A stretch of 48,440 nucleotides of DNA from Nocardioidaceae bacterium (lineage in GTDB: Bacteria > Actinomycetota > Actinomycetes > Propionibacteriales > Nocardioidaceae): assembly GCA_030655315.1 (NCBI GenBank), contig JAURVT010000038.1:1-48440 (forward strand), written 5' to 3'. The notes beneath the pieces were generated by a model. That model did not search any database. It had not been told where the DNA came from and saw only the letters and a list, made by a program, of their open reading frames with translations. Of this stretch, positions 1 to 48,440 are shown piece after piece. Within the stretch, counting starts at the first letter, position 1; every line of letters begins with the position of its first letter. The translations under genes were made by a program, and so were the position numbers.

Positions 1-1824
1 GCCGCACCAGCCGCCGCCGGCCTCGCCGCCGCCGCCGACTCCGGTGCGCGCCGGCTGCGCTTCTCCCCGGTGCCGCCCAACACGGTCGACGCGGTCAGCG
101 TACCGTCCGGGCACGACCAGCAGGTCGTCATCTCGTGGGGAGACCCGCTGTTCAAGGGCGTTCCGAAGTTCGACGTGGACCGCCAGACGCCGCAGAAGCA
201 GAAGTCGCAGTTCGGCTTCAACAACGACTTCCTCGGCCTGCTCCCGCTCAACGCGCGGACCCGCGTGATGGTCGTGAACCACGAGTACACGAGCGAGACG
301 ATGATGTTCCCCGACTACGACGCGGACAACCCGACGCGTCGTCAGGTCGAGACCGCCTGGGCGGCCCACGGCCTCAGCGTCGTCGCGGTCAGCGAGAAGC
401 GCGGCTCGGGCGCCCTCCAGCCCGTCGTCGGCCACCGCCTCAACCGCCGCCTGCACACGACGTCGAAGTTCGAGCTCACCGGCCCCGTCGCCGGCTCCAA
501 GCTGGTCCGGACCAAGGCCGACCCCGCCGGACGCACCGTCCTCGGCACGCTCAACAACTGCTCGGGCGGCCTGACGCAGTGGGGCACCTGGCTGACGGCC
601 GAGGAGAACATCAACCAGTACTTCGCCAACGCCGACACGGTCACCGACCCGACCCAGAAGGCGCGCCTGACGCGCTACGGCATCACCGGCACCGCGACCG
701 AGCGCAAGTGGGAGCGCTTCGACGACCGCTTCGACCTCGCCAAGGAGCCCAACGAGGCCAACCGCTTCGGCTGGATCGTCGAGATCGACCCCTACGACCC
801 CGACTCGACCCCCAAGAAGCGGACCGCGCTCGGCCGCTTCAAGCACGAGGCCGCCGAGCCGGCCATCACCGAGGACGGCCGCGTCGCGGTCTACCTCGGC
901 GACGACGAGCGGTTCGACTACTTCTACAAGTTCGTCTCGGCCAAGAAGTTCCGCAAGGGCAAGGGCGCCGCGGCCCGTCGGGCCAACGCCAAGCTGCTGG
1001 ACGAGGGCACGCTGTACGTCGCCAAGTTCACCGGCGACTCCCCCGTCGGCCAGGTCGACGGCACCGGCAGGCTCCCCCGCGACGGCCAGTTCGACGGCTC
1101 GGGCGAGTGGATCAAGCTGGTCAGCGGCACCCGGTCGTTCGTCGACGGCATGTCCGCCGAGGAGGTGCTGCTCTTCACGCGCCAGGCCGGCGACAAGGTG
1201 GGCGCCACCAAGATGGACCGCCCCGAGGACGTCGAGCCCAGCCCCAAGACCGGCAAGGTCTACATCGCGCTGACGAACAACTCCAACCGAGGAGCGGCCG
1301 GACGGGCCGGGGCCGACGAGGCCAACCCCCGCACCAACAACAAGAACGGCCACGTGATCGAGCTGACCGAGCGCGGGGACGACGCCGCGGCCACCGGCTT
1401 CGTGTGGAACGTGTTCCTCCTGTGCGGCGACCCGTCGGACCCGAGCACCTACTTCGGCGGCTACGGCGCCGAGGACGTCTCGCCGATCTCGTGCCCCGAC
1501 AACGTCACGTTCGACCCCTACGGCAACCTGTGGATCTCGACCGACGGCAACGCGCTCGGGTCGCACGACGGCCTGTTCGGCGTCGCCGTCGAGGGTGAGG
1601 AGCGCGGCAAGACCAAGCAGTTCCTCAGCGTGCCCGTCGGGGCCGAGACGTGCGGCCCGTGGGTCGAGAAGGACCGCGTCCTCGTCTGCGTGCAGCACCC
1701 GGGCGAGAAGGACGGCGCGTCGGTCGAGAAGCCGGCGTCCAGCTGGCCCGACGGTCCGGGCACGCTGCCGCGGCCGTCCGTCGTCGCGGTGTGGCGCAAG
1801 GACGGGCGCGCCATCGGCGTCTGA
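1..1824 (+). CDS. PhoX-family (DUF839) alkaline phosphatase, 5' end missing
   Basis: The frame is open from base 1 to the TGA at 1822-1824, giving 607 visible residues; the true start and probably a Tat signal lie upstream of the window. The sequence has the PhoX/DUF839 pattern: an early VPSGHDQQVVISWGDPLF segment, VVNHEYTSE, a GGLTQWGTWLTAEEN block, DDERFDYFYKFVS, RPEDVEPSPKTGKVYIALTNN, and a C-terminal NVTFDPYGNLWISTDGN. In the family these segments build a beta-propeller that binds Ca and Fe, and the enzymes release phosphate from esters outside the cytoplasm. A GTG at 70 is in frame but lies inside the conserved region, so it is not the start. A strong hairpin follows the stop. Confidence 0.9.
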   Translation, partial: AAPAAAGLAAAADSGARRLRFSPVPPNTVDAVSVPSGHDQQVVISWGDPLFKGVPKFDVDRQTPQKQKSQFGFNNDFLGLLPLNARTRVMVVNHEYTSETMMFPDYDADNPTRRQVETAWAAHGLSVVAVSEKRGSGALQPVVGHRLNRRLHTTSKFELTGPVAGSKLVRTKADPAGRTVLGTLNNCSGGLTQWGTWLTAEENINQYFANADTVTDPTQKARLTRYGITGTATERKWERFDDRFDLAKEPNEANRFGWIVEIDPYDPDSTPKKRTALGRFKHEAAEPAITEDGRVAVYLGDDERFDYFYKFVSAKKFRKGKGAAARRANAKLLDEGTLYVAKFTGDSPVGQVDGTGRLPRDGQFDGSGEWIKLVSGTRSFVDGMSAEEVLLFTRQAGDKVGATKMDRPEDVEPSPKTGKVYIALTNNSNRGAAGRAGADEANPRTNNKNGHVIELTERGDDAAATGFVWNVFLLCGDPSDPSTYFGGYGAEDVSPISCPDNVTFDPYGNLWISTDGNALGSHDGLFGVAVEGEERGKTKQFLSVPVGAETCGPWVEKDRVLVCVQHPGEKDGASVEKPASSWPDGPGTLPRPSVVAVWRKDGRAIGV

Positions 1825-1833
1825 GCAGCACCT

Positions 1834-1860
1834 GTGTGGGGCCCCCGGGGGCCCCGCACA
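1834..1860. terminator. GC-rich hairpin after the PhoX gene
   Basis: A perfect 18-bp palindrome (1838-1855, GGGGCCCCC followed by its complement) is flanked by near-complementary TGTG and CGCACA, ten bases after the PhoX stop. There is no U-tract, which is usual for actinobacterial terminator hairpins. Confidence 0.6.
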
Positions 1861-1871
1861 GCGACGTCAGG

Positions 1872-1902
1872 CACCCTCTGCTCGGACTGCGGGCAGAGGG
1901 TG
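1872..1902. terminator. Second hairpin upstream of the FAD oxidoreductase
   Basis: Ten-base arms (CACCCTCTGC and GCAGAGGGTG) enclose an 11-nt loop. The hairpin ends only 19 bases before the ATG at 1922. It could be a second terminator for the PhoX gene or a leader structure for the next gene; the sequence does not decide. Confidence 0.4.
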
Positions 1903-1921
1903 TCGGCGTTAACGTCGGAGC

Positions 1922-3163
1922 ATGGATGAAGCCGATGTCATCGTCGTCGGCGCCGGCCTCTCGGGCCTGACGGCGGCCCGCTCGCTGCAGGACTCCGGGC
2001 ACGCCGTCGTCGTGCTGGAGGCGTCCGACGCGGTGGGCGGACGCATCCGCACCGACCACGTCGACGGCATGCTCCTCGACCGCGGCTTCCAGCTGCTCAA
2101 CCCGGCCTACCCGGCGCTCGCCGGTCGGGTCGACCTGGACGCACTGGCCCTGTCGAGCTTCCGGGCGGGCGTCGTGGTGAAGACCTCGGCCGGCCGCCAC
2201 GTGCTCTCGGACCCGCGCCGGTCGCCCGGCGACATCCTCGGCACGATGCGGACGCTCTTCCCCCGCAGCACGTCCGACCTCCACGCCACCGTCGGCATCG
2301 CCAAGTACCTCGGCCGCACCGCGCTCGAGTCGGTCGACTCGATCATGCGCCGCCCCGAGATGGCCTACGGGCAGGCGTTCGACGACGCCGGCCTCGGGTC
2401 GTCCGTCGGGCGCGCCACGATCGAGGCGTTCCTCGCCGGCGTGCTGGCCGACGACACCCGCACCGCGTCGCGCCACTTCGTCGACCTCCTCCTGCGCACG
2501 TTCGCGCAGGGCCTGCCGGGCGTCCCCCGCGACGGCATGCAGGCGCTCCCCGAGCAGGTCGCGTCGCACCTGGCCGACGGCACCGTGCGGCTCGGCACGC
2601 CCGCCGAGCGCATCGACGGCACGACCGTGCACACCGCGAGCGGGCCGCTGACGGCCCGCGTGGTCGTCGTGGCCACCGCGGCCGACGAGGCCGGTGGGCT
2701 CGCCGGCACCGCGACGGCGGCCACCAACGCGCTCACCACCTACTACCACCACGTCGACGAGTCGCCGGCCGAGCACCCGATGCTCCACGTCGACGCCGAT
2801 CGCAGCGGGCCCGTCATCAACACCGCCGTCATGTCGGACTCGGCGCCGTCGTACTGCCGGAGCGGCTCGCTGCTGGCCACGACGGTGCTCGGCGCGCACG
2901 ACGACCCGGCCTCCGAGGCGGCGGCCCGCGAGCACGCCGGTCGGATGTACGGCACGGACGCCTCGCGCTGGCAGCACGTCGCCACCTACGCCATCCCCCA
3001 TGCCCTGCCCTCGATGACCGCGCCGCTCGAGATGCGCAAGGAGCAGCGGGTGCGCCCGGGCCTCTACGTGGCCGGCGACCACCGTGACACCGCGAGCATC
3101 CAGGGCGCGCTCGTCTCGGGCGCGCGCGTCGCCGACCTGGTGCGCGAGGACCTCGCCGCCTGA
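1922..3163 (+). CDS. FAD/NAD(P)-dependent amine-oxidase-like oxidoreductase
   Basis: 413 residues. The N-terminus has a dinucleotide-binding motif VVGAGLSGLTAA at about 8-19, then the VVLEASDAVGGRIRT segment typical of flavin amine oxidase, phytoene desaturase and protoporphyrinogen oxidase relatives. The C-terminus has the second FAD motif, GLYVAGDHRDTASIQGALVSG. Members oxidise C-N or C-C bonds using FAD; the substrate cannot be read here, and no carotenoid synthesis gene is adjacent. The only GGAG is one base from the ATG, too close for a normal ribosome site, so the message may be leaderless or start just upstream. It appears to be a single-gene unit. Confidence 0.85.
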   Translation: MDEADVIVVGAGLSGLTAARSLQDSGHAVVVLEASDAVGGRIRTDHVDGMLLDRGFQLLNPAYPALAGRVDLDALALSSFRAGVVVKTSAGRHVLSDPRRSPGDILGTMRTLFPRSTSDLHATVGIAKYLGRTALESVDSIMRRPEMAYGQAFDDAGLGSSVGRATIEAFLAGVLADDTRTASRHFVDLLLRTFAQGLPGVPRDGMQALPEQVASHLADGTVRLGTPAERIDGTTVHTASGPLTARVVVVATAADEAGGLAGTATAATNALTTYYHHVDESPAEHPMLHVDADRSGPVINTAVMSDSAPSYCRSGSLLATTVLGAHDDPASEAAAREHAGRMYGTDASRWQHVATYAIPHALPSMTAPLEMRKEQRVRPGLYVAGDHRDTASIQGALVSGARVADLVREDLAA

Positions 3164-3188
3164 GTCGTGCGGCGCCCGTGCCCCCGGC

Positions 3189-3749
3189 TCAGACCATGAC
3201 GCCGTGGTACCCGAGCGGGTCGCAGAGCTCGTCCTCCTCGTAGGTGAAGTGCGACTCGAGCAGCACCTGGAGGTGCTCGAACAGCACCTGCACCTCGCCG
3301 ATGCGCTCCGGCGCGTCCGGCAGCACGACCAGGACCTCGTCGAGGCGCACGAGCATCGCGTGCACCACCAGGTGCTCCTCGGCCAGACGTCCGAGCACGG
3401 GCGCGAGCGCGTCGCCGCTGGGCGTCGCGGCCAGCGCGGGGTACATGTGCGCGTCCTCGATCGAGTGGTGCACCTCGACCATCTGGCACATCTGGCCGCA
3501 GAACGACCCGAGCTGCTCGTAGGTGGCGCGCAGGCCCACCTGGTTGACGGCCGCGCGCGCCTCGCCGACGTCGAGCGCCCCGTCGCCGATGCGGTCGAGC
3601 ACCGACCGCACCTGGCTGAGGTTGGAGCGGTACATGTCGTGGATGGCGCGCAGGTGGCCGCCCTGGGCCTGCATGTGTGCGTCGAGGTGGCCCGGCGACG
3701 GGGCGTGCGGCCGGGTCGACTCGTCCCAGCCGGGGAGCTCGGTGCTCAT
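3189..3749 (-). CDS. Hemerythrin HHE-domain protein
   Basis: 186 residues from the ATG at 3749. Iron-ligand type His and acidic residues are spaced as in hemerythrin-like four-helix bundles: HLRAIHDMYR near the start, VEVHHSIEDAHMYPAL in the middle, then EEHLVVHAML and ESHFTYEEDEL near the end. Such cytoplasmic proteins bind a di-iron centre and serve in oxygen or nitric-oxide sensing or iron handling; the exact role is unknown. The start overlaps the stop of the upstream GNAT gene by four bases (ATGA), so the two are co-translated. A longer in-frame ORF upstream is an artefact of the high GC content. Confidence 0.88.
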   Translation of the reverse strand: MSTELPGWDESTRPHAPSPGHLDAHMQAQGGHLRAIHDMYRSNLSQVRSVLDRIGDGALDVGEARAAVNQVGLRATYEQLGSFCGQMCQMVEVHHSIEDAHMYPALAATPSGDALAPVLGRLAEEHLVVHAMLVRLDEVLVVLPDAPERIGEVQVLFEHLQVLLESHFTYEEDELCDPLGYHGVMV

Positions 3750-4294
3750 GCCGCAGCCCCCTCGATCGGGCGCTCGCGGACGAAGTCGTGCTCCAGACGT
3801 GCGCCCACCTGGAACCGCTTCTCCCCCACCTGCGCGAAGCCGACCTTGGCGTAGAAGGCGTTGGCGCGGGCGTTCTGCTGGTTGCAGCCCAGCCACACGC
3901 TGCGCGCACCCCGGGCCCGCGCGGCGTCGACCGACGCCTCGACGAGAGCGCCCGCCACCCCACTGCCGTGCGCGTCGGGCATCACGTAGCACTTGGACAG
4001 CTCGGAGGTGGGTCGCGCGCTCACGGCGGCCGCGGCGTCGGCGTCCACCGGGTCGGTGTGCACGAGCATCGTGTAGCCCACCACCTCACCGCCCACCTCG
4101 GCCACCAGCACCTCCCGGTCGGGGTCGGCCAGGTAGTCCTCGAACCGCTCCGGCGACAGGTGGGCGGCGATGAAGGACTGGATGCTCGCGGGCACGGTGT
4201 CGGGCGGGCACGCGAGCGGGAAGGTCACCGCGGCGACGTGCGCGAGCCGCGGCACGTCCTCGGCGGCGGCGTGGCGGAGGACGGGCTGGTTCAC
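3746..4294 (-). CDS. GNAT family N-acetyltransferase
   Basis: 182 residues from the GTG at 4294 (VNQPVLRHA). The GNAT core is visible: an N-terminal strand with LRHAAAEDVPRLA, the strand VLVAEVGGEVVGYTMLV at about 65-80, then the acetyl-CoA loop DAHGSGVAGALVEASVD, and finally GCNQQNARANAFYAKVGF, which is the family's usual N-x-x-A-x-x-F-Y ending. It acetylates an unknown amine. It is the first gene of a two-gene unit with the hemerythrin-like protein. The frame extends much further upstream through the tRNA antisense strand, but that part is not coding. Confidence 0.85.
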   Translation of the reverse strand: MNQPVLRHAAAEDVPRLAHVAAVTFPLACPPDTVPASIQSFIAAHLSPERFEDYLADPDREVLVAEVGGEVVGYTMLVHTDPVDADAAAAVSARPTSELSKCYVMPDAHGSGVAGALVEASVDAARARGARSVWLGCNQQNARANAFYAKVGFAQVGEKRFQVGARLEHDFVRERPIEGAAA

Positions 4295-4375
4295 GACGCC
4301 CAGCCTAGGTCGTGGCACCGACCTCCCCGCCCCGCGTCGACCGGGGTGGGCCGAGGTGGTTCGTAGGGTGGGTCC

Positions 4376-4681
4376 ATGCTCGTCGCCTTCAGCATCAGCC
4401 CGACCGCCGCCGACGACACCGGCGGCGTCTCCGAGGCGGTCGCCCGCGCGGTCGCCGTCGTCCGCGCCTCCGGCCTCCCCCACGAGACCAACGCGATGTT
4501 CACCAACATCGAGGGCGAGTGGGACGAGGTGATGGCCGTCGTCAAGCAGGCCGTCGACGTCGTCGCCGAGGCCTCCCCCCGCGTCGGCCTCGTCCTCAAG
4601 GCCGACATCCGCCCCGGCCACACCGGCCAGCTCACCGCCAAGGTCCAGCGCCTCGAGGAGCGCCTCCGCGACGACCGCTAG
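4376..4681 (+). CDS. Thiamine-binding (MTH1187/YkoF-type) small protein
   Basis: 101 residues. It matches the Thiamine_BP/MTH1187 family in length and layout: an N-terminal strand MLVAFSISPT, a central ETNAMFTNIEGEWDEVM segment, and RVGLVLKADIRPGH before the last helix. Family members form ferredoxin-like beta-alpha-beta folds that bind thiamine or a related ligand in the cytoplasm. It is transcribed away from the GNAT gene and ends 24 bases before the tRNA. There is no transporter partner next to it. Confidence 0.75.
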   Translation: MLVAFSISPTAADDTGGVSEAVARAVAVVRASGLPHETNAMFTNIEGEWDEVMAVVKQAVDVVAEASPRVGLVLKADIRPGHTGQLTAKVQRLEERLRDDR

Positions 4682-4705
4682 CCGCCCACTAGGCTGCTCC
4701 CGTGC

Positions 4706-4778
4706 GCCCCCGTAGCTCAGGGGATAGAGCGTCGGTTTCCTAAACCGCAGGTCGCAGGTTCGAATCCTGCCGGGGGCA
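4706..4778 (+). tRNA. tRNA-Arg (anticodon CCT)
   Basis: A 73-nt cloverleaf. The acceptor arms GCCCCCG (4706-4712) and CGGGGGC (4771-4777) pair fully, with discriminator A4778. The D arm is GCTC/GAGC, the anticodon loop TTCCTAA (4737-4743) carries CCT, and the T arm is GCAGG/CCTGC around TTCGAAT. CCA is not encoded. The last 42 bases of the tRNA plus one more are repeated exactly at 18124-18166, so the gene served as an integration target and was restored on insertion. Confidence 0.95.
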
Positions 4779-4779
4779 C
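4737..4779 (+). repeat. attL: 43-bp direct repeat in the tRNA-Arg 3' half
   Basis: This segment, from the anticodon loop through the T arm and acceptor, is identical over 43 bases to 18124-18166. Bases differ immediately on both sides. An integrase fragment starts 127 bases inside. This is the standard layout of an element inserted into a tRNA gene. Confidence 0.9.
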
Positions 4780-4905
4780 AGAACACCATCTGACCTGTGA
4801 CGATGCACCGTCTCGGGCCGGTCGAAGGGGTTCGTGCCCGAGCGACCAAGAGGTTGGACACACGGTTTGGGGACGGGCGTGGGCCCCCAGACCGGAGGTC
4901 ACGAC

Positions 4906-5577
4906 ATGGCACAGCACCACAGGCAGCCCGACCAGCACACCAGCCGTACGTCCCTGAGAGCCGTCGGCAGCGGTGACCCGGCGGACGCCGAGGTCCGCCG
5001 CCAGCAGCGCGAGCTGTTCGCCCTGGTGCTGCGCAGCGAGCCCAGCCGCCGCGGCACCCCGTACAGAGAGCGGACCGTCGGCGCCTACCTCGACGCCGTC
5101 GACTCCCTCGGCCGCTGGCTCGACGACCTCGACCACCCCGGCGGTTACGACAACCTGTCGGTCCATCATCTCAACGCCTACCTGACGACGTATCTCGAGC
5201 GGCACTCCATCGGCGGCCTGGTGACCAAGCAGGGCAACCTGCGTGTCTTCCTCGCCCACCTCGTCGACGAGCACGGCACGGACGATCTCTGGGGGTCGCC
5301 CAAGAGGCCGGTGAGCCGTCGTACACCCAAACCTCAATGGCTGGAGCGACTGGTCACATCCGTTGCGCTTGATCAAGAGTGCTCCGGTTACCCGATAGCG
5401 GTGTCGAAGGAGCCAGGTGAATGCTTGAAGCGGTCACAGCGTGACCCGGAGGGTCGGCTGACCCCGAGGTGTCCCGCGATGTCCTGCTGGGTGGCACCCT
5501 CGACGTGGTACATGACGGCCGCACGCACCAGTTGCCGTTGCTTGGCGAGGCCCTCGACCATCACATGTCCCGCCTGA
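4906..5577 (+). pseudogene. Truncated tyrosine-recombinase integrase (N-terminal part only)
   Basis: From the ATG at 4906, after an AGGTC-type ribosome site, the first roughly 145 residues resemble the N-terminal SAM-like, core-binding part of phage and island integrases: RERTVGAYLDAVDSLGRWLDD, then HHLNAYLTTYLERHS, and TKQGNLRVFLAHLVDEH. Similarity stops near 5335 (after PVSRRTPKP). The frame stays open to 5577, but the rest is antisense to a SorC-like remnant and looks non-coding. The catalytic domain with the R-H-R-Y residues is absent. The position next to the tRNA is where an island integrase belongs, so this is read as a deletion relic. Confidence 0.75.
5388..5561 (-). pseudogene. SorC/DeoR-like regulator remnant (N-terminal HTH)
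   Basis: On the minus strand, an ATG at 5561 (a GTG at 5564 is also possible) opens a 57-residue frame. Its first 38 residues have the N-terminus usual in SorC-family regulators: LVRAAVMYHVEGATQQDIAG then HLGVSRPS. After this the sequence diverges (GSRCDRFKH) and stops at 5388. The sugar-phosphate effector domain of about 250 residues is missing. It lies between the integrase relic and eutB, so it may once have controlled the neighbouring catabolic genes. It was found by reading the strand directly; the call rests on one motif. Confidence 0.55.
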
Positions 5578-5810
5578 GCATCTGCTCACCGCGTGAGCGA
5601 ATGCACACGTTACGGAGTGGCGGCGTCGAGGTCAACAGGCTGGTGCCGGCTCGTGCGACCTGTCGGGTCATCCGGTGCCGACCAACAAGAGCACAGACAC
5701 GGAATCGACCCGTTGTCCCGAGTTTGCGCATTCCTACGTATCGGCTCCGAACCACGTCAGGCCTAGGTTCAGACCACCAGATGTCCAAGCTCCCCAGGGA
5801 AGTACGTGCC

Positions 5811-7217
5811 GTGATCTATCGCCAACGCGTCGGTGAGACGACGTACCGCTTCACGGGCTTGGTCGACCTGATGGCCAAGGCCACCTCGAGACGGTCGGGC
5901 GACGAGCTGGCCGGCTGCGCCGCTGGCAGCGACGCCGAGCGAGCCGCTGCCCGGTGGGCGCTGTCGGAGGTCCCGCTCACGACGTTCCTCGAGGACCTGG
6001 TGATCCCCTACGAGTCCGACGAGATCACCCGGCTAATCATCGACAGCCACGATCGCGAGGCATTCGCGGTCGTGTCAGGCCTGACCGTCGGTGAGCTGCG
6101 GGACTGGCTCTTAGACGTGGCATCAAGTACGGGGGCCGGACCGGTTCTCGCGGCGCTCGCTGCCGGTCTGACTCCCGAGATGGTGGCAGCGGTCTCCAAG
6201 CTGATGCGAGCCCAAGACCTGGTGGCGGTCGCTCGCGCTGTCGAGGTGACCTCGGCCTATCGCACCACCATCGGGCAACCTGGGTGTCTGTCGACCCGGT
6301 TGCAGCCCAACCACCCGACCGATGACCTTCGCGGGGTCGCCGCGGCCGTGCTCGACGGTCTGCTTCTCGGGTGTGGCGATGCGGTCATCGGCATCAACCC
6401 CGCGTCGGACAACCCCCGAACAGCCACCGACCTGCTGAACCTGCTCGACGAGGTACGGACGCGTTACGACATACCCGTGCAGTCGTGCGTCCTCACGCAC
6501 GTCACGACGACGATCGACCTCATCGCCCGCGGCGCACCGGTGGACCTGGTCTTCCAGTCCATCGCCGGCACCGAAGCAGCGAACCGAGGCTTCGGCGTCG
6601 ACCTGGCCATCTTGGGTGAGGCGCACGCCGCCGCGGCTTCGCTCGGTCGTGGCACCGTGGGACAAAACGCCATGTACTTCGAGACCGGCCAGGGCTCGGC
6701 CCTCAGTGCCGACGCCCACCTGGGCACGGGCGGCGCGCCGGTGGACCAGCAGACCCTGGAGACCCGGGCGTACGGCGTGGCTCGGGTGTTCGAACCGCTG
6801 CTGGTGAACACCGTCGTCGGGTTCATCGGACCGGAGTACCTGTACAACGGCAAGCAGATCATCCGTGCCGGCCTGGAGGACCATTTCTGCGGAAAGCTGC
6901 TGGGCCTGCCCATGGGTGTGGACGTCTGCTACACCAACCACGCTGAGGCGGATCAGGACGACATGGACCTCCTGCTCACCATGCTCGGGGTGGCAGGTTG
7001 TCCCTTCGTGATCGCCGTGCCCGGCGCCGATGACGTGATGCTGGGATACCAGAGCACCTCCTTCCACGACGCCCTCTACGCCCGGGAGGTGCTGGGCCTG
7101 CGCCCGTCACCGGAATTCGAGGCCTGGCTCGCGGACTTGGGGATGATCGACGCACGCGGAGCCGTCGTGCCTGTCGACGTCGCCTCGTCTCCGCTGCGCG
7201 CGCTCGGGGCCGCCTGA
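5811..7217 (+). CDS. eutB: Ethanolamine ammonia-lyase large subunit (EutB)
   Basis: 468 residues from the GTG at 5811, chosen because AGGGAA lies 9 bases upstream and the product then aligns with the EutB N-terminus; an ATG at 5781 is the alternative. EutB pairs with EutC and adenosylcobalamin to turn ethanolamine into acetaldehyde and ammonia; some members accept 2-aminopropanol. Residues matching the enterobacterial active site are present: R163 and Q165 (TRLQPN), N196 (IGINPASD), E291 (YFETGQGS) and D371 (VDVCYTNH). GFIGPEYLYNGKQIIRAGLEDHF is also conserved. The stop overlaps the eutC start (ATGA). No EutA reactivase, aldehyde dehydrogenase or microcompartment shell gene is nearby. Confidence 0.95.
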   Translation: MIYRQRVGETTYRFTGLVDLMAKATSRRSGDELAGCAAGSDAERAAARWALSEVPLTTFLEDLVIPYESDEITRLIIDSHDREAFAVVSGLTVGELRDWLLDVASSTGAGPVLAALAAGLTPEMVAAVSKLMRAQDLVAVARAVEVTSAYRTTIGQPGCLSTRLQPNHPTDDLRGVAAAVLDGLLLGCGDAVIGINPASDNPRTATDLLNLLDEVRTRYDIPVQSCVLTHVTTTIDLIARGAPVDLVFQSIAGTEAANRGFGVDLAILGEAHAAAASLGRGTVGQNAMYFETGQGSALSADAHLGTGGAPVDQQTLETRAYGVARVFEPLLVNTVVGFIGPEYLYNGKQIIRAGLEDHFCGKLLGLPMGVDVCYTNHAEADQDDMDLLLTMLGVAGCPFVIAVPGADDVMLGYQSTSFHDALYAREVLGLRPSPEFEAWLADLGMIDARGAVVPVDVASSPLRALGAA

Positions 7218-7960
7218 TGACGCGGCCAGCTCAGGCCCGCACGACCGATGCGTGGGAGTCCTTGCGCCTGCACACGCCTGCTCGCATCGGGCTCGGTCGC
7301 ACGGGGAACGCCATCTCCACTCGCGAGGTGCTCGAGCTCGGCGCGGCGCATGCGGCGGCGCGGGACGCGGTTCACGACCCGCTCGACGTCGGCGACCTGT
7401 CCACACAGCTGAGACGGCTGGGGATCGGCGAGCCCCTCGTCGTCACTTCAGCGGCGCGTTCGCGCCCGGAGTACCTGCGCCGACCTGACCTGGGGCGGCG
7501 ACCGGCCGCAGGGCTTGGCAAGACCGAGACTGAGCACGACCTGGCCCTCGTCGTCGTCGACGGTCTGTCGCCGCGGGCCGTTCAGCTCCATGCCGTGCCG
7601 TTGCTCGAGGCGCTGCTGACCCGGATCGAGTCGCTGGTCGTTGCACCGCCAACCGTGGCGGTCCAGGGCCGGGTCGCGCTGGGTGACCACGTCGGGGCTG
7701 CGCACCGAGCCAGGCACGTGTTGGTGCTCGTGGGCGAACGGCCAGGCCTCTCGTCAACGGACAGCCTTGGCGCGTACCTCACTCACTCCCCCCGGCCAGG
7801 TCTTTCTGACTCCGCGCGCAACTGCGTGTCCAACATCCGTCCGCCCGGAGGCCTCTCGTACGACCAAGCGAGCCGGACGATCGCCGACCTGCTGCACCGT
7901 TCGCGCGCGATGGGCGCTACAGGGGTGGCGCTCAAGGACGAGTCGGCGCTCGGCATGTGA
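7217..7960 (+). CDS. eutC: Ethanolamine ammonia-lyase small subunit (EutC)
   Basis: 247 residues, somewhat shorter than enterobacterial EutC (about 295), mainly through a short N-terminus. Family blocks are RIGLGRTGNAISTREVLEL at about 23-41, AAARDAV, VVVDGLSPRAVQLHAVPLL, VLVGERPGLSSTDSLGAYLT, and SARNCVSNIRPPGGLSYDQA near the end. It forms the small subunit that completes the cobalamin site of EutB. It is translationally coupled to eutB. Its stop lies three bases from the stop of the convergent regulator gene, so the two transcripts meet tail to tail. Confidence 0.94.
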   Translation: MTRPAQARTTDAWESLRLHTPARIGLGRTGNAISTREVLELGAAHAAARDAVHDPLDVGDLSTQLRRLGIGEPLVVTSAARSRPEYLRRPDLGRRPAAGLGKTETEHDLALVVVDGLSPRAVQLHAVPLLEALLTRIESLVVAPPTVAVQGRVALGDHVGAAHRARHVLVLVGERPGLSSTDSLGAYLTHSPRPGLSDSARNCVSNIRPPGGLSYDQASRTIADLLHRSRAMGATGVALKDESALGM

Positions 7961-7963
7961 GCA

Positions 7964-9748
7964 TCAGCTCCACCACGGGGGGAGGCGGAAGGCGGCCTCG
8001 GTGTACGGGGCGGGATAGACGATGCGCTGGCGGTTGTCCTGGATCTGGAACACCAGGTGCGCCATCGCTATTGACGGGTCCGGCGTGGACAGCGGGTAGG
8101 CCAGTGCCGATTGGCCGACGTCGGTCAGGCTGTAGGCGCCGTTGACACCCCGGTGGACCGACCGGCGGATGGCCTCTGCCACCGATGTGAAGTCGCGCGG
8201 CGAGTCGGCGTCGGACCACGCGTTGGCCAGGATCCGGACCCGGTCGTAGGCAATCCCGGCGTGCGAGCGCCCCGGACTCACCGCGTAGGCGTCTCGGTAC
8301 CGAGCAGCGAAGTCGCGGGCGACCTTGTCCGAGTAGGTGCCGGTCACGGTAGCCCACAGGATGCCTTCGGCGCGAGGGCCCATGGCCACGCGGAACTGGG
8401 GGATGGACGGCGCGTAGAGGGAGTAGAGGACGGTCGGGCTGGGGGCGGCCAGGAAGGCGTCCATGAACTGCACGGTCTCGTGGACGAAGTAGCTGCCGAT
8501 GAGCACGGCTGTCGGTGCGAGCTGGGCGATGAGGCGACCCTGTTCGCGCCAGTCCACCTCACCGGTGACCTCGTCGGCCACGTAGGCGACCTTCCAGCCG
8601 CGTCGCTCGGCGAGCTCGATGGTGGCATCGATGCCGATGTTTCCGAGCTTCCAGCTTCCCCTCACGACGGCCAGGGTGCCGCTCGTCGCCGGCAGCTGCC
8701 CGCTGTCGCGGAGGGTGGTCATGGCCTCGACGAAGCCTGGTCCGTACCAGGTATCGCTCGGACAGATCTGGAACACCCGCCCGAAGCGGTCTGGCTCCCC
8801 CTCGACCAGCTGCGCCATCGAGTCCAGGGTCGCTGCGTGAAGGTACGGGGCGCCATGGTCGGCAGCGATGCGGTGGGCGATCTCCTGGTGCCCCAGGTAT
8901 CCCGAGAGCATGGCGTCGACGTCGCGGCCGGCCAGGTCGCTGAACGCGTGCTCGATGCTGTCGGCGTCCTTGATGTCGAGGTCGACCGACACCAGCTCGA
9001 TGGGCCGTCCGGAGATTCCTCCTCGGGCGTTGACCTCTCCGATGGCCAGCTCGGTCGCGCGGATCATCTCGATGCCGTCCTCGGCGGTCTCGCCGCTCTG
9101 CGGGATGGCGCCGCCGAGAAGGATGGGACGGGTGACCGACCGTCGGTGATGTCGGACGCGCGCCGGTGTGCGCGGGCGTCGGGTCGTCAGGTCCGCCGGA
9201 GCCTGGGGTGCGCTCACCATGCCGAAGAGCAAGCGTTCGAATCCCTCCGCGCCACCAGGTATAGGGAGAAGCACGAGGCTCTCCTCGACAGCGAGGGTCG
9301 CGGCCGCGGTGCGGGAGCGGAGACCGAGCTTGGCCAAGATGCGCTCGACGTGGGTGGTGATGGTCCTGGGGCTGGTCCACAGCCGGGCAGCGATATCGGC
9401 GTTGCTGAGTCCTCCCACCAGAAGTGTGAGCACATCGAGCTCGCGTGGGGTGATGCCGTGCGGGACGACGGCGGCGTCCTGCCAGGACAACGACGACCTC
9501 CGCGAGTCCCCGTCGCCGCGGGCACGGACGGTCGCAAACACCATATCGTCGTCCTCGTCGCGCCAATGGAAGGACAGCTCGATGTCCCCGTCCAGCGCGA
9601 GCGCGTTCCGGGCCAGCTCGACCAGGCCCTGGTAGGGGCCGAGCGCGTGCGCCAAGTGAACGCCGCGGACGCTGCGGAAGGTACCGACGGCGTCCAGGAC
9701 CAGCTCGTGGGTGTCACGGGGGGCCGGCGCCCTCGAAGGATTGGCCAT
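7964..9748 (-). CDS. LuxR-type HTH fused to a periplasmic-binding-protein sensor
   Basis: 594 residues with no signal peptide or membrane segment. Residues 1-95 are a small domain I do not recognise. Residues 99-155 are a LuxR/GerE helix-turn-helix: ITPRELDVLTLLVGGLSNAD, then SPRTITTHVERILAKLGLRS. Residues 208-594 look like a type-1 branched-chain amino acid/amide-binding protein (Peripla_BP_6, AmiC/UrtA-like), starting ILLGGAIPQSGETAEDGIEM and with NARGGISGRPIELV. I infer a cytoplasmic one-component regulator that binds a pathway compound and controls the adjacent genes, analogous to AmiC sensing but with its own DNA-binding domain. The ATG follows a GGGAG site. It lies last in the direction of the importer operon, 119 bases after the permease gene. 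Confidence 0.8.
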   Translation of the reverse strand: MANPSRAPAPRDTHELVLDAVGTFRSVRGVHLAHALGPYQGLVELARNALALDGDIELSFHWRDEDDDMVFATVRARGDGDSRRSSLSWQDAAVVPHGITPRELDVLTLLVGGLSNADIAARLWTSPRTITTHVERILAKLGLRSRTAAATLAVEESLVLLPIPGGAEGFERLLFGMVSAPQAPADLTTRRPRTPARVRHHRRSVTRPILLGGAIPQSGETAEDGIEMIRATELAIGEVNARGGISGRPIELVSVDLDIKDADSIEHAFSDLAGRDVDAMLSGYLGHQEIAHRIAADHGAPYLHAATLDSMAQLVEGEPDRFGRVFQICPSDTWYGPGFVEAMTTLRDSGQLPATSGTLAVVRGSWKLGNIGIDATIELAERRGWKVAYVADEVTGEVDWREQGRLIAQLAPTAVLIGSYFVHETVQFMDAFLAAPSPTVLYSLYAPSIPQFRVAMGPRAEGILWATVTGTYSDKVARDFAARYRDAYAVSPGRSHAGIAYDRVRILANAWSDADSPRDFTSVAEAIRRSVHRGVNGAYSLTDVGQSALAYPLSTPDPSIAMAHLVFQIQDNRQRIVYPAPYTEAAFRLPPWWS

Positions 9749-9867
9749 GGGCTGCTCCCTGGGGTCGAGGTGTCCTGGGCCCCGAGCGCCCGTGCGGGTC
9801 TCAGACTAGGTCCGGGACCGGCACGGGCCGCTATGTTCGGGGCAGATCGTGACCGGATTCTCAGTGT

Positions 9868-10881
9868 TCAGGAACGCCGGGACCGGCTGTAGCTGTCCAG
9901 AGCCACGGCGATCAGGACGATGGTGCCCTTGGCGATGAGCTGCCAGTTCTGGCTGAGATTCAGGCTGTAGAACAAGTTCGTCAGCGTCGCGAAGATGAGC
10001 AGCCCGACGGCTGAGCGCCATACCGCGCCTTCACCACCCCGGAGCGAGGTGCCGCCGACGATGACGATGGCGATCGCGTCGAGGGCGAGGCTCGCCCCGA
10101 CGTCGGCCTGACCGACGCCGAGCCTGGAGGCGTCGATGGTACCGGCGAACGCGGCCAGCAGTCCGGTCATCACGTACACGCTGGCGGTGATGCGGGGGAC
10201 GCGCAGACCCGAGAGCCAGCTGGCCTCGTGGTTCCCGCCGACGGCATAGACGTTCCTGCCGTATCGAGTGGCCGCGAGCAGGACGCCGCCGACGACGAAG
10301 GTGACGGCCAGGATGACGATCGGTGTGGGGATCCCTGCGGTTCGCGAGGTCGCGAGAACCTTGAACGAGGGGTCGGCGACGATGAACGGCGCTGACTTTG
10401 AGTAGATGTAGGCGATGCCCGAGATGATCGACGCGCTCCCGAGCGTGGCGACGAACGGGTTGATCCGCAGGACCGCGACGAGGATGCCGTTGACTACGCC
10501 ACACACACCACCTGCGGCGAGCGCAGCGAGGATGCCCAGCGCCGGTTGGCCGGTCGAGAGGGTGACACCGGCCGAGACGGTCGCGCCGAGCGCGTAGGTG
10601 GCGCCGACCGACAGGTCGAAGCCGCCGGAGATGATCACGAACGTCATGCCGAGCGCGATGATCCCCACGGCCGCGTTCTGCACGAGGATGTCGCGGACGT
10701 TCTCTGGTGCCAGGAAACCTGGGTAGAGGATCGAGGCGAGGATGATCAGCGCGATCAGGACGGCGATCATCGAGAACCGAGAGAGCAGCTGGGAGCGACC
10801 CGGTGAAGCGTCGACCTCGATGGCCGTGGCGTCAGGGCCGGTGGGCACCTCGGTCGGGCTGGTTTCAGTGGACTGGCTCAT
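9868..10881 (-). CDS. RbsC-type ABC sugar/cyclitol transporter permease
   Basis: 337 residues from the ATG at 10881, preceded by GGAGAGCTCC. About 8-10 hydrophobic segments follow a 30-residue cytoplasmic N-terminus. The BPD_transp_2 (RbsC/XylH/AraH) motifs are present: MTFVIISGGFDLSVGATYAL, NPFVATLGSASIISGIAYIY, RYGRNVYAVGGNHEASWLSG, and LGVGQADVGASLALDAIAIV with VIVGGTSLRGGEG. This is the membrane channel of the importer. The start lies inside the end of the ATPase gene (17-base overlap), so translation is coupled. The substrate is not predictable from the family alone, which includes importers of ribose, inositol, autoinducer-2 and other polyols. Confidence 0.92.
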   Translation of the reverse strand: MSQSTETSPTEVPTGPDATAIEVDASPGRSQLLSRFSMIAVLIALIILASILYPGFLAPENVRDILVQNAAVGIIALGMTFVIISGGFDLSVGATYALGATVSAGVTLSTGQPALGILAALAAGGVCGVVNGILVAVLRINPFVATLGSASIISGIAYIYSKSAPFIVADPSFKVLATSRTAGIPTPIVILAVTFVVGGVLLAATRYGRNVYAVGGNHEASWLSGLRVPRITASVYVMTGLLAAFAGTIDASRLGVGQADVGASLALDAIAIVIVGGTSLRGGEGAVWRSAVGLLIFATLTNLFYSLNLSQNWQLIAKGTIVLIAVALDSYSRSRRS

Positions 10882-12382
10882 GGAGCTCTCCTGCGTCGAA
10901 GCCGTGGCGGACGATGTCGTTGACGTTGAACTCGGGGTCGTTGCTGGCGATCTCTCGCACCACGCGGCCGTGGGCGAAGACGAGCAAGCGGTTGGCGATC
11001 GCCAGGACCTCTTCGAGCTCGGAAGAGGTGACGACCACGGCCGCACCTTCCGAGGCGAGCTCGACCAGCGAGGCCAGCACCTCGGCCTTGGCGCCTATGT
11101 CGATGCCGCGGGTGGGTTCGTCGACGATGAGGACCCGCGGGCGGTGTCCGGCCCACTTGGCAAGCAGGACCTTCTGTTGGTTCCCGCCGGACAGGTTGCG
11201 TACTGGTTCGGAGAGCCGGTCACGTCGGAAAGCGAAGAACTCGGCGACGTCGCCGGACTGGGCCTTCTCATCCTGGCGCGCCAAGAACGGCGAGCGGCCG
11301 CTGGCGCGGCCGAGCCAGTAGTTGCTTGCGCCGTCCATGCCCAGGACCAGTGCCTGCTTGCGGCTCTCGGGGACCATCACGACTCCGCTGCGCACGGCGG
11401 CGCCGATGGATCGTGGCCAGGCTCGCTCGACGCCGTCGATGCGCAGGGTGCCGCTGGTCTGCGGCTCGGCGCCCGCGACGGCGCGCATGAAGCTGGTGCG
11501 ACCCGAGCCGACCAGTCCCCAGAGCCCGACGACCTCGCCGGCGCGGGCGTCCATGCTGACGTCGTGGACACGGCCGGGAAGGTCGACGTGCTCGACGGCG
11601 AGCACCTCGGCTCCGATGGGGTGGGTGCCTCGGTCGGCCAGCCTGTCGATACTGCGTCCGACCATCGCCTCGATCAGGTTCCGCTTCGTCCACTGCCCCC
11701 GGGGTGCGGTCGTCACGACCGACCCGTCGCGCAGCACGGTCACGGTGTCGCTCAGTTCGAGCACCTCGTCGAGGTTGTGGCTGACGAAGACGATGGTGGT
11801 GCCCCTGGCATTGACCTGTCGAAGCACCCGGTAGAGGGTCTCGCGCTCGTGCTCGGCCAGTGCCGCGGTGGGTTCGTCCAGGAGGATGACGCGACCGTCC
11901 GACTCGATGCCCCGCATGATCTCGAGCATCTGCTGCTGCGAGACGGAGAGGTCTCGGGCGAGGATCTCGGGATCCACGTGGATGTCCAGCTCATCGCACA
12001 TCTCGAGGTAACGACGTCGCATCCCGCGCCGGTCGAGCAGGCCGCGCCGAGTGCGTGTCTGCCCGAGGAACACGTTGGCCTCGGCACTCAGACCGGGCAC
12101 CATGTTGAGCTCCTGGTAGACCGCCACGAGGCCGGCGTCGCGGCTCTCGCGGGGCGAGCCGCCTGCCAGGCGGGTCCCGAAGATGTCGACGGTCCCTGCA
12201 TCGGCTGACAGGCGTCCACTGACGAGCCCCAGCAACGTGGACTTGCCGGCACCGTTCTCTCCCACCAATGCGTGGATCTGGCCGGCACCGATGGTGACGT
12301 CGGCACGCTGGAGAGCGACGGCTCCACCGAACACCTTGCGGGCGCCGCGGCAGACGATGGCGTCGGCGGCTTGGTCGTTCAT
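10865..12382 (-). CDS. RbsA-type ABC transporter ATPase (double cassette)
   Basis: 505 residues from the ATG at 12382 (GGAAGG 8 bases upstream); a GTG nine bases earlier is less well placed. Two ABC cassettes are seen in tandem. The first has Walker A GENGAGKST, signature LSVSQQQM and Walker B VILLDEPTAAL. The second has the degenerate P-loop GLVGSGRTS usual for RbsA, the signature NLSGGNQQK and VLIVDEPTRGID. It energises import through the permease of the next gene. It sits between the binding-protein and permease genes, the normal order of sugar CUT2 importers. Confidence 0.93.
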   Translation of the reverse strand: MNDQAADAIVCRGARKVFGGAVALQRADVTIGAGQIHALVGENGAGKSTLLGLVSGRLSADAGTVDIFGTRLAGGSPRESRDAGLVAVYQELNMVPGLSAEANVFLGQTRTRRGLLDRRGMRRRYLEMCDELDIHVDPEILARDLSVSQQQMLEIMRGIESDGRVILLDEPTAALAEHERETLYRVLRQVNARGTTIVFVSHNLDEVLELSDTVTVLRDGSVVTTAPRGQWTKRNLIEAMVGRSIDRLADRGTHPIGAEVLAVEHVDLPGRVHDVSMDARAGEVVGLWGLVGSGRTSFMRAVAGAEPQTSGTLRIDGVERAWPRSIGAAVRSGVVMVPESRKQALVLGMDGASNYWLGRASGRSPFLARQDEKAQSGDVAEFFAFRRDRLSEPVRNLSGGNQQKVLLAKWAGHRPRVLIVDEPTRGIDIGAKAEVLASLVELASEGAAVVVTSSELEEVLAIANRLLVFAHGRVVREIASNDPEFNVNDIVRHGFDAGELHEPVH

Positions 12383-12411
12383 GGTCGGCACCTTCCGTCG
12401 TCGATCCGGGC

Positions 12412-13440
12412 TCAGTACTCGGCGGTGTAGTCGGCCACGTTGTCGGCGGTGACGAACGGTGTGCCGGGGAGCTGGTCGGACTCGGTGAGATTGATGAACG
12501 GGGGTACCTCTTCACCGGAGACGTAGGAGCCGATGGCCTCGATCGCCTCGCGGGTCTCGGCGCGGGGCAGCATCATCACGGTCTGGGCGAGGTTGCCGTC
12601 CTGGACGTTCTTCAGGGCCCACTCGTCGCCGCCGAAGTCGTACACCTTGATGTCCTGGCCGGCGAGTGCCTCGACGACCCCGCGGGTCATGCCTGAGAAG
12701 TTCGACATCAAGATGTCGAGGTCGGGGTTGGCCCGGGCAATGGTCTGCGCGGCGTCGAAGGCCTTGGGGGTGGTGTAGTCGGTGGTCTGCTGTGCGACGA
12801 CCTCGAAGCCGTCCTCCTTCTTGAACGCCTTGGCAGCATCGAAGAAGGCGATGGAGTTGGCATTCAGGTCCGGACCGGAGATGAGCCCGATCTTGGCTCC
12901 GTCGGGGTTCTCCTCGATGACGGACGCGACCCAGGCCTGGTAGACGTCGAGGGTCTGTCCCCCGACGTAGGTGATCGTCCCGGGCTGGTGGGTCTCGTCG
13001 CCGAGCTTGGTGGCGCGGCCACAGATGGGCAGGTTGAACACCGAGACGAGGATCTTCTTCTCCGGTGCCGTCTTGGTGAGGATGTCGCAGACGAGGTTGC
13101 CGTCGTTGGGCTCGACGGCGAACGCGTTGTACTTCCCGCTGGTGATCGCGTTCTGCATCTGGTCGAACTGCACCTGGGCGTCGAACTGGCCGTCGAACAC
13201 GTCCAGGGTCGCCCCCATCTCCTTGGCGGTCTTCTTGGCCTCGTCGATGGAGGCCTGGAGGTAGGCGTTGGAGGCACCCGCGGAGAAGTAGGCGATCTTG
13301 AGGTCGGCAGGGTCCGAGACCGGCGCGTCGATGATGTCGTTGCTCGCGGTGGCCGAGGGAGTCTCGGTCGAGCAGCCTGCCGTGATGAGGCAAGCCGACA
13401 AGGCGAGCGCGGCCGCCTTGGTGAGGTGACGCAGCTTCAT
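12412..13440 (-). CDS. RbsB-type substrate-binding lipoprotein of the ABC importer
   Basis: 342 residues. The N-terminus is a lipoprotein signal with lipobox LITAGC, cysteine at position 23, followed by a Ser/Thr-rich linker. From about residue 47 a Peripla_BP_4 fold begins with LKIAYFSAGASNAYLQA. Later come VEPNDG, YVGGQTL, GLISGPDLNANS and the LSNFSG-like MSNFSGMTRGVVEALAG near 245. It captures the substrate outside the membrane for the adjacent ATPase and permease. Several aromatic and acidic residues (Y52, D84, D234 region) could face the ligand, but the ligand cannot be named. Spacing to the ATPase is 29 bases. Confidence 0.9.
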   Translation of the reverse strand: MKLRHLTKAAALALSACLITAGCSTETPSATASNDIIDAPVSDPADLKIAYFSAGASNAYLQASIDEAKKTAKEMGATLDVFDGQFDAQVQFDQMQNAITSGKYNAFAVEPNDGNLVCDILTKTAPEKKILVSVFNLPICGRATKLGDETHQPGTITYVGGQTLDVYQAWVASVIEENPDGAKIGLISGPDLNANSIAFFDAAKAFKKEDGFEVVAQQTTDYTTPKAFDAAQTIARANPDLDILMSNFSGMTRGVVEALAGQDIKVYDFGGDEWALKNVQDGNLAQTVMMLPRAETREAIEAIGSYVSGEEVPPFINLTESDQLPGTPFVTADNVADYTAEY

Positions 13441-13500
13441 GATGTGTTCCTTGGGGGAGGGCGGCCGGGGCCGAGGTGACGAGGAGGAGAGGCGAGGCGG

Positions 13501-14340
13501 TCAGTCGGACCAGGTGTCGTAGATCTGGCTCAGAGAGGCGAACCAGACGCCTTCATGGGAGGCCATGTGCTCGAGGAGCCGTTCCATCCCGAGCATGTGG
13601 TGGGCTCGGCCGATCGTCTGAGGGTGCACGGTGATCGCGAGGACGGGCGACGACTCGTGGGCGTAGGCGTAGTCGAAGTGGTCCTTCCACCGCTGGAACA
13701 TCACCTCGCTCGATCCCAGGCCCTGGTTGACGCCTGGGATGTACTCGGCGACGGGGAAGTCGTCGAGGAACCAGGAGACGGGGAACTCGAGTAGCGGGCT
13801 GGGTGTGCCGAGCACCGATCCCTCCTCCCAGCGCACGTCGACCGGGCGCGGGTGGTAGGGCTGGAAATCACGACCCATCAACGAGGAGTCCCACTCGAAG
13901 CCGGTGCTCTCGAGCAGCTGGAGGGTGTGCTCGGTGAAGTCCCATGCCGGTGAGCGGTATCCGCGGGGGCGGACGCCGACGTGCTTGAGGTGGCCCTCGA
14001 TGGTCGCCTCCATCAACCGGACCTCGGTGTCCTGGTCCAGGCTCGGCACCGACTCGTGAAAACAACCGTGGGCGGCGATCTCCTGGCCGGCCTCGAGGAT
14101 GGTGGCGAACGCCTCGGGGAAGGTGGCCATCGAGTGCACGGGGGTGCACCACGTACCGGTGATGCCGAACTGGTCGAACAGCCTCAGCAGACGGGGCACG
14201 CCGACCTCCGCGCCGAATTCACCGCGGGAGAGGTAGCTGGGGCTGGTCTTGGCAAAGGTGCCCATCCAGACGCTGTGCGCGTCGAAGTCGGCGCCGATGT
14301 TGACCGCGATCTTGACGCCGTCGGGGAGGTTCAGGGGCAT
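13501..14340 (-). CDS. NodB-fold polysaccharide-deacetylase-like hydrolase
   Basis: 279 residues without a signal peptide, so cytoplasmic. Metal-site residues of the NodB/CDA family are visible: D18 and D20 in IGADFDAHS, and H91 and H95 in AAHGCFHES. GYRSPAWDF (about 128-136) is the Arg-x-Pro-type motif and TVHPQTIGR carries the C-terminal His. Cytoplasmic members of this group (PuuE allantoinase, cyclic imidases, HpPgdA-like) cut ring or amide C-N bonds in small molecules instead of wall polymers. Sitting with an importer and a nitrilase-family enzyme, a small-molecule amidohydrolase role is more likely than wall remodelling. Confidence 0.85.
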   Translation of the reverse strand: MPLNLPDGVKIAVNIGADFDAHSVWMGTFAKTSPSYLSRGEFGAEVGVPRLLRLFDQFGITGTWCTPVHSMATFPEAFATILEAGQEIAAHGCFHESVPSLDQDTEVRLMEATIEGHLKHVGVRPRGYRSPAWDFTEHTLQLLESTGFEWDSSLMGRDFQPYHPRPVDVRWEEGSVLGTPSPLLEFPVSWFLDDFPVAEYIPGVNQGLGSSEVMFQRWKDHFDYAYAHESSPVLAITVHPQTIGRAHHMLGMERLLEHMASHEGVWFASLSQIYDTWSD

Positions 14341-14367
14341 GGTCGTCCTTTCGGGAGGGCGGTGGAA

Positions 14368-15240
14368 TCAGAACGCGGCGTGCGAGTAGGTGCCGTACAG
14401 GTCGCGACGGCGCTGGCGGTCCTTGTAGGTGGTTGCGGCGCCGGTGGCCCTGTTCTGGTGCAGCAGGTCGAGGTCGAGCTCGGCACTGACGACGTTCTGC
14501 ACTCCGGTCGCGCCCTCGACGATCACGCCGTTCGCGGGGAAGTCGACGTCGCAAGGCGAGAGCACCGACGGGCGCCCCCAGCCGGGAGCGAGCGGCGCGG
14601 ACAGGTGTGAGACGACCGGACAATGGACGACGTAGACCTGGTCCTCGATGGCTCGTGCGGCCGCGCAGTGCCGCACTCGCCAGAAGCCCGCCTCGGCGAA
14701 GGTGTAGGACGGAACGAGCAGCACTTCGGCGCCCATCAGGGTGAGTGCAGTCGTGACTTCGGGGATCTCGGCCTCGTAGCAAATGGCGATCCCGACCTTC
14801 ACGCCATCGATGTCGTAGACGGTCAGGTCATCACCCTCATGGGTGTCCCACTGGGACTCCGCGGGGAAGATGTGGGTCTTGGAGTGACGGTGCTGCTCAC
14901 CGTTGGGCCCGAACAGGAACGCGATGTTCTCGTGGCCCCGGTCGGTGGCGACCAGGTGGCTGCCGGCGAGGATCCACTGGCCACGGGCCGCGGCCTGGGT
15001 GGCGAAGAAGTCGATGTAGGAGTCGGTGAACTCCGAGACGCGGTTCAACGTCGAGATGTCGTCCTTCTCCCATGCCGGGTCAACGGTGAAGAGGGCCGCC
15101 GTGAGCAGCTCGGGCAGCACGACCAAGCGCGAGCCCTCGGTGCTGTCGAGCAGCTCCTTGGTTTGGTTGGCGAAGTCGTCGAACGAGTCGACGTCGCGCA
15201 TCTCGAACTGCGCGGCGGCGACGGTCAGTGTGCGGGGCAT
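14368..15240 (-). CDS. Nitrilase-superfamily carbon-nitrogen hydrolase
   Basis: 290 residues from the ATG at 15240; an ATG at 15258 adds six residues, and neither has a clear ribosome site. The catalytic set of the superfamily is complete: E44 (VVLPELLT), K121 (HSKTHIFPAE) and C154 (AICYEAEIPE). The length and the ICYEAE form fit the amidase and N-carbamoyl hydrolase branches better than true nitrilases. It hydrolyses a C-N bond in an unknown amide or carbamoyl compound in the cytoplasm. It precedes the deacetylase-like gene by 27 bases in the same operon. Confidence 0.88.
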   Translation of the reverse strand: MPRTLTVAAAQFEMRDVDSFDDFANQTKELLDSTEGSRLVVLPELLTAALFTVDPAWEKDDISTLNRVSEFTDSYIDFFATQAAARGQWILAGSHLVATDRGHENIAFLFGPNGEQHRHSKTHIFPAESQWDTHEGDDLTVYDIDGVKVGIAICYEAEIPEVTTALTLMGAEVLLVPSYTFAEAGFWRVRHCAAARAIEDQVYVVHCPVVSHLSAPLAPGWGRPSVLSPCDVDFPANGVIVEGATGVQNVVSAELDLDLLHQNRATGAATTYKDRQRRRDLYGTYSHAAF

Positions 15241-15291
15241 GGGAGGGAGTCCAGACATGGAGAGGGTTGAGGTGGGGGCGTGCGGACGGCG

Positions 15292-16017
15292 CTACTGCGC
15301 GAGGAGCCCGCCGTCGATGACGAGCTCTGACCCGGTGACGTACCGGGCCTCGTCACTGGCGAGGTACAGACAGCCGAAGGCGATGTCGCGTGGGTCGGCG
15401 CCGAAGCCGAGCGGGGTCAGACCGATCACCTCGGCGTTCTTGTCGGCGGGCTGCCGTTCGGTCAGAGGCGTCGCGATCCAGCCCGGCACCACGGTGTTGA
15501 CCCGTACGCCGTCTGCGGCATAGGTGATCGCACCGTTGCGGGTCAGACCCCGGACCGCGCCCTTGGACGCCTGGTAGGCCGCCACGCCTTCGGACCCGAC
15601 CACGCCCCAGGCGGAGGACAGGTTGATGATCGAGCCCGCGTGCTGGGCCCTCATCGGCGCCAGCGCGGTGCGCATGCCCAGGAAGACTCCGGTCTGGTCG
15701 ACCCCCACCACGCGGGACCAGTCCTCGGGCGTGACTGTCGTGATGTCGGCGTAGTCGATCACTCCTGCGTTGTTCACCAGGACGTCGAGCCGACCGTGCT
15801 CGTTCAGCACGCCGTCGACCACCGCCTTCCAGGCGTGCTGGTCGGTGACGTCGAGCTCGCGGTAGTCGATGGGGTGATCGCTCTCGGACAGCGGGGGCTT
15901 GACCACGTCCGCGGCGATCACCGTGGCACCGTTCTCGGCGAACAGCTGGGCGGTCGCCCAGCCGATGCCCATGGCGGCTCCGGTGACGATCGCGACCTTG
16001 TCGGTGAGGCGTGTCAT
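15292..16017 (-). CDS. SDR-family NAD(P)-dependent alcohol dehydrogenase
   Basis: 241 residues, the classical SDR length. The cofactor motif is TGAAMGIG at about 12-19, then NNAG (about 89-92). The active-site serine lies in INLSSAWG and Y-x-x-x-K in YQASK. PGWIATPL and a C-terminal VIDGGLLAQ are typical. It oxidises a hydroxyl or reduces a carbonyl in the cytoplasm. It shares operon position and about half of its residues with the next upstream SDR (16036-16755), which suggests an old duplication and stepwise or alternative substrates. Confidence 0.88.
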   Translation of the reverse strand: MTRLTDKVAIVTGAAMGIGWATAQLFAENGATVIAADVVKPPLSESDHPIDYRELDVTDQHAWKAVVDGVLNEHGRLDVLVNNAGVIDYADITTVTPEDWSRVVGVDQTGVFLGMRTALAPMRAQHAGSIINLSSAWGVVGSEGVAAYQASKGAVRGLTRNGAITYAADGVRVNTVVPGWIATPLTERQPADKNAEVIGLTPLGFGADPRDIAFGCLYLASDEARYVTGSELVIDGGLLAQ

Positions 16018-16035
16018 CAGGTGCTCCTTGTGCGG

Positions 16036-16755
16036 TCAGCGGGCGAGGTAGCCGCCGTCGACCGGGAGGTCGACGCCGGTGATGAAGCGGGCTTCGGACG
16101 AGGCCAGGAAGCAGACAGCCGCGGCGATGTCTGCGGGCTCGCCTCCGTGACCCATCGGCGTGGCGCCGAGGAACGCCTCGTTCAGGTCGTCGGTCTGGCC
16201 GAGCGTGAGTGGCGTGCGGATCCAGCCCGGGAGTACGGCGTTCGCGCGGATGCCCTGGCGGGCGTAGCTGACAGCGGCGTTCTTCGTCATGGTCAGCACG
16301 GCGTGCTTAGACGCGTGGTAGGCCGCAACCCCGCTCACCGATGCTGCGCCGCAGATCGAGGAGATGTTGACGATGCTGCCCGAACCCTGTCGCAGCATCG
16401 GCCGCAGTGCGGCCTGCATTCCCAAGAGCACGCCGGTCTGGTTGATGTCGATGATGCGCTGCCACTCGGCCAACTCGAGCTCGTGCAGGCTGTCGTACCC
16501 GCTCACGCCGGCGTTGTTCACGAGAATGTCCAGGCGGCCGTGCTGCGACTCGATCTCGGAGACGACCTCCCGCCACCGCTCGCCGTCCGTGACGTCGTGG
16601 GACCGGGTGACGATCGAGTCGCTGAGGTCGGACTGGTCGCGGATGTCGGTTGCGATGACCACCGCGCCCGCGTCGGCCAGGGCGCAGGCGATGCCGTGCC
16701 CGATGCCTTGGGCGGCGCCGGTCACCAGGGCGACCGATCCAGTCAGATCGGGCAT
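16036..16755 (-). CDS. SDR-family dehydrogenase, first gene of the catabolic operon
   Basis: 239 residues with TGAAQGIG (cofactor), NNAG, the serine in NISSICG, YHASK and the terminal VDGGYLAR. It resembles its neighbour throughout (GVFLGM against GVLLGM, VVPGWIATPL against VLPGWIRTPL), so the pair are paralogues. As first gene of the long minus-strand operon it is the best place to find the control region, which lies in 16756-17032. The substrate is unknown; a hydroxyl-bearing small molecule brought in by the importer is a reasonable inference. Confidence 0.88.
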   Translation of the reverse strand: MPDLTGSVALVTGAAQGIGHGIACALADAGAVVIATDIRDQSDLSDSIVTRSHDVTDGERWREVVSEIESQHGRLDILVNNAGVSGYDSLHELELAEWQRIIDINQTGVLLGMQAALRPMLRQGSGSIVNISSICGAASVSGVAAYHASKHAVLTMTKNAAVSYARQGIRANAVLPGWIRTPLTLGQTDDLNEAFLGATPMGHGGEPADIAAAVCFLASSEARFITGVDLPVDGGYLAR

Positions 16756-17032
16756 GTGCGGGTCTCCTTCAGCGAGGCGTCCGGGGGCGTTTCCCGGTAT
16801 GCCTGGACCGTATGAAGACGGCCGAGGTTGCTGCGTCGGTAGAAGTACGTATCCGTGTGGTCTGGGTCACGGAATGTGTCTGCCACGTTGTGTCTTCGTT
16901 TCCGCGGCGAAACCAATGTTGGCCGCTGGCGATCGCCCGAGCCGCGGGTCGGGCCTTGTCCTTGCTTCGGTCAATCGGCTGCGCTGGAGTTCCCGACTCG
17001 ATGATGATGAATCAATGGACAAAGGGGAACGA
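16756..17032. promoter_or_regulatory. Divergent control region of the catabolic operon and secreted-protein gene
   Basis: These 277 bases separate the minus-strand operon from a plus-strand gene and hold no credible ORF. Two short inverted repeats might be operators: CCGTG/CACGG arms at 16854-16872 and GTTTC/GAAAC arms around CGCGGC at 16898-16913. Short repeats of this size arise by chance, so the sites are only candidates for the fusion regulator. Confidence 0.4.
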
Positions 17033-17611
17033 ATGATCAAGCGATCGCCGGCAGTTGTCGTGGCGCTCACCATGGTGGTGACGGTGTTCTTCGCTGCGCT
17101 CGGCACGGAGGCGGCCGTTGCAGCCAACCGTGCCGTCATGGTGCAGGACAAGCGTGGCGACGGTTCGCCTGACATTGCCTCATTCCGCGCGCGCGAGAGT
17201 GCCGACGGCGTGACGCTGACCGTCAAGGTTCGCAACGTGACACGGGGCAACATCAACGTGGGCGACGTGCTGACCCTGTACGTGGACCCCACCGGGAAGC
17301 GCAGAACCCCGCTGTACGCATTCGCCACCAGCCTCAGCAGCGCGACAGAGTGGTCTGGATGGGAGACCCGGGGGTGGAAGCTCCAGGACGGTGACTTTAA
17401 GGACGTCGGTGTGAACTGCGGAGAGCGCGTTCGCCTGAGCAAGTGGGGCAAGACTGGTCGCCGCATGCAGTTCAAGATGCCGATGGCGTGCTTCGGAGAC
17501 GTCAAAGCGCGATTCGCGGTGAAGACCGAGAGGATCAACCACGACGGCGAGGTGCTGGGCTCGGACTGGGCGCCAAGGAAGAAGAAGTTCTCCAAGACGG
17601 TCAGGTTCTGA
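17033..17611 (+). CDS. Small secreted protein of unknown function
   Basis: 192 residues from the ATG at 17033, with GGGG six bases upstream; an ATG at 17015 is in frame but lacks a ribosome site. The N-terminus is a Sec signal: MIKR, a hydrophobic run to about residue 25, then a cleavage site near AAVA-AN. The mature part is basic and probably beta-rich, with VKVRNVTRGNINVGDVLTLY and a basic tail (PRKKKFSKTVRF). Cysteines in GVNCGE and MACFGD may form a disulfide. I do not recognise the family. Its codon use is less GC-biased than the chromosome's, in keeping with the island. It is divergent from the operon. Confidence 0.7.
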   Translation: MIKRSPAVVVALTMVVTVFFAALGTEAAVAANRAVMVQDKRGDGSPDIASFRARESADGVTLTVKVRNVTRGNINVGDVLTLYVDPTGKRRTPLYAFATSLSSATEWSGWETRGWKLQDGDFKDVGVNCGERVRLSKWGKTGRRMQFKMPMACFGDVKARFAVKTERINHDGEVLGSDWAPRKKKFSKTVRF

Positions 17612-17678
17612 ACCCCGCTCGCTTCCTGAACCCCGGTCGCAGGTTTCAATGCTGCCAGAGCAGTGCAGGTGAACGAGG

Positions 17679-17710
17679 TCCCGTCACACTGCAGTAGCCG
17701 TGTGACGGGA
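17679..17710. terminator. Strong hairpin downstream of the secreted-protein gene
   Basis: Perfect 11-base arms TCCCGTCACAC (17679-17689) and GTGTGACGGGA (17700-17710) enclose a 10-nt loop, 68 bases after the stop at 17611. There is no U-tract. A terminator is the simplest reading; a recombination-related site near the island end is possible. Confidence 0.6.
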
Positions 17711-18123
17711 GGGCCGCACAGATGCGGGTCGTTGCTCCCACACCCAGCAGGTTGGGTTTCGGGGTCCGCAATAGGTGGGTGATGTTAGTCAAGGGCTGAC
17801 CGTCGGCGGACGCTGCCTCGAGCCGGTGCCCCAACCGTGAGCAGGCTGTGGGTCATACCCGTTCGCCCCGGTCCCAAGTCCGCCACCTCCGACGGCGTTA
17901 GCGCACAACGGCCGGATCGTCGACCTACACGTCCTTTAAGCGTGTGCTTTTGGGCGCCTCGAGCACAAGTGAACAAGTTCCGGGACGACGACACTGCCCA
18001 TCCGACCGGAGTAAACTCGTCGAGTCCTTTTCAGCCGCACGCGGTTTCGTGGCATCTGAGATCAGGTGTCCTACCGTTTGACCTGGTGAAACGGGCTCAA
18101 GTATTCAAGACGGCCCCGTCTGC
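17711..18123. other. Island right arm without a recognisable gene
   Basis: About 410 bases between the hairpin and attR. ORFs of 69-97 codons cross it but have no family motif or ribosome site and a composition unlike the neighbouring genes. Local GC is lower than in the surrounding chromosome. I see no RNA gene or promoter that can be supported. Confidence 0.5.
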
Positions 18124-18166
18124 TTCCTAAACCGCAGGTCGCAGGTTCGAATCCTGCCGGGGGCAC
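18124..18166 (+). repeat. attR: second copy of the 43-bp tRNA-Arg 3' half
   Basis: Identical over 43 bases to 4737-4779. The preceding sequence (GTCTGC) does not continue the tRNA, so this is a fragment rather than a gene. The next bases, CACACACCGTCTGAAC, loosely resemble those after attL (AGAACACCATCTGACC), which suggests that similarity extends beyond the exact repeat. Confidence 0.9.
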
Positions 18167-18444
18167 CACACACCGTCTGAACTCGGACGGAGCGGCAGCT
18201 CGGGTCGGTCGGATGTGGTTGGGCGCCCAGGACCCCTGTCGCGGCCCGACGTCGTTGGACGTCATGCGGAACACGCCGGCGCCGCATCCGACATGCAACC
18301 CGGTATCGGCAGTGTTCGGGGCTTGGCAGAACGGGACCGTTCCGCGATCGAACGCTCATCTCGGATTCCTGCTGGAACCCGCGGGCCTACTCCTGGGACG
18401 CCAAGAGCCCGGCGTCGGCCCGTGATGGCTTGCTCGACGAGAGC

Positions 18445-20673
18445 TCAGCTGAGGTGGCGACCACCCCGGCCCGTCGGGTACTTGCTGTCGTACATCCGCA
18501 TGTCCGCCAGGTGCAGCAGCGGACCGAACGTGCTGGCGTCCGAGGGACTGAGACCGACCCCGATGCTCGCGGTGACCGCGATGGCCTGTCCGTCGACGAG
18601 GGTAGGTTCACTGATCCGGGCGGTGAGCTGCTCGGCGACGCGGGCGGCCTCGCTCGACGCCGAGGCCGGGTCGAGATCCAGCAGGGCGACGAGGAACTCG
18701 TCCCCGCCGAGGCGAGCCACCAGGTCCGAGCGCCGCAGGTGCGCGCGCAGGCGCACCCCGACCGCCGTCAGCACCTGGTCGCCCGTGGTGTGACCGAACG
18801 TGTCGTTCACCGGTTTGAACCCGTCGATGTCGACGAACAGGAGTGCGACCGCCCGCCCCGTCAGCTGGGCGTCCATCATCGCGACCTCGACCCGCTCCTG
18901 GAACCGGCGTCGGTTCATCAACCCCGTCAACGGGTCGGTGTAGGCCATGGACTCGATGCGATCGAGGTACCGGCCGGCCCGCTCGCGCTCACGGTCCAGG
19001 CCGCGCTGGGCCTCGACCCGGGCGGTGACGTCGTTCTGCACCCCGATGTACTGGACGACGCGGTCGTCGCGGTCCCGCACGGGAGACAGGTGCACCTCGT
19101 TCCACCACGGCACGCGCCGGGGCCCGCGGTAGTTCAGCAGCGTCTCGCGCGCCTCCCGGCCGTCGGCCATGGCGGCCCGCAGCCGCGCCACGGCTGCACG
19201 GTCGGTGTCCTCGCCCTGCATGAAGCGGCAGTTGCGGCCCAACAGCTCAGCAACGGGGACGCCGGAGAGGAACTCAAAGGCCGTGTTGACGTAGATCAGT
19301 GGCTGGTCGGGGGCCAGCATGTCCGCGATGGCGACGCCGTTGCTGGTCGCGGCCAGCGCACGCTCCAGCAGCGGGAGGTCGATCGGCACCGTCACGGACG
19401 CCGGGGCGACGGCCGCGACACGCGGGTCCGCCGCGGCGGGCGGAGTCTGGCCCGGCCGCTGGGCGACGACCCGCATCAACAGCTGCTCGCAGGCCGCCAC
19501 GACGGTGTCGCGGTCGTAGGTCAGGGCGTACTCGAACGACCGGTCCCGGTCCGGGCCGGTGTCACCGAGGTCACGAGCCAGCAGGGCGGCGCTGAAGTGC
19601 GGACCCAGGACCACGACGTCCCACTCGGTGCGCACCGGGTCGTCCGCCTGCAGGTCCGCGCCTCGGACTCCCGGTGCCGGCTCGGCCGGCAGCCCGTCGC
19701 CGAGGGCGCAGACGAACCCCACGCGGTCGACCAGGTCGCGGTAGCGCGACACCGTGGCCGGGGTGAAGTGCCGGTGCTCCTGGAACGTCGAGGCCACCAC
19801 GCACGTCTCCCCCACCCGCATCGCCTCGCGCTCGAGCTGCTTGCTCACCTCGATCAGCAACGACTTGGGCGAGACGCGCAGCGGCAGCTGCTCCGGCAGG
19901 CACGTGAAGGGCGACACGGCGTCGGCGCGGGGTCGTGCCACCGGCAGCAGCAGCTCCCCGACCGGCAGGTCCGGCGCCGCGTGAGGTGCGGGCCGACCGA
20001 ACCTCCAGCCCTGCCCCAGCGTGGCGCCGAGGGCGAGCGCCATCGTCACGTGCCGGTCGTCCTCGATCCCCTCCGCGAGGACCAGGGCGCCCGACCGCTC
20101 GGCGTACGCGTTGACGGCGTTCATGATCTCGGCGACGGCGGGACCCGGTCGCTGCTGCACCAGGCGCAGGTCGAGCTTGACGACGTCCGGCCGCAACAGG
20201 GGCATGAAGGCCAGCGAGGCGGCCTCGGCGCCGACGTCGTCCAAGGCCACGCGCCACCCCATCTCGCGCACCCGGTCGACCGTCCTCAACAGCTCGGCCG
20301 GCCGCGCGGCCAAGGATCGCTCGGTGATCTCCAGGACCACCTGCAGGCTCGACGGGGTGCCTTCCGCGAGGCCCAGGAGCTGGTCCAGCGCGGCGGTGTC
20401 GAGGACGTCGGGCTCGACGTTCACGAACAGGGTCAGAGGAGCCGCCAGCCCGAGCTCGGCGGCGCCACGCAGGGCCGCGGCGCGGCACGCGGCGTCCAGC
20501 TCGGCCAGACACCCCTCGGCCGACGCCGCGGCGAACATCGCCAGCGGGCTGGCCATCGGTCCCTCGGGGCCACGGGCGAGCGCCTCGTACCCCACGACCT
20601 CACCGGTCGCCAGACGGATGATGGGCTGGTAGACGCTGCGCACGTCGCCGGTGCGCACGATCTCCGAGATCAT
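18445..20673 (-). CDS. EAL-DICT-LOV-GGDEF cyclic-di-GMP enzyme
   Basis: 742 residues, soluble, four regions in order. EAL phosphodiesterase (about 10-225): E30-A-L motif, N85, E115, DD145-146, K166, E201 and Q221 are all present, so it looks active. A middle region (about 260-400) fits a DICT sensory domain. A PAS/LOV domain (about 435-555) carries GRNCRFMQGED with C482, the flavin-adduct cysteine of blue-light LOV sensors, and YIGVQNDVT with the signalling Gln. GGDEF cyclase (about 575-735): GGDEF at 656-660 and an inhibitory RxxD at 647-650. I infer a bifunctional enzyme that makes or breaks c-di-GMP under blue-light control. It is the first gene right of the island. Confidence 0.88.
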   Translation of the reverse strand: MISEIVRTGDVRSVYQPIIRLATGEVVGYEALARGPEGPMASPLAMFAAASAEGCLAELDAACRAAALRGAAELGLAAPLTLFVNVEPDVLDTAALDQLLGLAEGTPSSLQVVLEITERSLAARPAELLRTVDRVREMGWRVALDDVGAEAASLAFMPLLRPDVVKLDLRLVQQRPGPAVAEIMNAVNAYAERSGALVLAEGIEDDRHVTMALALGATLGQGWRFGRPAPHAAPDLPVGELLLPVARPRADAVSPFTCLPEQLPLRVSPKSLLIEVSKQLEREAMRVGETCVVASTFQEHRHFTPATVSRYRDLVDRVGFVCALGDGLPAEPAPGVRGADLQADDPVRTEWDVVVLGPHFSAALLARDLGDTGPDRDRSFEYALTYDRDTVVAACEQLLMRVVAQRPGQTPPAAADPRVAAVAPASVTVPIDLPLLERALAATSNGVAIADMLAPDQPLIYVNTAFEFLSGVPVAELLGRNCRFMQGEDTDRAAVARLRAAMADGREARETLLNYRGPRRVPWWNEVHLSPVRDRDDRVVQYIGVQNDVTARVEAQRGLDRERERAGRYLDRIESMAYTDPLTGLMNRRRFQERVEVAMMDAQLTGRAVALLFVDIDGFKPVNDTFGHTTGDQVLTAVGVRLRAHLRRSDLVARLGGDEFLVALLDLDPASASSEAARVAEQLTARISEPTLVDGQAIAVTASIGVGLSPSDASTFGPLLHLADMRMYDSKYPTGRGGRHLS

Positions 20674-20883
20674 CGACCTGACCCTCCGGACTGCCGTGTC
20701 ACGTCGCCGATGATGTGCCTGCTGGTCGAAGCACGGGGAGACGTCGGGCGCGGCACCTCGGGACTGACACCCGTGCCACGGGACCTCGATCGGCCTCGGT
20801 CAGTCGCACCTGAGCGGTTCGGACGATTCCGCCTCCGGCCCGAGTCACCACCCAGGGTCCTGCGACGCTGACCGACCCGGCGA

Positions 20884-20912
20884 CCCGGCGACCCGACGGC
20901 AGGGTCGCCGGG
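20884..20912. terminator. Hairpin terminator of the cyclitol operon
   Basis: Perfect 11-base arms (CCCGGCGACCC, GGGTCGCCGGG) with a 7-nt loop, 14 bases beyond the stop of the last minus-strand operon gene. Short GACCCGGC tandem copies overlap its left arm. Confidence 0.7.
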
Positions 20913-20926
20913 CGATGCGTCGCGTC

Positions 20927-21817
20927 TCAGGCCAGTGGTGCGTCCCAGGAGACGGTGGCGAAGTGCCGGTCGACGAGGTCGCGGATCGCGGTGATCATGC
21001 GGACGTTGACCTCGTCGGCGACCTCGTCCCAGCCGAAGACGGACGAGCTGATGGAGCCGTCGAAACCGACAGCGGCCAGGGCGGCGAAGGCGGCGTCGAA
21101 GTCGACGTCGCCGCGTCCGATCTCCATGTGCTGGTGGACGCGGGCGGTCGAGCCGGGTGGGTTCACGATGTAGCGCAGGCCGTTGTTGATCGTGTGGTCG
21201 AACGCGTCGGCCGCGTGCACCGAGACGACGTCGGCACCGGCGAGCGCGATGATCTCGGCCGCGTTGCCGCCCATGTGGAACGTGTGGGGCAGGCAGTACT
21301 GGAACTTCACCGCCGACGAGTCCAGCCCGCGCAGGGCGTGGACGGCGGCCACGCCGTCCTCGATGAAGTCGTCCGGGTGGGGCTCCAGCACCAGCGTCAG
21401 TCCCTCGGCCTCGATCACGGGCAGCAGCTCGTCCATCGAGCGCATGAAGCAGGCCTCGGCGGTCTCGGGATCCTCGGGGCGTCCGTTGAGCTCGGAGTTG
21501 AGCACCGTGACGCCGAGGTCGACCGCGACCTGGATCGTGCGGCGCCATGCCCGGACGGCGGCGCGACGATGTTCCTCGTCAGGACCCGACCAGCGCTGCA
21601 GCGGCAGGATCGACGAGATCCCGACCCCCGCGTCGGTCAGACGCCGGCGCAGCGCGGTGATGCCGGCGGCATCGATCCGGGGCTGGCCGAAGAACGGCAC
21701 GAAGTCGTCCTTCGGGCTGATCTCGATCCAGTCGAACCCCAGGCTCGCCGCCTTGTCGGGCAGCTCCAGCAGCGAGTGCGTCCCGTAGTACATCGCCGGG
21801 TCCAGGGTGATCTTCAT
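20927..21817 (-). CDS. Sugar phosphate isomerase/epimerase (TIM barrel)
   Basis: 296 residues. The AP_endonuc_2/IolE-IolI-type barrel is seen in DWIEISPKDDFVPFFGQPR at about 29-47, NSELNGRPEDPE, LVLEPHPDDFIEDG (metal-ligand E), VVSVHAADAFDH and QHMEIGRGDVDF, which supplies the usual metal-binding acidic and His residues. Members isomerise or dehydrate sugars, keto-inositols and related polyols in the cytoplasm. It is the last gene of a five-gene operon; its start overlaps the stop of the GntR-like gene (ATGA). With an Idh-like dehydrogenase and a sugar MFS transporter, cyclitol or sugar catabolism fits. Confidence 0.87.
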   Translation of the reverse strand: MKITLDPAMYYGTHSLLELPDKAASLGFDWIEISPKDDFVPFFGQPRIDAAGITALRRRLTDAGVGISSILPLQRWSGPDEEHRRAAVRAWRRTIQVAVDLGVTVLNSELNGRPEDPETAEACFMRSMDELLPVIEAEGLTLVLEPHPDDFIEDGVAAVHALRGLDSSAVKFQYCLPHTFHMGGNAAEIIALAGADVVSVHAADAFDHTINNGLRYIVNPPGSTARVHQHMEIGRGDVDFDAAFAALAAVGFDGSISSSVFGWDEVADEVNVRMITAIRDLVDRHFATVSWDAPLA

Positions 21818-22122
21818 GCGTCCAGCTCCTCGTGCGGGGTCGTGATGCGTCTCGTGCGGGGCCTGCCGCGACCAGCGCCGGGTGGGCGCGCGACGACGTG
21901 CCGCTGCTCCAGCAGACCGAGCGCCTGCCTGATCGTGCCGCGGCTGACCCGCAGGTGACCGGCCATCGTCGTCTCGGCTGGCACCGCGGTGCCCGCGAGC
22001 ACCTCACCGCGTCGGACCCCGTGCTCGAGCGCGGACGCGAGCCGGTGGTACATCGGCTCCGCCGGCAGGCCGTGGTGGGCCCGCGCCAGGCACGTGAGCA
22101 CCGGGCTGACCACTCGGTTCAC
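21814..22122 (-). CDS. Minimal GntR-type winged-helix protein
   Basis: 102 residues from a GTG at 22122 that overlaps the upstream stop (GTGA). Nearly the whole protein is one GntR DNA-binding domain: PMYHRLASALEHGVRRGEVL, then AGTAVPAETTMAGHLRVSRG and TIRQALGLLEQRHVVARPPG, followed by a basic tail. The effector domain normally found after it (FCD, UTRA or aminotransferase) is missing, and there is no frame remnant of one downstream because the isomerase gene begins at once. It is bracketed by metabolic genes in the operon. It may be a dedicated local regulator that senses nothing itself, or a partner of another protein. Confidence 0.78.
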   Translation of the reverse strand: MNRVVSPVLTCLARAHHGLPAEPMYHRLASALEHGVRRGEVLAGTAVPAETTMAGHLRVSRGTIRQALGLLEQRHVVARPPGAGRGRPRTRRITTPHEELDA

Positions 22123-23132
22123 GGGCGCGGCTGCAGGTCGACCTCGACCCGTCCGCCGGTGCGCAACGCCTCGACCGCGGCCTCGGTGACCGCGGCCGCC
22201 GCGTAGCCGTCCCATGCGCCGGGTCCGCCGACCTCGCCCCGGCGGGCTCCGTCGACCCAGGCCTGCAGCTCGTCGGCGTAGGCCTGGCCGAAGCGGGCGA
22301 CGAAGTCGGGCGTCACCTGCCCACCCCAGCGTCCGCCGCTGCTGGTCTGCAGGGCGTGCCCGAGGCCGATCATGGCCGTGCCGCGCTCCGCGACGAGCTC
22401 GGTGCGCACCTCGTAGGCGTGGGTGGTGCGGACGAAGATCTCGTCGGTCACCAGTCGCCCCGACTCGGTCTCGAACACCACGATCATCGGGTCGCTGGTC
22501 CCGGACGGTGCGGCCGACGTCGCCAGGCCCGCGAGCACCCGCACCGCGACGATCTCCTCGTCGAGAAGAAAGCGGGCGGAGTCGACCTCGTGGACGACCG
22601 AGTCGGTCAGCATCATCGTGCTGTCGAAGTGGTCCGGCACGGCGGGGTTGCGGTGCGCGCAGTGGAGCACCAGCGCGTTGCCGAGCTCGCCGGTCGCGAT
22701 GGTCTCGCGCAGGGCGAGGTACTCGGCGTCGAAGCGGCGCATGAAGCCGACCTGCACGAGCGGCCGGTCGAGCTTGGCCTCGGTGAGCACGACGTCGTAG
22801 GCGGTGCCGGCCTCGATCGTGAGGGGCTTCTCGCACAGCACGGGCTTGCCGGCCTCGAGGCACGCGAGCACCTGTGCCTCGTGGAAGGCGCCGGGGCTGG
22901 CGATCACGACGGCGTCCACGTCGTCGGCCCGGACGGCCTCGAGCGGGTCGTCGACGACGCGGGCACCGACGGCCGACGCCACCTCGGTGGCGCGTTCGTG
23001 GGAGTAGTCCGAGACGACGGTGACGCGGGCTCCCTTGGTGCGCGCGCTCAGGGTGTCGACGTGGTAGCCGCCCATCTGGCCGACGCCGAGGACGGCGATC
23101 CGCAGCTCGGCGGCGGGGTGGTTCGTGGGCAC
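22119..23132 (-). CDS. Gfo/Idh/MocA oxidoreductase (inositol-dehydrogenase-like)
   Basis: 337 residues from the GTG at 23132, with GGAGG eight bases upstream. The Rossmann start is IAVLGVGQMGGYH, then VVIASPGAFHEAQV, the cofactor-site LCEKPLT (E-K-P), and the catalytic-region DSVVHEVDSARFLL with its Asp/His. FMRRFDAEYLALR is typical of myo-inositol 2-dehydrogenase-like members. It oxidises a secondary hydroxyl of a cyclitol or sugar with NAD(P). The gene overlaps the GntR-like gene by four bases. Confidence 0.88.
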   Translation of the reverse strand: MPTNHPAAELRIAVLGVGQMGGYHVDTLSARTKGARVTVVSDYSHERATEVASAVGARVVDDPLEAVRADDVDAVVIASPGAFHEAQVLACLEAGKPVLCEKPLTIEAGTAYDVVLTEAKLDRPLVQVGFMRRFDAEYLALRETIATGELGNALVLHCAHRNPAVPDHFDSTMMLTDSVVHEVDSARFLLDEEIVAVRVLAGLATSAAPSGTSDPMIVVFETESGRLVTDEIFVRTTHAYEVRTELVAERGTAMIGLGHALQTSSGGRWGGQVTPDFVARFGQAYADELQAWVDGARRGEVGGPGAWDGYAAAAVTEAAVEALRTGGRVEVDLQPRP

Positions 23133-23179
23133 GAGGATGACCTCCGGTGGGTCGGACGGGTGGGTGACGGCGGGCGCCG

Positions 23180-23539
23180 TCAGGACGGGATCTTGACGGC
23201 GAGGACGGGGACGGGGCTGTCGAGCAGGAGCTGCTGGCTGACGCTGCCCAGGAGGACCTTGCCGACCGGCGAGCGGCGGCGCACGCAGATGACGAGCCGG
23301 TCGACGTCGGGGTGGTCCGCGACCTCGTCCAGCACCGCGCGGACCGGATCGCGGTCGCCGCCGCCGTGGCGCTCGACGATCGTGACCCGCAGGTCGGGCG
23401 GCAGGGCCGACACGTCGAGCGCGCCGAGGGTGAGGTTGGCGACCAGCAGGTCGACGCCCAGGAGGGTGGCCTCCTGGACCCCGGCCGCGAGGGCGTGACG
23501 ACCCTCCGGGCTGTCGGTGACGACGGTGAGCACGGTCAT
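23180..23539 (-). CDS. Universal stress protein (UspA family)
   Basis: 119 residues, a single short Usp domain. The N-terminal strand VLTVVTDSPEGRHAL is typical, and the C-terminal SPVGKVLLGSVSQQLLLDSP then VPVLAV carries the ATP-loop pattern G-x2-G-x-V-S. Single-domain Usp proteins bind ATP and act as stress or metabolic-state regulators. It lies between the transporter and dehydrogenase genes (33- and 47-base gaps) in the same operon, an uncommon but known arrangement with transporters. Confidence 0.82.
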   Translation of the reverse strand: MTVLTVVTDSPEGRHALAAGVQEATLLGVDLLVANLTLGALDVSALPPDLRVTIVERHGGGDRDPVRAVLDEVADHPDVDRLVICVRRRSPVGKVLLGSVSQQLLLDSPVPVLAVKIPS

Positions 23540-23572
23540 GGATGGTCCTGTCTGGGTCGGTCGAGCGGGTGG

Positions 23573-24997
23573 TCAGGCGTAGTCGCGGCGGAACTGCGCC
23601 TCGAGCTCCTCGAGCGAGCGACCGCGCGTCTCGGGCACGGTGCGGTGCACGAAGACCAGGGCCGCGAGGCCGAGCGCGACGAAGATGAAGAAGGTGCTGG
23701 AGATGCCGATCGCCTCCACCACCGGCGGGAAGGCGAGCGCCACCAGGGCGTTCGCGAGCCAGAGCACCAGGACGCTGATGCCGATGGCCAGGCTGCGGAT
23801 CTTCAGCGGGAACATCTCCGAGAGGATCAGCCACACCAGCGGGCCGATGGTGCCCTGCATGCAGAACACGAAGGCGACGACGAACACGAGGATGAAGTAG
23901 GCCTTGGCCGTGCCGTCGGGGAGCAGCAGGGCCGACAGCCCCACGAGCAGGTGGAACGTCGTGGTGAGCGCGAAGCCGCCGATCAGCATCCTGCGGCGGT
24001 CGATCCGGTTGATGAGCGCGAGGCCGACCAGGATCCCCAGGACGGAGAACAGTCCGTTCAGGGTGTTGGCGATGATCGCGGCGCTGTCGGAGAAGCCGGC
24101 GTCCCCGAGCAGCTGCGTGCCGTAGTACATGATCGAGTTGATGCCGGTGAACTGCTGGAAGATCCCCAGCCCCGCACCGATCAGGATCAGCCGGCGGATC
24201 CATCGCACCGACAGGTCGGTGGTGCCGGCGGTCTTCGAGGCCGCCTCCTCGTCCGCGAGACGGTGCACCTCGTCCATCTCGGCCTCGGCACGCTCGTCGG
24301 TCCGGACCTGCTTGAGGACCGCCAGCGCCTCGTCGTCGCGTCCCTGTGCCACCAGCCAGCGGGGGCTCTCCGGCATCCGCAGCATGCCGACGAACAGGGC
24401 GACGGCGGGCAGGAGCGCGACGATCAGCATGACGCGCCAGATCCAGTCGACCTCGCCCCAGACGTTGAAGATGACCGCGTTGATCACGAACGCCGCGAAC
24501 TGGCCGCTGACGATCATCACCTCGTTGCGGGTGACCAGGCCGCCGCGTCGCTCCACCGGTGCGACCTCGGCGAGGTACACGGGGACGGTCGCCGATGCGC
24601 CACCGACCGCGAGACCCAGGATGAAGCGGAACAGCGCCAGCACCGGCCACGACGGGGCCAGGACGCAGCCGATGGTGCCGATCATGAAGATGACGGCGAG
24701 CATCAGGATGTTGTGACGCCGGCCGCGCCGGTCCGACAGGTAGCCCCCGACGATGGCGCCCGCGGCCGCCCCGAAGATGAGGATGCTGACCACGAAGCCC
24801 TCGGTGAAGGCCGTCAGGCCGAGGTCGCGCTTCAGTGGCTCGAGTGCACCGTTGATGACGCCGGTGTCGTACCCGAACAGGAGGCCGCCGAAGGTCGCGA
24901 CCACGACGATCAACCCGAGGCGCTGCGAGTGCGGTCCGCGGGTGTCCGGCGGCAGTGCCGGGCGTTCGCTCGACGGCGTGGTGTCGTGGGTGGTCAT
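23573..24997 (-). CDS. MFS sugar/polyol:H+ symporter (sugar porter family)
   Basis: 474 residues from the ATG at 24997, with GGAGG five bases upstream. Twelve membrane segments can be traced. Sugar-porter signatures are present: GYDTGVINGAL in TM1, GYLSDRRGRRHN between TM2 and TM3, PESPRWLV before the central loop, FQQFTGINSIMYYG in TM7, and VPETRGRSLEELE at the C-terminus. Close relatives carry myo-inositol, xylose or arabinose. It is the first gene of the minus-strand operon, and the LacI operator lies 111 bases upstream. Confidence 0.92.
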   Translation of the reverse strand: MTTHDTTPSSERPALPPDTRGPHSQRLGLIVVVATFGGLLFGYDTGVINGALEPLKRDLGLTAFTEGFVVSILIFGAAAGAIVGGYLSDRRGRRHNILMLAVIFMIGTIGCVLAPSWPVLALFRFILGLAVGGASATVPVYLAEVAPVERRGGLVTRNEVMIVSGQFAAFVINAVIFNVWGEVDWIWRVMLIVALLPAVALFVGMLRMPESPRWLVAQGRDDEALAVLKQVRTDERAEAEMDEVHRLADEEAASKTAGTTDLSVRWIRRLILIGAGLGIFQQFTGINSIMYYGTQLLGDAGFSDSAAIIANTLNGLFSVLGILVGLALINRIDRRRMLIGGFALTTTFHLLVGLSALLLPDGTAKAYFILVFVVAFVFCMQGTIGPLVWLILSEMFPLKIRSLAIGISVLVLWLANALVALAFPPVVEAIGISSTFFIFVALGLAALVFVHRTVPETRGRSLEELEAQFRRDYA

Positions 24998-25096
24998 GGG
25001 CGCCTCCAGGCAGCTGGCGTTCGGGACACGCGGGTCGAGGTGCCGGTCGCGTGCCGGGTCGTCCGACCGGCCCAGCCCCGTCGGGACCCGATGCAG

Positions 25097-25125
25097 ACGT
25101 GACGTCACGTTAGAGCGCTCTAACG
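25097..25125. promoter_or_regulatory. LacI-type operator and overlapping palindrome
   Basis: 25108-25125 is a perfect 18-bp palindrome (CGTTAGAGC and its complement) with the central CG expected for LacI-family sites. It overlaps by three bases a second perfect palindrome, ACGTGACGTCACGT (25097-25110). Both lie between the divergent transporter and LacI-regulator genes. Confidence 0.85.
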
Positions 25126-25182
25126 CCCTGGTCAAGGGGATGTCTCGACCCAGGACACCCGGGTTCTCGGTACGATGGCGTC

Positions 25183-26190
25183 GTGGTGAACGTGACGATG
25201 GAGGATGTCGCCCGCGCGGCCGACGTCTCCCGCGCGTTGGTGTCGCTCGTGATGCGCGACTCGCCGAAGGTCTCGCCGGAGAAGCGCGAGGCCGTCATCC
25301 GGGCGGCCGAGCAGCTGGGCTACCGCCGCAACCGCCTCGCCAGCTCGCTCGCGAGCCACCGCACTCACACGGTGGGCGTCTTGTTGTCCGACCTCCACAA
25401 CCCGGTGTTCGCGGCCGTCTACGACGGGCTGGACGACCGGCTCCTCGACACGCCCCAGCGCCTGCTCGTCGCGACCGGACGGACCGACCCGGACCGGGAG
25501 GCGGAGGCGATCTGGACCTTCCTGGACCTGCGGGTCGACGCCGTGGTCCTGGTCGGTGCGAGCGTGCCGGACGCGCTCATCGCCAAGGTCGGCGAACGGG
25601 TGCCCACCGTGGTCACGACCCGGCGGGTCGACGACGCCCCCGTGGACTCCGTCCTCACCGACGACGTGGCCGGCGCCCGCGCTGCCGTCGACCACCTGCA
25701 CGACCTCGGCCACCGCGACATCGCCCACGTGGCCAGCCCGTCGCACCTGGGCCACCACGACCGGCTCGACGGCTACGCGACCCGGATGCGCGAGCTCGGG
25801 CTGGACCCGTTCGTCGTCGAGGGCGACCTGACCCGCGCCGGCGGCGCCCGCGCCGCGCACGCGATGCTCGACCGCGACCGCGTTCCCACGGCCGTCTTCG
25901 CGCACAACGACGTGACGGCGATCGGTGTCGTCGACGCCCTCACGGCCAGCGGGCTGGACGTCCCGGGCGACCTCTCGATCGTCGGGTACGACAACTCCGA
26001 CCTGGCGCAGCTGGGCCAGGTGTCCCTCACCTCGGTCGACATGCGCTCCGAGGAGCTCGGACGGACCGCGGCCGACCTCGTGCTCGAGCGGGTGGGCTCC
26101 CCACCCCTGGACGGGCCGCGGCTCCACCAGCTCCACCCGGTGCTCTTCGAGCGGACCTCGACCCGCCCGGTCACCCCTCGCGACCGCTAG
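25183..26190 (+). CDS. LacI family transcriptional regulator
   Basis: 335 residues from the GTG at 25183; GTG 25186 and ATG 25198 are alternatives, and no strong ribosome site separates them. The N-terminal LacI HTH and hinge are clear: TMEDVARAADVSRALVSLVM, then VSPEKREAVIRAAEQLGYRR and RNRLASSLASHRT. The effector domain begins HTVGVLLSDLHNPVFAAVYD and has AVFAHNDVTAIGVVDAL and VPGDLSIVGYDNSDLAQL. It probably represses the divergent sugar or cyclitol operon and itself through the palindrome at 25108-25125, with an operon-derived sugar as inducer. It converges on the CocE-type hydrolase with a 13-base gap. Confidence 0.93.
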   Translation: MVNVTMEDVARAADVSRALVSLVMRDSPKVSPEKREAVIRAAEQLGYRRNRLASSLASHRTHTVGVLLSDLHNPVFAAVYDGLDDRLLDTPQRLLVATGRTDPDREAEAIWTFLDLRVDAVVLVGASVPDALIAKVGERVPTVVTTRRVDDAPVDSVLTDDVAGARAAVDHLHDLGHRDIAHVASPSHLGHHDRLDGYATRMRELGLDPFVVEGDLTRAGGARAAHAMLDRDRVPTAVFAHNDVTAIGVVDALTASGLDVPGDLSIVGYDNSDLAQLGQVSLTSVDMRSEELGRTAADLVLERVGSPPLDGPRLHQLHPVLFERTSTRPVTPRDR

Positions 26191-26203
26191 CCGGCCGGAC
26201 CAG

Positions 26204-27916
26204 TCATCGCAGCTGGTCGACGCTGATGGTCGACGGATCGGACGGGTCATGCACGATCTCGATCGCGTACGGCGATCCACCGCGTCCAGACGCCAGCGGG
26301 TCATCGGTGCCGAGGTTCCGGGCGAAGCGGGGAAAGGCCCCGCCGCTGACCTGGACCCGGAACCGGTGGCCCGCGCGGAACCGGTAGGCGGTGGGGTACA
26401 GCTCGACCTCCACCACCAGGCTGCCGTCCGCGAGCACCGAGACGTCGTCGGCGGGGACGGTGTCAGGGTGCAGGCGACGGATGCCGTCGACGACGTTCGA
26501 CGACGTCCCGTCCGGGGCGACGTCGCACAGGCGCACGAACACGTCGGCGTGCGAGCCCGCGATGCGCAGGTGGACGCGTGCGCTCACCTGACCCACCACG
26601 TCGACGTCCGAGTCGAGTGGCGCGCCGGTGAACACGGCCACGTCCGGACGCTTCTCGACGTCTCGGTTGTCGGCCTGCTTGCCCGGACCCTGCAACAGGG
26701 GTCCGCCGATGGAGGGGGTCGGGTCGGCGGGGTCGTAGACCAGACGTGTCGTGCCCTCGGTAGCGGTCACGCTCCCCGACGCCGGGGGCGGATCGACGGC
26801 GAGCGTGCCGTCGCCGTGGAGGTGGTGGGTGACCCGGGTCCGGTCGGGCGGCGGCCAGTGGTCCATCTCGAGCCAGGTGTCGGCCTGCTGCAGGAACACC
26901 TTGACCGGTGGCCCGGCAGGCGCGGGACCGCCTCGGAGGTGGTGGTCGAGCCAGGCGACCTCGGAGGCGAGCAACGCCCTCAGCTCGCCGGGCTCGCCGT
27001 GCAGCCACGGGCCGACCACGAGGCGTGCGGGGTTGCCCGCCTCGCGCAGGCGCCTGTAGTCGTCGAGCTGGCCTGGCAGGAAGACGTCCCACCATCCGGT
27101 GACCATGTTGGCCGGGGGAAGTCGGGCCATGTCCACGGTGCTGTGGTCGGCGTGGTCCCAGAACGTGTCACCGGGGGCGGCATGGTCGACGAAGTCGCGC
27201 CAGAACGCGACCGGCCCGCCGGCGACGGCGACGTCGGCGGCTCGGAGCGGCAGTCGGTCGGCCACCCGGCGCAGGTGGGTGCGCTCCACCGGGGCCATCA
27301 GTGGCGCCAACGGGCTCCGCCGCTCCTGCCGGCCGACCTGGGACGCCCAGGTGAGGGCGTTGGTAAGGCCCGGTGCCCCGTGGTCGTAGAACACCGAGGT
27401 GATCCGGGCGGCGGTGATGTGCGGGGAGAAGCACTCGAGCGGTGGGTCGGCGTACGGTGCTATCGCCCACTGGGTGTGCCCGAAGTAGCTTCCACCGGTC
27501 ATCGCGACCCGACCGTCGCACCACGCCTGCTCGCGCACCCAGGCCAAGGTGGCCATGCCGTCCTCGTGCTCGGTGGCGAACGGCCGGAACTGGCCGCCGG
27601 AGCCGAACGTGCCACGGGTGGACTGGATGAACACCTGAAGGCCCCGACGGGCCAGCGTGGTGCCGAACAACAGCCCGGCCGTGCCGGCCCGCCCGTAGGG
27701 CAGGCGGACCAGGACCACCGGCATCGGGCCCGTGGCGTCGACCGGCCTGTGCAGGTCGCCCAGCAGACGTGTCCCGTCGGGCATCGGCACCTCGAGGTCT
27801 CGCGCGACCTCGTGGTCCTTCGACGTCCTCGGCAGACCCATCACCGTCTCGACGGCGTTGGCCTGGACGCGCCGGCGCAGGCGCCTGCCCGGAGCGGCTG
27901 GGTCGTGCGATGGCAT
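26204..27916 (-). CDS. CocE/NonD family (X-Pro dipeptidyl-peptidase-like) hydrolase
   Basis: 570 residues from the ATG at 27916 (AGAGGA upstream). The alpha/beta-hydrolase start is VPMPDGTRLLGDLHRPVD, with VVLVRLPYGR, QSTRGTFGSGG and the nucleophile elbow GGSYFGHTQW (S143). The catalytic Asp region lies near TGWWDVFLPGQLDDY and the His near GPWLHGEP. A C-terminal jelly-roll (X-Pro dipeptidase C) domain occupies about 330-570. The enzymes cut esters or X-Pro peptides (cocaine esterase is the named example). There is no signal peptide. Alone on its strand. Confidence 0.9.
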   Translation of the reverse strand: MPSHDPAAPGRRLRRRVQANAVETVMGLPRTSKDHEVARDLEVPMPDGTRLLGDLHRPVDATGPMPVVLVRLPYGRAGTAGLLFGTTLARRGLQVFIQSTRGTFGSGGQFRPFATEHEDGMATLAWVREQAWCDGRVAMTGGSYFGHTQWAIAPYADPPLECFSPHITAARITSVFYDHGAPGLTNALTWASQVGRQERRSPLAPLMAPVERTHLRRVADRLPLRAADVAVAGGPVAFWRDFVDHAAPGDTFWDHADHSTVDMARLPPANMVTGWWDVFLPGQLDDYRRLREAGNPARLVVGPWLHGEPGELRALLASEVAWLDHHLRGGPAPAGPPVKVFLQQADTWLEMDHWPPPDRTRVTHHLHGDGTLAVDPPPASGSVTATEGTTRLVYDPADPTPSIGGPLLQGPGKQADNRDVEKRPDVAVFTGAPLDSDVDVVGQVSARVHLRIAGSHADVFVRLCDVAPDGTSSNVVDGIRRLHPDTVPADDVSVLADGSLVVEVELYPTAYRFRAGHRFRVQVSGGAFPRFARNLGTDDPLASGRGGSPYAIEIVHDPSDPSTISVDQLR

Positions 27917-28411
27917 GGGTCCTCTTTCGTCGTGCCGGTGGTTCTCGGCGGATGCTGGGTGCCAGGCACCAGGATGACTGCTGCCGCGCAGCCGGAACAA
28001 CGTCAGTGGCGCGGTCTTGCTGCCGCCTCCCCCACCGGCGGGTTCATCACCGCCCTCCGCCGCGTGCACCTCCGCACCCCGCGCGAGCTGTACCGAGCGG
28101 CTTGAGCGGAGGACGTCGCCGACCACGCCGCTCTCGCCGCGTGCTCACCTCGACGACCGGAGTCCTGCGGTCAGGTCGCGATCGTGGCTGCGAGCGTGCC
28201 GATCGTGGCGTCGGCTGGGACGTCGACGGCGTAGGGCACAGCAGAACCGCCGGCGCGGGCACGCAGGCACCGAGCAGCAGACCCCGTCCAGCGGCCACGG
28301 CCCATGGCGGTCCAGCCAGCCGGAGCAAATCCCGCCAAGGCAGCTATTGCTCCGGGCTCGGCCGCGGCGCCCGACGGGTCGACCGACGACGTGCGGCCCG
28401 ACGACCGATCG

Positions 28412-28437
28412 TCACGCGGAGCGTGACCACAGCGGGA
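28412..28437 (+). repeat. Dispersed intergenic repeat, copy 1
   Basis: Matches the consensus TCACGCGGAGCGTGAYCAC followed by AGCGGGA exactly. The repeat contains a CACGC/GCGTG hairpin and an adjoining GTGACCAC half-palindrome. Confidence 0.75.
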
Positions 28438-28499
28438 TCACGGTGCGGGTCTCGCGACGCCGGGTCGTCCAAGCGCTAGCGGCGCTCGTTGCGCTTTTC

Positions 28500-28513
28500 T
28501 GACCGCTCGGTTA
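28500..28513. promoter_or_regulatory. Putative TetR operator
   Basis: TGACCGCTCGGTTA has ACCG/CGGT arms and lies 12 bases before the regulator ATG. This resembles the TnACCG-x2-CGGTnA sites of many TetR autorepressors; the short arms leave some doubt. Confidence 0.5.
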
Positions 28514-28524
28514 GGTTATTGACC

Positions 28525-29136
28525 ATGCAGTCAGACACGGCGAAGGAAGGCGGCACCTTCATCGAACGTGCGCGTCGAGCGCAGATCGTCGCGGCCGCGT
28601 CCGAGACGATCGCGGCGGAGGGGTTCGCGCGGGCATCGCTCACCCGGATCGCGGCGCGCGCCCAGATCAGCAAGGGCGTGATCTTCTACCACTTCGGCTC
28701 CAAGGACGAGCTCGTCCGAGCCGTGGTCGTCGAGACGTACACCGGTGCCGGCACCGAGATCGCGAAGGCGGTGGAGGCCGCCCCCGACCACGGTGCGCGC
28801 CTCGCGGCATACATCCGCGGCAACCTGGTGTTCCTTGCCGACCACCGCACCGAGGTCCAGGTGCTGAACGAGATCTTCACGTCCTTCCGCGGCGAGGACG
28901 GCCGACTGGCGTACGACGAGTCACAGCTCGAGTCCGTGGTCGCGCCGCTGGAGGCCGTCCTGCGCGCGGGCCAGGAGGCCGGTGAGCTGCGTGCGTTCGA
29001 CCGCCGCGTCATGGCGCGGACGATCCGTGCGGCGATCGACGCGGTGACCCCGCAGCTGAACCTGCAGCCCGACCTGGACGTGGGCGCCTACGCCGACGAG
29101 CTCGTCGACACCTTCACCCGCGCCACCTGCGCCTGA
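28525..29136 (+). CDS. TetR family transcriptional regulator
   Basis: 203 residues from the ATG at 28525. The TetR HTH is at about residues 15-62: RRAQIVAAASETIAAEGFAR, then ASLTRIAARAQISKGVIFYH and FGSKDELVRAVV. The C-terminal ligand domain is of the TetR_C type and ends in ADELVDTFTRATCA. It is followed in the same direction by a membrane protein and an SDR, and likely controls all three from the site at 28500-28513. A TetR protein at 36028-36630 ends almost identically (ADQLVDLFTRATAAT), so the two are paralogues. The ligand is unknown. Confidence 0.88.
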   Translation: MQSDTAKEGGTFIERARRAQIVAAASETIAAEGFARASLTRIAARAQISKGVIFYHFGSKDELVRAVVVETYTGAGTEIAKAVEAAPDHGARLAAYIRGNLVFLADHRTEVQVLNEIFTSFRGEDGRLAYDESQLESVVAPLEAVLRAGQEAGELRAFDRRVMARTIRAAIDAVTPQLNLQPDLDVGAYADELVDTFTRATCA

Positions 29137-29199
29137 TCGGCCCGCACGCACGTCGACCGCATCGAACCCGCCCGAGCGAACCGACTGGAGGTTCTGCCC

Positions 29200-29892
29200 A
29201 TGACCCCGACGCCCACTCCCCGCGCACGACCGTCCGCAGACGGTGCGGTCGACCAGGGCCACTCGACCTGGGCGTCGGTGCTCGTCGACGTCGTCGCCCC
29301 GGTCGGCATCTTCTACCTGCTCCGCGCTCTCGGCGTCGGTCAGGTGGCCGCCCTGCTCGCCGGCGGCGCCGCGCCGGCCGCGCGAGGCATCTACGTGATC
29401 GCCCGCCACCGGACCGTCGACTCGCTCGCCGGGCTCACCCTGTCGGTGATCGTCCTGACCGTCGCCACCTCGCTCGTCACCGGCGACGCCCGCTTCGCCC
29501 TCGCCCGCGACGCCGTCATCACCCTGGCCGTCGGCATCTGGATCCTGGTGACGCTGCGGACCGCGCGGCCGTTCATCTACACGTTCTGCACCACCTTCAT
29601 GGGCCCGGCCGAGAAGCAGCTCTGGGTCGAGTGCTGGGGCCGCTCGGCGACGTTCCGCCACGGCATGCGCGTCCACACCGTCATCTGGGGCCTCGGGATG
29701 ATCGTCGACTCGGCGATCAGGGTCGCCATGGCCTACACGCTGCCGGTCGACTCCGTCCCGGCACTGAACGCGATCCAGTACGCGGTCCTCATCGGCGTCC
29801 TCCTCCTCATCAGCGTCCTCTACAGCCGCGCCGCCGGCCTCGTGCCGGGCTCGCGCGACTACCCCGCCAAGCCCGCCAAGGACCGGTCGTGA
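29200..29892 (+). CDS. VC0807-family membrane protein
   Basis: 230 residues from the ATG at 29200 (GGAGG eight bases before). About six membrane segments: near 30-48, 50-68, 77-95, 100-118, 160-178 and 188-208. The pattern, with TARPFIYTFCTTFMG in the middle and a conserved W-x-x-x-R-x-x-F-R loop (VECWGRSATFRHG), matches the VC0807 family, whose function is unknown. The stop overlaps the following SDR start (GTGA). It appears to form a small operon with the TetR regulator and the SDR. Confidence 0.75.
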   Translation: MTPTPTPRARPSADGAVDQGHSTWASVLVDVVAPVGIFYLLRALGVGQVAALLAGGAAPAARGIYVIARHRTVDSLAGLTLSVIVLTVATSLVTGDARFALARDAVITLAVGIWILVTLRTARPFIYTFCTTFMGPAEKQLWVECWGRSATFRHGMRVHTVIWGLGMIVDSAIRVAMAYTLPVDSVPALNAIQYAVLIGVLLLISVLYSRAAGLVPGSRDYPAKPAKDRS

Positions 29893-30659
29893 ACGCCACG
29901 TCGCCACGGACCGACGGACTCGTCGCTCTCGTCACCGGCGGCGCCTCCGGGATCGGCCTGGCCACCGCGTCGGCCCTGCTCGACGCCGGCGTCCGGGTGA
30001 CCATCGCGGACACGGGAACCGCGGCGGCACAGGCGTCAGCCGACCACCTCGGGGCATCCCACCCCGGCAAGGTCAACGCGGTCGTCGCCGACGTGTCGAC
30101 CCAGCACGGAGCGCGCCGGGCGGTCGATCAGACGATCGACCAGCACGGCCACCTCGATCTCCTGCACCTCAACGCCGGACGACCCGGAGTCGGGGTCCTG
30201 ACAGCCGACACCGACCTCGACGCCGCCCAGCAGTCACTGGTGACCAACGTGATGTCCACCGTCGCCCCGTTCATCGCCGCACTGCCGCACCTGGAGCACC
30301 GCCCCTCCGCCGCGGTCACCGTCACCTCCAGCCTCGCGGGCGTGATCGCCAGCCCTGCCGATCCGATGTACGCCGCCTCCAAGCACGCCCTGATCGGACT
30401 CGTCCGCTCTCTGGCTCCTGCACACCGGTCCATCCGGGTCAACGCCGTCTGCCCCTCCCTCGTCGACACCCCGATGCTGGGACACGGCCTGCCCGAGGGC
30501 CACCCACTCCCCGTGCTCGCGCCCCAGGACGTCGCCCGCGTCGTGGTGGAGCAGCTCCTCGGTGACGAGGACGGCGAGGTCCTGTTCATCGAGTCCGGCC
30601 GCTCCCCTCGACCGGTCGCCGAACCTCGCCTGTCCTCGCTCCAGCCCCCACCGCTCTGA
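29889..30659 (+). CDS. SDR family oxidoreductase
   Basis: 256 residues from the GTG at 29889, four bases inside the membrane-protein gene. TGGASGIG is the cofactor motif and LNAG replaces the usual NNAG. The serine lies in VTVTSSLAG and the Tyr-Lys pair in MYAASKHALIG. VCPSLVDTPM and EVLFIESGR follow; a proline-rich tail ends the protein. It acts on an unknown hydroxyl or carbonyl compound. Coupled translation with the VC0807-family gene and the nearby TetR suggest an inducible detoxification or catabolic unit. Confidence 0.87.
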   Translation: MNATSPRTDGLVALVTGGASGIGLATASALLDAGVRVTIADTGTAAAQASADHLGASHPGKVNAVVADVSTQHGARRAVDQTIDQHGHLDLLHLNAGRPGVGVLTADTDLDAAQQSLVTNVMSTVAPFIAALPHLEHRPSAAVTVTSSLAGVIASPADPMYAASKHALIGLVRSLAPAHRSIRVNAVCPSLVDTPMLGHGLPEGHPLPVLAPQDVARVVVEQLLGDEDGEVLFIESGRSPRPVAEPRLSSLQPPPL

Positions 30660-30733
30660 TCACCCCTCCGCCCAGCACTCTGGGGCGCGAGCTGGGTTGC
30701 CGCTCGCCCTCGTCCCCCGGCTCGAGCGAAGCG

Positions 30734-31117
30734 TCAGTGCAGGCGTGGGCCGCCATGACCGGCCAGGCATCGCCACGTGTCGCGGACGCGTACCCAGACC
30801 TGGGTCATGGGCATCGTGAGCTCCTCGTCCTCAGCCTGCGAGCCCACCACCACGTCGGTGACCACCGTCAGGAGGACGGCCGTGTCACCCACGATCGCGA
30901 TCTGGGTTTCTCCCAGCGCCTGCGAACGCCATACCGCCACACCCTCGGTGTTCCGACGGACGTACTCATCGCGGTCGATGACGAGCCCGGTGTGCGTGGT
31001 CCATCGGAACCTCTCGTGCAGGAGCAGGCGCAGCGACCCAGCATCACCAGCCACCAACGCGGCGGCGCGGGCCTCGGCGGCCCGACGCACCTCCTCGACC
31101 GCTTCCACCTCACCCAT
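30734..31117 (-). CDS. NTF2-like (SnoaL/DUF4440-type) small protein
   Basis: 127 residues. The cone-shaped NTF2-like layout can be traced: a helix with ARAAALVAGDAGSLRLLLHE, RFRWTTHTGLVIDRDEYVRR, then strands IAIVGDTAVLLTVVTDVV and a final TQVWVRVRDTWRCLAGHGGP. This is the DUF4440/SnoaL pattern found in many small enzymes and accessory proteins, so the function is open. It converges with the SDR gene and has no operon partner. Confidence 0.75.
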   Translation of the reverse strand: MGEVEAVEEVRRAAEARAAALVAGDAGSLRLLLHERFRWTTHTGLVIDRDEYVRRNTEGVAVWRSQALGETQIAIVGDTAVLLTVVTDVVVGSQAEDEELTMPMTQVWVRVRDTWRCLAGHGGPRLH

Positions 31118-31539
31118 CCTGGCAGCCCGCCGTGACCCTGGTCCCCCACGTCACCGCGGCTGAACCCCGGTGGACGATCCCGATGCGGAACGGCAGCAAC
31201 GACTCTACGGCCAGTCGGTTGGGCGTTCGGGAGACCCGGCTGGACCAGGACCTGGGGTGGCGAGGTCGAGCCCCCGGACCACGAGACGTGCGGCCGCGAA
31301 GCCGCCGGGACGAGTGGCCGTCTGGTGAGGAGCGGAAGGTCGCGGCGTCGGCGGCGAACCCGTCAGGACCGCGGCCGTGATCCGTCGTCCGCACGGGAGT
31401 CTCCTCGTGCGTGGGTCTCGATCGGGCCATAGATTGACGCGCCGGCTGCGTGCGATTCCCCGAGCCGGCCCTTCCCCAGTCGCCCTCAGCCACGCCGCGG
31501 TCATCAGGGCGACGCCCCCGTGACGACAGGAGCACCCCC
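31118..31539. other. Intergenic region without a supported gene
   Basis: About 420 bases. Frames of 80-100 codons cross it on both strands but encode Arg/Pro-rich sequence without a family motif. An AGGAG ribosome site for the next gene is at its right end. Nothing else is recognisable. Confidence 0.5.
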
Positions 31540-32172
31540 ATGAGCGACACCGGTTCCAGCAGGCTCTCCGACGAACCCCGCGACGCCCGCACGACAGACA
31601 CCTCCCGCGGCCGCAAGGACGTCCTCGCCCACGAGCAGGACGAGCACGGCGGCATCAAGATCGGCTCGGCGTTCTTCGGCTGGCTCACCGCCACCGGCAT
31701 GACCATCATCCTCACCGCGATCCTCGCCGCCGTCGGCACCGCCGTCGGCGTCTCGACCAACGCCAACGTCGACCAGGTCGCCGAGCAGGCCGGCGCCAGC
31801 GCCGACACCATCGGCATCGTCGGCGGCATCGTGCTGCTCGTCATCCTCCTCATCGCCTACTACTGCGGCGGCTACGTCGCCGGCCGCATGGCCCGCTTCA
31901 ACGGACTCAAGCAGGGACTCGCCGTCTGGCTCTGGGCCGTCGTCATCGCCATCGTCGTCGCCATCGTCGGCGCCGTCGCAGGATCCAAGTACGACGTCCT
32001 GTCGACCCTCAACAGCTTCCCCCGCATCCCCGTCTCCACCAGCGACCTCACCACCGGCGGCATCATCGCCCTCGTCGCCGTCGCCGTCGCAGCCCTCGTC
32101 GGCGCACTGCTCGGCGGCCTCGCCGGCATGCGCTTCCACCGCAAGGTCGACAAGACCGGCCTCGGCAGCTGA
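31540..32172 (+). CDS. Four-TM membrane protein with a charged N-terminus
   Basis: 210 residues from the ATG at 31540 with AGGAG nine bases before it. A hydrophilic N-terminus of about 45 residues (LAHEQDEHGG) is followed by membrane segments near 48-70, 88-112, 120-140 and 165-188. AYYCGGYVAGRMARFNG and LLGGLAGMRFHRKVD between and after the helices resemble the TIGR04086/YrzE-like group of small envelope proteins, but I would not name a function. It stands alone and ends in a good hairpin terminator. Confidence 0.72.
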   Translation: MSDTGSSRLSDEPRDARTTDTSRGRKDVLAHEQDEHGGIKIGSAFFGWLTATGMTIILTAILAAVGTAVGVSTNANVDQVAEQAGASADTIGIVGGIVLLVILLIAYYCGGYVAGRMARFNGLKQGLAVWLWAVVIAIVVAIVGAVAGSKYDVLSTLNSFPRIPVSTSDLTTGGIIALVAVAVAALVGALLGGLAGMRFHRKVDKTGLGS

Positions 32173-32178
32173 CCCCTC

Positions 32179-32208
32179 CGGCACCCGCTTCTTCCAGGGC
32201 GGGTGCCG
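32179..32208. terminator. Hairpin terminator after the four-TM protein
   Basis: Perfect 10-base arms (CGGCACCCGC and GCGGGTGCCG) with a 10-nt loop, six bases after the stop. Confidence 0.7.
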
Positions 32209-32307
32209 TGGTCGGCCGCCCGTGCCGGACTCGTCCGGCTCGCGGACCGGCTCCTCGAAGGCTCCGGCACACCGGTCCCACGCAGCACCGGCGCCGCGGC
32301 CGTGGGT

Positions 32308-33732
32308 TCAGACGCGTTCGTCGACACCCCAGCGGCGAAGCACCGACCGCCAGCTCGGGTCGGTCGATGATCCTGCCCACGCGACGTGGCCGTCGGGTCG
32401 CACGAGCAGGGCCGGGCCGTCGCCGATCCGCCTCACGACGGTGACGGGTGCGTCGACCGACGGGCTCCCCGCCTCGATCACGAGGACGGGGCCAGCCTCG
32501 CGCTGGACCTCGGCCAGCCTCCCCCTCGTCAGGGACAGGTCACCGGCCCGGGTGCCGACCAGCCGGTGGTCACTCGGTGCCCGCCGGTAGGCGATCGCGA
32601 CGCCGGAGATCGTGCCGGCCGCGCGACGTGCCACCGGCGGCAGGCCGAGGAGGCCCCGGAGGAGCACGGCTCGCAGGGCCCGTGCCGGGCGGGTGCGCCA
32701 CGTCATGGTGCGGATCATCGCGCCGCTCGTGCGGAGCACCAGGCGGCCCACCGGGTGCCGCTCGTGCTGGTAGGTGTCGAGCAGCGCGTCGTCGGCGCCG
32801 CCGAGCACCGCCGCGAGCTTCCAGCCGAGGTTGGTGGCGTCCTGGATGCCGGTGTTCATCCCCTGCCCCCCGGCCGGGGAGTGCACGTGCGCCGCGTCGC
32901 CGACCAGCAGGACCCGGCCCACCCGGTACGTCGGCACCTGGCGCTCGTCGCTGTGGAAGCGGGACGACCAGCGCACCTCGCCCCAGCCGTGGTCGGTGCC
33001 GAACGCCCGTCGCACGGTCTCCCGGACGTCCTCCTCGTCCAGTGGCGCGTGGTCGTCGGCCTGCACCGCGTGGTCCCACGCGATCACGCGGAACCAGCCG
33101 TCCCCGAACGGCGCCAGGAAGGCGAAGCAGCCGTCACCGGCGTCGACGCTGACCTGACCGTCGGGCGGACGGGCGAGGCGGACGTCGGCCAGCATGATCG
33201 ACCGCAGGATGGTCCGGCCGGGAAACGGCAGGCCCACGAGGTCGCGGACCGTGCTGTGCGCACCGTCGGCACCGACCACGTACGACGCCCGCAGCACCCG
33301 CTCGCCACCGGCGGTGGACGTGCCGACCTCGACGCCGTCGGCGTCCTGCCGCAGCGTGACCACGTCGACGCCACGCTCCACCCGGGCGCCGGTGACCCTC
33401 GCGTGCTGCTCGAGCAGACGGTCGACGTTCACCTGCGGGGTCATCAGCACGAAGGGGAACCGCGTCGTCAGCCCGCCGAGGTCGATGCCGGCGCGACCCA
33501 GCAGCGCCAGCCGGTCGACCCGGCGGCCCGACGCCACGAGCTCGTCGGCCAGTCCACGGGCGTCCAGCACCTCGAGCGTGCGGGCGTGCACGCCGAAGGC
33601 ACGGCTCAGCGTCGAGGGCTCGTCGCGCCGGTCGAGCACCACGACCGACCGCCCGGTCCGAGCCACCTCGGCCGCGACCACGAGCCCTGCAGGGCCCGCG
33701 CCGACCACCACCACGTCCACCCGGTCCGTCAT
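32308..33732 (-). CDS. FAD-dependent aromatic monooxygenase (PheA/TetX-type)
   Basis: 474 residues. The three flavin hydroxylase motifs are clear: VVVVGAGPAGLVVAAEVARTGR at the N-terminus (GxGxxG), YVVGADGAHSTVRDLVGL at about 150-167 (the DG motif), and VLLVGDAAHVHSPAGGQGMN near 270 (GD motif). GIQDATNLGWKLA follows. A C-terminal thioredoxin-like region ends in VAWAGSSTDPSWRSVLRRWG. It probably hydroxylates an aromatic or polyketide-like compound using NAD(P)H, perhaps inactivating a drug or plant phenol. It is divergent from a TetR gene with two identical operators between them, so the compound is likely the inducer. Confidence 0.9.
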   Translation of the reverse strand: MTDRVDVVVVGAGPAGLVVAAEVARTGRSVVVLDRRDEPSTLSRAFGVHARTLEVLDARGLADELVASGRRVDRLALLGRAGIDLGGLTTRFPFVLMTPQVNVDRLLEQHARVTGARVERGVDVVTLRQDADGVEVGTSTAGGERVLRASYVVGADGAHSTVRDLVGLPFPGRTILRSIMLADVRLARPPDGQVSVDAGDGCFAFLAPFGDGWFRVIAWDHAVQADDHAPLDEEDVRETVRRAFGTDHGWGEVRWSSRFHSDERQVPTYRVGRVLLVGDAAHVHSPAGGQGMNTGIQDATNLGWKLAAVLGGADDALLDTYQHERHPVGRLVLRTSGAMIRTMTWRTRPARALRAVLLRGLLGLPPVARRAAGTISGVAIAYRRAPSDHRLVGTRAGDLSLTRGRLAEVQREAGPVLVIEAGSPSVDAPVTVVRRIGDGPALLVRPDGHVAWAGSSTDPSWRSVLRRWGVDERV

Positions 33733-33746
33733 CTCTTCTCCACCTG

Positions 33747-33762
33747 GTCAACGGCTGTTGAC
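33747..33762. promoter_or_regulatory. TetR operator 1
   Basis: GTCAAC and GTTGAC arms with a 4-base spacer. It matches the arms at 33790-33805 exactly and lies 14 bases upstream of the monooxygenase start. Confidence 0.82.
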
Positions 33763-33789
33763 TTGACCGTAGGCCGCCTCCGGGCGCAG

Positions 33790-33805
33790 GTCAACAGGCG
33801 TTGAC
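33790..33805. promoter_or_regulatory. TetR operator 2
   Basis: The same GTCAAC-x4-GTTGAC site, 43 bases from the first and 12 bases upstream of the regulator start. Two matching sites at the two promoters point to joint repression of both genes. Confidence 0.82.
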
Positions 33806-33817
33806 TAGGCTGGCGCC

Positions 33818-34396
33818 ATGACGCGTGACGCCACCGCCACCCGGGCCCGGGTGCTCGACGCCGCCCGCGCGCGCTTCGGAGCCGACGGCTACGACCGCAC
33901 GACGATCCGGGCCGTGGCCGCGGACGCGGGCGTCGATCCCGCCCTGGTGATGCGGTACTTCGGCGGCAAGGACGGTCTGTTCACCCAGGCCGCGGACCTC
34001 GACCTCGACCTGCCCGACCTCGCCGGCACCGCCGTCGACGACGTCCCGGCCCTGCTGCTCGAGCGGTTCGTGGCCGTGTGGGAGCGGGACGCCACCTTCA
34101 TGGCGCTCCTCCGTGCCTCGGCCTCCAGCGAGACCGCGGCGGCGCGCATGCGCGAGGTCTTCACCTCGCAGGTGGCGCCGGCCCTGGCCGTCGTGGCGGT
34201 AGACCAGCCGGACCGACGCGCGGCGCTCGTCGCGTCCCAGGTTCTCGGGCTCGCCGTCGCGCGCTACCTGGTACGCCTGCCCTCGCTCGTCGACCTCGAG
34301 ACCGACGACCTCCTCGCCTGGGTCGGCCCCGTGCTCCTGCACCACCTCACCGCCCCCCTTCCCGGCGGCTCCCCACCCGCCACGGGAAGCAGTTGA
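33818..34396 (+). CDS. TetR family regulator of the divergent monooxygenase
   Basis: 192 residues. HTH residues about 6-52: TRARVLDAARARFGADGYDR, TTIRAVAADAGVDPALVMRY and FGGKDGLFTQAADLDLDLPD. The C-terminal part (TetR_C_17-like) has LLERFVAVWERDATFMALLR and ASQVLGLAVARYLVRLPSL. Two 16-bp operators lie between it and the FAD monooxygenase. By position it represses both genes until a substrate of the monooxygenase, or a related aromatic, binds it. Confidence 0.9.
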   Translation: MTRDATATRARVLDAARARFGADGYDRTTIRAVAADAGVDPALVMRYFGGKDGLFTQAADLDLDLPDLAGTAVDDVPALLLERFVAVWERDATFMALLRASASSETAAARMREVFTSQVAPALAVVAVDQPDRRAALVASQVLGLAVARYLVRLPSLVDLETDDLLAWVGPVLLHHLTAPLPGGSPPATGSS

Positions 34397-34607
34397 CCGC
34401 CGATCACACCCTCAGCGCCTCGGCGGAACCTCCTGCGCCGGCCGAGCCGTCACTCACGCCATGTCCCGGCTCGAGTGAACCCACGGCGAGAGCTGTGCCT
34501 GCCTCCCGCCGGACCAACCGACTGAGCTCCAGATCCTGACCCCCGTCGGCATGACGTTGCCGATGGCGCCACCGCGCTGGATGACCTGCCACGACAAGGG
34601 ACCACTG

Positions 34608-35081
34608 GTGCACATGAGCCTGACGAAGAACCTGTTTGCCATCGCCGCGAGTGCGACGCTCACGCTCGGAGTCCTGGTCGGGGTGGGTGTCTCGCCGGCA
34701 TCGTCGGCGGAGGTCCCTGAGACCGACTTCCTCGTTCGGTCGACCGACGGTGGCGATGGTCAAGCGAGGACCAAGGGCACCATCGAGTGGACGAGCCAGA
34801 GGTCGGCATTCATCTCCTACTCGCTGGCCGATGAGTGCCCTCAGGACAACTGGGGTGCACGGTCGACGATCGTGTTCGTCCAGCGCTTCAAGACCAGGAG
34901 CATCGAACACTTCGACGGCAGCGGCTGCGGGGACGGATCGCTGAACTTCCTCGCGCAGGCGGTGAAGGTCGACGGCCTGATGGAGCAGGTCCGCGTCACC
35001 AGCTGCGAGGTCGTCACGACACAGACCAAGGTGCACCAGCGTGACTGCAAGACACAGACTTTCAACAACCCGCGTCTCTAG
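34608..35081 (+). CDS. Small secreted, disulfide-type protein of unknown function
   Basis: 157 residues from the GTG at 34608, with AAGGGA seven bases upstream; the ATG at 34614 is the other candidate. An N-terminal Sec signal (SLTKNLFAIAASATLTLGV and more) ends near PASSA-EV. The mature 120 residues carry four cysteines (DECPQ, SGCGDG, TSCEVV, RDCKTQ), which probably form two disulfides. No family is recognised. It stands alone between a TetR gene and a VanZ-like gene. Like the secreted protein at 17033-17611 it has less biased codon use, but the two share no clear sequence. Confidence 0.68.
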   Translation: MHMSLTKNLFAIAASATLTLGVLVGVGVSPASSAEVPETDFLVRSTDGGDGQARTKGTIEWTSQRSAFISYSLADECPQDNWGARSTIVFVQRFKTRSIEHFDGSGCGDGSLNFLAQAVKVDGLMEQVRVTSCEVVTTQTKVHQRDCKTQTFNNPRL

Positions 35082-35400
35082 AGTCAGCTGCATCCAAGGA
35101 CACGAGCCTGACTCGCGCCGCGCGGACCGCGTCGCCTGCCGGCTTCACGCCGAACGTGGCCCACGGGGGGAACGTGGACCGAGACCACGTCCCGCTTCGT
35201 CGGCAGGCGGCGGTCAGCGCGAGGGTGCTGGGGGTGGGCCGACCAGGTTTTCCCGAGGCAGCGGACCGGTGATCCTGCTGCGCGATCCGTCTGGGTCCGG
35301 CTCCTGCAACGTGGGGCGAGCCGTCGGCGTCCCATCCGACGAGCCCTCGACCGTCTGGCCGTCGCGTTGCGAGAGGTCCGGGATGAGGTGAGATGGGCGC
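35082..35400. other. Intergenic region without a supported gene
   Basis: About 320 bases. An ORF crosses it from the secreted-protein side without family motifs. No terminator or operator stands out. Confidence 0.45.
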
Positions 35401-35913
35401 GTGATCACTACCGTGCTGATCGAGCACCCCTGGTTGGTCCCGTTGCTGTTCTTCGCGGCCGTCGGAGTCGGCATCGCGGCCGGTGCCGCCGTCGCTCCTC
35501 GTCCCCGGTTGGCGTGGATCCTCACGGCGCTCTCGGCGTCGCCGGTCGTCCTGCTGACGCTCTGGCCGTCGGGGACGACCGCCTTCCCCGGGTGCGAGGT
35601 GGCCTGGTCGGTGCCGTCGTTCGCGGCGGTCGAGTCGGGGGCCAACGTCGCCCTGTTCGTCGTTCCGGTGCTCCTCGCAGCCGTGGCGATGCGGCGGCCC
35701 GTCCTGGCGTTCGTCGGCGGCAGTGTGGCCTCGGCGGCCATCGAGCTGGTCCAGAGCACCGTCACCGTCCTGGGTCGGTCGTGCTCGACCAACGACTGGC
35801 TCTGGAACACCTCAGGCGCTGCCATCGGTGCACTTCTGGCGCTCGTGGTCCTGTCCTTGGCGCGCCGCCGACACCGGAGCCGGAGCCCCGGGCGGGGTAC
35901 CGCCGCGTACTAG
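35401..35913 (+). CDS. VanZ-like membrane protein
   Basis: 170 residues from the GTG at 35401. Four to five membrane helices: near 10-32, 40-54, 78-95, 103-120 and 140-158. The VanZ-type features are VALFVVPVLLAAVAM (where most members have an N-x-x-x-F-x-P helix), the AAIELVQSTV segment and TNDWLWNTSGAAIGALLALV, equivalent to the E-x-x-Q and D-x-x-x-N-x-x-G-x-x-x-G positions. VanZ proteins confer low-level teicoplanin resistance in enterococci; in actinobacteria the role is unclear. It converges with the next TetR gene. Confidence 0.8.
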   Translation: MITTVLIEHPWLVPLLFFAAVGVGIAAGAAVAPRPRLAWILTALSASPVVLLTLWPSGTTAFPGCEVAWSVPSFAAVESGANVALFVVPVLLAAVAMRRPVLAFVGGSVASAAIELVQSTVTVLGRSCSTNDWLWNTSGAAIGALLALVVLSLARRRHRSRSPGRGTAAY

Positions 35914-36027
35914 GCGTCGTTCCACGACCGCCTTCGCCCGAGGACGTCCCGGGTCGGACGGCATCGCACCAGCCGGCACGCGGAGCGCACGTTCGTCGCA
36001 GGTGACGGCCGGAAGATCGGCGTCGCC

Positions 36028-36630
36028 TCAGGTGGCGGCGGTCGCTCGGGTGAACAGGTCGACCAGCTGGTCTGCGTGATGGTCGACATCGATCTCGGGA
36101 TCGAGTGCGAGGGCCAGGGGGATGCCGTCGATCGCGCGTTGGACGGCTCCGGCGACGACGGCGGGATCGAAGTCGGGGCGCATCGACCCGTTCTCCTGGC
36201 CCGTCTGCAGGATCTCCTGGACTCGTCCGACGGCTGCGTCCTCCTGCGGACGGTCCCAGAGCGGCGTGCTGCTGGGCCGGTGTCGCAGGAACAGGATCGC
36301 CAGGGCGCGCATCTCCCGCGGGAGGGTCGAGCTCAGACCGATCGCCGAGCGCACGTAGCGCTCGAGCGCGGACGTGGGTGGATCGGCAGGCGCCGGCGCG
36401 TCGAGGTGTGCGGCGATCCTGTCGAAGATCTCGCTCATGGTGGCGCGGACGAGCTCGTCCTTGTCGTCGAAGTGGTACGAGATCAGCCGGGTCGACGACA
36501 GCCCGGCGTGGCGGGCGATGTTGCCGAACGTCGCAGCGTCGTACCCGTCGTCGGCGACCACGCCGATGAGGGCGTCGACGATCTGGCGGCGTCGCGCCTG
36601 ACGAGCGGGGGTTGCATTTCTTACTTGCAC
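36028..36630 (-). CDS. TetR family regulator
   Basis: 200 residues from the GTG at 36630. HTH: ARRRQIVDALIGVVADDGYD, AATFGNIARHAGLSSTRLIS and YHFDDKDELVRATMSEIFDR. The C-terminal half has REMRALAILFLRHRPS and ends ADQLVDLFTRATAAT, nearly as in the TetR protein at 28525-29136. The proposed start codon lies inside one of two TTAC-type inverted repeats, so the protein would bind over its own start and block the divergent CPBP gene as well. A longer frame back to 36705 would run into the neighbouring gene. Confidence 0.85.
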   Translation of the reverse strand: MQVRNATPARQARRRQIVDALIGVVADDGYDAATFGNIARHAGLSSTRLISYHFDDKDELVRATMSEIFDRIAAHLDAPAPADPPTSALERYVRSAIGLSSTLPREMRALAILFLRHRPSSTPLWDRPQEDAAVGRVQEILQTGQENGSMRPDFDPAVVAGAVQRAIDGIPLALALDPEIDVDHHADQLVDLFTRATAAT

Positions 36631-36656
36631 GAGTAACAGTTTACCTGAAGAAGTAA
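36621..36656. promoter_or_regulatory. Tandem operators between TetR and CPBP genes
   Basis: Two 16-bp inverted repeats, TTACTTGCACGAGTAA (36621-36636) and TTACCTGAAGAAGTAA (36641-36656), 20 bases apart centre to centre. They share the form TTACyT-x4-rAGTAA. The AT-rich stretch stands out from the surroundings. Confidence 0.8.
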
Positions 36657-36677
36657 TCACGAGCTGGGAGGCGCGAC

Positions 36678-37430
36678 ATGGACACCGAGCAGATCGCGAA
36701 CGCATTCCTGCTGCTGCCGGCGGCGGTGTTCGGGGTGATGGGCAGGCGTGCCCGCAGGCAGGGCCGGACGACGTTCGGGCTGGACCTGCGCGGCGGCGCC
36801 TGGCGCGAGGTGCTGCGCGGCCTGCTGTTCGGCGTGGTCTGGATGGCCGTCGCGACCCTGGCGCTGCTCGGGGCGGGGGCGATCGACGTCACCGGGCTGC
36901 GCTTCGAGGCGCTCGGGCTGGTCTACCTGACGGTGTACTTCGGCGTGCTGTTCGTCCTGGAGGAGATCGTGTTCCGCGGGCTCCTCCTGACGGGACTGGG
37001 TGTCGTGGCCGGCCAGGGGGCGGCGGTGGCGATCTCGTCGGTGCTGATCGCGGTGCCGTACGCCTTCGCCTCGTCGGCCGGGGTGATGGCCGTCGCGGGG
37101 TCGGTCCTGGTGAACCTGGTCATCGGCGCGGCCAGGTGGCGCACGGGCCGCATCTGGTTCGGCGTCGGGCTGAAGGTCGGCTGGAACGTGGCGATGACGG
37201 CGGCCGGGTTCTCCAACGCCGGGTACGCCGACCTGCCCGGGCGGTCCGAGGGGCTCGGGCTCAGCGGACCCGACTGGATCACCGGCGGGGCCTTCGGCCC
37301 TGAGGCCGGTGTCGTGACCATGGCCGTGGGAGTGCTCATGCTGGTCGCCGTCGCTCGACTGGTCGACACCGGCGACCGCGGGCCGTGGACGATCGCCGAC
37401 CCGTCGACGTCGCGTGGCGGCTCCGACTAG
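36678..37430 (+). CDS. CPBP-family membrane protein (Abi/Rce1 protease homologue)
   Basis: 250 residues with about seven membrane helices. The first protease motif is complete: E95-E96-IVFR100 in LFVLEEIVFRGLLL. The second motif, normally F-x-x-x-H, reads ISSVLIAVPYAFAS, with Tyr about residue 128 where His is expected. The third, GLKVGWNVAM, keeps the usual Asn. CPBP proteins are glutamic intramembrane proteases, often self-immunity proteins, but this one may not be catalytic. It is divergent from a TetR regulator with two operators between them. Confidence 0.82.
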   Translation: MDTEQIANAFLLLPAAVFGVMGRRARRQGRTTFGLDLRGGAWREVLRGLLFGVVWMAVATLALLGAGAIDVTGLRFEALGLVYLTVYFGVLFVLEEIVFRGLLLTGLGVVAGQGAAVAISSVLIAVPYAFASSAGVMAVAGSVLVNLVIGAARWRTGRIWFGVGLKVGWNVAMTAAGFSNAGYADLPGRSEGLGLSGPDWITGGAFGPEAGVVTMAVGVLMLVAVARLVDTGDRGPWTIADPSTSRGGSD

Positions 37431-37602
37431 GTCGGGACCTCAGACGCAGATCCCTCGACGGCGACGACCTCGCGCTCGGCACGTCGACCAGGTTCCGGGC
37501 CGTCGGCGCGAAGGACGGTGGAGCGGGTCGTCGATCGTCGTACCAGCCGTGACGTGCGGGAGCGAGACGCCTCGGCGCCGACCCTTCGACGTGCTTGGGT
37601 GA

Positions 37603-38133
37603 GTGATGGACGGAAGACGGATCGGCGCACTCGTCGGGGCGGCGGGTGGTCTGGCCTTCGTCGTCGCCAACGCCGGACCGCTCGACGCGGCGGGCTGGGT
37701 GCGCGCTGCCGGCGTGATCGGGTTCGTGGTGGTGGTGTGGGTCGTGGCGAGACGCCGGCTGGGTGGTGGAACGGTTCCGGACGCGCGGGCGGTGCGTGCC
37801 TACGGCTGGAGCGTGATCGCCATGGTGGTCGCGATCGTCGTCGGGGCTCGGCTGCTGGCCCTGGCCGACGAGACCCGTCTGGTGCCTCTGTGGGTGGTCG
37901 CGGCGGTCGGCCTGCACTTCGTGCCGTTCGCGCGGGCGTTCGGCCAGCCGATGTTCCTGCGTCTGGCCGCGGCACTGGTGTCGGTCGCCGTGGCGGGGAC
38001 GCTCGCCGAGCTCGCAGGCGTCCCCGATGCCGTGCCCTGGTCCGCGGTCCTCGCCGGCGTGGTGCTCCTGGTCTCGTCGGCCTCGCCCGGCCGGCCGGTG
38101 GAGCCGCCCGCTGCCGCGGCTGACACGCGATGA
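37603..38133 (+). CDS. Small hydrophobic membrane protein
   Basis: 176 residues from GTG 37603, or ATG one codon later. About five membrane helices: near 8-24, 32-48, 68-86, 92-110 and 120-160. Conserved-looking loops are DEGTR-type LADETRLVPLWVV and LHFVPFARAFGQPMFLR. The latter resembles bacterial DUF7010/DUF6609-like small membrane proteins, but I do not recognise the family. It has no clear operon partner. Confidence 0.68.
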   Translation: MMDGRRIGALVGAAGGLAFVVANAGPLDAAGWVRAAGVIGFVVVVWVVARRRLGGGTVPDARAVRAYGWSVIAMVVAIVVGARLLALADETRLVPLWVVAAVGLHFVPFARAFGQPMFLRLAAALVSVAVAGTLAELAGVPDAVPWSAVLAGVVLLVSSASPGRPVEPPAAAADTR

Positions 38134-38270
38134 CGACCGCCGGTGGCACCGCCAGCACGTCGTCGCGGGCAGCTCGATCACCAGCGGCCCGCGTTGCCGG
38201 GGTCGCGGCGCGGCGGCACGCTGGTGTTGGTCACGATCCTCACCTCGCGGGTTCGGCAGGATGGGCAGGC

Positions 38271-38843
38271 ATGGGGCTCGAGGAGGACTGCCGCAGCGTG
38301 CACGACCCGCTGCTCGGCACTGTCGAGGTCACGCGCGACCTCGTCGGGCGCCGCTTCACCGTGGGCGGCGAGGGCCTTCCCACGGCGAGCATCACCCGCT
38401 CGGCGACGACAGCACCGGTCCGCGAGCATGTCCCGATCGGTACCCGCCGTGCTGCCGATCTGTCGCTCGTGCTGGACGGCGAGCCCGCGCTGCTGCGTCC
38501 GTCTCCGGGCCGGTTGTCGCGACGGTCGTTCCGGGTACGCGTCGAGTGCGGAGGGTCACGGTGGTTGTTCACCCCGGCGACCCCCGACGCGACCAGGCTG
38601 GTACGCGGCACGCGCTACCGGGGCGACAACGAGCTCGGCATGTTCACCCTCGACCACGACGGGGACGTGTTCGCTGAGTGGTCCCAGGACATCGAGGTCC
38701 TGGGCATGACCGCACGCGGACTCCGCCCGACGCCCTCTGAAGGCGTGCTGGGGTACCTCCTCTCAGCCTCGTTCGGAACCGGAGCGCAACTGGTCCTCGC
38801 CGCGATCTTCGGCGAGGGCGGCGAGATGCTGTTCCCTGGGTAG
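38271..38843 (+). CDS. Hypothetical cytosolic protein
   Basis: 190 residues from the ATG at 38271. No signal or membrane segment. The sequence suggests a beta-rich fold: LLGTVEVTRDLVGRRFTVGG, then SFRVRVECGGSRWLFTPATP and GMFTLDHDGDVFAEWSQDIE, ending in a small hydrophobic helix region (GYLLSASFGTGAQLVLAAIF). No family is recognised. Base composition fits the chromosome. It stands alone between two membrane-protein genes. Confidence 0.62.
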   Translation: MGLEEDCRSVHDPLLGTVEVTRDLVGRRFTVGGEGLPTASITRSATTAPVREHVPIGTRRAADLSLVLDGEPALLRPSPGRLSRRSFRVRVECGGSRWLFTPATPDATRLVRGTRYRGDNELGMFTLDHDGDVFAEWSQDIEVLGMTARGLRPTPSEGVLGYLLSASFGTGAQLVLAAIFGEGGEMLFPG

Positions 38844-39155
38844 CCCCACGACGTGACGGGGCTCGGCCGCCTCGTCACCGCGGCGCCGCGTGTCCGGTCA
38901 CTCGAGAACGTCTCGTGGCGCTGCTCCCCCGCTCGTCACGAGCGCGACCGATCGTCCGCAGGGAATGTCCCGCGGAGAGTGATCACCACGGGGTTTGGTC
39001 CCTGACCTCCTCCAGCAGCTCGCGGTCGAGGAGGCGGCGACCGTTCAGTGCGTCGGCCTGGCGACGTCGCGATTCGGTCGAGCCGCTACTTCGGTCGGAC
39101 CACGATGGACTTCTGGCCGTGGTCGTCGGTGTCCCGGGGGTGCTGGAGTGAGGTC
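38844..39155. other. Intergenic region with a degenerate repeat copy
   Basis: About 310 bases without a supported gene. It contains a diverged copy of the dispersed repeat at 38971-38993. A GGAG ribosome site for the next gene lies at the right end. Confidence 0.5.
38971..38993 (+). repeat. Dispersed intergenic repeat, diverged copy
   Basis: CGCGGAGAGTGATCACCACG then GGG matches about 18 of 23 positions of the repeat core, and keeps the GTGATCAC palindrome. It has the same strand orientation as the other copies. Confidence 0.5.
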
Positions 39156-40148
39156 ATGCGAACTCGCTGGCTCCCGGTCCTGTGCGTCCTGCTGCTCTCG
39201 CCGGTGTGTGCGGAGTACCTGTCGGCCTATGACGTGTCGGCGTCTGACCTGCCCACGCTGCTCGGTGGTCTGGTCGTGCTCGCGCCGCTGTACGGCGCGC
39301 CGGCCCTGCTCGCTCGAGAGGTGGTCGCGCGTCGCGGCCTCGGTTGGCCGGCGCTGCTGCTGCTCGTCACCGCACTGGGGGTGTTGCAGGCTCTCGTGAT
39401 CGACCAGAGCGTCGTCAACCCCGAGTACCGCGGCTTCGACGGGTGGAGCGACCTCTGGCAGCCGACCTACGTACCCGCCCTCGACCTCTCGGCGTACGCG
39501 GCGGTGGCGTTCGTGCTCGGGCACACGGTGGCGTCCTTCGGTGCACCGCTGGCGGTCGTCGGGGCGGTGTCGCGGTCGGGTGGACGGCCCTGGCTCGGAC
39601 GGTGGACCGCTCTGGCCCTTGGCGGTCTCTACCTGGCCGCGGCGGGCGTCGTCCTCGCCGACCACCTCGCCTCGGAGGGGTGGCAGCTGTCCGCGGCACA
39701 GCTGGCCGGTGCGCTGGGCCTGGTGGCACTGCTCGTCGCCGCAGCACTCGGACCGTGGCCGCCGCGCGGCGGTGTCGCCCGGCGCGTGCCGCCGCCGTGG
39801 CTGCTGTTGCTGCTCGGGATGGTGGTGGAGTCCGCGCTGGGCTGGTCGATCGTCTGGCCTGCCCTGGTCGCGACAGTCGTCGGCCTGACGTTCCTGGCGG
39901 TCGCGTTGGTGCGGTGGGGAAGGAACCGAGCGTGGACGGACCGGCACGTCGTGGCGCTCGCGGTCGGCGTGCTGCTGTCCCGAGCACTCGGGGGCTTCCT
40001 GGTCGAACCGGTCGACGGTGCCCGGACGACGACGACCCTGCTCGTCAACGTCTGCGCCACGCTGCTCGTAGCGGTGCTGGCGACACTCACCTATCGGGCC
40101 ACGCGCAACGGCACCCGACGCAGGTACGGGTCGCGGGCAGCCAGGTGA
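39156..40148 (+). CDS. Polytopic membrane protein of unknown function
   Basis: 330 residues from the ATG at 39156 with GGAG seven bases upstream. About nine to ten helices across the protein. Recognisable loops are an N-terminal PVCAEYLSAYDVSASDLPTL, then PLYGAPALLAREVVARRGLG and DQSVVNPEYRGFDGWSDLWQ with PTYVP. The family occurs in actinobacteria without a known job, as far as I can tell. The stop codon lies inside a hairpin terminator, so transcription ends at once. Confidence 0.7.
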   Translation: MRTRWLPVLCVLLLSPVCAEYLSAYDVSASDLPTLLGGLVVLAPLYGAPALLAREVVARRGLGWPALLLLVTALGVLQALVIDQSVVNPEYRGFDGWSDLWQPTYVPALDLSAYAAVAFVLGHTVASFGAPLAVVGAVSRSGGRPWLGRWTALALGGLYLAAAGVVLADHLASEGWQLSAAQLAGALGLVALLVAAALGPWPPRGGVARRVPPPWLLLLLGMVVESALGWSIVWPALVATVVGLTFLAVALVRWGRNRAWTDRHVVALAVGVLLSRALGGFLVEPVDGARTTTTLLVNVCATLLVAVLATLTYRATRNGTRRRYGSRAAR

Positions 40149-40166
40149 GCACCGGTGCACCTGGCT
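40139..40166. terminator. Hairpin terminator over the stop codon
   Basis: Perfect 9-base arms (AGCCAGGTG and CACCTGGCT) with a 10-nt loop. The stop codon at 40146-40148 lies at the stem-loop junction. Confidence 0.65.
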
Positions 40167-40202
40167 GAGTCCGATCCGCCGCTCACCCGGAGAGACCCAA
40201 CC

Positions 40203-40228
40203 TCACGCGGAGCGTGACCACAGCGGGA
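40203..40228 (+). repeat. Dispersed intergenic repeat, copy
   Basis: Exact match to the 26-bp consensus, between the 3' ends of two convergent genes. Confidence 0.75.
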
Positions 40229-40340
40229 ACCTCAACCGGCCACTGTCGGCCAGCTCGAGCCGGCCAGACGTCGTCCCACTGACGATCCTCCACCGTCTAC
40301 GTCCCGCGGAGGATCGTTCCCTGAGCTTCGAGCCGCTCAC

Positions 40341-40757
40341 TCAAGAAGCCGTCAGGCGCCGAAGATTCGCGCCGGCCAGGATCAGCACGGGCGCAGCGAG
40401 CGCCATCGGCGGGGCCGCCAGCACGATGCCGACCATGAAGAGGCCAGTGATGTCGACAGACGACCACCAGAGGTAGAGCGTGAGGACGGCCGCCACCCAT
40501 GCCGTGGCCGACAAGGCAGCGACCACGCCGAGTCGCATGGGCACCAGAGTGCCGGCAGTGAAGCACGCCGCACCGACCACCAGGAACCACAGCACGTGCT
40601 GCGTGTCGCTCGCCGCATCGCCGCTGCGGGCGATCAGGACCAGCCACGCCAGCCCGGGAGCCGCCAGGACGACTGCGACGGCGCTGCCGGCCCGAGTTGA
40701 AGCGGACAGCCGCTGTTGTGGCTGCCTGAGGTCGGTGACTTCACGACTGTTGGTCAT
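40341..40757 (-). CDS. Four-TM hypothetical membrane protein
   Basis: 138 residues from the ATG at 40757. A short hydrophilic start (TNSREVTDLRQPQQRLSAS) is followed by helices near 28-44, 55-72, 78-98 and 103-125. No family motif is recognised. An in-frame GTG further upstream would only add low-complexity sequence. It lies downstream of the retinal operon in the same direction, with a gap of about 150 bases, so co-transcription is possible but unproven. Confidence 0.6.
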   Translation of the reverse strand: MTNSREVTDLRQPQQRLSASTRAGSAVAVVLAAPGLAWLVLIARSGDAASDTQHVLWFLVVGAACFTAGTLVPMRLGVVAALSATAWVAAVLTLYLWWSSVDITGLFMVGIVLAAPPMALAAPVLILAGANLRRLTAS

Positions 40758-40903
40758 GGTCCTCAGTGTCGCGATCGGCGGATCTGGCGTCACGAGCACT
40801 CGTACTCATCTCCGCAGGAGCGCGACGCCGCCGACGCAGGCATATCGCGACCAGCGCGTGCCGCTTCGCCCCGATCGCGGATCCCTCGTGGCTGCTCCCC
40901 CGT

Positions 40904-41470
40904 TCAGGGTCGGACGGCGTCTGCTGCGCCGCGTCTGACCGCCTTCCGGAGCACGGACGGCCATCTGGTGGTGTGCGGCGTCCGGCTCGACCGCGCGAAC
41001 CAGGTCGGAGCCTGTGGCGACGGGCGCACGCTGTCGTCGCCGTCTCCGGCGGCGATGTCGGTCGGGGTGACCGTTCGTGCGCCCGGTGGTGCGCCAGGTC
41101 GCGGTGGACGAGACACGCGGCGCAACAGACGTCGTCCGTGCAAGCGGACGGGACCGGTCGGGTCGGGGCCACGGACGGCGCGGAGCTGCCATCGCACGAT
41201 GGTCCAGGTGACGAGCGCGAACCCGAAGCCGTAGTCCTCCACCGGGATGCTGCCGGGTACCCGTAGTCCGATGATCGCCTCTCGGTCGTAGGCGACCACT
41301 GGCAGCGGCCCGCGCGTCAGCCACCCGTCGACCAGCACCATGAAGAAGGCGATGATGGCCATCGACCACCAGTAGCGGGCGGTGGAGAAGATCCCCGTCC
41401 TCCACCAGAGGCGCTCGAGCACGACGACGACCAGCACGGCCACGAGCGCCGCGACCGTGTAACCGGGCAT
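40904..41470 (-). CDS. crtYd: Lycopene cyclase domain protein CrtYd with a long tail
   Basis: 188 residues. The first 100 are a CrtYd-type half-cyclase: three membrane helices, RTGIFSTARYWWSMAIIAFF and the P-V-E-D motif at 76-79 (SIPVEDYGFGFALVTWTIV). Together with CrtYc it forms the heterodimeric beta-cyclase that turns lycopene into beta-carotene. Residues 101-188 are a Pro/Arg/Ser-rich extension that most members lack; it may be a disordered tail or a frame running into former non-coding DNA. The start overlaps the crtYc stop by one base (TGATG). Confidence 0.87.
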   Translation of the reverse strand: MPGYTVAALVAVLVVVVLERLWWRTGIFSTARYWWSMAIIAFFMVLVDGWLTRGPLPVVAYDREAIIGLRVPGSIPVEDYGFGFALVTWTIVRWQLRAVRGPDPTGPVRLHGRRLLRRVSRPPRPGAPPGARTVTPTDIAAGDGDDSVRPSPQAPTWFARSSRTPHTTRWPSVLRKAVRRGAADAVRP

Positions 41471-41811
41471 CAGGGTGCACCGCCTGATCGACTCCGCCGG
41501 CTCCACCCGAGCACCAGTCCGACTCCCTCCCACGTGAGCAGCGCGCACGTGGGGACCACGAGGAAGAAGGCCAGCTCCTCGATCGGCAGATCCCCGGGCA
41601 GGACGAGGCCGCTGAGTCCGACTCCCGGGAAGCTCCAGTGCCCCAGGGACACCCCGAGGACGTCCCACAGCAGGAACGTCACGACCACCGGCACCAGGAC
41701 GGCGACCAGGCGCCCGGGCCTTCGGTAGACCCGGGCCCCGAGCAGCTCGAGCGGACAGGTGATCAGCAGGCACCCGGTCAGCACGAGGAGATAGGTCGGG
41801 CCACCGGTCAC
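41470..41811 (-). CDS. crtYc: Lycopene cyclase domain protein CrtYc
   Basis: 113 residues from the GTG at 41811, which overlaps the blh stop (GTGA) and gives the usual CrtYc length. Three membrane helices. The signatures are TYLLVLTGCLLITCPLELLG at the start and the catalytic-type P-I-E-E motif at 76-79 in DLPIEELAFFLVVPTCALLT with WEGV. It pairs with CrtYd to cyclise lycopene ends in the membrane, supplying beta-carotene for retinal. Confidence 0.9.
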   Translation of the reverse strand: MTGGPTYLLVLTGCLLITCPLELLGARVYRRPGRLVAVLVPVVVTFLLWDVLGVSLGHWSFPGVGLSGLVLPGDLPIEELAFFLVVPTCALLTWEGVGLVLGWSRRSRSGGAP

Positions 41812-42785
41812 CGGGACACCGGCCCCGGTGCCGCGCGACGCCGGTCGGACCACGCGACCACGAGCAGGTGCGGCACCGTCAGACCCGCCAGGAGCGCCAT
41901 GTAGTCACCGGCAAAGTCGCGCCACCCGTCACCCGAGACCCACAGCGCGGCCAGAAGTCCCAGGCTCACCGCGGTCGGCAGCACCGCGGCGCGCGAGAAC
42001 CCCAGCAACGGCTCGCGCAGGCTCCCGCGCCGGAGCGCCGGACCGTTGGCGGGGTTGTCGACGAGGACTCGCGCGAGGTGCCTGACCGAGTGCCATCCCC
42101 CGAAGTAGGCGCCGAAGGCGACCAGCGGGTCCGTGGTCAGCACGAGGAGGGTCAACAGGACCAGCTCGGTGGCCCACAGGCCCCGCCTCTGGCTCCACTC
42201 CCCCACCACCGCGAGCGTCACCAGGACGAGCACCACCGCGATGGCTGCGGTCCGGGCTGATTCCGGCACCGTGGGCGCCGTGGTGGTGATCGAGGCGACG
42301 ATCGGCTCGACAGCACCGGGATGCACCAGCGCCGGGAGAGCGAGCACCACGGCTGCGTGGGCCGTGGCCCGCAGGAGCCGGTGTCGTCGGGAGCTGCCGG
42401 TCCTCAGGTCGTCGAACCCGAGGTCGCCGGTGCCGAAGTGCCACCCGGACAGCAGCACGAACACCGCGAGCCCTGCAGCCGGGAACGTGGTGAACAGACC
42501 GTAGGCCGCACCTGCCACGACGGCGTAGGCCGCGACCAGGCCCACGACGTGCGGGGCGCGACGCCCCAACCACCACCCGGCGACCAGGTGGTCGACCGCG
42601 CCGTGCGGCAGTCCGAGGAGCAGCCCGGCCACGAGCACCACCCACGCGAACCCGCGCCATCCGCTCGGGACGGCCAGGTCGGCGACGAGCACCACGCTCA
42701 CCACCGTCCACGAGACGGCGGTCGCCACGCGGACCGGCGCCCGGGCCACCGGACGAGCCGGCGTGGCGGCGATCCGCGTGGTCAC
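41808..42785 (-). CDS. blh: Brp/Blh-type beta-carotene 15,15'-dioxygenase
   Basis: 325 residues from the GTG at 42785 (GAGG eight bases upstream), ten bases after the rhodopsin stop. About nine membrane helices. Histidines placed as the iron ligands of Blh are present: H61 (GLPHGAVDH), H116 (SGWHFGTGD), H232 and H236 (GGWHSVRHLAR). A late VPHLLVVAW motif is also typical. It cuts beta-carotene symmetrically into two retinals. Coupled translation with crtYc downstream and closeness to the rhodopsin show that the operon makes and uses the chromophore. Confidence 0.93.
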   Translation of the reverse strand: MTTRIAATPARPVARAPVRVATAVSWTVVSVVLVADLAVPSGWRGFAWVVLVAGLLLGLPHGAVDHLVAGWWLGRRAPHVVGLVAAYAVVAGAAYGLFTTFPAAGLAVFVLLSGWHFGTGDLGFDDLRTGSSRRHRLLRATAHAAVVLALPALVHPGAVEPIVASITTTAPTVPESARTAAIAVVLVLVTLAVVGEWSQRRGLWATELVLLTLLVLTTDPLVAFGAYFGGWHSVRHLARVLVDNPANGPALRRGSLREPLLGFSRAAVLPTAVSLGLLAALWVSGDGWRDFAGDYMALLAGLTVPHLLVVAWSDRRRAAPGPVSR

Positions 42786-42795
42786 CGCACCGACC

Positions 42796-43647
42796 TCAGC
42801 GCGCCGACGCGGCGGGGGCCGACCGCTGGGTGGTGGGTTCGGGCTGGCCACTCTCGTCATGCCCCTCGGTGGCGGCGAAGGCCGGGTCGTCGGCGAAGGA
42901 CTTCACCCGGGCGATGCGGTAGATGAGCAGGCCGTAGAGCGCCTTGGCGAGGATGTCGGCGATGGAGTACCCGGCCTGCTTGCCGACCCATGCGCTCGCC
43001 CCGTCGAGGCCGAGCAGGGGAAGCGCGTACGCCAGGGGGTAGACGCCCCAGGTGGCCAGCAGCAGCACCCGCATCCGGCTCACGGTGCGACGCACGGCTT
43101 CGGGCTGCCGGTCCAGAGACTTGGTGAGCTCGACGAACAGCACGTAGAGGATGTAGAGGAACGGCAGCGTCGACAGCACCCCGAAGACGAACCGGATCCC
43201 GTTGCTGTCGCTGACCTCACCGGGGTAGCCCAGCGCGATCATCAACGTCGCGGCGGGGACGAGCCGCACCAGCAGCGAGCTCTGCACCTTGCGCATCAGC
43301 GCGAGCACCACCACGAGCTCGAGGAGCAGCAGCGGGACCGTCAGCAGCCAGTCGATGTAGCGATAGCCCTCGTTGAACGAGTCGCCGACGGCCTGGGTGT
43401 AGGTGCCCCGGCCACCGACGGCCTCGGTGACGAAGGCCGCCTTGAAGGACGCGAAGATGCGGAAGTAGTGGTAGGCCGCGATGCCGCACACGACGGCCGA
43501 CACCACCAGCGCCGCCCGATATCGCGGCAGCACCCGCTGCTGGACGGTCAGTAGGTAGATCGCCGTGAAGAGCTGTGCGGCGATCACGAGGGACAACAGG
43601 TTGTACACGGTGTCGAACTGGCCTTGGGACAGGCTGTCAGGAAGCAC
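42796..43647 (-). CDS. Proton-pumping microbial rhodopsin (DTE type)
   Basis: 283 residues, seven helices. Helix B has H60 (GIAAYHYF), matching proteorhodopsin H75. Helix C reads YRYIDWLLTVPLLLLE, giving R96, D99, T103 and E110, the DTE set of outward proton pumps. L107, at the proteorhodopsin tuning position 105, predicts green absorption. Helix G has D231 and the Schiff-base lysine K235 (ADILAKALYG). G156 aligns with the small fenestration residue of xanthorhodopsin and Gloeobacter rhodopsin, the window for a carotenoid antenna. The long B-C loop and GYPGE also fit that group. It leads the minus-strand operon with blh, crtYc and crtYd. Confidence 0.93.
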   Translation of the reverse strand: MLPDSLSQGQFDTVYNLLSLVIAAQLFTAIYLLTVQQRVLPRYRAALVVSAVVCGIAAYHYFRIFASFKAAFVTEAVGGRGTYTQAVGDSFNEGYRYIDWLLTVPLLLLELVVVLALMRKVQSSLLVRLVPAATLMIALGYPGEVSDSNGIRFVFGVLSTLPFLYILYVLFVELTKSLDRQPEAVRRTVSRMRVLLLATWGVYPLAYALPLLGLDGASAWVGKQAGYSIADILAKALYGLLIYRIARVKSFADDPAFAATEGHDESGQPEPTTQRSAPAASAR

Positions 43648-43983
43648 GAAGATCTCCGCTCGGGACCATCATGGACGAGATCCATCGCCGACTGCGGCGA
43701 GCTGTGCCGAGACTCGAACTCGTACGGGCCGTGATGACCCGTGATTCAGAGTGCGCTCGATCGGATGCCACCGCCGAATAGCTCGTTCCGGCGTCGTCGA
43801 GGGACTCCAGCACCGACCTCACGCGGAGCGTGACCACAGCTCGAACGTCCAGCGGCGCCGTTCCTCCGCTCGTCGCGGTGGGCCATCCGTCCCGCAGGGG
43901 TCGTTGATCGGCGCGCGCCGTGGCCCGGATGGGCCCTGCTCCCGATGACGTCGGACGCGCGCTCGCGGGGGCCGTCTCGCCGG
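43648..43983. other. Upstream region of the rhodopsin operon
   Basis: About 335 bases without a supported gene, though a 36-codon frame (43671-43781, starting MDEIHRRLRR) faces away from the rhodopsin and could be a short peptide. The rhodopsin promoter must lie here; I cannot assign boxes. One dispersed repeat copy sits at 43819. Confidence 0.45.
43819..43844 (+). repeat. Dispersed intergenic repeat, copy with altered end
   Basis: The first 22 bases match the consensus exactly; the end reads TCGA instead of GGGA. Confidence 0.7.
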
Positions 43984-44412
43984 TCAAGAGGCCAGGTCTG
44001 GGCCCACTCCCCGCGGAGCCGTTCCTCGACTGCGTCGGTACTGCTCGTCGGTGACGCGGTCGAGGAACTGGACCGTGCCCTCGTGCAGCGCGACGTAGGT
44101 CATCGTGCTGCCAGGTGTGGCCCCCTCCCAGTGCTGGCGGCCGGGTTCGCACCAGACGACGTCGCCGGCGCGGACCTCGACGACGTCCTCGCCCTCACTC
44201 TGAGCCCACCCGGTCCCGCTCGTCACCACCAGGGTCTGGCCGGCGGGGTTGGTCTTCCAGGACGTGCGGGCGCCGGGCGGGAAGACCACGGTGGCGCAGG
44301 TCAGTCGGCTCGGGGCGTCGCGCCGGACGTAGCCGTCGATCCGGACGTCGCCGGTGAAGGTCGCCTCGGGCGCCGTGGTGCTCGCGTCGTCGTCGTGTCG
44401 GTGGATCTGCAT
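43984..44412 (-). CDS. Cupin-domain protein with altered metal ligands
   Basis: 142 residues, one cupin barrel. The layout matches cupins of the hydroxynitrile-lyase-like/carboxymuconolactone-associated group: PPGARTSWKTNPAGQTLVVT, GDVVWCEPGRQHWEGATPG, then TYVALHEG. In typical members the first motif is W-H-T-H-P-x-G-Q; here the two His are K53 and N55. In the second motif one His is kept (H94), while the next is E96. The Mn or Fe site is therefore probably lost or changed. A stress-protein or oxidoreductase partner role is possible. It lies downstream of the epimerase gene by 28 bases, so they likely share a transcript. Confidence 0.82.
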   Translation of the reverse strand: MQIHRHDDDASTTAPEATFTGDVRIDGYVRRDAPSRLTCATVVFPPGARTSWKTNPAGQTLVVTSGTGWAQSEGEDVVEVRAGDVVWCEPGRQHWEGATPGSTMTYVALHEGTVQFLDRVTDEQYRRSRGTAPRGVGPDLAS

Positions 44413-44440
44413 GGGGTCTCCTCGGGGTGGGGTCGGGATG

Positions 44441-45322
44441 TCAGGGCTGAAGGTTCTCGAGGTCCTCCAGCAGGCTCGGGTGGATCGGTTCCCACCCCAG
44501 CTCGCGACGCGTGTGTGCGCTCGACGCCGGCCCGTCGATCGCGAAGATCGAGCCGAGTGGGCCGAAGGTGTCCTCGGGGACCGAGAGCACCGGCAGCTCC
44601 AGGCGCCGCCCGATGACTGCGGCGATGTCGCGGACCCGGTCTCCCTCGTCGGCGACGGCGTGCCAGACCGAACCGGCCGGCGCCGCCTCCAGCGCCAGCC
44701 TCACGAGCACGGCCGCGTCGAGCGCATGGACTGCGGGCCAGCGCTGGCTCCCGTCCCCGGGGTAGCCGGCGACACCGGTGCGCCGCGCGGCGTCGGTCAG
44801 CAGCCCGGCGAAGCCACCACCTCCGTGGTGGTGGACCGTGCGCGCCATCCGCACCGCGCTCGTCCGCACCCCGTGGTCGGCCAGCGCCAGGGCCGCCTGC
44901 ACCGCGCGCACCCGCCCGGCGACCGGCCCCTCTGCAGGCAGCTCGTCCTGCTCGGTCGACAACCGACCCTCGACCCACGGCGTGCCGGAGGCGACCACGA
45001 ACGGCTTGTCCGTGCCGGCGAGCTCCTCGCCCATCGCCTGCAGGGCGGCGCCCTCCTGCGCCACCGCCGCGGCGAAGGTCTCTGGCGTCACCGCCTCGTG
45101 TGAGAAGGCGAGGTTGACCACGCCGTCCGCGCGGGCCGCGGCGTCGCGCAGTGTCGCCAGGTCGCCGAGGCTGCCGCGCACCACCTCGGCCCCGGCATCG
45201 GCCAGCGTCCGCGCGGAGGAATCGGACCGGGCCAGACCCACGACGTGGTGGTCGTGGTCGATCAGCTCGTGGACGACGGCCGACCCGATCAGGCCGGTTC
45301 CGCCGGTGACGAAGACGCGCAT
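44441..45322 (-). CDS. Extended SDR NAD-dependent epimerase/dehydratase-like protein
   Basis: 293 residues. The N-terminal VFVTGGTGLIGSAVVHELID is the extended-SDR cofactor motif, followed by VVGLARSDSSARTL, GSLGDLATLRDAAARADGVV and NLAFSHE. The usual Y-x-x-x-K is not evident; WHAVADEGDRVRDIA and ELGWEPIHPSLLEDL are typical of the C-terminal part of the group. It is divergent from a TetR gene with tandem operators, and is probably induced as a small redox or detoxification unit with the cupin. Confidence 0.85.
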   Translation of the reverse strand: MRVFVTGGTGLIGSAVVHELIDHDHHVVGLARSDSSARTLADAGAEVVRGSLGDLATLRDAAARADGVVNLAFSHEAVTPETFAAAVAQEGAALQAMGEELAGTDKPFVVASGTPWVEGRLSTEQDELPAEGPVAGRVRAVQAALALADHGVRTSAVRMARTVHHHGGGGFAGLLTDAARRTGVAGYPGDGSQRWPAVHALDAAVLVRLALEAAPAGSVWHAVADEGDRVRDIAAVIGRRLELPVLSVPEDTFGPLGSIFAIDGPASSAHTRRELGWEPIHPSLLEDLENLQP

Positions 45323-45338
45323 GCCATGCTCCTCAGCA

Positions 45339-45362
45339 GTGATGGGACTCTTGTCCCATCAC
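45339..45362. promoter_or_regulatory. TetR operator 1
   Basis: A perfect inverted repeat with 10-base arms (GTGATGGGAC, GTCCCATCAC) and a 4-base spacer, 16 bases upstream of the epimerase start. Confidence 0.87.
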
Positions 45363-45370
45363 CGTAGCAC

Positions 45371-45396
45371 CGTGACGGGACAACTGTCCCATCACG
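45371..45396. promoter_or_regulatory. TetR operator 2
   Basis: CGTGACGGGAC and GTCCCATCACG arms (one mismatch) around a 4-base spacer. It lies 33 bases from operator 1 and 13 bases before the regulator ATG. Confidence 0.85.
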
Positions 45397-45409
45397 TAGG
45401 CTGGGCCAC

Positions 45410-45982
45410 ATGGCTCGATGGGCACCCGACGCGCGCGACCGGCTCGTGGTCGCGGCGGTCGACCTGTTCAACGAGCAGGGCTACGACGACACCACCGTCG
45501 CCCAGATCGCCGATCGCGCCGGGGTCACCAAGAGCACGTTCTTCCGTCACTTCCCCGACAAGCGCGAGCTGCTGGTCGCGGGCCAGGAGACGCTCAGCCG
45601 GTTGCTGGCCGACGGCATCGCCGACGCGCCCGCCGACGCCACTCCCCTGGCGGCTGTGGCAGCCGGGCTCGAGCGCGCGTCCGGGACGATGGGGCAGTCG
45701 AACCGCGAGCTCGGCCCGCGCCTGAGGGCCGCCGTCGCCGCCAGCACCGAGCTCCAGCAACGCGACGCACTCAAGAGCGTCGGGCTGGCCGCCGCCATGA
45801 CCGAGGCGCTGACCGCGCGAGGCGTCCCCGACCCGGCGGCCCACCTCGCCGCCGAGCTGGGCGTCCTCGCCTTCAAGCGCGGCTACGCCTCGTGGTCCGA
45901 GGGCCCCGGCGGCGACGAGCTCGCCGCGCACACGGCGACCGCGTTGGAGGAGCTGCGCGACGCTGGTAGGTCCCTCGGGTGA
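45410..45982 (+). CDS. TetR family regulator of the divergent epimerase
   Basis: 190 residues. HTH: ARDRLVVAAVDLFNEQGYDD, TTVAQIADRAGVTKSTFFRH and FPDKRELLVAGQETLSRLLA. The C-terminal half has NRELGPRLRAAVAASTELQQ and LAAELGVLAFKRGYASWSEG, as in regulators of drug-related short-chain enzymes. It should bind the two GGGAC-x4-GTCCC operators and repress both its own gene and the epimerase-cupin unit. The inducer is unknown. Confidence 0.92.
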   Translation: MARWAPDARDRLVVAAVDLFNEQGYDDTTVAQIADRAGVTKSTFFRHFPDKRELLVAGQETLSRLLADGIADAPADATPLAAVAAGLERASGTMGQSNRELGPRLRAAVAASTELQQRDALKSVGLAAAMTEALTARGVPDPAAHLAAELGVLAFKRGYASWSEGPGGDELAAHTATALEELRDAGRSLG

Positions 45983-46031
45983 TGTCGCGATGGCTCGGTC
46001 GTACCCTCGCGCTCCGCAGCGACGACGAACC

Positions 46032-46056
46032 CGCGCGGAGCGTGATCACAGCGGGA
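46032..46056 (+). repeat. Dispersed intergenic repeat, first of a pair
   Basis: CGCGCGGAGCGTGATCACAG followed by CGGGA. Here the central GTGATCAC is a perfect palindrome. It is followed after three bases by a second copy. Confidence 0.75.
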
Positions 46057-46059
46057 CTC

Positions 46060-46085
46060 TCACGCGGAGCGTGACCACAGCGGGA
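46060..46085 (+). repeat. Dispersed intergenic repeat, second of a pair
   Basis: Exact match to the 26-bp consensus, in direct orientation 28 bases after the first member of the pair. Confidence 0.78.
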
Positions 46086-46226
46086 TTCCGACGGCGATGG
46101 AGTCGCTGGGACGTTGGCGGAGTGCCCACGAGCCAGGCTCGGACGTCTTCGCCAAGGGCGCGACGGCGGTGATCGCCTTGCTGGACCGCGATGCGAGCCG
46201 CCGGTCCTCGTGGACGGACGAGTCCG

Positions 46227-47225
46227 TCAACGCACCTCGTCGATCGTCACTGGGCGGTGCTCGCGCCTGGACACCGTGCACGCCTCGGCGATCAGGCTCG
46301 CCTCGACGCCGTCGGCCACCGTGCACGGCGACGGCCGTGTACCCGCGACCACGTCGACGAACGCGGCCAGCTCGGCACGGAAGGCTCCGGCGAACCGGTC
46401 CATGAAGAAGTAGGCCGGCGGGCCGGCGGGGAAGATCGCGCCGGGCGTCGCCGAACGCAGCGGCAGCCCGTCGTCGAGCCCGGCGGCGACCGAGTCCTGG
46501 GAGCCGAGCAGCTCGAGTCGGACGTCGTGCCCGCGGCCGTTCTCCCGGGTGTTGGAGACCACGGCGAGCGTGCCGTCGTCCAACGTCAGGATCGCCGACG
46601 CGGTGTCCGCGTCGCCGGCCGCAGCGATGTAGTCGGCTCCGCGGTTGCCACCGGCGGCGTAGACCTCGACGACCTCGCGTCCGGTGGCCCAGCGGATGGC
46701 GTCGAAGTCGTGGATCGAGCAGTCGCGGAAGATGCCTCCTGAGCCCTGGATGTAGGCCTCGGGCGGCGGCGCCGGGTCGAGAGTCGTGGAGCGGACCGTG
46801 TGCAGGCGTCCCAGTCGCCCCTGTACGAGGTCCTCGCGTGCGGCGACGAACGCGGCGTCGAAGCGTCGCGGGAACCCGATCTGCACCGGGACGTCGTGAC
46901 CGGCGATCCGGCGCTGGACGTCCTGCGCGTCACGGGCCGCGAGCGCCACCGGCTTCTCGCAGAACGTGGTGATGCCCGCCTGGACCGCCCGGACGATGAG
47001 GTCGGGGTGGGTGCCGGTCGACGAGGCGATGACCACGCCGTCGAGGCCGGCCGTGAGGAGAGCTTCGGGGGTGTCGACCGCCGTCGCGCCGAGCTCGTCG
47101 GCCACCGCGGCGGCCAGGCCGTCGACGACGTCGGTGACGAGCAGCTCGTCCACCTGCTCCATGCCCTTGAGGGTGTGGGCGTGGAACGCGCCGATGCGTC
47201 CGAGTCCGATGAGTCCGATGCGCAC
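46227..47225 (-). CDS. Gfo/Idh/MocA oxidoreductase (inositol 2-dehydrogenase-like)
   Basis: 332 residues. The Rossmann motif is IGLIGLGRIGAFHA, followed by VVIASSTGTHPDLIV, the FCEKPVAL motif and the catalytic-region RDCSIHDFDAIRWATGREV, with the Asp and His expected for IolG-type enzymes. PVQIGFPRRFDAAFVAAR is also characteristic. It oxidises a cyclitol or sugar hydroxyl with NAD. It is a second Gfo/Idh paralogue in this window and lies in an operon with an SDR and the unrecognised gene at the right edge. Confidence 0.9.
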   Translation of the reverse strand: MRIGLIGLGRIGAFHAHTLKGMEQVDELLVTDVVDGLAAAVADELGATAVDTPEALLTAGLDGVVIASSTGTHPDLIVRAVQAGITTFCEKPVALAARDAQDVQRRIAGHDVPVQIGFPRRFDAAFVAAREDLVQGRLGRLHTVRSTTLDPAPPPEAYIQGSGGIFRDCSIHDFDAIRWATGREVVEVYAAGGNRGADYIAAAGDADTASAILTLDDGTLAVVSNTRENGRGHDVRLELLGSQDSVAAGLDDGLPLRSATPGAIFPAGPPAYFFMDRFAGAFRAELAAFVDVVAGTRPSPCTVADGVEASLIAEACTVSRREHRPVTIDEVR

Positions 47226-47258
47226 GTGATCTCCCGATCGATGGTGTGGTGGTGGGGT

Positions 47259-48050
47259 CTACTCGTAGGCGCCGGGGACGACCTGGTCCCAGTCGATCAC
47301 CGAGCCGGTGACGACGCCGCTGCGCTCGCTCAGCAGGAGGATCACGAGGTCGGCGATCTCGTCGACCTGCCCGAGCTTGCCCATGGGCAGGGCGGCACCG
47401 GCGCGGTCGAGCCAGTCGTCACCGGCACCGTGGAACTCCCGCTGGGTCGCGTCCTCCCCCTCGGTCTGGGTCCAGCCGATGTTGACGCCGTTGATGCGGA
47501 TCCTGTCCCAGCGGTGCGCGAACGCGGCGTTGCGCGTCAGCCCGACCATGGCTGACTTCGAGGCCACGTACGGGGCGAGGTAGGGCTGGCCGCCGTGCGC
47601 GGACATCGTGATGATGTTGACGATCGTGCCCGGCGCACCCCGGCCGACCATGTCCTTGATCGCCGCCTGCATCAGGAAGAACGGCGCACGGGTGTTGACC
47701 GCCACGTGCTGGTCGAACAGCTCGGGCGTGGTGTCGAGCATCGTCCCGCGGGTGGTCAGGCCCGCCGAGTTCACCAGGCAGTCGATGCGGCCGAAGCGCT
47801 CGACGGTGGTCGCCGCCGCGGCGATGACCTGATCGACGTCCGCGGCATCGCAGCGGACGAACGCCGCCTTGGCACCGAGCGCCTCGAGCTCGGCCACCCG
47901 TGCGGCGCCGACGTCGGGGCGGCGGCCGGTGACCACCACCTGCGCACCGTGGTGGGCAGCCGCGGTCGCCACGGCGGCGCCGAGGCCTTGCGTCCCGCCG
48001 CTGACCAGGACCACCTTGTCGGCAAGCAGACGGGTGTTCGACGTCGTCAT
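47259..48050 (-). CDS. SDR family oxidoreductase
   Basis: 263 residues from the ATG at 48050, with AAGGA four bases before it; a GTG at 48074 that overlaps the upstream stop (GTGA) is the other start. SGGTQGLG is the cofactor motif and NSAG replaces NNAG. The serine region is NIITMSAHGG, and the catalytic pair is YVASKSAMVG. GVNIGWTQTEGEDATQREFH and GSVIDWDQVVPGAYE mark a subgroup often found in inositol and sugar catabolic operons. It is coupled to the upstream gene and lies 33 bases before the Gfo/Idh gene. Confidence 0.88.
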   Translation of the reverse strand: MTTSNTRLLADKVVLVSGGTQGLGAAVATAAAHHGAQVVVTGRRPDVGAARVAELEALGAKAAFVRCDAADVDQVIAAAATTVERFGRIDCLVNSAGLTTRGTMLDTTPELFDQHVAVNTRAPFFLMQAAIKDMVGRGAPGTIVNIITMSAHGGQPYLAPYVASKSAMVGLTRNAAFAHRWDRIRINGVNIGWTQTEGEDATQREFHGAGDDWLDRAGAALPMGKLGQVDEIADLVILLLSERSGVVTGSVIDWDQVVPGAYE

Positions 48051-48070
48051 CGGTTCCTTCGGTGAGTCGC

Positions 48071-48440
48071 TCACCCGTCGGTGGCGCGGCGCTCGGCGTA
48101 CGACCCGAGGGCCTCGTCGACGCGGGACGTGTCCCAGCCCTCGGCGAGGGCCTGGCGGAGCAGGTCGGTCTGGGCAAGGGGCGTCATTCCGCCGACGGGC
48201 TGGTCCAGGTCGAGGTTGGTCGGGAACGGGTACCCCTCGGCCGCCGCCTCGACCGCGTGGTCGACCAGGTCGGCGTGAAGGCCCCCGGCGAGGCGCTGCG
48301 CGAGCACCGGGAACACCGCCTTGCTGACGCGGGCGCGGTCGACGGCCTCCATCGCCCGGCCGAACGCCGACGACACCTGCAACAGGTTCGCCACACGCTG
48401 CACGTCGACCGACACGTTCGACCCGGCGCCGTGGAACAGG
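48071..48440 (-). CDS. Partial gene, 5' end outside the window, family not recognised
   Basis: The frame is open to the window edge; 122 C-terminal residues are visible, starting LFHGAGSNVSVDV. The piece is helical, with DVQRVANLLQVSSAFGRAME and VFPVLAQRLAGGLHADLVDH, later PFPTNLDLDQPVGGMTPLAQ. The helix pattern is a little like the C-terminal domain of beta-hydroxyacid dehydrogenases, but I cannot assign it. It is the first visible gene of the SDR-Gfo/Idh operon, with its stop overlapping a possible SDR start. A sugar-metabolism role is only inferred from context. Confidence 0.7.
   Translation of the reverse strand, partial: LFHGAGSNVSVDVQRVANLLQVSSAFGRAMEAVDRARVSKAVFPVLAQRLAGGLHADLVDHAVEAAAEGYPFPTNLDLDQPVGGMTPLAQTDLLRQALAEGWDTSRVDEALGSYAERRATDG

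Follow-up and report, generated by a model that had tools for sequence, protein, structure and literature searches.

How did a LuxR-type DNA-binding domain come to share one polypeptide with a receptor of the ABC-transporter kind, and what might the joint protein regulate? The question is raised by a gene, here called REG, on a contig of a Nocardioidaceae bacterium (GenBank JAURVT010000038.1) of which a stretch of 48,440 nucleotides, hereafter the window, was analyzed.

Architecture of REG

The gene and its parts are as follows.

7964..9748, minus strand: REG, the fused regulator, 594 aa (ORF translation, Pfam, PDB match)
9464..9748, minus strand: residues 1-95, N-terminal segment with no Pfam match (Pfam, model, profile comparison)
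9290..9454, minus strand: GerE/LuxR-type HTH, residues 99-153 (Pfam, E 1.5e-15)
9134..9274, minus strand: linker, residues 159-205, with LPxPGG near its start common in the fused family (family alignment)
7970..9133, minus strand: Peripla_BP_6/HAAT-type substrate-binding domain, residues 206-593, complete (Pfam, PDB 3h5l, profile)

REG is a single unbroken ATG frame of 594 aa on the minus strand, with AGGGAG 6 bases upstream of the ATG. An earlier note on this DNA had read it as a LuxR/GerE HTH followed by a full Peripla_BP_6 fold without a signal peptide, and had proposed domain searches of residues 99-155 and 208-594; these bear the reading out. Pfam GerE matches residues 99-153 with 57 bits (curated cut-off 23.5), the best matches of this HTH include the DosR, LiaR/VraR and NarL structures, and the HTH is modelled well (block mean pLDDT 83-93 across residues 101-150). 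Pfam Peripla_BP_6 matches residues 209-537 (E 1.2e-20, 75 bits, cut-off 31.7). In a PDB sequence search residues 206-593 align to 12-409 of 3h5l (E 7.3e-54), so that the receptor domain lacks nothing up to its C-terminus; an 11-sequence receptor profile matches 3h5l at E 2.7e-76. Read by eye against exported relatives, which bear Tat or lipoprotein leaders (also read by eye), REG has no visible export leader; the HTH and linker precede the receptor domain where the exported kin have theirs. For every part of REG including the linker dN/dS is below 1 in the three pairs compared, ranging over 0.02-0.19 for the HTH and receptor and 0.05-0.60 for the N-terminus and linker. The whole-protein AlphaFold model (4-row alignment) was poor, with a mean pLDDT of 45, and was excluded from fold claims.

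The sensor had also been likened to UrtA and AmiC; close kinship to UrtA is not supported. UrtA membership was rejected, as REG scores 35.2 bits with TIGR03669 against a cut-off of 494.8; Peripla_BP_5 (AmiC-type) reaches 26.9 bits against a cut-off of 27, in a single short stretch. The LacI HTH, Peripla_BP_1 and Peripla_BP_3 have no Pfam match in REG at E 0.01. By sequence comparison the sensor is HAAT-type, with 3h5l as its closest solved structure.

Distribution of the fusion

The GerE-Peripla_BP_6 fusion was found intact 28 times; the copies come from Actinomycetota and from two plasmids, of which one is actinobacterial and the other alphaproteobacterial. These are the window copy and loci L013, L014, L018, L020-L030, L046-L048, L075-L082, L086 and L087 (L017 and L019 hold the same genes as L024 and L025 and were counted once); the fusion architecture was read from Pfam for four of the 28 and from BLAST coverage of HTH and receptor for the others. 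In genome samples, across whose tallies our own and already known genomes recur, the family sample had 7 of 294 genomes matching at E 1e-40 (own included) in 8 places, all fused; the class sample had 10 of 394 (5 fused, 5 receptor only) and the phylum sample 5 of 396 (4 fused, 1 receptor only). At E 1e-60, 9 of 220 genomes in the family of G568 match, each with a fused place, and 3 of 166 in the order of G572. Two further samples (3 of 27 and 2 of 22 matched) gave no new fused copies, and a scan of genome contigs gave three relatives, two from genomes already met.

Among 72,556 plasmid records 139 match at 1e-5 and 44 at 1e-20; among the latter the intact fusion is on two, from Agrobacterium tumefaciens 14-818c and Paenarthrobacter sp. 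YJN-D. This search covered plasmid records only and is no measure of frequency in alphaproteobacterial chromosomes. Both annotated plasmid copies are named 'ABC transporter substrate-binding protein', so the annotation hides the regulator class. Three Paracoccus pantotrophus plasmid records match in 4-5 pieces, and both of the two that were opened are broken, the fused gene being split into several frames (L015 9841-13412; L016 6001-7374). A plasmid of Rhodococcus sp. JS3073 carries a 166-residue end fragment (L057 5968-6456, 49% identical), the rest of which was not found within the 12-kb stretch.

A literature search of open-licence PMC papers found no description of this fusion, and PMC3466318, which tabulates 991 LuxR proteins of 53 actinobacteria, lists no periplasmic-binding-protein architecture. 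The earlier note had allowed that the combination might prove to be a large, well-described family; it appears instead to be an undescribed, small, once-evolved one, such joins being known in principle.

Origin of the sensor

In a tree of 41 receptor domains and two distant outgroups, the 18 fused rows form one clade (99/99) whose sister is a group of eight exported receptors (node 96/99); the outgroup branches are very long in this tree, and those of L013 and L014 are long too. When ten more fused and five more exported rows were added and the outgroup was left out, all 28 fused rows fell on one side of a branch (100/99). All 28 fused sensors are one group, and in the rooted tree of 18 fused rows that group is nested among exported ABC-transporter receptors, which points to one origin. 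These computed trees derive the REG sensor from an exported transporter-receptor subfamily; its recruitment was therefore independent of LacI, as the earlier note had supposed.

Two leaderless receptors lie on a separate branch of the rooted tree. On a plasmid of Aminobacter niigataensis DMFA1 (L059 1-7215) the gene for the related receptor without leader adjoins those for a PAS histidine kinase and a LuxR-type response regulator, and a dimethylformamidase gene is close by; this set is an unfused, two-component counterpart of the REG idea. On a plasmid of Ensifer adhaerens M8 (L058 1521-7260) a histidine kinase and a LuxR response regulator accompany the leaderless receptor, and an exported receptor from this superfamily is encoded divergently to the three. 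According to PMC4543880, DmfR is a LuxR activator of dimethylformamidase.

The N-terminal segment

Residues 1-95 had been put down as a further unknown domain. They do lack a family: Pfam gives none even at a permissive limit (best 0.083, chance level), neither Response_reg (REC) nor an autoinducer-binding domain appears at E 10, and a PDB profile search gave nothing below E 0.17. That the domain is wholly new is not supported, since its sequence is like that of the stretch ahead of the HTH in stand-alone LuxR regulators whose genes adjoin sister-group exported receptors. In L101-L104 such a regulator adjoins, and is divergent from, a sister-clade exported receptor. REG residues 18-160 match the L103 regulator at E 1.4e-16, the HTH being part of that alignment. 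With a profile of N-termini (HTH excluded, 948 sequences) the best unfused matches are the regulators of L102 (3.7e-4), L101 (6e-3) and L103 (1e-2); an unrelated frame scores 0.019 and the L104 regulator is absent from the matches, so that only L102 stands clear. Profile-profile comparison gives a probability of 88 and E 3e-6.

The segment is poorly kept (15-23% identity between the window and distant clades). A model of residues 1-165 has a mean pLDDT of 63, good in the HTH and poor in the N-terminus; residues 11-90, at pLDDT 45-57, have a low-confidence beta-beta-alpha-beta-beta-beta topology that may hint at a PAS-like fold. VqmA and EL222 are among the structural matches to this low-confidence model, with poor rmsd.

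The likeness to regulators that adjoin the receptor genes suggests that two neighboring genes were joined, and the simplest reading would be the joining of a truncated neighbor regulator to the receptor. The two genes are divergent today, so a rearrangement would have been needed.

Beside the Nocardioides REG paralogues (L037 3393-5960, L038 12496-14968) are a stand-alone LuxR regulator and an amidase-signature enzyme; the HTH of this regulator is 59% identical to that of REG over 49 residues.

Neighborhood and putative target operon

The genes around REG in the window are listed here.

16036..16755, minus strand: SDR2, short-chain dehydrogenase, first gene of the putative target operon (Pfam)
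15292..16017, minus strand: SDR1, short-chain dehydrogenase (Pfam)
14368..15258, minus strand: CNH, carbon-nitrogen hydrolase of the nitrilase superfamily (Pfam)
13501..14340, minus strand: PDA, polysaccharide-deacetylase-fold hydrolase (Pfam, NCBIfam)
12412..13440, minus strand: SBP4, RbsB-like sugar-type binding protein, Peripla_BP_4 (Pfam, NCBIfam)
10865..12391, minus strand: ABC ATPase, AraG/RbsA-like (Pfam, NCBIfam)
9868..10881, minus strand: ABC permease, AraH/RbsC-like, start set by eye within frame 9868-11046 (Pfam, NCBIfam)
7217..7960, plus strand: EutC, ethanolamine ammonia-lyase small subunit (Pfam, NCBIfam)
5814..7217, plus strand: EutB, ethanolamine ammonia-lyase large subunit, start set by eye (Pfam, NCBIfam)

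The best NCBIfam match of PDA is the allantoinase PuuE, far below cut-off. The EutB profile begins at residue 117-126 of frame 5469-7217, and the ends of EutC and REG are separated by three bases.

The order SDR2-SDR1-CNH-PDA-SBP4-ATPase-permease-REG is common to the window and five close relatives; eutB is near, in varying position. We searched 11-25 kb per locus, and 48 kb for the window, and found a PuuE-like PDA homologue near REG in 26 of 28 loci; the two exceptions, L042 and L093, have HyuA/HyuB. In various loci REG has CNH, SDRs, HyuA/B, an AAT-like acyltransferase or a luciferase-like monooxygenase in its vicinity. The hydrolase neighborhood points to a cyclic amide or imide pathway; the idea of a cyclic imide draws on general chemical background. 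The freed amine may perhaps go to organism-specific enzymes, namely eutBC here, an amine oxidase in Paenarthrobacter and GlnT in Agrobacterium. In L043, L053-L055, L091, L092, L094, L098 and L099 the fused regulator clusters with an exported homologue of its own sensor, and LivG/F-type ATPase genes are in these clusters where called, though not in L054.

In the broken Paracoccus locus L015, PDA and CNH are each in two pieces. Elsewhere in the window, lycopene cyclase, beta-carotene dioxygenase and bacteriorhodopsin-like genes lie in a row (40904-43647, minus strand), likely a rhodopsin with its retinal pathway, and an EAL-DICT-PAS-GGDEF protein with EAL first (18445-20673, minus strand) is likely a cyclic-di-GMP enzyme.

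A candidate operator

Two elements stand before the putative target operon.

16833..16852, minus strand: candidate operator ATACGTACTTCTACCGACGC, ahead of the operon from SDR2 to permease (matrix of ten relatives' sites)
16807..16812, minus strand: TACGGT, putative -10 box, beginning 20 nt past the candidate operator (spacing)

If TACGGT is the -10 box, its distance of 20 nt would center the candidate operator near -42.5. In five relatives RTACGTNNNNCNACSGAYGC occurs before SDR2 and before eutB, ten promoters in all, and TAnnnT starts 20 nt after it in all ten; in L024, L025 and L044 both promoters lie in a single intergenic region, each with its own site. The matrix of these ten sites has its top match in the window at 16833-16852 (score 23.9; next 16.9), and on 30 random windows it reached a maximum of 17.7 with a mean of 12.0. 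A search pattern, for which the window site was one of the sites considered, fits the 4.18-Mb own genome exactly at one place, 16833-16852, and with two mismatches at one more. The second-best matrix match in the window (5827-5846, minus strand, 16.9), just inside eutB, is probably chance, as random windows reach such scores occasionally. Of the two regions that the earlier note had named for gel shift, 16756-17032 contains the candidate operator; before eutB the matrix finds none in the window (the best score there ranks 70th of 48,421 positions), although five relatives have one in that place. It found none either in the alphaproteobacterial loci L013 and L015.

For 8 of 10 other loci the best promoter match is in the top three of its locus (Fisher p 9e-7; L013 and L015 fail). 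In this test some promoter limits were set knowing the matches, L053-L055 belong to a single family, and L037, L038 and L041 (ranks 3, 4 and 2) were omitted as near-duplicates. Near-palindromes in the fused loci are hardly above chance (25 found, 20.5 expected), and we rejected the loose 12-bp dyad as a signal by itself, as no commoner than chance; only position and sequence are therefore telling. A dyad-plus-(-10) rule gave 23 matches in 401,594 bases of 19 loci, the same loci from which it was derived, with 0-5 in six shuffles and 1 match in 187,917 bases of 32 control loci; it also finds nine of the ten promoters above. By these computations a near-palindromic site of about 20 bp recurs before REG-linked operons.

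The strict dyad-plus-(-10) rule was fixed before ten new fused loci were fetched, and it did not generalize to them: it gave 2 matches versus 1.75 in shuffles (controls: other spacings 0-3, reversed core 1, another dyad 2). Both matches (L098, L099) are directly before PDA. A rule for the dyad only, with 18 positions, drew on the older loci but was set up after some new-locus promoter sequences were seen. It gave 11 matches in 9 of the 10 new loci (30 shuffles: mean 1.17, maximum 5); being partly informed, it was blind for L093, L095, L096 and L097, four of the nine matched loci. By our own frame calls each of the 11 matches falls at a gene start, immediately ahead of one, or in a gap between divergent genes; those of L096 and L097 are about 5 kb away from REG. 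L090, the nearest relative among the new loci, has only a degenerate site of the same spacing (read by eye). Among the control loci 3 of 32 match, two of them before close-kin exported receptors (L031, L035). In Aminobacter sp. MDW-2 a weak dyad with two mismatches (L065 3828) precedes an exported receptor gene.

The arms of the site vary with the HTH. An RRT recognition helix goes with CGGTCA/TGACCG arms in 6 of 7 loci, L014 being the exception; other site-bearing loci have CGT arms, CGTCA or, in Nocardioides, CGTCG/CGTAG. The seven RRT loci include near-duplicates and so represent few independent events, and L090 was missed by the regular expression.

How REG may act

We consider it probable, from the sequence data above, that REG is a cytoplasmic one-component activator of cyclic amide or imide catabolism. 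Its C-terminal half, derived from an ABC-transporter receptor, would have shed the export signal and detect a small molecule within the cytoplasm. The GerE HTH, presumably dimeric, would bind the near-palindromic site of about 20 bp near -42.5 and recruit RNA polymerase there, a class II activation suggested by the position of the site. REG would in this way switch on the SDR2-SDR1-CNH-PDA-SBP4-ATPase-permease operon once the substrate has entered the cell, the sensed substrate probably being a cyclic amide or imide, or its ring-opened product, attacked by PDA and CNH. We infer binding to this site, dimerization, activation over repression and the ligand class.

REG might instead be a LacI-like repressor that blocks the -35 region and lets go on binding ligand, which we think unlikely. 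The candidate operator overlaps the expected place of the -35 box, and in L091, L092 and L094 a TACAGT box facing REG stands a few bases ahead of the dyad (by eye), which suits autorepression. GerE-type class II activators usually have a gap of 19-20 nt between site and -10 box; against repression, this gap to TAnnnT is found on the enzyme and transporter side in the first set of loci, but it is absent in most new loci, which limits the point.

Unlikely too, in our judgement, is that the dyad belongs to another, stand-alone LuxR regulator, with REG acting elsewhere or through that regulator. The dyads before the exported receptors of L031 and L035, where no fused regulator was found nearby, mean that another LuxR protein may bind it; L031 is only a 3.8-kb contig with PDA divergent from the receptor; in L035 a stand-alone LuxR regulator is divergent from the dyad-bearing receptor. 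In L097 another LuxR-type gene is closer to the dyad than REG. On the other side, the arm sequence tracks the REG recognition helix with the one exception, in few independent events, and the same rule finds no dyad in L102-L104, three of the four loci with a stand-alone regulator.

That REG is an AmiC-like accessory, its sensor half mainly contacting the transporter or a partner regulator and its HTH secondary, seems very unlikely. The Aminobacter and Ensifer plasmids do offer leaderless receptors of this superfamily next to a pair of histidine kinase and LuxR response regulator (and, in Aminobacter, close to dimethylformamidase), but the REG HTH is conserved and under purifying selection, and the fusion of sensor and HTH makes a partner protein unnecessary. 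A sequencing error or frameshift joining two genes, which the earlier note had considered, or a chance similarity, can be dismissed as next to impossible, since the same order is found in one frame in 28 intact genes from separate assemblies and no supporting points were found.

A history can also be proposed, and here we find the case evenly balanced. A receptor and an adjacent LuxR regulator would have fused once into a cytoplasmic transcription factor, and the family would have spread, in part by way of plasmids, together with PuuE-like amide/imide hydrolase operons and with a single recognizable operator preserved, so that likely relatives of both parents, the product and the site can all be traced. 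The REG family would then be a traceable case of a transport protein turning into a transcription factor, in which close relatives of both likely parents are still adjacent in other genomes. With a predicted operator and linked hydrolases, the ligand and regulon of REG are directly testable, and REG-type proteins could act as sensors for amide or imide pollutants.

Comparison with known systems

The nearest solved relative of the sensor, 3h5l, was deposited as a putative branched-chain amino acid ABC transporter protein and is related over 388 residues; it is a receptor chain without HTH, and exported relatives sit with LivGFH-type transporter genes. REG shares the GerE HTH with NarL/FixJ and PAS-LuxR regulators, with a weak PAS-like hint at its N-terminus from modelling; unlike NarL/FixJ it has no receiver domain, and its HTH is not C-terminal but is followed by the 388-residue sensor.

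AmiC of Pseudomonas exists as a protein apart from the antiterminator AmiR, which it holds. The REG sensor is likewise a cytoplasmic receptor of the same superfamily, and AmiC/AmiR (cited in PMC9602780) controls amide catabolism. It differs from AmiC in being covalently joined to the DNA-binding domain. In XylR of E. coli and AraR of Bacillus, LacI-type sensors are combined with AraC and GntR HTHs. REG similarly joins a PBP-fold sensor to a foreign HTH class, but the HTH is GerE and the sensor a transporter receptor, not of LacI type.

In LacI/GalR regulators an N-terminal HTH is followed by a type I periplasmic-binding-protein fold, which serves in the cytoplasm as a small-molecule sensor. 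REG has the same order of an N-terminal HTH and a cytoplasmic PBP-fold sensor; unlike them it has a GerE HTH, a sensor from the Peripla_BP_6/HAAT transporter branch and a separate origin, and the position of its site suggests activation.
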